A stretch of 64,000 nucleotides of DNA, from positions 2,033,501-2,097,500 of the forward strand of contig OU696577.1 in assembly GCA_916048095.2 (NCBI GenBank), given 5' to 3'. Below the pieces are notes generated by a model. The model searched no databases. It was given only the letters and a program-made list of their open reading frames with translations, and was not told the origin of the DNA. Within the stretch, counting starts at the first letter, position 1. Each line of letters starts with the position of its first letter. A program made the position numbers and the translations under genes. The stretch comes from Sacculina carcini (lineage: Eukaryota > Arthropoda > Thecostraca > Sacculinidae). Shown piece after piece: positions 1-64,000 of this stretch.

Positions 1-240
1 CAAAAAAGACAAACGCTTATAGAAACACAAATGCGCAAATGATTCAATATACTCGTAGAACACCATGAGTTATGTGTTTCCATTTGGTTTCAGAACAATT
101 CCTACGGTGTTTTTCTATCTGAGCGAATATGTACGTGCAAATAATCATATTTATATTTACCAGTCGCGTAGATGCGTGGGCTAATAATACTTATAATTTA
201 TCCTAATTCAAATTATGATTGTTATAATTACATTATAAAT

Positions 241-578
241 CAGGGGCGTAGATTTGTGTCGAGGCTCGGGGGGATGATAGCCATCATGCATTAGTGTTCA
301 AAGTTGATTCAGTGGGTCAATTTCATGATACCATCAACTATTTTCAGCCTAGTCAATTACAACACACATACCTCAATGAAAATCATATTGCGTAAAGTAT
401 AATTTTCACATAATTTCCTATATTGTTATTTTCTCGCTATGCTGATTTAGATGATAATAGACCCAATGAACTGAACTCAGCAGAATTCTCGGGAGATATA
501 ATTGCATATTCATACCCCCCAGCCAATTTGTCGGGGGTATATATACCCCTCATACCTCCCAGGATCTACGCCCATGTT
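241..578. repeat. Interspersed repeat with GGGGCGTAGAT / ATCTACGCCC ends, copy 1
   Basis: Starts GGGGCGTAGATTTGTGTCG and ends CCAGGATCTACGCCCATG, so the ends are inverted repeats. Internal landmarks AGCCATCATGCATTAGTGTT, TGAACTGAACTCAGCAGAAT and CAATTTGTCGGGGGTATATA recur in inverted orientation at 19119-19715. It is probably a short DNA transposon relic. Confidence 0.7.
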
Positions 579-1416
579 ATAAACTATGATAGAGAGTTAT
601 GATCAATGAATCCACCAGACTAGTGTAATTACAAGTACCAGTTACATTTGCAAATCATTACCAGCAGGCTCGATGCGACCTCTTATGTCCTCCTCGAAGG
701 CAATACTGGGGCTCCCGTTATAAATATAGCACCATAATAATAGAGGTCCGACTTTTGCGAAATAACAGTTTCCAGCAGCCTATCGGTCTCAATTAAGCTG
801 GGGACTTTTATGCGCTACTTCACGATACATTTCAATATCATGCGTGAGACAACAGGCCCCTCAACACTCGGGCTCCCCGAAGTAGTGAATTACCTCTAGT
901 GAAATGTTTACCATAGACTAGTAATCGCTAATATATTGTCAATAATAGGCTGTATTGTCTGTGAATCTGTGAAACACCGTTCTCAAATTTTGTAAATTCA
1001 ACAATGTTATTATTTATTGTAGTAAGGGTTGCCGCTACACCGCAAGAGCATATATTCCAAAGTCCATGTCCAATTCAAAACGATCTACTACCATCTCAAT
1101 TTTTTTAATTTTTCTGTTTGTGCATTCCCTTGACTTGCTACGAGCACTTGCTTACTCGTACCTTCATTCTTTTCTCACCAATTCATTTGTGTCTGTGCCT
1201 ATATCTGAGTGATATAGCAAGTATTTCATCGTTACGCGATATATTCGTATGCACAGGCAGACTAGTCTAATGTGTATTGTTCTAAAAGTCCAACAAATGA
1301 ATCTCCGTGTAAAGGAATTTTGACAAAATGAATTGAATTTGGATTAATAGAGCTGGAAATATATGAAAATTAAATATATGCTTTGGTGTGTGGTTTCTGT
1401 TCCGCTCTCCCAAAAT

Positions 1417-2945
1417 CATCATCATCATCAACATCAACATGTATTAGTTATAGCGCACCGAAGGGCTCGGGCGCGACACGATTATAATCAGTTGGGAACA
1501 CGGAATACAACTAACAGGACAGATGCAAAAGAAGTAAACTACAAATATGCAATAAAAGACAATAAATATAGAGACAAAATATGGGCAAAACATACAAAAC
1601 AGACGGACATGACGGACAAGACAACACGACTGAAACATACTCGTAATGACAACACAACACAACAAACACAACTCGGGAGAATATAGTCATAGCGTAGATA
1701 AAGTAAGCATGCAAATGAGAGAAGGAATACGAGTAAGAACAGGCTAAAGTAACAGGTTATAGTGATGCAAAAGGTGTGAGAGTGTGGGAGACTGGGTCGA
1801 AAGAGAGGTCAAAAAGGTGTTTGGAGAGCTTAGAGCGGAAGGAATTGTAGGAAAGAGAAGAAGTAATGTGAGCTGGAATGGAGTTGTAAAGGCGAGGGGC
1901 GGAAAAAAGAATGATTCGGAGGACCAAGGAGATTCATTTACAGCACGAGGGCATACAAGGGGAAGAGGAATTCGGGAAGGAGTGAGGCAAGGAGTGAGGA
2001 GAAGGCGGAGATAGGATGGCTGATGAGAATCGTGGAGAAGCTTATATATCAGACAGCACAGGCGAAAGTGAATACGTGGAATAATAGGGAGCCAGCGAAA
2101 TTGAAAAAGAAATTGAGAAGTGTGACGACAAGGAACAGGATGAAGGACAAAACGACAAGATTGATTAATAACGCGTTGTAGGATTTTATGAGAACGACGA
2201 GGAGCATGGATGTACAAAGAATTACAATAGTCGAGTCTAGAGAATACATGAGAGTGAATAAGTTTGATTGCGGAAGGTCTGTCGAGATATGAGCGTATAG
2301 GATAGAGGGATCTCAACATAAGACGGCAAGTGCGGGCGACAGAGCGGATGTTGTCGGAGGAAGAGAGAGATGAGTCAAAAATATCTCCGAGATTGCGAAC
2401 TGTCGAGGATAGGATAAGAGGTAAGCGAGGAGGAAGAATACGAGGAGGATGAAGAGCAAGAAACTCAGACTTGGACGAGTTGAGGAGAAGGTGACGGGAC
2501 GACGCCCATGAAGAGATGGTGGATAGGACGTCAGAGAGAACAGACGGAGAAGGAAAAGGAAGAGGGATATATAACTGAATATCATCAGCGTAGATATGAA
2601 ATGAGATGGAATACTTACGAAGGATAGGACAGAGCGAGGACATGTAAAGGTTAAAGAGTATCGGACCAAGAATAGATCCCTGAGGGACACCTGATTAAAG
2701 ATGGATAGGATCAGATACAGAGGAATTGAAGTTGACAGAGTAGGTCCTTCCCGAAAGGTATGATTTAAGGAGAGAGAGAGCAGAAGACGAGATACCAAGA
2801 TGAGAGAAGTCGTGAATTAGGGTAGAGTGATTAACAAGGTCGAAGGCGGAGGACATATCGAGAAGAACGAGAAGAACAGAGCGACAGTACGAGAAGTGCG
2901 AAAGGATGCCGTTGGAGATTGAAAAAAGAACTGATTCGGTTGAAT
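1417..2945 (-). pseudogene. Decayed, 5'-truncated LINE of the same family as 28.9-33.3 kb
   Basis: On the minus strand, from about 2945 the frame reads LLVLLDMSSAFDLVNHS, then after a frame disruption and a stop around 2690-2700 continues with [51 protein letters not shown] and [10 protein letters not shown]. These match the intact ORF2 closely. Its C-terminal frame drifts after about 1990. The 3' UTR ends at GCGCTATAACTAATACATG followed by a degenerate TTGATG/ATG tail (about 1417-1440 on the plus strand), equivalent to the (TTG)n end of the intact copy. The 5' endonuclease part is missing. Confidence 0.85.
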
Positions 2946-5924
2946 GAGAAGATCAGTCATGAGTAATCAGTCATTTTCACTAAAACGGAATGTTCCATCA
3001 CAAAAAATGGCTTAGACACAAACTCAGTATATTGAATGATTGCATAAGTGATCACTAGTGTTGAGATTTATATGTGATAATGCCTGATGTTTTGTTTTTA
3101 TTATGTAAAAATATGACAAAATATGTCCTCGAAAGTCGCAAAATATGTTATTCAATTTTCATTCAATAGGTAAATTATGGACTCTTTCGTAACATATTTA
3201 CATATTAAGCATGTACCTGGCGTCTATCAATTGGGGAGCCACCTCTAGGAAGGTTAAATTTTCGCAGTACGTTGTAAAAGTTTTAACTTGATTGGGCCCT
3301 TCCGATAAGGTGGGAGTGCAATGGATTTTTCCGGTGGTGGGGCTGAGGGGACTATAGAAAAAGATGCGGGGAATTGGCGAAACATGAGGAACTACATGTG
3401 AAAACGTTCAAGATCAGGATTTTCGGAGGCTCAGGGGGAGGGGACTGAAGCCCCTCCAATCCCATCTCCCCTTGGCACCGCCACTCTAGGGGTGCCATTT
3501 TGGACGTTTGCTTCAAGGCGCAATACTCCCGTAGTTCGATACTGCATGTATAGTTGCATTTGACGTTTTTCGAGTGAGCAGCCGATTTGTTGTGTCGATC
3601 GAGCTGCGACTTGTGACCAGCGGACACGTTTTTCTCACATGCCACGCAAGACATGTTCTTCCCATCAGACATACCTTTCTCTTAAAATTCAACTTCACAT
3701 TGAATTCCTTCAACCTCTATTTGCGTGAGAATACAGACTCCGCTTGATCAATTTCTGTTAAATAATTCCCAAAGATGTAAATATGAAGTACATGTATGTC
3801 CGATGTATGTACCCTCCCAAGAAATTAATGCCACGTGTACTTGGCTTGGAGCGATTTGATCTGCCTAGCAAGTTATTGCAGACCGTGTGAAACTCGTTGC
3901 CACGCTGTCGCGTCTCTTGAGCCAAGACCACACCCTTATGCTAGGGGTAGGGGTAGGGGTATACTAGGGGTAGAAACCTTGCGACGCCTTTGATGTCCGC
4001 ACTTAAGAAGCTATCAGGAACGTTGCTATATTCATATCGTTAACGTTGCTGGCGTTAATATGTTACTTATATGCAGTGTTCGAACGTATCATAACTTGTT
4101 CAATGCGTAATCTGTATAGTTACAATTATTAACAACATAGATCAATTTCAGGCGCAACTTATATAATTATATATTTGGATAATATTTTCCATGAAAATGA
4201 CATTTTATGTTTTTCGCTCAAAGATGACATTTTATATGAATGATGATATATGAAAAAATGCCCAACTCTAGTGATCACGTTGTATAATAAAAACTCAATT
4301 ATAAATTAATACAAGCTATTTGCTATTTGTGTATACCCGACAGCGCGGCAACTCGTCACTGACAATATTGCCATGTCATATCGTGACGGTAGTGATGAAT
4401 AGTGAGACGGTGCTCGAAAATAGCTGCATCGATTCGACTAATTGAAAATAAAGGCGTCCTGTGTGATATGACGTGTGATGCTACCTGCAATAACCGTGTA
4501 GTCTCATAGCATGGCTTGATGTCTCCACAATTATTAGAAGGCCCTTATGAAAACCCGAGCGTCATTTTTTGTGACAGCATCTTATCTGGAAGACTCGTAT
4601 CTTTCCGCCCGACCGATTTTCTGATTGCATTACCTGTGATGTCGCCGTGTCGGTTATCATGAAAGTCAGCAAGAGATGAAGGGTTGCAATAAGCCACGGC
4701 CGTATGACGGGAATTTTTGTTGGTGACTTTCTCGCATCGGAAGCGACCACTTTTAATATGTCGCTTGCAATTTCACGCTCCGAGAATATGGAATAATCAA
4801 ATCTGACTTGCATTGCTATTGCAATTACGTGTATTATTTGTTTGTTGTCGATGTAGCTTGTCATTATTGCACTGAGAGAAACTCACATATTTGTCTTTCT
4901 TGCTTCTGAAGCCATTGTCATCGGGACATTCTGTACTAATTAATTTCTACCTGTCTGCACAGCGTTCAGTGATATGTGTCAGTGTTTTGCATCGTCAAAT
5001 AACAATCAGACGTGGCATGGAATATCTTTGACAGGCACATAATATACGACATTACATGAAATGTGGCATATATTTCAGTAATATGTGGTCTATATTTGCA
5101 GTTTCGAGGAACAACATGTTAACATTACTATGCTACACATAAACAAACTATCCTCCGTGTTTTTGTCGTAGAAATAGTAAATAATAATTATAAACGATAA
5201 ATATATAATATGTAGATGCTTATTATTGATAATTCCCTCCCGTCAATCCAAAAACAATATTTTTGTGTTTATGCATGAGTAAAGCGTATTATACTCATTT
5301 GATGCGATTTAAAAATTTGAAAATGTATTACAAGAAAACTAAACAATTTTTACAGTGCACTCAAAATAATTGCGCTTGCATTGAATCTTAGTTGAAAAAT
5401 CACAGATTTGATTCCTTGTAAGCTCGCGTAAGGAGCCTTGGAACCCATCCCCCCTATATGTCCGCCATTGTATTTGTTCTCGTACGATTTGCGGCATACT
5501 TCTGTGTTTTTGTGCATGCAAACCGTATTGCATTATGCTTATTGCCATGCTACATCCATGTGTTGTTATTCAAATCAAAAGATAAGAAAAGGAACAGAAC
5601 AACACAGTTGAGTATGTCAGAGCTGTTGTGAAAAATGATGAGATGACTCATTAACAAGTGGGGAATCGGAGAAAATGGTTAAGAACCACTGTTCTAAAGC
5701 AAGGGTTCATAATCTCGTTCAGTTTTAGCACCCTTTTCTAAATCAACAATCAATTCCCGCATCCCTGAATTCTCGAGCCTGAATCTAGCAACCTTTCCCT
5801 TTATTAGGAAAATAAGTTCAGATATATCGCTTCGCACACTGCTCAAGTGGATTAAGTACAAAAATCCAGGAAACATCTGATGCATACGTAAAACAGTATA
5901 TAATAATTTTTCACATGAAGCATC
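2946..5924. other. Downstream flank, mostly unique AT-rich sequence
   Basis: Holds the degenerate hAT-like piece at 3340-3487 and a small GGGGTA repeat at 3941-3973. The block at 5615-5690 resembles 14030-14095 and ends in AAGAACCACTG like other hAT-like termini. No gene is recognised; the short frames here have no family features. Confidence 0.6.
3340..3487. mobile_element. Degenerate hAT-like element of the GGCGGCGCC family
   Basis: Contains GGGGCTGAGGGG, AAAAAGATGCGGGG and AGGGGACTGAAGCCCC and ends CTTGGCACCGCCACT, all shared with the 49-57 kb copies. The left inverted repeat is worn, so limits are approximate. Confidence 0.6.
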
Positions 5925-6055
5925 ACACCCTTAGTCACCAAGCTCACATCTCTTAGTCACCAAGGTCACACTCCTTATGAGCTAGGCTCACATCCCTTAG
6001 TCAACAGGTTCACATCCCTCAAGTACCAGGTTCCAGCCCCTATGAGTGCGAGCAC
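5925..6055. repeat. Degenerate tandem repeat of about 24-26 nt
   Basis: Units of the form TCACATCCCTTAGTCACCAAG occur about five times with drift (CTTAGTCACCAAGCTCACAT, CTTAGTCACCAAGGTCACAC, CTTAGTCAACAGGTTCACAT). There is no coding sense. Confidence 0.65.
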
Positions 6056-6254
6056 CCCTTAGTTCTAAGTTAGTTCTAGTTACAAGTCAAGCTCTAAAGT
6101 GTTCGAGTACATCACAATATTTCATTTACGTTTAGCATTTCTAAAATATTTTCATTTAAGTCTACCATTGGGAATCGAGCATAATGCTGCCAACCTATGA
6201 AGATTTGTCGATGACCAATACATCACCTGCACACATCAAACGACTGAATCTGTG

Positions 6255-6665
6255 GATTCCGTGGTGTAGTGGTAACACACCTCACAACACCCGCCTCACA
6301 AGGGTAGGTACATGGTTCGAATCCCGTCGGAGGATAATTTCATTAGGTGAATTCCATAATCTCCGTCCCTACAGCCCCTGTACACTATATTCTATATTAC
6401 CTATCCCTAATCCCAACAGCCCCTGTCCACCCAGATGGATACTAGATGCCAGATTTATGGATAACAGATGCCACTTATGTGTTGTGATATCCATTCTGGG
6501 GAGGTGGCCCTCTCTAACACGTCTTCCGTCCTTGTGACGCCATAGCGTGGAGAGGCTCGGTTCTGCGGTGGCAGCGAGCTGCACGGGGCACACCTGTGTG
6601 TTCATAAGTTTCGGATTCTTCCCGTGTAGCAGCTGCCACTTGAGGCCTTCAACCTCTAACCTTTA
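6255..6665 (+). mobile_element. tRNA-Val-derived SINE, copy 1
   Basis: The 5' part is tRNA-like: GTGGTGTAGTGGTAACAC (A box) and GGTTCGAATCCC (B box). The body contains CAGCCCCTGTCCACCCAG, TCTCTCTAACACGTCTTCCG, GGTTCTGCGGTGGCAGCGAG and CTTCCCGTGTAGCAGCTGCC, ending GAGGCCTTCAACCTCTAACC. This copy has about 60 extra nt between the head and the body compared with the other three. Confidence 0.85.
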
Positions 6666-6750
6666 ATATAACCTGTCTCGCTCATATCAGCAGATAGTAC
6701 AAGCACGCTGTGCTAACTGAACACACTGATGCTATTTGTGTCCACGCATG

Positions 6751-7110
6751 CAGTGGCGTAGCCAAGCTATCTACCGGCCGGGGTTTTTGCCGCTCTCCAC
6801 CATGTATGATTGTGCCGCAAGAAACTGTGCGCTTCAGCACGACTGTAAGGACTTTATCAAGTCAATATGTTGATATAGTTGAAAAGACGAACCCTCTTAT
6901 AATAGAGAATGCTTCTAGTCACCTAATCGCATATATTCATCATTTTCAATTGATCTTGCCTTCTTTCAGTTATATCAGATCAGAACAGTAAATATGTAAT
7001 GGTATATTCAGAAATGCAACTCAGATACAACGATAATTCAACGTGTTGAGCAGTTTTTGTGTCGGCCGCGGTGGACCGCCTCTCCTGCAACCCACTTCGC
7101 TACGCCACTG
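6751..7110. mobile_element. Short hAT-like element related to 15002-15426
   Basis: 360 bp; ends CAGTGGCGTAGCCAAG and CTTCGCTACGCCACTG are near-perfect inverted repeats. On the minus strand the interior shares GACACAAAAACTGCTCAACA and GTTGAATTAT with the 15-kb copy. The target duplication is not clear. Confidence 0.78.
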
Positions 7111-7833
7111 AGCATATGACAACTCTAATGATAACGAATACGCCCGCCTGGTTTCAACAGTATTTCTCATTTGCAGGATAGCTTGTTGAGCACTGGCGAA
7201 TATCACCAGGAGCAAGAGGTGCAGAATAGTGGATGAATGAGGCCGCGCCACGCATAATCCACAGGTGTGGCGCTCAACCGGAAATGAGTATTTCCGGTAT
7301 AAATGTGCCTGTATGTGTGTATGCATATGAATAAGTTTGCATGTTTGTGTGTGTCTGTGTGTATGTGTGTGTGTGTGTGTGTGTGCCTGGTCAAAAACGT
7401 GCACATTTACACGCTCAGTATGTCAGGCACACACTGACACACACACACACACATTCGTACATTATGTGAGATGATCACTGCGAATGTGTCGGTGTCCAGC
7501 GGCATGGAGTCTGCTTGTGGCCGCTTCTACAGAACAAACACGCATAATCCACAGGTCAGTGTAGAACAGTCGTCTATAATTGTCTACGTGCAATCATTGT
7601 GCAACCACAAATCACTGAGTGCTGGCATTGATTTGCAACCCCTGATCGTGTACGCGTGCTGCGTTCATGCGCACGTGTGCGCGCGCGAGTATCACGTCAT
7701 CAGAACGTCGGTGCCGACGTAATATGTTCGGGCCGCAGAGCCATTGCTCCGGAGACGACGGATGATCGGACAAAGCGACGGACGCAGACGGATCAACAGG
7801 TGAGCTGCAGTGTGTCAACAACTAGTATTATCT

Positions 7834-7925
7834 TTATTATTATTATTATTATCAACAGGCGAATCCAGTGCAAGCACTATTACCACCCTGCGGTGGTCCC
7901 ATGTACTGGAAGAGTCCACGAGACA
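7834..7925 (-). repeat. LINE 3' tail fragment with (ATA)n end
   Basis: On the minus strand the sequence GGACCACCGCAGGGTGGTAA leads into GTGCTTGCACTGGATTC and then an (ATA)n run at 7834-7853. The same block (GCAAGCACTATTACCACCC) recurs at about 11215-11330 next to an ATTATT run. This is typical of a non-LTR 3' end. Confidence 0.6.
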
Positions 7926-7979
7926 TAGAAAAACCGACAGTTCACAAAGTAAAGGCTTTAGTCAGAAAGATGAAAGCTA

Positions 7980-8200
7980 ATGAAGAAAGAACCAAAAGAA
8001 ATAAACGATGAATCAAACGCTGGCATAGACACGCATTCGTACGGACGCACACTCCTACAGGATGAAAAGGACGCTAATAAATATAGTTTCCCAAATAGAA
8101 AAGTGGGAGCCTGGAATAGATTACCCAGTGGCATTCTTGATCAATCAACAACAAGCATGTTCAAGAAGAAATACGACATTACTGGAAGGCGACAGTCCCG
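7980..8200 (+). pseudogene. LINE reverse-transcriptase C-terminal remnant
   Basis: The frame contains YSFPNRKVGAWNRLPSGILD followed by QSTTSMFKKKYD. This matches the conserved end of many LINE ORF2 proteins (R-x-WN-x-LP ... F-K). No upstream RT motifs are left in frame. It does not obviously belong to either LINE described above. Confidence 0.65.
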
Positions 8201-8794
8201 AGCCTGTCTGACTCATTACTGTGCCGATACAACTGGTAAGAACAGCTAGCAAGAACATATGCCAGCGCATTAGCCTAACTACCAATAAAGTCGAGAAAAA
8301 ATTGCGGTTCAAGTCTAAAAGAAGTGGAGAGATCTCAGGTACATCTAAAAGTGTCCGAAAACTACGAAAAACTAGCCGTAAACTGGAAGTGGAACATAAG
8401 AAATTGTGGTGCCCCTGTATATGACCCCTTATCAATCTTATAAGTCTTGAGTAGTTGCATGTTTTATAATCTCTCTTAATTGTAAAACCTTTTGAAGGAA
8501 AATGGGAAATTTAGATGCTCGGAAAATTTATCAGTCCAAATCAAGCAATTGATGTTGAAATTACATAAATTCGTTATGCTTGGATAATTCAAGGCGACCG
8601 TAAAATACTAACTGATCATTCACTTTGGCAAGCTAAAATGTTTTCATTAAGCAGCAAACACTATTAAATATTCCTACTTGCAAACCTAATCAAATACAAT
8701 TAAATATTCTCAAATTATAACTATCATAATTCCAAACTCAATGTTTATTCATGTTGTTGACCTATCACCCAGGTTTCCCCGTATCAATTTAAGT

Positions 8795-9074
8795 CAGTGG
8801 TTCCCAGAGTGGGCGGTATTGCCCCACTGGGGCGGTGGAAAGACCTGGTGGAGGTGGTGATGAATGAAGTGTGAGACATTGAAGGTTACTGATGGAATGT
8901 TTATTTACCATTCCATTTTGCTGAAACGGTTAAAACTGCTAAAAATAAATTGGTCAACTAAATTGGGTTTTACTTGTTAAATACACATTTGTGTTTGTGT
9001 GTCTGTGTGTGGGGGGGCTAAGAATTCACCGGGGAACCAAGGGGCGCCAGCATGCAAAAGTTTGGGAACCACTG
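8795..9074. mobile_element. Short hAT-like element (CAGTGGTTCCCA family)
   Basis: 280 bp; ends CAGTGGTTCCCAGAGTGGG and AAGTTTGGGAACCACTG form an inverted repeat. It includes GGGGCGGTGGAAAGACCTGG. Flanks match only weakly (5/8). These CAGTGGTTC ends are typical of hAT-derived short elements across animals. Confidence 0.78.
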
Positions 9075-10794
9075 CTTTGAATAAATCACAAAATCCATCA
9101 GTTATTAAGCCAGGTAAAGTACACCAATTGTTGCTGTTAGGAATTGTAAAAACGCTTTCATGGTTTGCCGGTGTTTAGTTTGTGTGGTATGTGTATGTAT
9201 GTATGCGCGTGCCAGTATGTCTGTGTGTTTCATTAAGCGTATTTGCGTGTGTTTGTGTACATCTGTGTGTGTGCATGTGTGTATGTGTGCTTGTGTACAT
9301 CTGTGTATGTGTGTGTATGTGTGTGTGTATGTGTGTGTGTGAAGTGCCGATAACATACTTTGGTATTTCCTAGCATTTTAATGTGTCATATTATATATAT
9401 TGTTATTATAGATATTACTTTATTTAAAATATATTTTTCTCATCTATATTATATTCTTACTGTAACGTGTTTTTTATGGAAACATTAATTAGGTTTTTTG
9501 CTTCCAGTTATACTATTGAATTAGTCGCCATATACATTTTGTGAATGTTAATTGCGTGTATTAGCACACAGCAAATACATTTAATCACCCAATATATCTA
9601 GAGAGGTGTTATAATGAACAAGATGTCACCAATGACTGTACGAGGCATGCAATTAGTCAACCATGCAACCATGCAACCATGCAACCATGCAATTAGTCTA
9701 GGAATAAAATGAGCTAGCTGAAAATTCGCTGCCATTAAGTTAGCATGCATCTCTATAACTTAGCTTGTGTATTATTTTTATCAGCTTGGATTTATTATTG
9801 AATTAGTCGGCCTTAAATAATTTGTGACTCGCTACATAACATATTTATAGCTTCCTGAAGGTCTTCATTGCTCCACTTTGCTTGGAGATACTCTTAAATG
9901 ATTCAATAAAAACTCACAAATGTTTCAAAAATTAAATACAACCAGGCATAAAAATTTAGCAACTACTGATCTATAGGAAATGCATGACTACTTCAATTGG
10001 GGAAATTTCTATGCTCGTTCAAGCCGATGTATCTCTTAAACGTATCATCATTGAGGTTCTATTTTGAATTTTTTGCGCGTGTTTGCTAAAATCAAAATAA
10101 TTGCATGTGAGAGGCCACACCGCGCCAGTCATTCTCAACAATATTGAAAAGGCCGGCTTAGCGTTTGGTTAATGCTTCACTTCGAGGGTCTGTAACCAGC
10201 TATGCTATAGCTGAGTCAATTTACATTAAAAATTCTCGCGTCGCGTCCATAAGCATAATGTTTTGCATTGAAACAGCGCTCCATGGCTTGAAATTCGTGT
10301 AGCTTTCACGAAATTGTTCCACTTTCATTTTCTCCTGGCGTCGTGCAAGCCTAGAGCGTATGCTTTGAACTTCATCGTGCTTTTATGTCTGCGCTTCTTA
10401 TCGAAACAAGCGCACGCACGTCACTCTTGAGTCAACAGGCCGCGAATTCAGAATATTTCCGCTTTTTCTCTTTGTGTTTGTGTGTTTTGTGTGCTGTCGA
10501 GTCTGCATGCCAGCGCTGACTACCAAGCAATACTGCATATGAAGCATGGCGGATATGTGATTAGCAACGGATATTTGATTAGTTGGCGGCTATTTGTTCG
10601 TAGATATATGCGTGTGCATCTATGCAATATGCATAGATGCAGTATGTATGTGTGTGTGTGTGTGTGTGCGCGTGTATGTGAATACGTTGATGCCGCTAAA
10701 TACATACAAGCATGATGTATATCGAGTGTATTGAGCCTGTAGACGTGGCATTAACGAATATGACAGCGCAAAAGCACACACAGACATACAAACA

Positions 10795-10831
<37 letters not shown>

Positions 10832-11214
10832 GCACACATTCATGAATGTAAGATCGCTAGTCATTTCTTCTGGGGCTTTCATGATAGAAGATCACGCAGC
10901 TGAATAAATGTCAATATTTGACTGAAATTGACGGCTGGCTTTCTCACAATTGAATCAATGTACAAGATCATCACACACCCAGACACACAAGACACACACA
11001 CACACAAACGTGTAAATATTATTATAATTTGACGTCTCATGTGATAACTGTGATCTGGATGTGATCGCATCTGCTAATCTAATCCGCTGAATGCTCTATA
11101 TCTGCATACAATTATGTTTTTTCATACAAAGTATTACGTATAAACATTAATGTGAGCTTGTTATTTTAGCAGCTATAAAATAATCTTATTTTTGGTACCT
11201 ACGGGCGATTATTA
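9075..11214. other. Downstream flank with GT microsatellites
   Basis: Contains an interrupted GT-rich stretch at 9177-9341, a CATGCAAC triplication at 9658-9688, and CA/GT runs at 10649-10830. Small open frames are repeat-derived. I see no gene. Confidence 0.6.
10797..10832. repeat. (CA)n microsatellite
   Basis: Pure CA run. Similar short runs occur at 7357-7384, 10649-10670, 41889-41925 and 51025-51058. Confidence 0.9.
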
Positions 11215-11330
11215 ACAGTATTATTATGATTAATTACAAGCAAATCCAGTAGCATGGGAAGAATGCAAGCACTATTACCACCCTGTGGTGGCTCTATATA
11301 ATGGAAGTGTTCAAAAGAAGTAGAGAGAGC
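11215..11330 (-). repeat. Second copy of the (ATA)n-tailed LINE end
   Basis: Shares GCAAGCACTATTACCACCCT and GGTGGCTC with 7853-7925. The AT-rich tail (TTATTATGATTAATTA) is worn. Confidence 0.55.
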
Positions 11331-11703
11331 AAGATAATTCGAAATGAAATGACTTTAGTCGTTTTTGTTTAAAGTAGCCCGTAACTTACTTCTTTTTTTC
11401 AATAAACCAACTCTTAATTTTCCACAAAAACACTGATAAATTCAATAAATTCAGTTTTTCCACCGAATTAAATGTTGGGAAGTCATCAGAAAGTATAATA
11501 AATTATTTGAGGTTGATAAAAAACACACATTTGTGCTACTGTCCGACCTTTCATTTCCCACTCTGCAACCCACCCATTCTCACCAGTGGGGCAAGTGAGT
11601 GGTCCCGTGCACAATGCCCAAGCGCATTTTCATGAAGAAAATCGGAATATGCTGCGTTCCAAACACTGGAATAAGTATTGCTCTCACAAAGCGTATCACA
11701 GTT

Positions 11704-12030
11704 GGACTGCGTGGTGTAGTTGTTAGCACACCCGCCTCACAAGGACGTCCGTTGTTCGAAACCCGGCGGAGCAGAATTTCTTGGGCGAATTATATAATTC
11801 AACAGCCCCTGTCCACCCAGCAGTAAATGGGTAGCATATATCAGTCATGTGTAGTGCCATGCATTCTGGTGAGGTGGCTCTCTCTAATACGTCTTCCGTC
11901 CTTGTGGCGCCATAGCATGGAGAGGGTCGGTTCTGCGGTGGCAGCGAGCTGCACGGGACACACCTGTGTGTTCATAAGCTTCGGCTTCTTCCCGTGTAAC
12001 AACTGTTGATTGAGGCCTATAACCCTTAAC
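11704..12030 (+). mobile_element. tRNA-Val-derived SINE, copy 2
   Basis: Head GCGTGGTGTAGTTGTTAGCA then CCCGCCTCACAAGG and a B-box GTTCGAAACCC. The anticodon arm is partly lost (GGACGTCC in place of GCGGGAGG). The body matches copies 1, 3 and 4, ending TTGAGGCCTATAACCCTTAA. Confidence 0.88.
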
Positions 12031-13349
12031 CACACCATGAACCCGTCATTTCTATCCAAACAAAAATTAATCAATAACATTGTTTTATCTGTAAATATTT
12101 TATTGTTCTATGAAAAATTTAAGCAAAATTACGGACAAAGAAAGAATAACACGCAAACAACTGAATATGTTGAAAAAAAGGCAATATTACTTTAAATCTG
12201 GTCGGCTGCTAAACATATTCACTGATAATGCTTGATACGCTAAATAAAATTAATCTTGTAATACTAATTTATTTTGACAGAAGTAGGATTTTTGTTTTTT
12301 GTAACGAAGATAAACGAAAATAACAAATTTTGCCTAGATATCCACAACTTATCTGCTAATTATGATACGATATCATTTGAATATCGTGCAATAGTGAAGG
12401 GCATGACAGGCGGCATCGCATGTGAAAGAATCAAATGACTGATCCTGACTGTAATGTTCTTCTGTCGCCTCTGATTGGCGAAAAACACACAGAACACCCG
12501 AGTGGTTGTATTGAAGCACACCCAAGCGAGACTAGTATCAGACTAACTGTAACAAGGGTCACAGTTGTGACATACACACCTACACGCATACACAATACAT
12601 ACACTGAACACTGGGTGATACGATGAACATTTCCAGATATGGCGATGAACGATATCTGTATGTGTACGTTTGTTGTGTGTCTATTGGACAACACTACACT
12701 GACTAACCTGAATATTGCAGTGTGAATGTTGCAGTGGCGGCACGTGCTGTGAAGTTGCTGGAATTCCATGTTGCAACGGTTTTTCACACGCTGCAAAACG
12801 GCGATTCACCAGGCAATCCATACAGAATTGGTGTGTTTTGGTTGCAATAGCGTTGTTAACAGCAAAATGGAGCTAAGACAAACGAGATGTGAACCAGTAG
12901 CGCACCAGTGTTCACAACACAACTGGCAATCGGCATTCAAATCATTTCTGCTCTCTTGATCTGTGATGCCAGACAGCGAAATTCAATAAGTTAACAAAAA
13001 TCGCCTAAAGTTTGTGACAAACTTGAGTAAGCGTAGTGAATTCGCAATTATTTGTCAAATAACCTTCAAAAAATCAAGATCATTAATTTATCAATTATAG
13101 TTATTATCATTTATCATTATATTTAATTAATTATGCCAGATATAATATTATTCTTATTATACAATCTATGTAGGAAACTATTTAATAAGATGATAAAATT
13201 TGGCACTCATTTTGCAGAACACGGAAATGAGATTATTAAGACTTCCATTATGAAAAAATATTATCAAGTATTGAATGTGACAGAAAATTCTTCAAAATTA
13301 AGTGTACTGTTAGAACAGCGCGAGCGTAGCATTGGAGCTAATAAATGTC

Positions 13350-13414
<65 letters not shown>

Positions 13415-14993
13415 CTAGAAAAAAATGTGATTATAATGATATATCGGAATATGTCTACGCATGTCAATGTTGTTCTTGATGCGCGTGTGTTTTATGTGTG
13501 TGTGTGTGTGTGTAATCGTGTGTCAATGGTTTGGCCTGTCTAACATTATTGGCCTCATCAACAATCGTTGAACATAACTCCTGCGTGATATCACTACATT
13601 GGTGCAACAGGCACTGATATTGAGAAACATATATGCTCCCTGTTTCTAGTAATAACACATGAATGTACTTGCGTTTTCAGATAATGTTTCTTTGAACTGA
13701 TATCACATGCATACATTTACATACGTGTGTGTATATATAACATACCATTTGACGCGAGCAAGGCGATAAATAAATTTAAATAGACTAATACTGTTTTAAA
13801 AGCATTGCACCAGGAATCATTTATCAGCAAGCTCTGCTACAGCTCTGATCGGCAACAGTTAGACCAGGGAACCGTGGCTGTGGGGAATTGAGGAGTTGCC
13901 AAGTGGCAGATTAAAGGTAAGACAGAAGGACAAATGAGTGTTGTTATCAATCCGAAGGCGTATATTTTCGCTTCTAGTGTCATCCTGGCATTAAATTTGG
14001 TGGAACAACTGAATTTGATAAATTTATCAGCGCTGTCGTGGAAAATGAAGAAGCAGCTCATTAAGAAGTGAAGAATCAGAGAGGGAGAAGAGTGCGGACC
14101 ATTCAGGAAGACGTATCATGCGGATATAAGCGGCGATTCGCTGGTAAATGGCAAATATCTTGCGGGCCGATTTATTGGAGGCTGATGACCACATTACGGG
14201 TATCGCTACATACGAATCGAGCAGTGACAGATTCGTTGTAGTCGAAACCTGCAATGTGGCAAGCCAAGAAACGCAAAAAAGCCCACATGTGGAGGTATCG
14301 AAAATTGTCTGGTTCGATTCTCGGTCGATTAGATAGTGATGTATCCCCAAATGACTATCCCATTATGAAACAAAAAAGGACAAAAATGAACAAGATAGAA
14401 TGTCAACTGACGGCTGGATAACTGGCAATTTATCATGAATTAACACAGACGAAAGTGCGCGGTAGATGCTAGATCAGTGATTCGTTCGAACTTCATGGGT
14501 TCGGTGAGTCAGTTTCAGGGATTCGGCGGTTTGGCTCACCCACTCGTATAATTCGTGATGTCAAGCTCCGCTTGGCCACCATTGGCTGCATCCAATCACG
14601 CCACATCGCTTGGCCTTGATATCTGTGCTGCAAGCAGCTCGGTCCACTCAGTAGTAGCCTACTTGTGTGACTATCTTGATCGTACGTGATTTGTGATTTT
14701 TCACATAATACTTCAAACACGAAGGGTTCGATGAATGCATGTATGGAACTTGAGGGACTCATTACCTCCAATAAGGTTAAGAACCACTGTGCTAGATGGT
14801 TGTTGGCCAGGAAGCATTTCATCCTCCTAGCACAGGGTTTGGGTTCAACTCTGCAGTGAACCTAACAGTCTAACTGAAGTAAGGACCCCATGAATACTTC
14901 GCTTGAGTGTATGAAAGGCAGGCATGAGTGATCACACATGTCAAGGTCCACTGAATAATCTTGCACACTATGGCGCTGATTTATAAAAACATA
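12031..14993. other. Downstream flank without recognised genes
   Basis: AT-rich, with one TA microsatellite. Two overlapping frames at 13837-14350 have no recognisable domain. A block near 14030-14095 is similar to 5615-5685, so this is likely a shared old repeat. Confidence 0.55.
13349..13411. repeat. (TA)n microsatellite
   Basis: About 60 nt of TA with one GTA interruption. A second short TA run is at 15953-15980. Confidence 0.93.
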
Positions 14994-15001
14994 ACGACAA
15001 T

Positions 15002-15426
15002 CAGTGGAGTAACGTAGGGGGTGCGGAAGGGACGGTCCGTCTCGGGTGGCACGTTTTAGAAGGCGACACAACAACTGCTGAAAACGTTGAATTATTCATG
15101 TATTTCTCCAGCGTACACTTTTACAGTATTATAAATTTCGATTAAATAAATACCAGAAAAGACATTGAAGCTTAATATCTAATCTGACTTTTGAGGCTTT
15201 ATATCTGAGACGCATTTTTGAGTATACTATTTTTAATTTGCTGACTTAATCCCAAATTACTGAAATAAGGTAAGTTCGATTGAGAATATTGATCTCCGAG
15301 TGATGACTGGAAGCATGCTCTATTCAAATGGGCCCCACTCTTCAACTATATCGATATATGAACTTGCTAATTCCCCTATATCCCCGAGTTGAAACGCATA
15401 ATCTCTTGCGGCTAGCTACGCCACTG
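15002..15426. mobile_element. Short hAT-like element (CAGTGGAGTAACGTAG family)
   Basis: 425 bp; ends CAGTGGAGTAACGTAG and CTAGCTACGCCACTG. Flanks ACGACAAT (14994-15001) and TCGACAAT (15427-15434) match 7/8. Interior CGACACAACAACTGCTGAAA is shared, in inverted orientation, with the element at 6751-7110. Confidence 0.82.
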
Positions 15427-18029
15427 TCGACAATGAATCAACAAGCGAGAAATTCAACGTATACAGCCCGGACCAGCATCTCGTGTTCTATGTATTCTCT
15501 TATAGCAAAACACCGTCTCTGTTCACGCAGGTAGAAGGGGCCTTACTCAGCCGATACGCAATTTTCTGTTAGACGTCAATGGTATGGTGATATTTGTACA
15601 GGCAAACAAATCTACGCGCAAACCACAAGCCACAACATGCGATAAAGCTGACACGTCTATAAAGACGGACCAGCATTCCAGTACAAATGTACACACGGAC
15701 ATACACACACAGACACACGAACATGGGCAGACACTCGCTTTGACCGACTTCTCATTTGGTAGTACTGTATTGAGAGGCAACCGTCCTCATTCGTCGCTGA
15801 CACAGTTTGCCAATCTTGCTGTGCGAACAGCTCAGCTTCGCCAAATACATTTTCTAGGCCAGCACTGAATGCCCTCTTGATTTCATCAAATCACCTATAT
15901 ACGCACGCATGCAACTCTGATACGGGAGTACACGATGTAGAACATATACACGCTATATATATATATATATATATATATATAGGAAATGGTCGCTAGCGTG
16001 TCCTCGCGGGACATTTCAATACACACACCAACACTTATATATAGCATGGTGTATATATGATGTATATATATTGCACAAAAACGGCCTATAACTAGTAGCA
16101 ATATGATTTAAACTAAATAGACAGACACGCTGAACACACATTGTCGTGCAACAAACAGAAAACAACAAGCAACAATCAACAAGCATGGTGAGTTTCAATT
16201 AGGTCAAAGGTAAGTTCACCCCGGCACACCAGAAACCTGTTCTCTCTCAGTGTGCGGGTGCACCAACCCCAGGACAATGCGCTCAGAGCCCATTCGAACC
16301 TGAAGAGAGTTCACTCGGAGATTCAAATCGACATGATGCACCTCCCACAGTGTTCTAGTTTGGAGGGCATGCTCTGAGCGCAAACCTCTCTGAATGGTGC
16401 AAAAGGACCTAGGCAGTGTATGAATGTATAGATTATTTAGCCTTACAAGCTCCCGCGTGTCAATTTGGCGTATCTGTGCATGTCCAGCGTCAACTGCGCC
16501 CAATACGTATGAACTACATAACAATACGGATTCGCCCTTTGGGACTGTGTCAGGCGAAAACTGATTTGATATAACTCAGCCAAACAATAACACAAAATAC
16601 AAATTCGCCTTGGTAACACACGCGAGGTAGCTGAACAGTCAAAGAAACTGACCTAAGAACATGATCAAGAGAGCGGCTGCTAGGATAAAACAGGATACGA
16701 AGAAATAATATTGATCAAAAGCGGTGAATAACCTACTAATTATAACGCCAAGTTGAACGAACATATAAAATGGCAAACGATGACAAAAAAGGCAATGACA
16801 TCGTAGGACGAGCAAAACCTACAATGTAGATGGCATCCATCAGTGAATCCGTCAGAAACACTGAAAATTAAGGTAAACATTTGTGCCACAACATGCCGGA
16901 TCGGAAACAGCACGCCATTTCCGGACAAAATCAATTCACTTGCTAGCATAATATGACTTGGCCACATCTGAATAATTCAAATGAAAGCAGTTCTTTTCAA
17001 AGGTTATTGGGCTATGAATGTGCGAGTGGTTAGGAACATTGACTGGATACAGTGGATTCAGTTTGCGTGATCAGTAATTGTTTAGCACAAGCGGTGAATG
17101 AAGAGAGTCCTAATGGGCCTCAGCAGAGTCCTGAATTTCACATTTTTTTGCCACCACGCATCCTGAAGATGCTTTGCATTCAAAATGGATTCAGTCAAGC
17201 AAAACGCTTAATACGAGACATGGCAAATATTCTCCTAGCCGTATGCATACATGCATTAAATAAATTCAATATGAAAATAGTATAGTACTTCAGTTAACCG
17301 TACTCACATAAAACGCCCTACTGTGTGTCTAGACCAGACAACATTGTCCATCCAAATATGCAGACGATGTTCTAATACTGTGTCAAAATGAAGACCAGAA
17401 ATAAGTTGGTATGTCACAAGAACTAAATCTTTCTCACTGTAAGAAATGATCCACATGGATGACAACATTACTGCGAGTATGACCTCCGTCCTATATGTAG
17501 GTTTGCTGCTAGAAACACCAACTTATGGTTGTTTCAATCATACAATGCCTTCATGCTATATGTCGAAGGATAAAACAATACGCTTGGCTCATTCCAGCCA
17601 TGCTCGGCTTCAATGCGAAACGAGCTCAAAAACGCTCACATACACATACACTGCCCACAAAACAAACTAGGAGTATTTAAGGCTCAGCCTGCAATTCCCA
17701 ATTAATTGACTAGAAAACCGCTCCAATATTACCCAGAAAGAACGATTCACGGTATTCACTGCGATCGCAAAACGATATCTGGGAAAAGCCGTGTTGGCAC
17801 TTGGTAGCTCGTGAACATTGAACTACACTTCGAGAAACGGGTTCGGTTTGGAGTGAGCATGCCGCTTCCGACTCTCGACGCTTATGATCAACAATAGTTT
17901 CTTCTGGTGGCTGGTGGGTGAACGGCTGATGCCAACAGAAAACACCAGATGTAGCAAGCCACATTCCCAGAGGCAAAACAGACCACGTCCAACTACTAAT
18001 AGCACACCGGAGCCGGGAGTGTCAGTGTC
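15427..18029. other. 3' flank of the exchanger gene
   Basis: Holds a TA run (15953-15980) and the YADD remnant at 17354. Part must be the exchanger 3' UTR, but its end cannot be placed. The frame at 16216-16524 (minus) has no known motif. Confidence 0.5.
17354..17404 (+). pseudogene. Reverse-transcriptase YADD remnant (RTE-like)
   Basis: A short frame reads KYADDVLILCQNEDQK before a stop. KYADD followed by a hydrophobic run is the RT catalytic motif. Nothing else of the domain is recognisable nearby, so this is a worn relic just downstream of the exchanger gene. Confidence 0.5.
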
Positions 18030-18234
18030 TCAGAACCCTCGAAGGACTCCGTACGCTTCCAATGCCGACATGGTCACATAGAACACCCACAAAAAGAAGA
18101 GCACCCCGGATGAGAGAAGCTTCATCTTGCGTGGACCTCCCAGCTCTCCTCCAACACTGGGATGGCGACGCAACAACATCAGACCAACAGCGAATGCCGC
18201 TTCGACACAGAACAGCGTAACGGAAAACGCCAAG
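18030..18234 (-). CDS. NCX exon 8: last two transmembrane helices and stop
   Basis: 205 nt including TGA at 18030-18032; acceptor TTCACAG. Codon AA|C (Asn879) bridges exon 7. It encodes LAFSVTLFCVEAAFAVGLML, LRRHPSVGGELGGPRKMKLL and a final helix ending in EAYGVLRGF. The family ends in a very similar LEAYCHIKGF, so the C-terminus is complete. I saw no obvious AATAAA on this strand in the next 700 nt, so the poly(A) site is not located. Confidence 0.95.
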
Positions 18235-21200
18235 CTGTGAACAGCAAACAATGAATTCATGATTACGCAGCAGTTAAGTATATTGTACAAATTGAACACA
18301 AGCATGCACGAGCAATTTACACACCAACATCAATGACAGTAAGGCATTGACATTTGATTATAAATAATATTCATGTATAGTGGTAATATATAGAAGCAGG
18401 ACCGTTTTATAATATAACTGGTTAGCAGCAGTTGAAAGTGGCCAATTTAAAAACCGATGCCGCACAATTTATTTTTACTTCAACAACACAAGCATATGTT
18501 TCATTTAGCGCTCGAATGATACACAGACACAAACACAAAAAGAACAAATGCACAACAGGAATTAGAGTAGACAACAACAGACTCGGTGGTGTAGTGGTTA
18601 GCACACCCGCCTCACAAGCGGGAGGTCCGTGGTTCGAAACCCGGCGGAGCAGAATTTCTTGAGCGAATTTCCAACAGCCCCTGTCCACCCAGCAGTAAAT
18701 GATGGTACCAGATATCAATCATGTGTTGTGTCATGCATTCTGGGGAGGGGGCTCTCTCTAATACGTCTTACGTCCTCGTGGCGCCATAGCGTGGAGATGG
18801 TCGGTTCTGCGGTGGTAGCGAGCTGCACGGGGCACACCTGTGTGCTCATAAGCTTCGGCTTATTCCCGTGTAGCAGCTGTTGATTGAGGCCTTTAATCTT
18901 TAACAGTAGCAGCCCCTCCAAGCCACCGCCCTGGCGCCGCCATTGGCTTCGATGCATTCCCACCTATACTATACTATTTGTAGGCTCATTATTATATTTG
19001 TAACCGCGCGCAGAAACGACACATAAAACTAATAGATGGCGCTTGTGTAGCCACGTCGATATAGTGGAGATGTGCTGGCAAGGTCTACTCAACCAAAAGA
19101 TACCATACCAATGACCATGGGCGTATATATCCTAGGAGGTATAGGGTGCATATATCCCCCGACAAATTGACTGGGGCATGAATATGTAATTATACCCCCG
19201 ATAATTCTGCTGAGTTCAGTTCATAGGGCAGTGTTTCTTAACCTTTCTCAGTTTTCGCAACCCCGGGTTCTTGATAGTTATACGAAAATATAAAAATACA
19301 AACGACGTAATAACAAAATTTTGTATTCAATATTCATTCATACAACGCCTTTAAGAGAATTAAGCAAAACCACGTTTTTCAGGAAAAATATAATGCATAG
19401 GTTAGACATATATTTTCCTTAAAATAATTACAGCAGTGCTCCCACCTCCTATGAATCAGACTCAGGTCCCCTAGAGGCACGTGTACCCCTGTCATAGCGT
19501 ATATTGCTATCATAATCCGGATAGCAAAAATGTCACAATACACAACAAGTATGCAATCGCATGCAGAATACTTTTCACTGGTATGTGTGTTGTAATTGAA
19601 TTGGTCGAAAAATATTTAGGGGGCATGCAATTGACCAACTGAGGCAATCTTGAACACTAATGCATGATGGCTGTCATCCCCCCGAGCCTCGACACAAATC
19701 TACACCCCTTGCTAATGATACCAAGGATATCATACCAACGACAACCATACTTTATACATGATTCACTTCAAGGCACAAACAAACAAAAAACGAGTAATTT
19801 CTTAAGAATATTTCTCCATGACCATCTTCATAACAACGTATCACACCATATCACGCAGTTCTCACATATTGTACTCTCCTTATTGAACTTCACATATCTA
19901 GGGTATTGTTTATGAAATTTTCTCCTAGGATGCCCCTGATCGCAAGCTGTTCCAAAATTCTTCCAAATCTCAATTTTCAGCTGTCTACCCTACATGTGCC
20001 TTGACCAATGCTTCGTAATCTCATTTCTTACTCTGTTCGAAATTTCGGTGTGACCTATATTTCGTCCTTCACTCATGAACAATATCTGTGTTGTTCGATG
20101 CAGCGGGGACAAAAAATTGATAGGAAGTAAAAACAAAACTAATGTAACACTTGTTGAAATATGATACTCTTGGTGTGATTGGTGTGGTTAAGCGGAATAG
20201 TTTGCTGCACATGCATGGATATTAAGGCATTATCTATATCAGGGATTCTTAACCGAGGATGCTCACACTACTAAAGGGTGCCAGTCTAGTTTCTGAAGGG
20301 TGCGAGGATTCCTGTAAAAAAGAAAATGTATGTTTTATCTATGCTTTGAAATTTGCCCTGTAAAAACATTTTTACAATACTTTAAAATACTTTGTACAAT
20401 AATGTTTTATTAGATGTTGAAAATGACCTATATAAACACTGCCAATGACGAAATCCAATAATTATGCGATATTGCGATTCCGAGCCGCTTCGATATTCGC
20501 TATCAGTGTAAACCGGTAATTCAAAAGCGAGCAATAACGACAAATTTCATTTAAAAAAGCTATTTTGCAAACGTATTGGATAAATAAAATTAAGACATTT
20601 CTATTTCTGAGACACACATTGTTCTATCACATGCCCATACAGCTTATATTGTGCTGCATTGATCATTCTAGAATGAGACCAACTGCAATGGACTTATTGA
20701 CGAATGTCTAAGTCCATACTGAGCGGTTTGAACTCGTGATTGTAAGGATTCAAAAATCGTTCACACCAGCCACTAGCACACACACACACACATACAGACA
20801 CACACACACATACAGACACACACATACACACATCACACATACAAACATCCACATATATATGTGCACCCCTATGCCACATAATTAATTTATCGATGAGGGA
20901 GGGTTATTTCCCAGAACAACTTAAGATAGCGAAGGTCTTGCCCATATACAAATCAGGGGATAAAAACACAATTAACAATTATCGACCCATATCAATTCTA
21001 CCCGCATTCAGTAAGGTTTTTGAAACCATCATTAATACAAGACTGTGCTCTTATCTAGAGAAAAATGGCCTGCTAGCAGACCAACAATTTGGTTTTAGAG
21101 AAAACCGATCAACTGAAAAAGCTATACTAAATTTCGTTCAACAAGTTTATAAATCACTAGAAGCAAAAGAGTTTCCCATTGGCATATTTATTGATTTGTC

Positions 21201-22380
21201 AAAAGCTTTTGATAGTCTCAACCACCATATTTTGTTCGACAAACTGGAATACCTTGGTATTAGACGGGTATGTCACAAACTGCTTAAAAGCTATCTGAAT
21301 GATAGAGAGCAATATGTGGCATGCAATAATGCGAGGTCATCGACTCTAGCAATCAATAATGGTTTACCGCAAGGGTCAATTCTGGGTCCAACACTGTTCT
21401 TAATCTACATCAATGATTTAATTAATGCCAGCGAAAAATTCCACTACACCATATATGCCGACGATACCACGCTTTTACTAAAGGATGACTCTCTGGACAG
21501 ACTGCATTCAATACTGATTTTGGAATTGGAAAAAATTAACAAATGGATTCAAGATAACAAACTGAAAATAAACCCTAGTAAAACAAAGTGTATTTTATTC
21601 AAAAACAGATCAATGCAATTTCATTTTCCTGATATTGACATCAACGGAGAGCGCATCAGCATGGTTAACTGCACGAAGTTCCTTGGATTGAAAATTGATG
21701 AGAACCTAAACTGGAGATGCCAAATTGATGAAGTGTGTAGCAAGCTTTCAAAAATTACTGGGATTTTCTATCGTACACGACACAATTTACCTTCAGATAT
21801 AATGATGAGTCTATACTACTCACTCTTCTACCCTCACATGACGTACTGTGTATCAATATGGGCAAGTACCTGGCCAACTTTTCTGCATTCAATACAAATT
21901 GCACAAAACAAATTCTTTCGATGTATCTATTTTATGAAAAAATACCAATCCACTGATGAAATCTATCGCAGCAAAAAAATACTAAACATTAACTCAATAC
22001 ATAAATATTTCACAGTACTATTGATACACAGGACTATACGATCTGGGTGACCATTCAAAGTACTGAACAGAGATAGACTAACCCGATCTAACAACTTAGA
22101 TCTGGAAGTACCTACATATAGAACGGAACTATACAAAAACAGCATTATATATGACGGACCAAAAACATTTAACGGTCTCCCGATAAAAATAAAAGAACTT
22201 ATCATAGAAGGAAGCTTCGCCAAATTAAAAAAGAAATTGAGACAATACTTGTCAACAAAACAATAAACTCAAGTGTACAATGATATATATGTATTAATGT
22301 GTATGAATGTGTGTGCATGTGTAAGTAGATGTATGTTTATGTATGTATATGAGTATATATGTATGTGTATGTGTGTGTAA

Positions 22381-22449
<69 letters not shown>

Positions 22450-23164
22450 TGTGTACTATTCCTAGCCACTATGGCGTGATATATGACTAAGTGTGTGAAA
22501 TCCGGTGTATCTTGCAGTTGCTAAGTTTGAATGAATGTATGTGTGCGTGTTTTGTTTCTAGCCGAAATGACGTGATGTATGACTAAGTGTGTGAAATCCG
22601 GTGTATCTTCTTGCAGTTGCTTAGTTTGAATGAATGTATGTGTGTGTGTTTTGTTTCTAGCCGACATGGTCTGATATATGACTATGTGTTGATATCTGAT
22701 TGCATCTATTTACAATTGCCGTGACGGGTATCCGAAACACGCAGCAGTACATATATGGGCATGCATAGAGCAGGCAAGAATGTCCATATACATGTGTATA
22801 AATTTGATCTTGTATGCGAAGGCATGTATAACTGGGTGTGTATGCGTGTCTGCGTGTGTAAGTGTTTGTGTACGTGCGTGCGTGTATGTGTATGCGTGTC
22901 TGAGTGTATGTAAGCGAATATGTGTGCGTGTGTGTATGTACCCAGGTGTATATTCCATGGGTGTGTGTATGAATAACCTGTATCTTGTTTATTTGTGAAT
23001 ATAAATCTTGTGAATCTATATATAACAACACAACTCTCATGTAAGTGCCAGCTCATTTGATGACTGGCACCTAGATTTGTCCGAAAAGAAGCGAACGCTT
23101 ATCGGACTTTTGTCTAATGATTGTTTTTTTAATAATATTCGTTAAAAGTGTACGTGACAAATAA

Positions 23165-23195
<31 letters not shown>

Positions 23196-26100
23196 CACAC
23201 ACCCACACACACACATACAGACAGAAATGAATGTATGATGGGTGCACACCAGCTGAAGCACGCATGATACGCTGATATATACCTAATAAAACACACGCCA
23301 ACACTATAAAACCGCCCTAGAAAAGCTCATAGAACTCATATCAAGGGCAGAAAATATATAATATGGAAGAGCCCCGAAAGTATTTATTAGGTGTATGTAG
23401 AAGATATTAATTTTCCCACGCCCACGTTCTTATGAATACACAGGTGATAGGCATCAAGTGACAGCTGCTACACGGGAAGAAGCCGAAGCTTATGAACACA
23501 CAGGTGCGTCCCGTGCAGCTCGCTGCCACCGCAGAACCGACCCCCACGCTATGGCGCCACAAGAACGGAAAAGGTATTGAAAGGCCACCTCCCCAGAATG
23601 CATGACACAACTCATGACTGATATCTAGTACCATCATTCACTGCTGAGTGAACAGGGGCTGTTGGATTATAGAGTTCACCCAATAAATTCTGCTCCGCCG
23701 GGTTATGAACTACGGACCTCCCGCTTGTAAAGCGGGTGTGCTACCACTACACCACCGAGTCCAACAGTTCTTAGCATTTTGTTAAATGTCTTCCAAAAAC
23801 TGTCAATATTCGCTCCCAATGACACTGTCCCTGTTTTTCATTAGAATATTTCCATTACGAGCAATTGTCATTACCTCGTACGGTATATGACACATGTGTG
23901 TTCTACTCGATAATCAAAACTTGATTACGAAAATTAGCCGTGACAATAATTGAATTGCTATTAGCACACACGCACACACACACACATATGAGCACAAACA
24001 TGCGCACATAAATTCAATTAGGTATCAGGTACACATCTATACAAACACCTATTCACAAACGCTAATACAAACACCAATGAACACATAATAGCTAATTCCG
24101 ACGAAGAGAAATGTATATAGACAATAGACAGGCTATCCGATGCCACTGGGGAACATTTTCACATATAATTTGATTTGTCACAGTGTAATAATCACTCACA
24201 AAGAACCCAAATTGATCTGAGAGGATCTTAGCCCCCCAAAAAAATGTGTCAGGCCCCCCCGGACCCCCCAAAAAATCCTGACGATAAATATTTCCAGTGT
24301 TGTTCCTCATGTTTCGCCAAACCCCTGAACCTTTATTCCTTAACCTACCCCCTCAGCCCCCCTCGTAAAGACCCTGGTACCGCCACTGATCCGTGGCCAT
24401 CACATGATTGACATCAAGGGAGATAAGAGTAGAATACACACGGAATGCACACGGTACACTAGACGTAACTGCTGAAAATGAAAGGTGATAATGGACGCTT
24501 TACATAATGCAATATAATATAATATCACAGACTATACATAATATCACGAAAATATCATATTACAAATTATTCATAAATCAAAATGCCGCCTCATGTCGTT
24601 TTAATTTACACGTGCATTTTTCATGACCGCTCTAAATACTCCCAGTTATAACAAAACTGTGAAGAACGTTTTTTTAATGATTCGTGTTGAATAAGCTTGG
24701 GTACATTTCTATTGCTGCTATGCCCAGCTAACCATGAAGCCAGCGCTTAATATTATACAATAAAGCAATACAGTACAAGGGCAAATATAGAATCCCTATC
24801 TATACTTTTCAGTGCTCTATCAAGATCTAATTATCCTTAGTAAGTCGCAGCGTACACGCTTACCAACCTGTAAAAGACCAAAAAATATTCCATTTGCTCA
24901 TCCATCATATATTTTGCAGTGTTATTCGGCAAGCACTCACTTGCCCGGAGGTACCATGAAGCGAGTGCCTTGTGTCCAGTGGTACAACGCGGCCATGCTC
25001 CACGCCACTCCGATTCCCAAGAAGACGTTGACAGCGTTGGATCCCGTCACGTTGCCGACAGACGCATCAGCATAGCGATCCTGTACAGCAGCTACTTTGC
25101 TGGCAAATGTATCTGCACCACAGGTCACGCCAGGTCAAATAAGATCAGCTGAATTGGTCGTTCTAATGATTTATTGCGTCTGTTACGTCTCCTTCCTCGA
25201 CGGCTGACCAAAAAATGATTGGATATTTATGGAAACAATTATCGTTTGAGCAAGGCGATCAGAAGTTCTGTCAAGATTTACGCCAATGAAAGAGAGCTTG
25301 AAGCATTTGTTCGATTATGCTCATATTTGTCTTAAAAAGTAAGGCGCGGTTATCAATTCGGTTAAACAAGAAATGTAGAGGTCACTTACTCTGACGAAAT
25401 TGAGCGAAGTATGAAATGCGATGAAGACAGATATACTTTTTTGATCCGGTAAATGATTTTTTGCTGAACAAACATCTAGGCATAGCAGATCACGACTGAG
25501 TGCAATACTTTTCATGCAGCATGCAAAGACAGAATATGCAAGGACACACCATGCAGCAGCAAGCCATTCAGCATATTGCCGACAAAACATTCCAGGATTG
25601 AAGACGCTCTCAATATCTTCCTTTCTCCACACTGTCCAAGCCATGACAAGCATTCAATACATCTGTGATAGAATTCGCACATATAGAGACAGGCCTGCTT
25701 GCGTAGATAATTCGCGTTGCTTTTTGGCAGAGGCGTTTGTTTGATCATTCATTCGCAAGTGAAGCATCTAAAAAGGTAAGCATGGACCATGTTTACCTTC
25801 TTTTTACCATGTTACGTGACCATTAGGGTTATGACAATATTTAATTTTCCGAAAGGAAAATTAAAATTCCTGCTATGTCACAAGTTGATTTTTTAATACA
25901 CACCTAAAAATACCAATTTTATGGGCTTTTGGTGAAAAAAGTTCCCCCACCAATACAAGTATATCTACCATATCATAGCATATCACAATAGAAGGAATTT
26001 TGGTGCATTATGTGATATTGAACGTATAATAATGAATGACTTTTCATTGTAGCATTGTGGTAAATAGATTGCTGATAATTTAGGTTTCAGGAGTATGATT

Positions 26101-29100
26101 GTAATGATGGTTGGTGTTTAAGGGGCGCACGATCCTGTCAGACCATATGACACATCCAGTAAATGACAATATGGACAGTGAATCTGGTTCCCTGAGTGAT
26201 GATGCCAGTATTGAAACAGAGGATAGTTCTAATGAGCCAGAACCAGTGCCAGCCACAAGAAACAGCCATCAGCCACATACCAGGCCACAATATTAGTGAG
26301 CCACAGTGGCGACTCCAGGATTTTCCGATGGGGGGCTGAGGGGGGGCTAAGGAAAACGTTGTTGGGGCTTGGCGAAGCATGAATATCTACACTCGAACGC
26401 TGACTACATAATATTATAAGGGACTGGGGCACACTGATAACCACAATTGTAGGGCATTATATATTGAACGAAACGAGGTGAACGTCATAGGATATAACAT
26501 ATAATGACACATTGACACACATGCAAACATGTTTACAGTAACAAATACTTAACTACTGTAAGACAAATAGGATTACTGTAGGACAATAAAGCTTCATTTA
26601 CAGTGGTAAGAAATTATAATGTCCATAATTAATATTGGAAGGGGGGCTTGGCATATTTGTGGGGGACTCCAGCCCCTCCCCTAAACGCCTCCTTGTCGTC
26701 GCCACTGGTCATCCACCATATTTTGTCTACCAACAAATCATCTCAATTTTGTGCAAGTATTGTAGAAAATGTGCTTCTTCCAGCGCCTACACAATCAGGA
26801 ATAAGTCGAGGAATCATTAGGATCGCATAAGAAGTGTGATTTAGAAGCAAGAGAAATTATTGTCTTCACTTGGATGGAAAACATTACTGAAACAAGAATA
26901 CCAAGAACTTTGTCTTAAAATTGTAGCTGTGAATATTAGACCGGGTGTTGCATTTAGCGATAGTAGATCTTCAAAATATATAAGTGATGCACAGAAGAGT
27001 TGCACTGAAGAAGAATGCACCGATGCACTGTGATTTATGAATATGATGCTTGGTCAAACATTAAAATGCTCATATGCGATACGACTTCAATAAATACTGG
27101 ACGATCAAATGGCATTGTTGCGGGAATACAGAGCTATAATTATAAATGAGCTAGACATGTCTCAATACATTGGGTGTAGCATCACATATTGTTCTGATTA
27201 TTGAAGCTTGTGCTTGACTTCTATGTTTCTGATAATACTACCAAGCCGAGTCTGTCCTACAAGTTTGTAGATACTCAATTAAGTTAATTAAGTTAGTTAA
27301 TTAAGTTAGTTAAGATGGTTGATTAAGTTTGAAGACAATTTCAAGTTCCTGTAGGAACTATGTCAAACATTCCAGCATTACAAAGAACATGCTTCATTTT
27401 CCTTTATTAAATGGCTGAAACGAACTTCGCTAAGCAGCGCTCGATGGAATTCCAGTGTTATCTACGCTTTCATTGCATATTTCCTCATTGCATCGTGGCG
27501 TATCATGTTGCAACATGCGCTTAGTTTCATTGCTAACAACTGGCACGAAACATGGTTTGCTAATCAAAATTTCAAAGAAATCAGTTATGCGAGTAATAAT
27601 ATGTTTTTGGTATTATTAAGTTGGCATATGTTGGTGCCCTGAAATGCTTGAAGACTTATTTAAACATGTAATTGGACTTATCAAACCTGTGCTGGATATT
27701 TCACGCTCAAACATAATAGTTGAGAACTGTGAAGTGATGGAAGGACTAAATAGATTATGTAAAAATACAAGCATCCACATGATCGCATTGTTGTCACCAA
27801 CAAAATATATTTTACTTAATATCTTTAAATGTTCATCATGAAGTTGTTCTCATACTCCATTGATTTTAATTTAATTTCTATTTATCTAACTTTAATAACG
27901 TTATCTCAATTTTAAACTGTTTTAGTATTCAATGTGACGATGTTGGGTGTCATTTTGTTCACGTGTTGGTTCATATGGCTGTGTTGACTAAATCGGCTGT
28001 TCCTGTGTTTCTAGCTATATTTGGTTTTTTTCCTTGTTTTCATATCAATTGTTATTTAAGCGTTAGTGTAAGTTTAATGAAGTGTTTCAAAAATAAGCGC
28101 CTGAATAAATAAATGCGCTCTTATTCATTTTTACACTGATGGAAGATAACGGTGCCCGATAATACAACATTTAACACAATCAACAGCCTGGATGGCGGAA
28201 CTTTTCCAAATTTGAATGACATGAATATTATTTGTGATAAGCAACCAATTGCTCATTGAAATTCATAGCGGGAATGTTTTTCCCATTTTTTGTCATAACC
28301 CTAATAACCATGTTACATGGTCTTGAGAATAGTGATCACAAAATGATGCCCAATGACAAGACAAGATATGGAGTGTATACGAAGCGCATTATATAGGCCA
28401 GTATAAATTAATAGTCGCAAGTAGGAATTGCATCGGCGATAATTATTGATTGCACAATTAAATTGATGACGACATACATCTGACTACCCGTCCAGTGCAT
28501 TCACGTAATTCAACATCACTTTCCGTTCAGTACAAAGTAATCGTGACGGTAGATCCAATATCGTCCCTTAATGAATGTTCTTGATTAAACAGACAAGATT
28601 AATCCACAGTGCGCCGTCACTCACAAACGATCAAAGCAAAGGAGACCCAGTTGATATTAAACAAATATTTTGTTTTCTCACAAAAAGTGTTTAATGAACG
28701 CTCATATTTTTATTGATCGTCAAACAGCGATAATATTGAATTTCCATGTAAAAATACAAAACTTGCTGTTCGGTTTAGACAAGGTGACATATTAACATAT
28801 TAGCTGTAATATTATATTGATATATTAATATTATATAGCTTAATATATATTAATTAGAAAGGATTGAAATAACTCAACGAATGCTACGGCGATAATTTAC
28901 GTATGGTCGTGTTTCAGTCGTCGCCGTGTGTGGTTGTGTTTTCGTGGGTTCTCTTATCTTTGTGTTGATCTTGTGTGTGCTTCCCCTGTTCGGACAAGGG
29001 ATTAGCCATGCCCTCTGCTGCTGCTCCTCCCTCTGCCGACCGTGTTTGTCACTGTGGTGACTCGCTCAAATCAGGGGCGTATATACAGTGCCAGGGTTGT

Positions 29101-32100
29101 AGTGAGTCGTTCCACGCATCTTGCGCTGCTCTATCCACCCCTGCATTGAATGCAATTAAAAAGCATCGCTTGTTCTGGATCTGCCCAACTTGCAAGAATG
29201 AATTTTGCTCATTTAAGCAGTCTCCTCCAGCGGAGAAATTGTCGGAAATATGCAGCCAGCTCACTGACATAAAGACGTCAGTGACGACCATGGAAACGAC
29301 CATCGGTCAACACACCTGCGGTAAACCAGCCAGCGTAACAGAGTGTTTCGCCCCACACCGCACCCACGCACCCGTGAAACGATCGTATACCGTAGTCGTG
29401 CGTGCCGGCGAACACAAAATTCACCAGGACGAGCTCAGATCGGTCCTGAAGACTGAGCCTATTCTCGCAGCAAGATCTTCTGACAACAAAATCGTGCTGA
29501 AGTGTGGCTCTCAGGAACAGGTGGACCGGGTGGCTGCATCTGTTCGCAATAACATGCATGACGTGAAGGTCGCTATCCCTGCTCCTATGCTGCAGCCGAA
29601 AGTCACAGTGGTCAATATCCCACTTGACTCGACGCCGGAGAGTCTTGCAACATCTATTCGGCTGAAAAATTCGGTTTTAGCTGATGCCTCGCCAGCGGAC
29701 TTGAAGGTACTCTTCATTTCAAAGACGCGCGCTGGTGCTGGTCTCGGAGTTCTATCAGTGTCGCCGGCGGTCCGCCAGTCCATCAAGAGGGCTGGTGATC
29801 GTCTATTCGTCGATCTGACGTCATGCCCTGTGTATGACCGCTTCTGGGTGGCACGATGTCACCGCTGTGCTCGTCTTGGACACACGTCATCCCGCTGCTC
29901 CCCAAGAAATCATACGTGTTGTGGCATTTGCGCGGGGTCTCATCTGTCAAAGGACTGTCCAGATAAGTCATCAGTGTGCTGTGTCAACTGTCGTCAGTCT
30001 AATCGTCCGCATGATCACTCATCGTTCTCGCCCCAGTGTACCTCACTCGTCGCTGTCCGAAACGCCCTGCGTAGTCGGACGCTGTTAGCTGAGCAATGTA
30101 GCGTTGATCAGTCCGTTTCCGTATCTCCACTGCGTTCGTCATGTGACCAATGACTAATGTCTTCAGCTGATATTCCCACCACACCGTTATCTTCTACAAA
30201 TGGTTTTCCTGTGCAACTGTTCTGCAAGTCTGCTGATCCTGATTATTCGCACAACAGCCTGCTGGGCTTACTCAACATACGCTCGGCTAGGAATAAGTGT
30301 CCATATATCTCCGAGCTTTTACTGTCTCATAACTTTGCTTTTCTATGCCTGGTCGAAACATGGCTCCTGGATACTGATTTCGGTTCTTTCTCAGCTAATC
30401 TCCCTGCTACTTACAGCGTACTGCATGCTCCTCGCTCTTCTTCCGGGTCTGTCAAATCCTCCGGTGGCGGTTTAAGTATAGTATATAAGTCAACTCTTTC
30501 ATTTTCTATACTTGCTGTCGCTCAATTTACTTCACAAGCTTTTGAATTCTTGCCGCTATCTTTATCTTTACCATCCATGCCAAAATTGGGAATTTTAATT
30601 GTATATCGCCCAAATCACCCTGGTACTACACCCATGTTTCTTGACGAGTTTGATTCTCTTATATTTAAATTCTCTCAATTCTTTTTGGATAACTTCATAA
30701 TTGTCGGCGACTTTAATTTCTGGCTCGACAATCCTCTGGCTAATCCTTTTGCGTCCGATTTTCTTTCACTTCTTAATTCTCATAACTTGGTGATATCAAA
30801 TTCCACTCCTACTCACACAGCTGGCCATGTTCTCGACATTATCATTTACCCTTCGACTTTGAGCAAGTTTCGTCTTTATGATACACTCACATTTCCTCCC
30901 GACAATACTTTTTCCGATCATTCTCTCCTTTCTTGCCAATTATACTATTCTCCTCCCGCACCATTCAAGGGGCCCTACATCTTTTCCGCACGTGATTACA
31001 GGTCGTTCTGTCCTATCATTTTTCAATCTTTGATCTCCTCTCTTTTGCCTCCCATTACCTACCACGGCTTTCATCCCAAATTTGTGTTTGATTTTCTGTC
31101 ATCTTCTCTCAGTGAGATCAATGAACGATTATTTCCACTGATCACTCGTCGTGTTCGCTCACAAACCCGTCCCCCTCCGTGGCTTTCGTCGGACTTAGTT
31201 CATATGCGAACTTCGTCCCGCCGTCTTGAGCGTAGGTGGCGTCGCTCTCGGTCGCCTAGTGACTGGGACTCTTTTTGCTCTGCTCGACATTCGTTTCTTT
31301 CTACACTGACCACGGCCAAAGCCGATTTTTATAAGTCACGCCTTGCAGACTGTGCTCGTTCTCCTTCGCGTCAGTGGTCCACTCTAAAACAGTTGACAGT
31401 TGGCAGCTCCTCTCCCAATCCTATTTCGGCTTCTACTTTTGCTCAATTCTTCCCTCAAAAACTAAATTCGGTTCGTGCCCTACTTCCTACAACCACTACA
31501 GTTCTCACTCAGACTACTTCATCCTCCACTCTGTCTAGTTTCTCCCATATCTCGGTAGCTCATACTTCTCGCCTTATTAAAAAACTTAAAATTTCTCGTT
31601 GTCCTCTCGATCCGATTAATTTCTCTGCTTTGTCTGACTCCATTCACCTCCTTTCCCCCATTTTTTCCCATCTCATCAATTCTTCTTTTCTACATGGTTT
31701 ATTTTTTGCTGATAAATCTGCTATTGTCACACCAATACTGAAAAAACCCACTCTTGACCCTAACTGTCCTGGTAATTACCGCCCTGTTTCCGTTCTGAGC
31801 TTCACTGCCAAGCTGCTGGAGTCGGCCATACACGAGCAATTATCACCTTTGATAAACACCGTTCTCGATCCTTTTCAATCTGGCTTTGTATCTAATCGTT
31901 CCACTGAATCTCTCCTTTTGCACCTATTGAACGATATCTTCAATCATTTTGCCTCTGGTGACTCTGTTCTGCTTGTTCTGCTGGATCTCTCTTCGGCATT
32001 TGACCTCGTCGATCATGCAATTTTGTGTGACGACCTTGCCGCTATTGGACTCTCTTCTACGGCTCTTTCATTGATGAATTCATACTTTTCTAGTCGTTCT

Positions 32101-35100
32101 TATTCTGTTCGCTCTAATTCCACTTTTTCGAGTTCTGTAAAACTTTCCAGTGGCGTACCTCAGGGATCAATATTGGGTCCGTTATTGTTCAATTTGTATA
32201 TGTCTTCTCTCTGTCCAATTCTTCATCGTTTTCCTATTTCTTACCACATTTATGCGGATGATCTACAGCTGTACTTTCCTATCTCAAAATTTTCAGAAAA
32301 TTGCATTTCTGCGGTTTTGAATAATATTACATCCTGGGCTTCATCACGCCATCTACTTTTGAACCATTCCAAGTCTGAATATATTGTGTTTCATCCTCCC
32401 AAATTATCTCCTCCAATAATTCCATTACCCCTATCTCAGTGTGTTCGTGATCTTGGTGTACATTTTGATCACAATCTCTCTTTCTCAATTAACATATCAC
32501 GTGTGACTCGCTCCTGTCGTCTTATTCTCCGCCAACTTTATCCTATCCGTCGATTCCTTGATAATGCTACAGCAATCACACTTGTACAGTCCTTAATTTT
32601 CTCCAGGTTAGACTATTGTAACTCTCTTTATCTTCATGTTTCTTGTAAAAATATACGCTCGCTTCAGAAAATTATAAACCAATCTTGCCGTTTTGTTTTT
32701 CTTCTTCCACCGAGAACTCCCACCTCGAAATTCATCCGCCAACTTGGATGGCTTCCTGCACGGCAGCGAATCCATCACAAGGTTTGCTGCATCATCTTCA
32801 AGATCATCCACTCCGACTCTGCTCCTCCTTATCTCCGTTCTCTTCTTACTGTTTCTGATCGTCCGGGCCGCTCACTATCACGTAGTCTCTTCTGTCCCCG
32901 TGCTCTCAACGACTCCACCTGGTCTTCGAAATCTCTTTTTTTCTCTGGACCTCGTTTGTTCAATGAACTTCCTCTTAAAATTCGATCTTCTCTCTCTTAC
33001 AGGTCTTTTTCCACTTCTCTTTGTACATATCTTCTCGGTGTCTCCTCTGATGAATAATTATATTGAATAACTGTTTGATTTTTTTTTGATTTTTTTTCAT
33101 TCATAGTTATTTTCAATTGTTCCTTCATAGTATATCGCTGCTTATATTTTTGTTTATGCGATACTGTTTTGTTTATTCCACATTGTATACATTTTATAGC
33201 TAGCCGTTCCTCGCGCCTATGATAATTAGAGCGCTATATGAAATACATGTTTTGTTGTTGTTGTTGTTGTTGTATGGTTAACGATATAAGTTTCTGTATG
33301 GTTCAGTACAAAGGGGAATGTTTCGCAAATCGTGCTATAGTAGGATAAACAACATTAAATGATATTCTGAAGAATATTGTAGGGCGATACTGATATTGTG
33401 CCCGTTCAATTGATTGTATGGGTCTTGAGTGTTCGTGTGTCGTATTAAGCTCATGCACATACTTCTCCAGAATGGGCTGAACATTTCCCATATGATTAGA
33501 ATTTTACATTGATCAGCCCCTTCCCATTTTCCACATTCATCAGATATGTTTTGGAAGCGGTGGGTTGTGTGGGTGTGGTCGTGTATAGGTCGTGGGAAAT
33601 CATGCCCAGGTCAGGACAAAAACGTCTGGAAACATCACCTAAAATACAATCACGAGAAAATCCTTACACTCATTCCCTCTGTGTGTCTGTGTGCATACGT
33701 ACGTGTGCGTGAGCCTAAGTTTGAAACAAACAGCAGAACATTTCAACAAATTAACATCGCAGAAGCGTTCACGCAAAAGTCCTCGACCGTGTGTACAGCA
33801 TGTCCTCATGCAAAGCCCATCACCACAAGTCCATCAACCGACAATTATCAACCGATGGAAAAACAGAAGCCTATATGGTTCAATTGAATAGACTGCGAGA
33901 ATTCTCCCTCGGGCCTGTCTTCTATACTTTACGTGTAATTATCCCCGGATATAAGAGACATATTCCCGCTCCCTACAACTCTCTTGTATTCGATTTACAC
34001 TGTATAGCCATACAATTGTTCAACAGATAAAACTGAGCGTAAAGCGATAAAAACAAATGAACCGTCACCAGCATGTAATGGTCCATATATACGCCACCAC
34101 CGTTGCCCCACACCTGTCTTAACTACCTGGCACTGAGGTGCCAAAGGCGACTAGCGAGAGCGCCGTGATCGAGTCTTTGATGCCGCAAGAGCAGCCGAAA
34201 TGAGACGCAACATCGCCGATGACTGCCGTCAACATACCGATTCCAGCGATTGAGCCAACAAAAGCTGCCCATCCATTCCAGCGGTCTAACACCGCACACA
34301 CGCACACATACATATTATCTACAGGTGATTTTGTAACTTAATCTACACGAAGACTAAGGTTATAATTCAATCAAAACATATTAATTGAAAACGGAATACA
34401 AAAAATAGGAGAAGAATACATTTGGAAGTGAAAATTTGTGTGGAATCAAAATGTTGGTAGCATTTGAGTTTGTTTCAGGTTGTGGAGACACCTTGGCATA
34501 ATGATTGATGTAGGCCCGTGTTTATCGGTAGCTCAATATGCGAGCTAAGCAGAGACCAATGGAAAAATACCCCAGCGTTATCAAGAGTTACAACAACAAA
34601 CATTCCTGATTCAATGGAGCGTATTTACGTTTCCCTTAGTCCATGGACAACGTTTTCAGAGTCAGGGCCAGATGCGACTCTTGGAAGGAGGTGGTAGACC
34701 GGAGTGAAAAACAAAACATCAGACCACTACTACTACTAAACATAATAATGACAATAATAATAATAATGAAATGTAAAATTAGTTCTTGAAACCTTAAGAT
34801 TTATTGGAATTTCTTGACTGCATTTAGTGGGAAGTCTGCGGGCCGGATTGCAATAATGAAGCATAGCAGGATGGCGGGCCCGATGTGGCTCGTCCCTGCC
34901 TAAGTCAAATTCATTACACATGATGGCATATACATATATGTTGGAATGAAGATACTTGAGTGAACTGATTTTGATAACTAGATGTTGGTCCTGTAAAATC
35001 GAGATCCACTAAATTTGTCCTCGCCCGAGAATGGAATTCTCGGGATACGACCATACGCAACTCCCAGTGGACTCGAACTCTACAAGAGCAAATTCAAGGA

Positions 35101-38100
35101 ATGTTACCACTTGCAGAGGGGAAGTCAGTAGTCAACAGACCGACATCCAAACTACCATCCTACTGTTGATGATCTCTGGTTGTCACGCGTCACGCACATA
35201 TAACTACGTCAAACGATACGTTCGAATTCACAAAACACAAACACACACACGCACGTAAACATGCACATTGTGCGGTATTTGCTGTGTCCCTCGACATTCT
35301 AATTTCAGCCAGTTTGCATACAAGTACAAATGGGAGCTGTGTATCACACGTGAACATCATGTACTGCGTCAGCGACACGGAATTATATACATTCACAAAT
35401 ACCCCGACACACAAAATTTAAACAAATCTTCATGTGTGTGTGTGTGTGTTAGTTTGTTAGCGTGTGGACAGTATGATATGGCTTTGTAAGAGGTCGCATT
35501 TCTACCACTTCTCGTTAAGCATATTATCCCGACACCATCCACAACTCATCTGTCTCATCATCCAGCATTATTACTGTGGAGATCACTAGCGTGTTCACCG
35601 CATACACCAGCGAATATAAGCACGTGGTACAAAACGTGCGGTATGCAGTGGTGGCGCCAAGGGGGGCTTCAGTTCACCCCCTCCCCACCCTAAACCCTCA
35701 CAAAAATCCAGACCATGTCAGTGTTTAATGGTTTGTTCCGTGCCTTGAAAACTTCAATCGCAACATTTGGTCAATAGCATTAAGGTTAGCATTTTCAATA
35801 AAAATGGCATTACTCAATGAGAATCTCAATTTTCACGCACGCACGAGCGCCCGCACCTATTTCCTTAGCCCCGCACCGGAGAAATCCTGGCCCCGCCACT
35901 GGCTATATGTCTGCATTATGAGCTGGTCTTGGCATTTGCTGCCGTTGGAACTCCGAACACGTTCCTTATATACGGCACACCAAGAATCCGAGTAGGAGCG
36001 TGTGCTGTGAGAAGCACCGACTTTATGAGGCCGCACGTCTTCCAACACGCAAATTTACAGTGCCGCTGTGGAAAATCTAATGTCATCAGCTTGTGAGCGG
36101 TCCGGTAGCAAGACTGCCTCATCGGCTCAACGGCGAGCACTTCCGCTTAGTGCAGTGCTTCACAACCTTTTTCGGCTTGCAACCAAATTTATCATGTCAC
36201 ATTAAGCATGCTACCCCTATCACAAAATATTGTCAGCATTGAACTATAAACGGCTCAACTAAAACACTAGAGATAAGTTCATTTAATTATTGTATACGCA
36301 TATTCTGCATCTCTGATTACTTTAATAATCTCAATACCAGGTACCGTAATGCTTTCCTGATTTTCAGAATCCTTAACATTTTTCCGTCACCGCTTCATTA
36401 CCTCCCAAAAAATTACCAAATTACCCCAGATGGAAATTTACCCCAGGAGTAAATGCCGTAATTTACCCCAGGGGTAAATGCCGTAATTTACCCCAGGGGT
36501 AAATGCCGTCATTTTCCTCTGGGTAATTGGGGGTAATTTGGGTAAATTGGGGGAAACCTCCAGGGGGTAATTTACCCCGGGTTGGGAACCAATGTTTGAG
36601 TGACTGGTCGATTAAAGCAGTGTTCGTGTGTGATATCGTGCCAGAATACAGAAGTGATAAGCGGGACAAAGTGATACGCAATAAATCAAACAGTGCAAAA
36701 CTATGACAGGCCCGTGAAAGTTTGTGAAGTGCGTGCTCCCACATATAATATATTGGTTACCTCGGTGCAAAATAGTTCACCAAGATGACTGACAGAATTT
36801 CGGATGCTACAGTAACTTTCATGCAAAGTTGAATAGCTCATTCGGAAGCATAACATTGCGCCAGTGTAAAATACAAAATAAATTGAAAAACTACGTGCAG
36901 GCCGAAAAAATACAAAAATAATTTCTTTAAACACATTTGCTCTTTCTAGCTAGCATTCATACATAAACAGAAGAAGCGTTTAAAACAAACGGACCATGGC
37001 TTCGCTTATTGCCGTAAATTAAATAGTCATTCTATTTCTGCTGTGAAGCGCACACTGCAACTGCTGTGCATTAAAAGACACCGTGCAACGATTTCCAGTT
37101 GGAAACACGTCCAACGAATCAGCGACGCCCAAATATATCAGTGCGTGGCCAATTTGCGTAACGTTGTCAGCTGCCAACAGCCATACATGCTCGCCAACAG
37201 CATACGTCAATTTTCGAGCTCAGATGCAAGGATGGGCAAAATTCCGTTTCGCTCTCGCCCACAAGATATCATTGAATAAATTTATTGAACAATATTTGCA
37301 ATGTAAGTATCCCCCGTGTAGAGATGCAAACACATTACTGAACTCTTTAGACTATTTCACCTTGAATATTATAACTTGAAAAACTACGAGTATTAAAGTC
37401 TCTTTCACGTATTTGTCAAATAATTGCTCAAAGACGTTGAGTAAAGTATTTTCGTATAGAATATCACAACATACCAGGTCTTACAAACAACCTACTGTAT
37501 TACACCTGAACAGATCATAAATGCATCGTTTGAAACATCAACAGATCACTTTCAGGTCTGCTCTTTCAGTCAACTTCACTGCCACTAGCTTACACTTTGC
37601 CCAACCTTGCCCCGAGCTCACGTGTGCTCCAGAGGTGCGTCGTATTTGGTGCGGTGTATTTGGGTCGTATTCTAGCGAGCCTACTGTCTTTGATGATGTT
37701 AACCTGGCACGCTGGTACCCAGCGCCACAATTGAGATGGCCGTGACTGTGTCCAGCAAGCCGACAGTACAGCCAAAATGACTGGCAGTGTCACCGATGAC
37801 AGACGTCAACATTCCGATCAGAACAATCGATACGACAAAACAGGGATAACCGTTCTTCAGGTCTGCGCAAAACATCATTCAAGCTGCACTCGAAAATCAC
37901 AATTGAATTACATATGCTTATCTGGGGGCGGCAAAATACACAAGCACATACCTTGATTGTCGGATCTCATACTGGGTGGTATTGGTTTGGATGAAATCAG
38001 CTTGTTCTGTTCGTAAGAAGCAATTATTCTCGGTCGCAGTTGAAATCGATGTATACAAGCGGTTTGACAAACCCAAAACCACCCGATCAAATTTCGACAG

Positions 38101-41100
38101 CTCGGAGATTTTGTAACAACAGCACGCCTACGATGATTCAATATAAGAGAAAGACCACAAAATTTTCTCTGAAATATTGCAAAAATGCTCAAACTCATTG
38201 ACAAAATACAATGTGCAGACAGATGCCTACCGATATGTCTCCACCCGCTAGTGAGCGACAGTTCATAAGGTTAGAAAACCGCAAATGTCGGCGTCGAAAC
38301 GAGGAATGTCGCAAGATTATTCACATTTGGTATAGTCCCAAATATAGAAACGATTCCACAACACAACCAATAAATATCGCTGCAAAAACAAACCCCAATA
38401 TTGGAACAATTTAACCCACATGTCATGGAAACTCCTTGATGCTATGTCGACGACATTAGAGCGTGGTTTTGCTTCGATTCAAAACCGCTCCTCCTCTAGA
38501 TGTATGTTCCATCAACATGTCATGATTCAACACAGTGTTTGACACAATAATGACGTCATGTAAGAAGATCATGTGAGTTACAAGCCATCCAGCATGCTAC
38601 GGTGAACGAGAATATACGTTTGTGGGTTAGAAATCACAATAAGAAAACTGCATGCTGATATTAGTTGCTTGTTAAGTGGAAGCTCCGTAAAATGCGGTTC
38701 AAAGAGCAATCCACATATGTAAGGGTACCGACGGTATGTAAGGGAAGTTATCTAGAATAGCTGGGCAGACAGCTCAAGAATTGAAACATCCAAGCGAAAC
38801 AGCATACAATAAAAGAACAGGGCTGTCTCAAGCTAGATCTAGATTGATCTGGATTGGGGAGTTTGTCATCACCACATTGCGCAAACCACCGCCTTGATAA
38901 CACTGACAATCATGCAAGAATCTCAACGGGTACCTTTGCCGTAGATAACTGACAATACTTTCAGCATTGGTGTGTCAACAATACGATTTTTATTCGAACC
39001 ATATTTGAACGAGAATGATTGCATGATTAAAAGGTGAAATGTAGGACAGAATGTCTTATTTCTATCACGGGCTTCTACCACGCCACAATGCGCTGAGCAT
39101 TTCACGAAGTAGTGCAAATAACTTAGTATGTATGTTTTAAATTCAAGTCTGCACAATACTGACTGTACGACGTGAATTGAAAACTCCAGGGTTTAAACAA
39201 GTCAAATGTCAGAACCAATTCGCAATATTTATCAGACGCCGTGGTCTACGCATTTTTGGTAGCCTTATTCGTAAAAATTAATCGGATTCTTAGAAGTTAT
39301 GCTGCTTTACTAACTCGATTATTGCAGCCATAATATCTCGTACAACCGGAAATCGTTTGATATTCTACTGAAATCCATGATAGCCAAATAGCGAAGTTAA
39401 CACGAAGTTTATTTATAGAATTTATCTTGCATACATTTTCCTTGGATGCTGCAGCAATACGAGTCCAATGCCCACAAATGGAAATCGATATTTGCTACCG
39501 TAGCGGGTAATTGGAGAGCGGTTGTGGTGATGACAGTGCAGTTAGAGGCTACAACGCAAGCGGGTAACACGCTGGTATAATTGTTGACACATCAGGGACG
39601 GGTAGATTGACTGCCAGTATCTTCACAGCGTCTCGGCGGCATATCGACAAACTGGGCACGCCGGCCACCCACCTGGCACGCTGGTACCGAGTGCCACCAG
39701 CGAAATAGCAGTGATTGTGTCGTGCAGGCCAACCGTGCAACCAAAATGAGACGCGACATCACCGATGACAGCTGTCAGCATGGCGATTCCCAGGATGGCG
39801 CAAACAAATGTCAGATAGCCGGAATACAAATCTGCCGACATTTGTACGTGAGTTACTGGAAAAGTGCAGACCTCACTACACGCTGTATTCACAGACCGAA
39901 GAACTGCGTGGATTGATAAAATAGTGGACAAGGACCAGAAAATTCAAACCAAGGTAAGTTGTTGCAGTTCAATCGAAAACGGTAGAATGCAGTACAACTT
40001 CAACGACGGAGCAACGACGAGAAGAAAGCAGTTCGAGAATCCAAACTGACGCAGAAATTTCGATAGGCCTCCGAATTCAAGATCCATGAAATTGTTTATG
40101 AAAACAATTTCATTGACACATTAATGACTCGGTTTACAATAGCAGAAGCTATTGGCAAGAAGCGATATTTCTCCTAAAACCAGGAGCAATTCACATTGCA
40201 TGAGGAAACATCATTCTGCTATCAAACAAGATTCGCATATGAACCGGAAAAGTGATTCTGCTCCCGATGGCAGTAAAGCGATGGTAAGAAAAGGAAAAGG
40301 CATTGAAAAGGCATTGAATTGACATGAAAAGGCACTTGACATATGCAATGCATCATCAGAGACGCATTGGAGTACATACTAATGAGAATCATATCGCCAA
40401 AGTGAATCCCAATGCGTCCCAATCCCAAAATCGTTGGTGGTATGGCACATAGTTGGAGGAAAAGACTTCCAGGACTTAGGGAGCTCATAAAATATTTTGG
40501 CAGTGTCTTAGGATTGATGATTGTCAAATTTAGTGGTTGATTGCCACCGTCGAAGAACGAGGCAACGTTTGGTGAGAACGGCATGTATCCTGAAGTTCTG
40601 GAGAATCGGCAAATATCATGACAAAGAATCGTCACCAGGATTACCAGCTGCATGCCCTAGGATGTTTATAAGTAAAAAACAGTCAGCACACAAATGTGGT
40701 TGAACACACGCATCGGCAAACAGTATCAATGGCGCAAGACAAGTGAGCAAACAACGATTAATGAACGACCAGACTTGCAAACTAGCTCTCAGAAGAAACA
40801 GGCGAATGCTCAAGATTGGCATCCAATGCGCCATGCAATTGCATGTTGAGAACACGGTGGTAGATCTGGAGGGCGTAATCTTGCAGCATCCACTGGATTA
40901 CTGGTTCTGGCATGAAGACACACACACCTGGCACACTGGTACCCATGGCAACGAAAGCAATGGCCGTGATTGTATCCAGCAGACCAACGGTACAGCCGAA
41001 GTGTGACGCTACATCGCCAATTATCGCCGTCAACACTCCGACACCCAAAATCGACGCCGCAAAACACGGATAACCTTTCAGCATGTCTGGGGATACAGTT

Positions 41101-41886
41101 CAGTTTCCCCTGAGCTTCTTGCACACCAGATGAGCACGTGGAATAAAACCACGTTAAGTCCAGGAGCAACGAAAGTTGTTTGTAACCAGCAACAGCAATA
41201 ATGAAGCACTTAATTGAATGAAACAAGATGTGACCAAGAGCAAAACAGGTGTTTACCTATATAAGGTTAGGTATTACACCAGGAATCGAATACTTCACCG
41301 AGTCACTTTTGAGACAATCTCAACTATTCCAAGTGACGTTAAATATCGAATACCAAAAACCGAGACCAAGATAAACACGTTGAATGAAGTTTCCGACAAA
41401 ATATTATTATACTAGTATAATTATAAATGCTAATATAATTCATGGTTAATTAATGTGTAAATAAGCACGCAATGGACAACTCTGAGATGACTAAATATCT
41501 GGATCTTGCAACATGGGGTCATCCCTTCGGTATAAATCCATCGTCTTAGTCACGCTTAGGAACTGGTATAGCAGAGCTATATAGAAACAAAGACACTGCT
41601 ATATAACATACAATATTTTGCTGATCATGTTTACACATGGTTGAATATCAATTGAAACATCACACCAATTTTGCACCAATGTGAAAAATAAACAATTCCA
41701 AATTAAATTTAGTGCAATCATCCACTTCATCTCGATCTGTTTTGACCTCCAAATAAAAAAACAACACAAAGATACTGAAATTCAGCACTCAAATCGATGC
41801 AAAATTCTAACATAAATATAATGTTCTTTTGAACATACATTTCCTAGCCAATCAGTTGGTATTGTTCTCTCTACTTTCCGATATGA

Positions 41887-41927
<41 letters not shown>

Positions 41928-42197
41928 AGAATAGGGCGGGCGACACGTAGTTCGTGGCAATTCCGCTATTCAACACGACTATTAATAGCGTTGTCACCAG
42001 AACGCCGAACTGCCGCCAAGCTAAACCCGGTCACACGCACGCGCACACACACGCACACACACACACAGACACACACACACACATACACACGCACAATATT
42101 GTTCCCAGTGCGCGATGTATATGCGCGTATACAAGTGCACAATTTGGCCGGGTGCCTGCAGTTAGCCATCACACCTTGCGTTATTATATATATATAC

Positions 42198-42273
<76 letters not shown>

Positions 42274-44668
42274 TAAAACTTTCATTTGAACGGCACCTTA
42301 AGGGGGAATAATTGAACAATATTATAATTACCTCGATTACTAATTACTATTATTATACCTCTAATTAAACGTCACCTTGATGAATTCTAATCTTTTGGGG
42401 ATAGTGAATGACTGAGTGATTTTTATTAGTGACTTTGTGATTAATTATCAGTAATCACCCTGTATTTGTGTCATTTATCAAATATGCATACGCTATCTGA
42501 TTATTTTCTCATCTATAAAATATACCGTATCCTCTCAAAATTCTGACCAGCTGGTGGAAAATAGAACGGTTTCGCTGATTGAAGGGCACAACGGGGAAGA
42601 TTTGAAAAATAGAACGACATGCCGTTCAAATAGAGATTTTACGGTATATACAGATATTTAGAAGAAACAAAGGACACCACAAATACTCACTTAAAGACCA
42701 GTTTGCTGCGTAACTCGAACTTGCTGAATACGATGATAATCTATGGATACATTAGTATGTATGCGTACTCACATAGTTGAGCTCAGTTGGTTGCAAGCTG
42801 CGGGAGGTGAGTATTGCTCGATCTATTCGTAGCTCACTTGATCCAGCCCCAAGTAAACAAGCTGCCTCTATAATACTGCCTTCAAGCTGTTTCAGGTTTT
42901 TGTACGGGGAATCGATTTTTTCCTATCGCTTAGACACTTAGTTTTCTTGTTTTCAAGTCCCCTTATATCGTCTTCTATTCAAACAAAATAATTATCCCTT
43001 TCCATTTCTTCTAGTTTTGCTTTGTGCCTATACAGATGGATGAGATCACCCCCAAGTCTGAGTCGTACCGAAATGGCTAGCTCAATTTATCAAGGTTTTT
43101 CTTGTACATCAGCCGTTTTAATTGTTGGTACATCCTGGTTGACGCGTTTCAGTATCCTTTTCGAATTCCTTTTGTACTTCTTTCTAGCAGAAAACCACAC
43201 GGTCAATGCGTGTGTGTATTTTTCATTGTATTTTTCTTGATTGGTCCAAGTCGGCTGGCTGGAAATGTCAACAATGTCCTCCTGACCCAGTGTCCAACAC
43301 TCAACAACGAATTGGCATTTATATTCTGGAGCACTTCTCTCCAGCACAAACTCATTTGCCGGTGTGTGTGTTTGTGTGTGTGTATATCTGCATTCATGCA
43401 TGTGTGTGCGTGTGTGTGTTTGTGCGCGTTTGTGTGCGTGGTGTGGTTGTGACACATTTGTGTGGTTAATTTGCGTCAGAGGCTGGAACAATAGACAATA
43501 AATTAAGTGTCTACACACACTAATTAACTATGGTGATGTCTCGTTGAAAATTCAATTAAAATTTTCCTTCAACTCTAGGAAACGGATAACAGTTATATTA
43601 CTCTATAAGTGTACCAGTAATCCATAGAGTTAATATGAATTGTTTAACGTAAATGTAAGATCATTAGCTGTATAATTCAATCATTAAAGCTTAGATAAAT
43701 TAACGATTGTTATGTATGATACATTTTTAGCTGCTGTTTTCTCATCATACGCACCTGTCGGAGGCACAAACGCAAAAAGAACCTTCCAGAAGACGGTGAT
43801 AAAGTGCATGATGTAGTCGCCACAACTGGGCAATTTCTCCTCGCCGTCCTCATCAGTTCCTTCATTATTATCATCCCCTGCCGCATAAACAACAAATTGA
43901 ACGTATTGCTGTATTTCACCGTGAAAAAGATACCTTTTTTGGTCCAAATTATCACTGGGTTTTCAGCATCAGCGCGTAATTTTCTCCAGAATACCGTAAA
44001 TGCTCAATTTATCCCACAGGCTCTGACAATCCGGTAAGCTCTAATAATCCGGCACCCGCAGGTATTGGTTGAAATATAATCCGGCAGGCTCTAATAATCC
44101 GGCACTTCCTGGAAAGTGCCGTATTGAAACTGCAGACACGATTCAGTTATAATTCAGCAACAGTTTATTTAGCAAATTAATACACAGAACAATACACTGT
44201 GGAGATACGCGTCTTCTCTCGTCCCTGTTATCAGTGCACTATTTTTTGTGTTGCAGTTTTTGCGCAATCCTACCGTGCCGAGTGACCAAAAATAATCCGG
44301 CAGGCTCTTATAATCCGGTACCATACGCAGGGGGTCAAAAAATAATCCGGCATGTCGGATAAAAAGATAATTTACGGTATGTGCTTAAAAACGGAGGAGT
44401 GTCTAATAAACAAGCGTCTCTTATACAAATACGGTAATTTATTTGCCCAGAAGTAGTTTTCATTTTGATCTACACCGCAGAGGAAATGATAACTCCGATA
44501 CCACCTACACGGCATGACTTCAAGCCACCTTGATGTTGGAGCACCACGGGACTAACGCTCGACACTATTCATAATTCCACCATTCATAATTCGACACACC
44601 CAATTTTAATACATTACATTACATTAAGACATTTATATCGCGCTTTTCACCCGAGGGTCTCAAAGGCG

Positions 44669-44737
<69 letters not shown>

Positions 44738-45600
44738 GCACAAGAGTCATACACATAGACAATCACGAACACACACACTCACCTGCATACACACACACAT
44801 ACACACACACAAAACAGAGAAGTACATATACGCACAACCACAAACATACACTCACGATCACATACTCAGAAACACAAAAATACACACGCACACACACATA
44901 AATATTGAATAAGATAGTACAGCAGACATACAGCACAGAAGACAACAAAACATACAACATATCAATATAACACAGCAGGCATACAACGACATACACTCAG
45001 ATTGACAAATCACAACACAATAGAAACACAAATACAAACCAGAAAACACAACATATCAGACACACAAAGACATACACTCAAACAAATAGACAGAGAACAC
45101 AACACAACAGACACACAAACACAGATAACAGAGCTCAACACAACAACACACATATATATACATATACATACATATATATACAGCATACAATGGAGAAACA
45201 TACAGACACAAGAAAGGAAAACTCACGCATGACACATATATAGACACACACACACACACACACAAAATAGGAAACCAATTTTGCTGAGATGAAAGGTTAC
45301 AGCTGACATCGTCCACATTTTACATCACCGACTATGTACGTATGACGAAAATTAATCCCGTACAAGACGTTGATTTTTCGGGCTGTCATTGCGCGATGCT
45401 AATTACTCGTCAGTTACGGGACCGCTCTAAATTAATGTCCATTTTGTCATATAATTACTGTTAATCACTGGCGACACCGCTGAATGTCTCCATCAGTGAC
45501 CAGTATCCGTGTGTTCGTGTGAGTGTGTACGTGTGTGTGTGAGTGAGTGTGTGTACGTGTGTGTGTGAGTGAGTGTGTGTGAGTGTGAGTGTGAGTGTGT

Positions 45601-45642
<42 letters not shown>

Positions 45643-48600
45643 CTGTGTACGTGTGTGTGAGTGTGTGAGTGTGTGAGTATGTGAGTGTGTAAGTGTGTGT
45701 GTGTGTGAGTGAGTGTGTGTGTAAGTGTGTGAGTGTGTGTGTGTGTGTGTGAGTGTGTACGTGTGTGTGAGTGTGTGAGTGTGTGAGTGTGTGTGTGTGT
45801 GAGTGTGTAAGTGTGTGTGAGTGAGTGTGTGTGTGAGTGTGTAAGTGTGTGTGTGTGTGAGTGTGTAAGTGTGTGTGAGTGAGTGTGTGTGTGAGTGTGT
45901 AAGTGTGTGTGTGTGTGAGTGAGTGTGTGTGTGAGTGTGTAAGTGTGTGTGTGTGTGAGTGAGTGTGTGTGTGAGTGTGTAAGTGTGTGTGTGTGAGTGA
46001 GTGTGTGTGTGAGTGTGTGTGTGAGTGAGTGTGTGTGAGTGTGTACGTGTGTGTGTGTGAGTGAGTGTGTGTGTGTGTAAGTGTGTGTGTGTGAGTGAGT
46101 GTGTGTGTGAGTGTGAGTGTGAGTGAGTGTGAGTGTGTGTAAGTGTGTGTGTGTGTGAGTGTGTGTGTGAGTGTGTGTGTGAGTGTGTGTGTGAGTGTGT
46201 GTGTGAGTGTGAGTGTGTGTGAGTGTGTGTAAATGTGTGTGTGTGAGTGAGTGTGTGAGTATAAGTGAGTGTGTGTGTGTGTGAGTGTGTGTGTGTGTGA
46301 GTGTATGTGAGTGTAAGTTAGTGTGAGTGAGTGTGAGTGTAAGTTAGTGTGAGTGAGTGTGAGTGAGTGTGAGTGTGAGTGAGTGTGTGTAAGTGTGTGT
46401 GTGTGAGTGTGTACGTGTGTGTGAGTGTGTGAGTGTGTGTGTGTGTGTGAGTGTGTAAGTGTGTGTGTGTGTGAGTGAATGTGTGTATTAGTGTGTGTGT
46501 TTGTGTGAGTGTGAGTGTGAGTGTGTGTGTGTGTGAGTGTGTGTGTCAGTGTGTGTGTGAATGTATGTGAGTATAAGTGAGTGTGTGTGTGTGTGTGAGT
46601 GTGTGTAAGTGTGTGTGTGTTCAAGTTCAAGTTCAAATTGTATTTTTTCCACAAGCAAATAACAAATAGCATAACAACAATAAATAAAGAAAGTGGATAT
46701 AGGGTCTGCTGAGACATTGTCTCTTTTGCAGACTTATGTAATAATGATAATTTTGTTCCAACATGAAACATTGACAAGTGATTAAATAATGATTATATGA
46801 TAAAGTGATTAAACATTGTTATATATATGAGTTGTTAAATAAGTATATATATATAACAATGTGTGATGTATGACACGCTATATTATATAGATTTAATGGC
46901 ACAACAATATTACCAGATACACAATTCATAGTACTCTCTCACACATATTGAGTGTGACAAAGAATTGACAATGACAATAATGACGATGACAAAAATTCAA
47001 CACTGCACATGTGTCGAGAATATGTTAAAAATCACATTTTCGGCATGTCAGCACGCTATCATGCAAGTGCATATCATGTGTGAGTGTGTGTGAGTGTGTG
47101 TAAGTGTTTGAGTGTGTGTATGTGTGTGTGTGTGTGGGTGTGGGTGAGTGAGTGTGTGCAGGGTTTGTTTGGTTTAATACATGGTTTAAGCCAAGTGGTT
47201 TTTTTTAAATTGTTTTCTTGACAGAAATGATTTTTCTCATATAGGAATGATCAAATATTTTCAGAATTAGTAAATGAGTTCATTAATGCAGTTTTAAATC
47301 TTCATAAATATTACTTTTTGACATGATTTTAAGGGTTTGCACGATATGAGAAACATATTTATTAACATTTTTGGTTTCTGCTGGAGAACCATTGTAGTTG
47401 GTATTTATGAAAAATCATATATTTTTACGACAAATCATGTGTTTCTATGAAAAACACTATTTTTGGAAACCTCCGAGTTAAAAAAACTGTGTTTACTCTG
47501 AAAAAAAACATGAATTAACCTACATGGACAAAACGATTGTATGTCACTAGGTTTTCATCAATATTTGGATTTGGACTTTGCAAACATATGTGGGTGTTTA
47601 AAATCGACTGCTTTCGCAATTGGAAGCGGTTTAAAACTTCCGTTGCATATAGATGCCACAAGGTGAAATTCAAGATCCTGTGTGTACATATTTCTGATTA
47701 TATTTTTATATTTTTTAAATATTTACAAAACTCTTGGTAAGTGGTACTAAAATATGTTTAACTATATACTAAATAGCATGGTACAATCCTTTTTTTTATT
47801 TGTATGTGCAAAGTGAAAACAAACCAAATAAACCAAAAAACAATGGTTTTTTTTTGTTTTTTTTTAAAACATGGTTTTTGTTATTTTTTAAGAACCGGTT
47901 TTTTCAAACCCAGAGTGTGTGTGAGAGTGTGTGTGTGTGAGTGTGTGAATGTATGTGTATGTGAGTGTGTGTATGTGTGTGAGTGAGTGTAAGTGTGTGT
48001 GTGTGTGAGTGTGTGTGTGTGAGTGTGTGTGTGAGTGTGTGTGTGTGAGTGTGTGTGAGTGTGAGTGTGTGTGAGTGTGTGTAAATGTGTGTGTGTGAGT
48101 GAGTGTGTGAGTGTGAGTGTGAGTGAGTGTGTGTAAGTGTGAGTGTGTGTGTGTGTGTGAGTGTGTGTATGTGCCGACCACAAAAACGGGTGTGTTGTGT
48201 ACTGTGGCTTCTTGCTATCGATCTGCGATGTGCAATGACTTTGGGAGCTGGAAAAGCACCAGTATCGAAGCACAGAGAGCGTGGCTTTCTCCGAAGATGA
48301 CAACAAATGATGCCTGGCCGAGTGAACTCGACAAACAGAATGAAATCCATTCGCTGAATAGCCCAGTACTCACAATCCATTAGCCACGGAATACAAGTGT
48401 CCACCACTAGATGCATTCTATTTGACGCCACATTATCACATTGACGAGATTGCGGCCGGCTTGAAAAATCATGCGAAAATATCACATCCAAATGAGCCCG
48501 AATCACGTGAAAAAACACACACGGCAGTTTGGAGAAAATTCATCGATATCGAATCATTTGTGCGGTTTTACTGATATCTGTGATAGGCAGCTCGTGCTTG

Positions 48601-51022
48601 TGAGATTTGCTGCTCACCTGCAGACACTGTGATGGCCTCCACAAACTGTTCCTTCCATGATGATGTGCCGACAATAAACGACGCATTGGCTCTCTGAACC
48701 AACTTGTCAACGGTATTCTAGAAAGATCGATACAAACACACACAAACATACACACACACCATACAGAATGGACGCAATATGTGTGTGCATGGCAAAAGAC
48801 GATATCACATTGTACCAGCATATTTGTGAACATATCTAGGAGTCAGCAATCTGATGAGCTCACTGGATTATGTCACAGAAGAACGCTGTGGGAACACAAT
48901 ACTGTATAATCGCTCCATCATTTTCTCTTTGACGATATTTATCCAGATAGGCATAGTGATTCAAAAACAATAATAACACTGGATAACAAAATTACTTTTT
49001 GGAAAAATCTTCCAGGGTTTTCCAGCGGAATTAGACTGACTGATGATTTATAATTCATCAGTTTTTCACACCCGTACTGCTTCGTTTAAATCTTGTTTCC
49101 AGATGATATTTTCTTTGATCCGTTCATGCTCTTCTGGACACTTGGGATGTATGGGGTTTCCCCGTGGGACAGTGCATGGAATGTCTGGACTCGCCCCATA
49201 TCATTGCTTATACCTGTATTGAATTATCATAATGAACACGGTGAGATAATGGCAAACGTCTATTGGTATCAGTGGCGGCATTAAGAGGGTAGCTTGGAGG
49301 GGCTTCAGCCCCCCCATGTGTCAACCCCCTGAGCCCCCCCCCAAATCCTGACCATGAACATTTCAAGTGTAGTTCGTCATGTTTCGCAAAGCCTCGCATC
49401 TTTTTCCGTAGCCCCCATCGGAAATATCCTGGCGTCGCCATTTATTTGTATGTATATATTGCCTGGTTAGTTCTACGTCTGCTGCTGGTAAATCCATACA
49501 GTCCAGCACGAACACTAGCATAACCGGCTCCTCCACTGTTGTGCGGCGAGGATGGTTGATAAACACCTTGCTTGGGCGTATGGGCGTATGAGATAGCTGG
49601 TAGCCCACAAACACCTCTCTTCCATTATTGAGTGCCTGTTATGCACCTGTATTTTTGTCCATGTGCTCTTTTAATTTTCGGTCTGTGGATCATTTGAGCT
49701 CTTGATCAAGCATATATCGTATTTTTTGTTTTCCTCTATTAGAATTATGGGTGACATTCATCTATATCCTGTACTCTACCCTTCCTACTGTATTTTGAGT
49801 CTCTTCAATAACTTCAGCTAGGTAGTTGATGGAAAGCAGCTTGAATCGCACCTATTCCAATTAGGTCACTTCCACGTATCGCAAATGAGATATTCTCAAG
49901 TCACTGAGTGCTTGACTTCCTAGGATGAACGCTCACGACTAAGAAACACCCCCACATTACCTTCCAACAGTGACGACGCCAGAATTGATTCAGTGCGGAT
50001 AGGCTGAGGAAAAAGATGCGGGGGCATGGCGAGGATTTCTTTTGGGGAGCGGCTCAGAAGGATAGGTTTGACAAATTATTGGGGGGCTTCAGTCTCTCCA
50101 AGCCCCCTCCCTGGGTAACGCCACTGCCATGCAATAGCTTCATCACCGTTTTGCTTATGCTGCACCGGCTAAGCGTTCTGTTAATTACTCGCCAGAACCC
50201 GTCTTCATCCCATCATCACTGGCACATTAACAACACATTGATTAAGCAGTTGGAAGTAGGTGAACGGCTTGAGATGGCAATGAACAGCTGATGCCCGCAC
50301 GGCCTGCGCAGCACTTTCAAACTTTGTTCAAGTCTAAAGCATCAGTATCAACAGAGACAGGACAGGCAGTCCAATCAATGTGTTGAAAATAGACGCACAA
50401 ATTGACAAGCGCAGAACTTGCCTACAAGTAATATATGGTGATAGAATGGGTGAAAACTGTCCAAGTCATACAGTTGCTTGTCTAATATCTTCTAGTTGTA
50501 CTCATTTCCGCTCTACCATATACTCATAGACCAAAATGTCACTAAACACAAATTTTACATAATAACGTATTAATTTACAATAATTTAGCATTGATTAGAA
50601 TCAAATAAATATCATAATTTCAATTGTAAACTAATAATGAAGTTACAATCAATAATCGTAATCTACTGATCCCGATTAAATTCCCATTGGAACTCTAGAA
50701 ACCTAATCGTAATCTATCATTAGAAATTGTAATCCACTCAATAGATTACGATTATGTTTCTAGAATTCGAAAAATTTCAAATGGATAGAAGAGGCTATTG
50801 TAATGAACTATAGTCAAACACTTTCATCCACATTCTCAAAACAGCAAAAAACTAAGGCCAAACAATAAAAGCACCAATAATACTCAACCTACGTGTCATC
50901 CGGTTGCAACAAAGTGAAACCCTTTCCATTCAAAAATGAACCGAGAATATACACTAGCGTGAAATAAGCGCCGGCAATCATTTGTGCACGAAAATGCATT
51001 TGTCGAGCGAAAATGTGTGGGC

Positions 51023-51067
<45 letters not shown>

Positions 51068-54000
51068 TGTTCACACTTGAATGACGTATGCCCACGAACT
51101 GGCAGCCTTTTCTGTGAGCGACGTGGCGCGTAATTGAATGACAACATTTTTGCCGAGTGCCAACATCGAAGCAAAGCGTGTGAAATGCTTGAGACATCTC
51201 CGTTAAGAATATATTCTGCCTTTGAAAAGTTTTAGTGCTCATCGCAATTGCTATTTGCTCACTGCCCAAACATCAATGCACATACACAAGATGAAGACAA
51301 ATGACAAGTTAATATGTTTGATAATAATTTATATCCTATTCCTTCTATTTTAACATTTTTAATTTACGTATTATATATTTTCTATCAGAAAGCGAAAATT
51401 GTATTTGATTGTAGTTATATTTAATATTGTTTGCAACCACACAGTGGCACAGAAATGCCTGTGTGACAGTGCGACAATATCGAATACGTTGAAAATCAAT
51501 TAGAAGCTTGCAAAATTAATTATATATCTTTCATTCTCTGCAATAAAATAAACCACATCAACGGGCTTCAAGTTGAGCTGTTTCAATGTCCTTGAAAGTT
51601 GGGCTTGAAGCAAAAAATCGACTGAAATTTAGGGCCAATTAAGTTGTACAATTTCTACTCATAAGTTATTAATCTTTATAATTGTTCTATAATTTATGAG
51701 TATTAGATAAAAAATAAAAAGTTCCGCTATAAAGTGGTAGATGATTCAGTAATATTGATTAATATAATAGATAAATAAATATTGATATATAAATACATAT
51801 ATATATATATAATAAACATTGATAAATTGTTTTCAAACATAACGTATACAAATACTAAGCCTGTACCTTCTTTTGTGCAAATGACACATCTAATACAAAA
51901 TATGAAGCATTTTGCTGAAATGGGAGTGCTATGCCCCAGATAATAATGACTGAAATCAACTAGCTTTTCGACAGTGGCGGATCCAGAGTGCAATTTTGAG
52001 AGGGGCTGAATTAATTTTTGGGGGCTGAATTTTGGGGGCGATCATACATGTACATGCATCACTATGCAACGTCTCTGCGATAATCAGTATGCGTCTTTGC
52101 GTCTTTTCGATATCAATAAATTATATATAAAAATATTTTTCTTGGTCTCTTAGTGAATCTCTTGGTTATGAGGAGTCGATGGACAGATTTGGAGGAGGTT
52201 TCAGGCCCCTGAATCCGCCTCTGAATCCGCTAGTGCCGTTTGACAAGTGATTTTTAGTGCAAATCAGCCCTGCCTATATAACTACACAACAGCGTGCCAA
52301 TTCGCAACAGTGAGACGATCATGCATAACCGCTGACGAACACTGTAAACGTTGGCTTCTCGTTGGTTTGCTGGTACATTACACGATTACGACCCCAAGGG
52401 GCAATAACACGAATGACCATTGCACGGCCATATTGCCGAACAATGCCCCGAAGCAATGATCAATATCATCCACTCATGCAATGTCTCTCAGATCGGGAAT
52501 CACCTTGAATTCCTTGCTTTCCTTTACGCGTATCTGCGTGCGAGTGTAGTCCCCCAGCTTGGGCTTTCCGAGTAGAGCGATTTTCTCCTCTTCGGTTAAC
52601 TCGTTGAGACTTTTGTCCTGGAAGTCGAGTGTTGCTCCTGCCAGTCCATTGACTGCAAACACAATGCAACGTATGTCAACTAGCAGTCAATACAAGCTCA
52701 AAATGAGCCCAGTTCCCAATAACATCAGTCTCAACATGATCTTAAAGTAAAACACACACACACACATAACGACTGTTTTAATACGGGAAAACATGACTGC
52801 AATTCATCGTCTGAATTCTCTTAAAGCCAACTACGAATGGTTTGGTTTATTACGCACAAGCTCAATTGAAAATTAACTTGTTCACCACGGTTGGATAACG
52901 CATAGTGAGAAATATACACGTTAGACATTTTAAAAAATAGCTTCGATGGATTACTGATCATTACAACACTGTCCAGAACTAGAACCACTATTTTATTCGG
53001 AATAAACAATATATTACGCATTATAAAACATATTTGTGCTGAACTTCACAACAAAAGCTAGCAAGCATCGTAGCTGATGTTGCAAGCGAAGAAGCAATGT
53101 ACATGCGTTGATAACTATATGCAAACTGTCATGACTGTCTTTCTGCTATTTGGCATGATATAATGCAAGCGCATCAGTTGCAAAAATACTTGTATTATGT
53201 TGGTTATTTATTAGAGACAGATCGAAATTATACTGAGCCATATTTAATATTTAAAAGAACGGATTGAAAAAATCATCTGTTCTGAATCATTTTATAATCC
53301 AAATATTGTTAATTGTATTAATAAGTGTTTAATCCATTGCAGAAACGTGCTAAAAATTGAAACATTAGTTAATACGAGTAAACTATTTTCATTGAGAATA
53401 TAACGTTACTATGTATGTATGATAAAATGTATGCACGTTTTTTTGTGCTGAAAAAGTGTCTGATGATTGTTTTCTCACCCCGTGATATTGATATATAATT
53501 AATGTTTTGGTTGGATTTCACTGTGTTTGTCGATTGGGTTTTGTCATTTTTGTGATAGGTTATACTACCCTACTGGTTATACTCGTAAATGCACTAAACT
53601 GAACGCTTAAATGAATGTAATGCCTGAATGAAAACCTGGTGCTTTTGCGCAATTTTGTGCAATATATTGACTGATTAATTATTTACCATTTGTGCAACTT
53701 TTCTATGTGAAGCTTTTTCTCCAGGAAATATATGTGCTTATTATCTCAAAGACTGGCAAAGCATATCAGGTTTTGTACACTGGAATAATAAGTTTTGAAG
53801 AAGAACATCGTTCCACATTAGATATATGGCATGTAACCTGAGACAAAAAGTTGCCCAAACAGATCGTATGGTAACCAGGAAAATCAAATCGCTGGTCAAT
53901 AGAGGTTCCATTAGTTTTTTTGTCTTGAAAACCACTGAAATTACGCTATGGCGAAAAATGAACATATTGGTCCCACGCCACAGTCACACTTGGTACGCCT

Positions 54001-57000
54001 TTGACACTACGCTGGCCGAGGTGAACATATTGTCCTATTGCAGGATATGGGAGTATTCGGGTGACCGATGTGTAAGGATTCAAGAACATTAGATTTTGAA
54101 AATTATATTTAACAAATTTTTTCCAGTTCCTCGCCTCCAGCAAAGGCAGCACATTACATTAGAACGCTAAACCTAACCTAACCTAAAATCTATGAAAAAT
54201 ATAGAAATGGTTTTTTGCGTTTTTAAGCGCTTTATATAAATTAGCGTTTTTCAATGCTCTTGAATCCTTACACATTTAGCCTAGGCCTTTGTGGCTAATA
54301 TTACAATGCCAATACAAAATTTTCACAGAAACGCAGATTCATGCAATGCAAAACTTTGGCAATGCAGACGAAGTTTGTGTTCGCTTTGATGTCTTTTACG
54401 GGTTTTCATTCACAAAAAATACTTCTATGTAATAGTGGTGGAGCAAGCCAGCATTATAGTATAACAGATATCACTGACACAAAAGCATCATTACTTGCAA
54501 GTTGAACTGCCAAGGCTGTTAGCTGGAGTGACACTGTCTATGTTAATTTAGATTCCAAGAGCCAAGAATTAAACAGTAAAAATGCTCAAAATACCTGGTA
54601 AAACACAGTAGAACAAAGCATTATTGTCCCAGCAAAAATGAATTAGCACATATTGTTGTTATTCCTACTATCATGATAAGTTCTTGAGTAATTATTAATC
54701 ATTACTGAAAATTATTATTAAACCACAACCGACTTGTAGAAACTTGTTCTTTTTGTTGTCTCAGCGACAGCATTCACCACCGAGATCGACTGTAATTCAC
54801 CCACCAACGACATTCCCGCCTCGCTAACTTAGCAACACCCTACAGCACACGCACACGACGCAAAATATGTCGCACAACGCTCACAAATCGCCCACTATTC
54901 ATCACAAGTGCGCTACATTTGTGTCATGACGCCCCTTCCATTATGTTGGCTTGTCAGACCCGCCATCAAATCAAGTCATGTATACATACATATAAATTAC
55001 ATGTATATGTGTATATATGTATATAAGCTACATGTATGTATAAGTTTTCAACAATTGTGTTGTAAATAGTGGAATAGTGGAGGTGAAATACAATTAACTA
55101 TGACCGATTTTCAAAGGCAGATTTTCTCACGAGTCTTAAGCCTATGCTCGTTTTTTCAGTACTGTACAACATTACTGCAGGAAAATTTTCCCACACAGAA
55201 TTTGGAAATTACATTATTTGGCGTTTGTCATGCCTATGGAATCAGCAATTTCACCAGAGGCCCAGTTCGCAATGGAACGTCCATACACTTACCCTGAGGA
55301 AAATATACGGTAAATGAGGCATCACTCTATATACTAGATCCCAGAAATTCTATCTGCAATTCCGTAGCAACTCGACGGAAAAATATAACATTTTGCAGTT
55401 TCTCATACTCATTTTACACGTGAGTCGTACTCAAATCGACTGAAACTGCGTTTCAGGGCTGGTCAGAAACACCATTAGTGAGCTTTCAGTTGCCGTTCGA
55501 TACGGCTTTTAAGCGCCGACATGGCTAGGATAACTGGAACACGGCAGATCGTATCTCAAAGTGTGTCCACTCAACAAAAGTTCCCTCACAGAACGAGCTA
55601 GATAGTCGTATTTTCTCAATAGACTGACTTTAAATCACAAATCTTTTTCATAGCCACTTATAGGAAGACAAATCAACTTGTGCAAAAGAAAATCTGGACG
55701 TCAGGTTTGATAATTCACATTTTCCCAACATTTTCAACAAGTTTGTCGACTCAAATGCATGTTGCACGACCCACTCGACTTGTTTCATGCTGTTTTCTCA
55801 AAGAAAATATGTTTACACCTAATTCCACCGCCGTCTTGATATAAACTTATCCAGTTTTATTGTTGTGCTACGCGTCCATGTCAAACTTGTGCGCCGTATA
55901 AACTACTTTGTTTGATTGTTGGTGGTGTTTTGGCCGTGGCTTTGAGAATTGTCCAACGCATATAATGGACTACTGCAATTTGTGTGCTCGTTCGACCATA
56001 TCAATAAATAATGCAACAGAAACTCAGGAAATTTCACTATGTTAAATCATAGTAATCAAACGCAACAAACCACTCGTGTCACATTTGACAAGAGTGATAT
56101 ACAACCATACAGCAATCATGTCAATAAAACCAGAAATTCTTGAACCTGGCCGCCTTCATTAATCGCTTATTCATGCGTCTACCAGCAATCTGATTCACTG
56201 CATACGACAAACATCAGAGCCGTAGCAACCGCCGCCCTTATCCCCCGGATGGGGGGCCGAGTGTTGAGGGGGCCCCTTGCGAGTGTGTGTGTGCGTCTGT
56301 GTATCGGTCGCTTACTTATTTTATTTGTATATCCTTTACCTTTTTGCTAAGATGTTTTACCTATGCTTGTATTTTGAGTTTATGTCTAATAAGTAAATTC
56401 ATTATTTGGTGCTTTATTTATAATGGAGGCCCCAAGTGTTGCCTTCGGGGGGGGGGGGGGGGGGGGGGGGTCAGAAGTCCTCGCAACGGCTCTGACAAAC
56501 ATACATATGGAGGAAATCGTTAACGCATTTGCATATGTGTTAAACTACAAATACTCATTAGGGGAACTTGATAGGACTACAGAATGTTAATATTGTTTAC
56601 AATTGTCATTCGTCGTAATAATCGACAAATTGATTGTGGTGGGACCAATGAATATCATTCTGCCTCGTGTAATAAAACAGATTGACACAAGAGGAGAATT
56701 TCATGCAAAACATCACTAGAAGCCATCACTACGCATAAGCGTATCAAGCATGCCTTGTAATCTGCAGGGTGAGCGTGCGTGTGTGTGCTTGCAAGCGGTG
56801 GTGTATGTTTGCGTACATGCGTGTGTCTGTATGCGTGTGTGTGTGTGTATGTGCTTGTAAGGGTGACTCACATAGCAGAAGTGCGTTCACGGTGACCGTG
56901 AGTACAACCAATTGTGAAAAGTCACCATGAAAAATATCACAAGAAAATCACAACACAAACCGAAAATCAACACACTAAAAAAACACAAATAAAGAGCTTC

Positions 57001-60000
57001 ATTTTTTTAGCAAATGTGCGAAAATAGTGGCAAAATCAAAAATCAAAAATGAGATCGCAAAACCAGTGTGAAATCCTTAGCGTGTAAGTGACTGATCGAT
57101 GGTACATGAGTTCAGCATTTGCATCAACATGGTCCCAACTAGACAAGTGATGACAATTTAGAAGAAACTCAGATGCACATATACTCTGAGGAGAATCATG
57201 CATATTTCCGAATTTCTGACGAATACAAGTTCTTGCATAGTCCATAAGCAACAAGTATTTCCAAAACAAAGTATTTGAGTCGTTTGATGGCGTAATAAGC
57301 CAAACATTCATTTTACAAAGCGTTCAATAGGCCCGCCGGAATATTGTCAATGAGTGGTGTCAGGTCGACTGATGAGAACGGCTGATAACCATGGTAATAA
57401 TTGGACTGTCCCTTGTCCCACTTTGATGCACCGTAGCCAAGTGCGCCAATGATTTGGTCTCGCTCACCTGACAAGTAGCGAGGCTCCAATATCTCGACGT
57501 AGAAGAGAACGTCTTTCTCGTAGCTGTCCTCTTCAATTATCGGGATATCGATGAACTTCCTGCAATCACCGAGGTACAGAAATCAGTCAGAAGCACTTGC
57601 GATCAAACATGATTCAGACGAATAAATCACAATTGTCAAAAGTCATTCAGGCAGTGGCGGCGCCAGGATTCTTTTGATGGAGGATATTGGGGGGGGGGGG
57701 GGGGCTGGGGGGGCTAAGGAAAAAGATACGGGGGATCGGTATAAAGAAACATCAATAACTACATTCATGGACATGATTTATGGGGGGCTCAGGGAGGCTT
57801 GGCACATTTTTGTGGGAACATCATCCACTCCAAGCCCCCCTCTTGGTGCCGCCACTGCATTCAGCGTGCTGGCGAATAACACTCATGCATAGCAACAGAT
57901 GAACGAAAATCGTTTTTGCCTTTTCAACACGGTCACGATCAAAGCTTAGAGCCAACACAATCACTGATAATCACTCGTACAACCCGTGATGTGTCTTCGA
58001 CTCCAGCTTGCGCACTACCATCGCATATTACTTCACACCTCCCGGGAGAGACAAATGGAGACTGAATCAAGAGGAAACAAGATGAAGCAGGGTGAACTAG
58101 ATCACAGCACGAAACAAGAAGACGCAACAAACGTAAGGAGTATTAGTAGCACCGAGATATGTCCAGCCGGGCAACACGAGATTCACCAGGTTTTTGCCGC
58201 ATTCTCACATGAAACCTCACACTAATGACAATGCGCAAATAACGTTAACATACAAACATGACGATAGCCAAAGCACACGTTTCACGTACCACGTACTGGC
58301 GTTTTCACGTACACACCGACTAATTACGCTGCTTACGATGCTACTCAAATATACCCGTTAATCTAAGGCGAACATGAAACCAATGGTCTGCAAATGTATG
58401 AGGAAATTTTGAGAGACAAAATTTTCTAGTTATCCAACATCTGTCCAAGGAGAAGAAATGCATTGGCATCGATGGGTGAACTCAAGCAAATCAATACAAT
58501 ATAACTACCAATTCAAAAGCCATGTATGAACTTGCTAAGATTGTTCTAATTATTAAAATATTTGATAAACACCAAAACAACAAAAGGCATCAGAGAATTG
58601 CATACTCTGTCAAAAATAAGCAATCCGTCTGAATAGATACTGTCCATAAATTCAGATATAATGGATATCAAATATGTCTCACTTACTATCCTTCAAATTA
58701 TAAATAAAAAGCTTAATATTCAAGAGTGCAACATATAAATTAAGAAGTGAAAACTAATTATTATGACTCACTCGGTTTCGTTGTTTTCGAAGATGAGCTC
58801 TCCTTCGGTTTGATCGAAGTCCTTGCCGGCTTTGGCTGTACCGTCAATGGTCTGAAATGGCACTGCCACCCTCCCGCGTGCACCTGACCACCTTGAGATC
58901 TTCAAGTGGTACACTCCGACCGACTCAACAATCTCCACGTCCTTTTCGGCCACATTGAAGATGCCACCGTGGTCGTCGTCCAGTATAATCACCGTGGCAA
59001 CAAATGGTGCCGCCAATTTCATCTCCGGCATGTTGTAAGTCCGTCCCGCGTCACCGTTCGCCTGCGCCATCCAGTCAGACCCGTCCGCATTGGCTGCACG
59101 CAGATTAGACAGCTTCAAATAAAAATGTTCATCTTCCTCAAAAAGGTCGTCATCGATGACGGCCACTCTGAACGTTTGGGTAGTATCGCCTCGTCCAAAG
59201 AACAATGTACCGGCAACGGCCACATAATCGCTGCCCGCACTGGCCGACCCGTCCTCCGTACGAAAATCGACCAATACGCAATCGTCCGGATTACCTCCCT
59301 CGCGACGCACCGTCACCTCAAAATCTCCCACACTTTCCATCACCGTGTAGTGGCCCGGATCAAATGATACTTTAATTATATGACCATCTTCAGGTCTCAC
59401 TTCCTCTAGTTCAACTGTTTCTTCTTTCTTGTCGGTGTGCAATGCCTTCTTGACCAGATTTCCGCCTCCGGTAAGCTTGCGAGTGGCTTGAATACGGTAG
59501 AATGCCCTCGACTTAGGACCAGCCTGCAGCACGTCTTCTCTTGCCATAAGCTCGAGCTGCTCCATGTCCATATTTGGATGGTCCTTACGTAGTTTGCGCA
59601 GTACTCTGATGTATTCCCTTCTGTTCTCCTCAAATTCGCGAACGTGTTCGTCTTGGTTCTCCTCATCCAATTGCTTAAGCTCACCGCCCCTAAAATCCAC
59701 ATCCTTCCCTTCCAGCTCCACACCTTGGCCTTCGATGATAACACCACGTCGATTCAATCGGTAGTTCTTTGAAGTATATTTGTAGAACAGAAGTCGACGG
59801 TCAGCAATGTAAGCGGTGAGCACGGTTGCGGGAAAGAACATGAGTGTTAGCAATGCTTCCCATATCTCGACAACTCCCTCCGATATGACAGCCAGAATCA
59901 CATAGAGCCAAATGTACGCCAATATTGACCATGAAGCAGTGACAAAGAAAACTCGCAAGTGCTTAATTTTGCGCACTTCACCGTCCGGAATTACGTACAC

Positions 60001-60612
60001 GCATAATGCGATTATCACAAACAGATTGAAAGCGGCGCTACCTACAATGGTTCCCGGTCCAAGATCGCCGGCTTCAAAGCGTTTCGCATATATCTCAATA
60101 ATGGACAACAAGATCTCGGGTGCTGATGATCCGAGTGCCATCAATGTCAGGTTGGCCACCGTCTCGTTCCATACCCGTACCACCAAAATCTGAGTTTCCC
60201 CGTTGGCCTTCTTAACGGTCACTTCCTTCTCTTTAGATGTGATAACTTCGATGGATGCCATGAAGCGATCAGCCACTATTGACACCCCAATAAATAGGTA
60301 GATCAAACCCAGCAGATACACGAACGCGCGCACGAATACGTCACCGCCGCTTAGGTTGGTCTGGGGCTCCCAAACGGGTAGAAGCAGACCAGGGCTGCAC
60401 TGCCCTTCTCCGCTGTGACTGTCTGCCGAGCTAGAGTCATTGCCGGCAGCGCTTGTTGTCTCTTCCGCGCTCGCCCTCGCCGCCAGCAGCAACAGCAGCA
60501 GCGGCGCCAGCCTACCAACATGTTTCAACCGCCGTACGGCGATAGACGCGCGGCGAATCGCCGGACGTCGATTAACGTGCGTCACGCCGCTGGCTGCGGC
60601 GCCGTCGCTCAT
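18030..60612 (-). CDS. Na+/Ca2+ exchanger (NCX/SLC8, CALX family), complete gene with 8 coding-exon positions
   Basis: Plasma-membrane antiporter expected to extrude Ca2+ in exchange for Na+. Joining 60612-58772, 57559-57468, 52652-52504, 48717-48618, 43877-43755, one of four alternative 159-nt exons, 25112-24941 and 18234-18030 gives an unbroken 947-codon frame with matching phases at every junction. Order: signal peptide core (residues about 35-45), alpha-1 repeat with GSSAPE (E166), XIP-like basic segment (272-291), Calx-beta 1 (about 412-548), Calx-beta 2 (from about 550), alpha-2 repeat with GTSVPD (D822) and SNAVNVFLGIG, and a C-terminus ending in EAYGVLRGF. The 946 aa length fits the family (vertebrate NCX1 is about 970). 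The large first exon ending inside Calx-beta 2 matches my recollection of vertebrate NCX1 exon 2. Identification is by remembered family motifs. Non-coding 5' exons and the 3' end are not placed. Confidence 0.96.
18580..18904 (+). mobile_element. tRNA-Val-derived SINE, copy 3 (best-preserved tRNA head)
   Basis: The head folds as a tRNA: anticodon stem CCCGC / GCGGG around loop CTCACAA, so anticodon CAC (Val), and T arm GGTTCGAAACC. It sits in the last intron of the exchanger, antisense to it. Its 3' end TTTAATCTTTAAC abuts a GGCGCCGCCATTG end of an hAT-like short element at about 18905-18947. Confidence 0.9.
19119..19715. repeat. Interspersed repeat, copy 2 (inverted), interrupted by another insertion
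   Basis: Runs from CCATGGGCGTATATATCCTA to CGACACAAATCTACACCCC. It matches copy 1 read backwards except for a segment from about 19231 (CAGTGTTTCTTAACC) to about 19580 (TTTTCACTG), which replaces the middle and looks like a nested hAT-like element. It lies in the last intron of the exchanger. Confidence 0.68.
20893..22266 (+). pseudogene. LINE reverse transcriptase, C-terminal part, one in-frame stop
   Basis: The frame shows KVLPIYKSGDKNTINNYRPI, QQFGFRENRSTEKA, GIFIDLSKAFDSLNH (catalytic Asp), [20 protein letters not shown] and YTIYADDTTLL, then CTKFLGLKIDENLNW. A TGA at 22048-22050 interrupts it. Reading on in the same frame gives a conserved tail (YDGPKTFNGLPIKIKELI) to TAA at 22264, so the TGA is a single point change, perhaps from CGA. 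The endonuclease domain is absent through 5' truncation. This copy should not encode a full RT. Confidence 0.88.
22378..22445. repeat. (GT)n microsatellite within LINE 3' UTR
   Basis: About 68 nt of GT with one TATG interruption, inside the truncated LINE between its coding end and the 96-nt tandem units. Confidence 0.93.
22462..22700 (+). repeat. Tandem repeat of 96-99 nt in LINE 3' UTR, about 2.4 copies
   Basis: Units begin CTAGCC at 22462, 22558 and 22657 and share TGACTAAGTGTGTGAAATCC, GGTGTATCTT and a TGAATGAATGTATGTGTG block. The third unit is partial. Unit 2 carries three extra bases near CTTCTTGCAG. Repeated 3' UTR blocks can be part of the retrotransposon's own recognition region. 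Confidence 0.8.
23447..23762 (-). mobile_element. tRNA-Val-derived SINE, copy 4
   Basis: Reverse-strand copy. Head at 23762 reads GGACTCGGTGGTGTAGTGG, with anticodon arm CCCGC TTTACAA GCGGG (anticodon TAC, Val). The body matches the other copies. The end is slightly different (GATGCCTATCACC) and runs into CA-rich sequence. Confidence 0.88.
24220..24389. mobile_element. Partial hAT-like element of the same family
   Basis: Has the family's C-rich blocks, AAAATCCTGACGATAAATAT and GTTTCGCCAAACCCCTGA, and the right end GGTACCGCCACTG. No left end is recognisable. Confidence 0.55.
24941..25112 (-). CDS. NCX exon 7: second half of alpha-2 repeat (common to all forms)
   Basis: 172 nt; acceptor GTGGTGCAG, donor GTGAGT; begins with AT, which completes Asp822 of GTSVPD, and ends in phase 2. 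It encodes TFASKVAAVQDRYADASVGN, VTGSNAVNVFLGIGVAWSMA and ALYHWTQGTRFMVPPG. This is near-identical to the family consensus and includes the ion-coordinating NVTGSN segment. It must be spliced to one of exons 6a-6d to complete the binding site. Confidence 0.96.
25113..28884. other. Exchanger intron between exon 7 and the intact LINE
   Basis: AT-rich sequence with the hAT-like element at 26304-26707 and a small TTAATTAAGTTAG repeat at 27278-27310. I looked for a fifth alpha-2 exon (GTSVP or SHFG codons on the minus strand) and saw none. Confidence 0.55.
26304..26707. mobile_element. Short hAT-like element (CAGTGGCGACTCC family)
   Basis: 404 bp; ends CAGTGGCGACTCCAGG and CCTTGTCGTCGCCACTG. Flanks GTGAGCCA and GTCATCCA match 6/8. 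The interior is AT-rich with no transposase-like frame. Confidence 0.8.
29008..30153 (+). CDS. LINE ORF1 protein: PHD finger plus CCHC zinc knuckles
   Basis: 381 aa from the first true ATG; the frame is open 11 codons further upstream but has no ATG there. Residues about 14-65 form a PHD-type finger: CHCGD, CQGC, FHASC and CPTC spacing. A middle region resembles the structured RNA-binding part of LINE ORF1 proteins but I cannot name it with certainty. Near the C-terminus are zinc knuckles: CHRCARLGHTSSRC fits C-x2-C-x4-H-x4-C, followed by further CGICAGSHLSKDC and CCVNC clusters. The likely role is a nucleic-acid-binding chaperone in the retrotransposon RNP. The stop TGA is 3 nt before the ATG of ORF2. 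Confidence 0.88.
   Translation: MPSAAAPPSADRVCHCGDSLKSGAYIQCQGCSESFHASCAALSTPALNAIKKHRLFWICPTCKNEFCSFKQSPPAEKLSEICSQLTDIKTSVTTMETTIGQHTCGKPASVTECFAPHRTHAPVKRSYTVVVRAGEHKIHQDELRSVLKTEPILAARSSDNKIVLKCGSQEQVDRVAASVRNNMHDVKVAIPAPMLQPKVTVVNIPLDSTPESLATSIRLKNSVLADASPADLKVLFISKTRAGAGLGVLSVSPAVRQSIKRAGDRLFVDLTSCPVYDRFWVARCHRCARLGHTSSRCSPRNHTCCGICAGSHLSKDCPDKSSVCCVNCRQSNRPHDHSSFSPQCTSLVAVRNALRSRTLLAEQCSVDQSVSVSPLRSSCDQ
30157..33057 (+). CDS. LINE ORF2 polyprotein: APE-type endonuclease and reverse transcriptase
   Basis: 966 aa, uninterrupted. The N-terminal endonuclease shows LLNIRSARNK, VETWL (catalytic Glu), VGDFNFW and SDHSLL (catalytic Asp-His), the usual APE-like series. The RT domain shows KKPTLDPNCPGNYRPVSVLS, GFVSNRSTES, LLDLSSAFDLVDH (catalytic Asp), [18 protein letters not shown] and YHIYADDLQLY, with the YADD catalytic pair intact. 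The C-terminal part includes [10 protein letters not shown] and a conserved end region. All catalytic residues I can identify are present, so this copy could be active. The three-base gap from ORF1 suggests translation by termination and reinitiation. Confidence 0.95.
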   Translation: MSSADIPTTPLSSTNGFPVQLFCKSADPDYSHNSLLGLLNIRSARNKCPYISELLLSHNFAFLCLVETWLLDTDFGSFSANLPATYSVLHAPRSSSGSVKSSGGGLSIVYKSTLSFSILAVAQFTSQAFEFLPLSLSLPSMPKLGILIVYRPNHPGTTPMFLDEFDSLIFKFSQFFLDNFIIVGDFNFWLDNPLANPFASDFLSLLNSHNLVISNSTPTHTAGHVLDIIIYPSTLSKFRLYDTLTFPPDNTFSDHSLLSCQLYYSPPAPFKGPYIFSARDYRSFCPIIFQSLISSLLPPITYHGFHPKFVFDFLSSSLSEINERLFPLITRRVRSQTRPPPWLSSDLVHMRTSSRRLERRWRRSRSPSDWDSFCSARHSFLSTLTTAKADFYKSRLADCARSPSRQWSTLKQLTVGSSSPNPISASTFAQFFPQKLNSVRALLPTTTTVLTQTTSSSTLSSFSHISVAHTSRLIKKLKISRCPLDPINFSALSDSIHLLSPIFSHLINSSFLHGLFFADKSAIVTPILKKPTLDPNCPGNYRPVSVLSFTAKLLESAIHEQLSPLINTVLDPFQSGFVSNRSTESLLLHLLNDIFNHFASGDSVLLVLLDLSSAFDLVDHAILCDDLAAIGLSSTALSLMNSYFSSRSYSVRSNSTFSSSVKLSSGVPQGSILGPLLFNLYMSSLCPILHRFPISYHIYADDLQLYFPISKFSENCISAVLNNITSWASSRHLLLNHSKSEYIVFHPPKLSPPIIPLPLSQCVRDLGVHFDHNLSFSINISRVTRSCRLILRQLYPIRRFLDNATAITLVQSLIFSRLDYCNSLYLHVSCKNIRSLQKIINQSCRFVFLLPPRTPTSKFIRQLGWLPARQRIHHKVCCIIFKIIHSDSAPPYLRSLLTVSDRPGRSLSRSLFCPRALNDSTWSSKSLFFSGPRLFNELPLKIRSSLSYRSFSTSLCTYLLGVSSDE
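34127..34285 (-). CDS. NCX alternative exon 6d: alpha-2 repeat, first half (most vertebrate-like)
   Basis: 159 nt, phase 1 at both ends; acceptor GGTGTTAG, donor GTAGTT. It encodes RWNGWAAFVGSIAGIGMLTA, VIGDVASHFGCSCGIKDSIT and ALSLVAFGTSVP. The WNGWA opening and the KDS loop resemble vertebrate NCX1 (YWNGWACF ... GLKDS), so this may be the ancestral version. It has CSC where the other three have CTV. The acceptor is preceded by a TG-rich stretch rather than a clear pyrimidine tract. It is the last version before the 9-kb intron holding the intact LINE. Confidence 0.93.
35646..35901. mobile_element. Short hAT-like element (CAGTGGTGGCGCC family)
   Basis: 256 bp; ends CAGTGGTGGCGCCAAGG and CCTGGCCCCGCCACTG. 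Flanks GCGGTATG and GCTATATG match 6/8. It lies between exons 6d and 6c. Confidence 0.78.
36435..36515. repeat. Tandem repeat of about 24 nt (TTTACCCCAGGGGTAAATGC core)
   Basis: Three units of a 24-nt motif whose core TTTACCCCAGGGGTAAA is itself palindromic, followed by GCCGTAA or GCCGTCA. Flanking sequence has more GGGTAA/TTACCC. It lies within a larger hAT-like relic running from about 36152 (CAGTGCTTCACAACC) to about 36594 (GGGTTGGGAACCAATG). Confidence 0.8.
37704..37862 (-). CDS. NCX alternative exon 6c: alpha-2 repeat, first half (divergent core residues)
   Basis: 159 nt, phase 1 at both ends; acceptor TTGCGCAG, donor GTTAAC. It encodes LKNGYPCFVVSIVLIGMLTS, VIGDTASHFGCTVGLLDTVT and AISIVALGTSVP. 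It differs from the other three at two positions in the most conserved part: Thr instead of Val in GD-x-ASHFG, and Ser instead of Ala after MLT. There is no stop codon and all GTSVP residues are kept, so it looks functional. The donor (GTTAAC) is the weakest of the four. Confidence 0.9.
39673..39831 (-). CDS. NCX alternative exon 6b: alpha-2 repeat, first half
   Basis: 159 nt, phase 1 at both ends; acceptor GTCGGCAG, donor GTGGGT. It encodes LYSGYLTFVCAILGIAMLTA, VIGDVASHFGCTVGLHDTIT and AISLVALGTSVP. It is collinear with 6a, 6c and 6d with no insertions or deletions over 52 residues. A His sits where the other versions have Leu or Lys in the loop (GLHDT). The acceptor has only a weak pyrimidine tract, which would suit regulated use. 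Confidence 0.93.
40928..41086 (-). CDS. NCX alternative exon 6a: alpha-2 repeat, first half
   Basis: 159 nt, phase 1 in and out; acceptor ATCCCCAG, donor GTGTGT. The frame gives MLKGYPCFAASILGVGVLTA, IIGDVASHFGCTVGLLDTIT and AIAFVAMGTSVP. This is the transmembrane helix plus pore-lining segment of the alpha-2 repeat (NCX1 equivalent: LTAFIGDLASHFGC ... GTSVPD). It is the first of four same-sized versions met by the transcript after exon 5, and its N-terminus is closest to exon 6c (KGYPCF in 6a, KNGYPCF in 6c). Confidence 0.93.
42183..42272. repeat. (TA)n microsatellite
   Basis: Nearly pure TA over about 90 nt with a few interruptions. CA and GT runs lie just upstream (41889-41925, 42033-42092). 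It is in the intron between exon 5 and exon 6a. Confidence 0.95.
42523..42646. mobile_element. Very short element with TACCGTA inverted ends
   Basis: About 124 bp; ends TACCGTATCC and GATTTTACGGTA between TA dinucleotides. It repeats AATAGAACG internally. It shares the TACCGTA tip with the element at 43992-44379 but not its interior. Confidence 0.55.
43755..43877 (-). CDS. NCX exon 5: acidic loop end and first helix of the C-terminal membrane half
   Basis: 123 nt; acceptor GCGGCAG, donor GTGCGT, phase 1 at both ends. It encodes an acidic run (DDNNEGTDEDGEEKLPSCGD) and then YIMHFITVFWKVLFAFVPPT, the well-conserved membrane entry of NCX proteins. The last G joins AC or AT at the start of any of the four alternative alpha-2 exons, always giving Asp769. 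Confidence 0.95.
43992..44379. mobile_element. Short DNA element with TACCGTAAAT inverted ends and CCGGCA repeats
   Basis: 388 bp; ends TACCGTAAATGC and GATAATTTACGGTA, flanked by TA-like bases. The interior repeats AATAATCCGGCA-type units about five times (44040-44352). A TA target and such ends suggest the Tc1/mariner-pogo group, but this is inferred. It lies within exchanger intron 4, starting just over 100 bp upstream of exon 5's acceptor. Confidence 0.68.
44600..44675 (-). repeat. LINE 3' end with (AATGT)n tail beside CA microsatellite
   Basis: Minus strand: GAGCGCCTTTGAGACCCTCG then GAAAAGCGCGATATAAATG and repeated AATGT. The GCGC-TATA-AATG end resembles the 3' end of the intact LINE (GCGCTATATGAAATACATG), so a related family is likely. 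The CA array at 44676-44737 adjoins its 5' side. Confidence 0.55.
44676..44737. repeat. (CA)n microsatellite
   Basis: About 31 uninterrupted CA units, followed to 45260 by looser ACACA-rich sequence that creates several false small frames. Confidence 0.95.
45508..46620. repeat. 1.1-kb GT-rich array of mixed GTGT and GTGAGT units
   Basis: Almost the whole stretch is built from GTGTGT, GTGAGT and GTAAGT blocks with higher-order repeats such as GTGTGTGAGTGAGTGTGTGT and GTGTGTAAGTGTGTG. A long open frame on the minus strand (Thr-His-Thr-Leu repeats) is produced by the repeat and is not a gene. It lies in the exchanger intron between exons 4 and 5, where the transcript strand reads CA/CACTCA. Confidence 0.95.
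46621..46775 (-). repeat. LINE 3' end with (TTGAAC)n tail
   Basis: On the minus strand a T-rich region (TTTATTTATTGTTGTTATGC, TGTGGAAAAAATACAATTTG) ends in repeated TTGAAC directly abutting the GT array. Such tails mark the 3' end of several animal non-LTR families. Confidence 0.55.
47905..48172. repeat. Second GTGT/GTGAGT array
   Basis: Same unit types as 45508-46620, about 270 nt. A smaller block is at 47078-47158. The open frames through these arrays are repeat artefacts. Confidence 0.93.
48618..48717 (-). CDS. NCX exon 4: loop-to-membrane linker (TVDKL...SSWKEQFVEAITVSA)
   Basis: 100 nt; acceptor TTTCTAG, donor GTGAGC, phase 0 in and phase 1 out. The product includes NTVDKLVQRANASFIVGTSS and then WKEQFVEAITVSA, very close to the conserved NCX stretch just before the second membrane cluster. 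The final G pairs with GG at the start of exon 5 to give Gly728, reproducing the family's SAG join. Confidence 0.93.
49270..49443. mobile_element. Short hAT-like element (CAGTGGCGGC family)
   Basis: About 174 bp; left end CAGTGGCGGC, right end GGCGTCGCCATTT, with internal runs of C and AAATCCTGACCATGA shared with other copies. Flanks ATTGGTAT and ATTTGTAT match 7/8. Confidence 0.72.
49978..50126. mobile_element. Short hAT-like element (CAGTGACGACGCC variant)
   Basis: 149 bp; ends CAGTGACGACGCCAG and CCTGGGTAACGCCACTG. It shares GGAAAAAGATGCGGGGG with related copies. Flanks CCTTCCAA and CCATGCAA match 6/8. Confidence 0.7.
51972..52235. mobile_element. Short hAT-like element (CAGTGGCGGATCC family)
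   Basis: About 264 bp; ends CAGTGGCGGATCC and GAATCCGCTAGTG, with a GGGGGCTGAATT motif repeated inside. Flanks CTTTTCGA and CCGTTTGA match only 5/8, so boundaries are less sure. It ends about 270 bp past exon 3's donor. Confidence 0.65.
52504..52652 (-). CDS. NCX exon 3: end of Calx-beta domain 2 and EEE linker
   Basis: 149 nt; acceptor TTTGCAG, donor GTGATT, entering with 2 nt of a split codon and leaving in phase 0. It encodes a strand-like segment GATLDFQDK, the acidic linker LTEEEKIALLGKPKLGDYTR and then KESKEFK. This matches in order the NCX1 region from DEYDDKQPL through EEEE to RPILGE and YEFK. Compared with vertebrate NCX1, roughly 40 residues between the EPR strand and this linker (the CBD2 FG loop, which holds the A/B alternative exons in vertebrates) are missing when exons 2 and 3 are joined directly. 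Confidence 0.9.
52653..56206. other. Exchanger intron 2, body
   Basis: AT-rich. No coding cassette with CBD2-like sequence was recognised on the minus strand. Short frames (53741-54152) carry no motif. Confidence 0.5.
56215..56494. mobile_element. Short non-autonomous hAT-like element with perfect 8-bp target duplication
   Basis: 280 bp with terminal inverted repeats CAGAGCCGTAGC and GCAACGGCTCTG. It is flanked by a perfect 8-bp direct repeat ACAAACAT (56207-56214 and 56495-56502). Inside are a GT-rich stretch and a run of about 20 G. It lies in the exchanger intron between exons 2 and 3. The 8-bp duplication and CAG...CTG ends fit the hAT superfamily, and the perfect repeat suggests recent insertion. 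Confidence 0.88.
57468..57559 (-). CDS. NCX exon 2: middle of Calx-beta domain 2
   Basis: 92 nt between acceptor TTGCAG and donor GTGAGC. It encodes KFIDIPIIEEDSYEKDVLFY followed by VEILEPRYLS, the acidic IIEEDSYE turn and the EPR strand of CBD2. The first base completes Glu614 begun in exon 1, and the last G opens a split codon completed by exon 3. Reading past the donor, the frame stays open for about 50 more codons to TAA at 57318, so an alternative longer form is possible. The exon is too short and has no start codon, so a simple scan for open frames would miss it. Confidence 0.9.
57652..57857. mobile_element. Short hAT-like element (CAGTGGCGGCGCC family)
   Basis: 206 bp; ends CAGTGGCGGCGCCAGG and CTTGGTGCCGCCACTG are near-perfect inverted repeats. 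It is flanked by CATTCAGG (57644-57651) and CATTCAGC (57858-57865), a 7/8 target duplication. It lies about 90 bp upstream of exon 2's acceptor in transcript direction. Confidence 0.85.
58772..60612 (-). CDS. NCX exon 1: signal peptide, N-terminal transmembrane half, XIP, CBD1, start of CBD2
   Basis: 1841 nt ending in phase 2 at donor GTGAGT. I chose the ATG at 60612 (residues MSDGAA) because it is the first true ATG of the frame, has A at -3, and is followed by a basic stretch of about 35 residues, a leucine-rich core and an ARASA-like cleavage site. The frame stays open about 20 codons further upstream without an ATG. The membrane part contains FVYLLGLIYLFIGVSIVADRF, then NLTLMALGSSAPE and GPGTIVGSAAFNLF, which form the alpha-1 repeat. 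RRLLFYKYTSKNYR is the autoinhibitory XIP equivalent. CBD1 carries the Ca2+-binding acidic clusters IDDDLFEEDEHF and LDDDHGGIF. CBD2 begins at ESVGVYHLKI and includes DGTAKAGKDF. The n-region before the leucine core is long and arginine-rich, which is unusual for a signal peptide. Confidence 0.95.
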
Positions 60613-61217
60613 TATTGTGAGTGCCGACGGCGGCGCTATCTCAAACAGCAAAGCGACATAGCATATGTGCAAACAGAGCCAGCAACACTCTCCCTCTAGT
60701 GCTCACACACCCACACGCACTCACACACGCACGCACGCACAATCTGTATTGATCGACAATTCACACAGTTGTGAGCAGGCGTGCTCAGCGCTTGTTAGCA
60801 CTGTATTCGCATGTCGCATGCATCCTGGCACTGCACACACGCATACACATGCGCGTGTGTATGTGTGTGTGTTTGTGGGTGTCGGGGGTGATGGCACGTG
60901 AGACACTTGTATGAAAAGCTGCCTAGATAGTTGTATCACAGCACCACGCGCCCAATTCCTACATGAAGTGTCTGAGTGGTGATAATTGAACAGGTGGACA
61001 GCACAACTGTCCGCTGACGAGCTTCTACACAAGCCGGCGCACACGACCGTGTTTACCTGGGCCCGCTATCAGGTCAGGTAATTGGGCAACCGGCGAGCAT
61101 CTGTTGAGCCAACAAACACACCCGCACACACACACACACACACGTCAGCACTAAAGAATGGTACAGCTGTAAACACAGACACCCCACCATATAGAACAAG
61201 TGTGTGATCACACATGA

Positions 61218-61272
<55 letters not shown>
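61218..61272. repeat. (GT)n microsatellite upstream of the exchanger
   Basis: About 27 GT units, with further CA/GT patches at 60703-60745, 60832-60880 and 61120-61143. They fill the first 650 nt upstream of the start codon. Confidence 0.93.
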
Positions 61273-61275
<3 letters not shown>

Positions 61276-61299
61276 ATGTGTGTTTGTGCATGCGTGAAA

Positions 61300-63054
61300 A
61301 TCAACACACAAAACGAATTAAAAGCAATTAATTGCAATATTTCCATTGCAATTAATTGTAAATTTTACAATCCCACTTGCACCTTGCAGATATTTATCAC
61401 TACAGCCCACATAGGCATGTACACATATTCTTGCAATATTAATGCAACGTCACATAATATAAAAAATATATTTATTAATATAAAGTAACGCATTTAAATA
61501 TTATCATATTCAGAATCAAGCATAAGCAAAACTTTCACTTCTCATTGCAAATAAATTAATACACAATTTGGAAAAATATTTATGAAAAAGGATGACACGT
61601 TTCAACTGGGACGATTTGCAATAGTCAACAGACAGATAAGCATTGCATAAAAAACATTCAATAAAAGCGATGGACTCGACTAAGATTAAGACAAATGACA
61701 TACACAACATGTATATAGGACGTAAGACAATTTATATTTTATCTCTCACTTAGCATAAACAATTCATACTTTTTGACAATGTCTTTTGAGCCAAATGTCT
61801 CTTGCAGGTATCTATTTCATTAAAGTTTTTAATATGTATAAATGTATGGTGTGTAATTGAATTATACGAACATATTTATTATACACAATACTTTTATACC
61901 TATATAAATAACAAAACACCATTATGCAAGCGGCATATGAGTTTTTTGTTCCTTTTATATTTTTTTATAGTCAATTTTGCGAATAGTTAAATAACATATT
62001 GCATTAAATATTAAATATAAAATATTTTTGATATATAGAAAATATTGTGTTTAACAATCTGCATTACCAGAAATTTTTTTTGTTTGGCATCAACCATGCA
62101 AGCATATTCATTGGCACCATGGGGATTTTGATCAGCGCTTCGAATACTTTCCTGTTCAACTTCAATAGCAGCACAGCATTACCGCTATTAATTATCACAC
62201 CTTAATTCAACTGAACAGCGTTATGTTGAACTGAGAAGGAAATAACTTCATTGTACATGCTAGTACATCGAAATAAGCAAGGACGCATTGAATTTAACGG
62301 TCAAGGAAGGAAAAAGAACAGCGAATTACAGGATAAGTGAAAACATTTGACAAATTACACCTATATAGTTAATTATTTTTCTACTATATTCGACTCAATT
62401 TTCTACTATATTATTTTTATTATTGCTTAATTTTATTATAATTTTTGTTATTATTGTATTTTTATATGCGTTACCTGTGATTAGTTGACACGTGATAATT
62501 AAACAACAACACGGAGTCTAGTCCTGACAAAATTAAACATTTGACAAATATTTCAAATAGGACAAATTCAACTGGTGAACTCGTTCGAGCAACGAGATTA
62601 TGCAAAAATGATGACACAGCGGTGATAGCAGTTCCTATCACTGGCTTCAATTAAAACAAGACACACATTTTTCCTCACTTTGGTGTATTTCTTAAAATCA
62701 AAGAAAAAAATAGTCCAACTGAGAAAGTACACTTATCTTCCGCATTAAGTTACAGAACTTCTAAATGCCCACCAGAAAAGTTTAAAAGTATGTTTCAGTT
62801 AGATATATCTTGTTCAATAAATACCGAATCGTTTAGCCTCACAAATTATGTAATTTTCCTTGAGTTTGGCCGCGCGGAAAAACAATATATTCGTTGTGGA
62901 AGCTATAGAAACAATTTTGCGCTTCATGTCATGCAATTGTTTGCAATGGAAATGAGTCAATCGATACGAAATGACACCAAAGGTCCCTACTCAAACGAGT
63001 ATAAGCACATGCCTTACGGTTTAGACATAGGCAAAATATGCAATGGTATAGGGT
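61300..63054. other. Upstream flank of the exchanger gene
   Basis: Very AT-rich sequence. A frame at 62790-63056 has no recognisable motif and ends at the start of an interspersed repeat. No promoter element could be assigned with confidence. Confidence 0.5.
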
Positions 63055-63228
63055 AGTGGTCCGCAACCCAAAATGTTGAAAGAGTCATATTTGACCAAAA
63101 AACAAAATAATTATGTCCGGAGCCGCAAAAAAATAAAAAGCCATATATAAATCTTATAAGTGGGCTTCAAATGCAAAATGAGTAAGCATTATTAAATGCT
63201 TATTTTCCCTGCAGTGAATCTTGTAGAG

Positions 63229-63534
63229 CAGTAGTTCCCAACCTTTTCTAGTTTGCGGCAGCCTTGGTGAGCCTTTTAAAAGCTACCGACACCCTTATAA
63301 GGAAATACACATTTAAAATATCCGTTGTGTTAATTATATTTTTTAATTTAGACATTTTGCATCGGTTAAACAACACCTAATACATGGATATGAAATTTTT
63401 TTATATTCTGATCCTGATATTACAAAAAATGGTATTATAAAACAAATGTGCAATTTTTCCCTGAATTTTGGCGGCACCCTCAAAAGATCTCGCGGCACCT
63501 TTTGGTACCGCGGCATGCCGGTTGGAAACCACTG
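63229..63534. mobile_element. Short hAT-like element nested in an older repeat
   Basis: 306 bp; ends CAGTAGTTCCCAACC and GGTTGGAAACCACTG. Flanks TTGTAGAG (63221-63228) and ATGTAGAG (63535-63542) match 7/8. It is embedded in an older repeat running from about 63055 (TAGTGGTCCGCAACCC) to about 63779 (GCTGAACCCCGGCCTA). Confidence 0.83.
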
Positions 63535-64000
63535 ATGTAGAGAATGGCGCAGCACGTGACTACTCTCCTCTGAGTTCCAGGATCTTAGGTGTTAGTTGTG
63601 TATAATACAGTTGGTTCACTTGGGTGTTTATAACATAGCTCAGCGCTGCGACACTGCCTATATTAAAACAAAAAACATATTTCCCTCCCCATCTTTTTCC
63701 ATTTTTAAACATGTTTGAAAAAGCTCCAGGGAGCCACTAGGCAGCGCTAAAAAGCCACGGGTCGCTGAACCCCGGCCTAAAGCCTCCGATTGGTGAGCAC
63801 AGGAATCACAGAATAATATAGCCCTACGTGTAACATTGACAATTCCAGTTACTCGGGACCAGAGGTGTATACAAGTGGAACTTAAGAAGAAACTATATGA
63901 AGACGACAATGATGCAGGAATATCTGAACAGTCTAGCAATATCTATCGAATGCGGTATCGTCGAGTCCCTGAATTACCCAGACGCATTCGAGACTTTGCT

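Follow-up and report, generated by a model that had tools for sequence, protein, structure and literature searches.

The locus raises the question of whether one membrane segment of a Na+/Ca2+ exchanger is encoded by four interchangeable exons of a single gene and, if so, which part of the transporter they exchange. In the 64,000-nucleotide stretch of Sacculina carcini DNA analysed here (the window), a preliminary description had placed four such exons on the reverse strand, at 40928..41086 (E1), 39673..39831 (E2), 37704..37862 (E3) and 34127..34285 (E4), and our sequence check confirmed them. Each is 159 nt long, is preceded by AG and followed by GT, is in phase 1 at both ends, and holds 52 full codons that are free of stops and collinear without gaps. 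The split codon at the entry is G|AC or G|AT (Asp), and a G is left at the exit. Pairwise identities are 97-112 of 159 nucleotides and 31-38 of 52 residues. The four are adjacent, homologous and equal in length and phase, and their splice sites are kept; length, phase, splice sites and homology are the criteria for clusters of mutually exclusive exons in the part of PMC3228551 considered here. Human NCX1, used as a tblastn query, matched E1, E2, E3 and E4 with E-values of 5.3e-16, 6.5e-15, 3.1e-17 and 5.7e-17 and identities of 58-70%. No fifth copy was found within the window, where the next match was the gene's own alpha-1 repeat (E = 0.16). Among the best candidates scored genome-wide (264 Mb assembly), there was one further copy of the segment, split by an intron into two pieces, in a paralogue on contig C19.

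The gene that hosts E1-E4 appears, from its sequence, to be one NCX (SLC8) gene of a barnacle-like crustacean, and its nearest relative is a barnacle NCX. It is intact in the window, and the predicted protein has 946 residues with any single copy. The constant exons, likewise on the reverse strand, were located by tblastn of human NCX1. Exon 1 (58772..60612; donor GTGAGT), whose start codon was picked by eye, encodes the N-terminus, TM1-5 with the alpha-1 repeat, and the regulatory loop with the first Calx-beta domain and part of the second. Exon 2 (57468..57559) encodes Calx-beta 2 at the position of vertebrate exon A/B, exon 3 (52504..52652) the end of the Calx-beta 2 region, exon 4 (48618..48717) the loop ahead of the membrane part, and exon 5 (43755..43877) the amphipathic segment directly ahead of TM6, ending in VPPT. 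After the alternative exons, of which E1, E2 and E3 are of the GY type and E4, the last of the array, is of the GW type, exon 7 (24941..25112) encodes the remainder of the alpha-2 repeat (DTFASK...GNVTGSNAVN) and exon 8 (18030..18234) the C-terminal helices and the stop codon. A Pfam scan of the E4-version protein gave two stretches of Na_Ca_ex, two of Calx-beta and one of Na_Ca_ex_C, that is, two Na_Ca_ex halves around a loop with two Calx-beta domains. The E3-version protein matched TIGR00845 over residues 42-946 with 1360.5 bits, far above the cut-off of 679.85 for that curated NCX model. The earlier view that four homologous alternative exons of a single NCX gene encode one and the same membrane segment is supported.

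Which part of the exchanger do these exons encode? On the predicted model of the closest homologue, the exon spans TM6 (746-778) and continues into TM7 for 16 residues (782-797), up to GTSVP. The exon had been equated with the alpha-2 repeat, but most of that repeat, including its GNVTGSN half, lies in the constant exon 7. Among E1-E4, 27 of 53 positions vary, 19 of them in TM6, and 26 are unchanged. The presumed ion-ligand positions within the exon are identical in all four. The proposal that the ion-transporting core itself is swapped is therefore not upheld, as it is the region of the gate helix that varies instead. According to the portion of PMC10897212 considered, TM6 is the sliding gate helix of NCX, and in the published accounts, as far as excerpted here, TM6 slides and TM7ab bends in each transport cycle. 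The model thus suggests that E1-E4 would swap moving parts of the exchanger and keep its ion site. The constancy of the presumed ligands and of about half of the residues would also fit with copies that are used singly but are functionally equivalent, the array being neutral or serving expression control only. We consider such equivalence unlikely, in view of the variable positions, most of them in the gate helix, and of comparable arrays in crustaceans, insects, springtails and a sea spider.

Differences between pairs of E1-E4 number 26-34 at third, 14-18 at first and 6-12 at second codon positions. Each pair has 14-21 amino-acid changes, compared with 28-35 expected when the same number of DNA changes is placed at random, and none of 2000 such simulations per pair was as low, in all six pairs. 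E1-E4 are held under protein-level constraint, beyond chance. An alternative is that only one or two of them are used and the remainder are leftovers of exon duplication. In its favour, an approximate matrix gives lower scores to the donors of E3 (GTTAAC, -1.17) and E4 (2.65) than to the donors of E1 (5.44) and E2 (5.71). Since the donor of exon 1 scores 2.78, a low score is no sign of an unused donor. The reading with unused copies is weakened by the constraint on all six pairs, by the lack of a stop in any copy and by the clustering of E2 and E3 each with sequences from other barnacles or near relatives, and we regard it as improbable. In the tree, built without copies under about 46 residues, E2 lies nearest to Pollicipes and Amphibalanus P0122, and E3 clusters with P0009 and Amphibalanus P0008. 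Forcing E1-E4 into one clade lowered the log-likelihood by 34.6 with a p-AU of 0.081 (53 columns), so that a recent local duplication is not favoured, without being formally rejected. Many last-position exons group weakly (bootstrap 42-47, with 53 columns being few for a tree); holding 16 of them together, a set named after the tree was seen, gave a p-AU of 0.237 over the 53 columns, which neither establishes nor rejects a single old class of last-position exons.

That the four exons are mutually exclusive, as the preliminary description expected, is supported in part. As 159 is divisible by three and the phases are equal, skipping or double use would escape a frame-shift penalty, and the introns between the copies (1096-3418 nt) give no steric ground for exclusivity. 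A search of the introns for a shared docking sequence that could pair near each variant exon, as in clusters of the Dscam type, with four arrangements and two statistics, gave a lowest value of 1/150 shuffles and 5-146/150 for the others. The preliminary description had also proposed looking for the same cassette in NCX genes of other species, and this was borne out: nine further arthropod genera have the segment in tandem copies, and another three have it in alternative versions. An array with an interchangeable segment is thus not confined to the gene of E1-E4. Equal-length database isoforms that differ inside this exon only are found in Cloeon (three), Periplaneta (three), Cherax (two sets of three) and Bacillus rossius (two), and a fused Cloeon model has three tandem copies that match its three isoforms except for one residue. 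The four animals go by the common names of mayfly, cockroach, crayfish and stick insect. Procambarus X2 versus X13, with 14 difference blocks along the protein, may be two genes and was left out, as was Oppiella P0152, in which two copies lie 391 residues apart. The control gene sets, nine from vertebrates with 55 isoforms in all and three from flies or bees with 7, have one version of the segment each; duplicate entries for Misgurnus and four Astatotilapia entries in UniRef were left out.

Could the normal transcript instead contain two or more copies, so that the exchanger gains membrane segments? Two to five copies are joined in ten arthropod records, among them Cuerna P0234, Cryptotermes X2 and Artemia X2, each with two in a row. 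The Cuerna record may derive from a transcriptome. Seven of the ten are titled hypothetical, unnamed, partial or predicted proteins, and in our judgement look like uncurated gene models. A single copy is present in all 41 counted homologues on short contigs, which are probably transcripts, and in 43 of 43 when P0107 (an entry listed beside fish) and P0154 (Procambarus), outside that count and with one copy each, are included. An extra TM6 and half TM7 would also be expected to disturb the inverted topology, and we hold routine joining to be very improbable. Strict exclusivity of the copies is not proven, with two copies in Cuerna, Cryptotermes and Artemia and the exon absent from Cherax X10/X11. 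By analogy with the isoform records of other arthropods, one-at-a-time use, with exceptions, is likely. We therefore favour, with a probability of about 0.82, four tandem exons for TM6 and half of TM7 in one NCX gene, with splicing most likely taking one per mRNA.

For Sacculina carcini, we infer one-at-a-time use, a regulated choice and functional differences among the copies. Taking one of E1-E4 per mRNA would yield a complete exchanger with the regulatory domains and ion-ligand positions alike and a different gate helix. The choice of exon by tissue or stage would then probably set turnover, the balance of inward and outward transport and perhaps Na+-dependent inactivation, rather than the choice of ion. 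We propose such gate tuning because TM6 and TM7ab move in every transport cycle. With similar sets in several arthropods, one gene could yield several exchangers with differently tuned gates. We would give even odds to the wider proposal that arthropod NCX has long had an exchangeable TM6 and TM7ab cartridge, with up to five versions and some exon types forming separate orthologous lines, so that splicing sets the kinetics of alternating access while the ion site and regulatory domains are fixed. Four gate helices on one fixed transporter would be a natural experiment on the speed of a sliding-door antiporter, in which the presumed ligands and the regulation are the same and only TM6/TM7ab is altered, at 27 positions. 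The array may also account for the way in which Ca2+ extrusion differs between the tissues of invertebrates. The 3:1 stoichiometry was reportedly obtained from barnacle muscle by Rasgado-Flores and Blaustein in 1987, which raises the question of which isoform those data reflect.

How does this array compare with known systems? The open-access papers covered treat NCX splicing solely as a way to tune the cytosolic Ca2+ sensor. The preliminary description took the arrangement to be undescribed for NCX, and our search of the open-access literature found no description of alternative TM6 exons in NCX, yet isoforms of this kind are already present in public protein databases. The words 'Calx' and 'exchanger' are absent from PMC3228551, 'exchanger' and 'SLC8A1' are absent from the main text of the PMC9741552 survey, and the passage of PMC10228280 with 'Calx' glosses the term as calnexin, without exons. 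Vertebrate exons A and B belong to the same gene family and are likewise homologous alternative exons picked per tissue, according to portions of PMC2408596 and PMC9820601; unlike E1-E4, they lie in the cytosolic Ca2+ sensor CBD2 and not in the membrane, and are two rather than four. Mutually exclusive exons, which can also behave as cassettes, have been reported for Drosophila Calx, an orthologous arthropod gene; their location is unstated in the part of PMC10484994 considered. In two other flies, isoforms differ in a 7-residue stretch ahead of the link between CBD2 and TM6, and there is a single TM6 segment; that flies have one version may explain why the model-organism literature missed the array. 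Tandem duplicated exons are said to be enriched among ion-transport genes in the part of PMC9741552 consulted, where membrane proteins such as Ca-alpha1T of protostomes and other ion channels and transporters likewise draw a single exon per product from a homologous set. Insect Dscam and muscle myosin heavy chain, in the excerpts considered, also have arrays of homologous exons with one per mRNA, the choice in Dscam being reported as directed by RNA pairing. Those are other proteins, whereas the array in arthropod NCX would, as its sequence suggests, swap the gating helix of a transporter.

The positions and minus-strand orientation assigned to the four alternative exons in the preliminary description (E1, 41086-40928; E2, 39831-39673; E3, 37862-37704; E4, 34285-34127) agree with the sequence on inspection, as do the length of 159 nt, phase 1 at both ends and AG/GT boundaries; each exon holds 52 stop-free codons. 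Between any two of them, 97-112 of the 159 bases and 31-38 of the 52 residues are identical. The constant exons of the same Na+/Ca2+ exchanger (NCX) gene were located by tblastn comparison with human NCX1 and adjusted by eye to splice sites. They also lie on the minus strand, at 60612-58772 (exon 1), 57559-57468 (exon 2), 52652-52504 (exon 3), 48717-48618 (exon 4), 43877-43755 (exon 5), 25112-24941 (exon 7) and 18234-18030 (exon 8). Joining E1, E2, E3 or E4 to the neighbouring exons gives a protein of 946 residues without internal stop. Against the NCX1 model TIGR00845 the E3 version scores 1360.5 bits (cut-off 679.85), and the E4 version contains two stretches each of Na_Ca_ex and Calx-beta and one Na_Ca_ex_C domain. 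The four-exon array is real. Among the best 120 matches listed, the closest proteins are P0009 (83% identity), one from Pollicipes pollicipes (78%) and two from Amphibalanus amphitrite (P0122, 78%; P0008, 73%); all others are at or below 69%. This points to a barnacle, or a close relative of one, as the probable source.

Base differences between pairs of E1-E4 number 26-34 at third codon positions, 14-18 at first and 6-12 at second. They cause 14-21 amino-acid changes per pair, compared with 28-35 expected under random placement, and none of 2000 random placements of the same number of DNA changes gave as few in any of the six pairs. No fifth copy was found in the window by tblastn, whose next-best hit (E 0.16) falls in the alpha-1 repeat of this gene itself; among the best-scoring candidates in the rest of the 264 Mb, 43-contig assembly, there is only one more copy, split by an intron into two pieces. 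It belongs to a divergent NCX paralogue on contig C19 (about 7432300-7439160, segment near 7435121), which has a single segment for the gate helix, TM6, and whose internal intron sits at a different place. Two further Na_Ca_ex loci, on contigs C18 and C4, align with the window gene in its alpha-1 half at 31% and 26% identity and look SLC24-like.

The alternative exon corresponds to residues 745-797 of P0009. An AlphaFold model of this protein (mean pLDDT 69.2, pTM 0.48; block means 71-81 across residues 741-800) predicts helix TM6 at 746-778, then a short loop, then TM7 at 782-808, of which the exon covers the first 16 residues. Human NCX1 aligns with this segment without gaps. E1-E4 are invariant at 26 of 53 positions. 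Among these are GTSVP and the alanine of A-x-GTS, taken to be ligand positions by analogy with NCX_Mj. The 27 variable positions are distributed as 19 of 33 in TM6, 6 of 16 in the TM7 part and 2 in the loop. The preliminary description called the segment the alpha-2 transport repeat. The exon contains only the start of alpha-2: the codon of the acidic residue following GTSVP straddles the junction (G supplied by the alternative exon and AT by exon 7), and constant exon 7 encodes the GNVTGSNAVN stretch. A better name for the segment is therefore gate helix TM6 together with the beginning of alpha-2. According to cryo-EM papers, the gating helices TM1 and TM6 pack loosely and slide relative to the core (PMC10897212; PMC10550945), and the inward-outward change combines this sliding with bending of TM2ab and TM7ab (PMC12119087). 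On this basis, the exon would encode nearly everything that moves in the C-terminal half of the exchanger. Symmetry with TM2 suggests that TM7ab may end near GTSVP.

That one copy is used per mRNA is suggested by named isoforms of other arthropods. The three Cloeon dipterum isoforms X1-X3, each 916 residues long, show 13-16 differences, every one within the exon, and differences are likewise confined to the exon in Periplaneta X1-X3 (899 residues), within each of the Cherax sets X1-X3 (926) and X5-X7 (924), and between Bacillus rossius X3 and X4 (889). The fused Cloeon model P0003 carries the X1-X3 versions as three consecutive copies, save one residue in the first. Procambarus X2 and X13, whose versions differ but whose whole proteins do too, were excluded from the count. 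All 41 counted proteins on contigs of 2.9-6.5 kb, and two initially left out, have one copy; since the window gene spans 42.6 kb, these short contigs are probably transcripts. The controls, namely nine vertebrate gene sets (55 isoforms) and three from flies or bees (7 isoforms), gave one version per set. Some records speak against strict exclusivity: two consecutive copies occur in Cuerna P0234, Cryptotermes X2 and Artemia X2, and Cherax X10 and X11 lack the exon. It is likely that each mRNA of the window gene carries one copy and that the choice would tune the sliding gate.

As 159 is a multiple of three and the phases are equal, skipping or double inclusion keeps the frame, so exclusivity cannot be imposed through the decay of out-of-frame transcripts. 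Successive copies are separated by introns of 1096, 1810 and 3418 nt, not too short for splicing, and every site is GT-AG. Since there is no frame penalty, the introns are long enough and the sites are uniform, we infer that exon choice must be regulated. A simple search for a docking element that could base-pair close to each of the four exons comprised eight tests: one, with docking placed before exon 7, gave a low value of 1/150 shuffles, and the remaining seven gave 5-146/150.

Other elements were also observed in the window. The E4-exon 7 intron contains, in antisense (28975-33057, plus strand), a non-LTR retrotransposon-like pair of open frames of 392 aa (PHD-finger match) and 966 aa (endonuclease and reverse transcriptase matches). 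A second reverse transcriptase frame (385 aa, RVT_1) lies in the exon 7-8 intron at 20893-22050 (plus strand), and a frame at 1744-2643 (minus strand) looks similar. Long GT-rich tandem arrays occupy 45510-46620 and 47915-48173, both in the exon 4-5 intron. Two tRNA matches above the gathering score, at 18580-18651 (plus) and 23691-23761 (minus), are possibly tRNA-derived repeats, not genes.

A cassette of this kind, which the preliminary description proposed to seek in other species, occurs in at least 12 other arthropod genera (nine by tandem copies, three more by isoforms). A profile scan of 279 distinct homologues, merged from the best 120 matches of each of three database searches, found one copy of the segment in 266, two in 7, three in 1, four in 1, five in 2 and none in 2. 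With a two-copy Oppiella protein excluded, as its copies are 391 residues apart, at least ten proteins among the matches listed have adjacent tandem copies, two of them including one partial copy. They come from decapods (two species of Petrolisthes), a mayfly (Cloeon), a copepod (Tigriopus), a sea spider (Pycnogonum), springtails (Orchesella, Allacma), a termite (Cryptotermes), a brine shrimp (Artemia) and a leafhopper (Cuerna); none among the matches listed is from outside arthropods. Of these proteins, seven (P0001-P0007) have names such as hypothetical, unnamed, partial or predicted; they appear to be uncurated models in which neighbouring exons were fused. By motif class, E1-E3 are of GY type; the last copy starts with the GW motif in 8 of 11 arrays (the window and the ten tandem proteins), E4 included, and is GY in both springtails and in Cryptotermes.

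A tree of 68 segments and 53 columns unites E2 with Pollicipes and Amphibalanus P0122 at an ultrafast bootstrap of 99; E3 joins P0009 and Amphibalanus P0008, supported at 97 there and at 98 under a second model. In that second model E2 keeps the same nearest rows, but the smallest set around it with good support comprises 30 rows, and bootstrap values had not yet converged. Since E2 and E3 group separately with other barnacle sequences, their split is probably older than the divergence of these barnacles. A tree forced to unite E1-E4 is 34.6 log units worse, which falls short of rejection at the 0.05 level (p-AU 0.081). E4 falls, with weak support (42-47), among other GW-type exons, many of which occupy the final position of an array; constraining 16 of these to group gave p-AU 0.237, which neither establishes nor rejects such a group.

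The preliminary description regarded a swap of the ion-transporting core of NCX as not known to have been described. Searches of an open-access library turned up no report that NCX has alternative exons for TM6, and within that scope the array is new to the NCX literature; such isoforms are nevertheless present in public protein databases, apparently unremarked. Tandem duplicated exons are said in a survey to be enriched in ion-transport genes (PMC9741552), and the word 'exchanger' is absent from its main text. Vertebrate NCX splicing is described for exons A-F of the cytosolic Ca2+ sensor domain CBD2 (PMC2408596; PMC9820601), and mutually exclusive exons are reported for Drosophila Calx, at a position that the cited passages do not state (PMC10484994). 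The isoforms of two other flies vary over seven consecutive residues within the CBD2 region.
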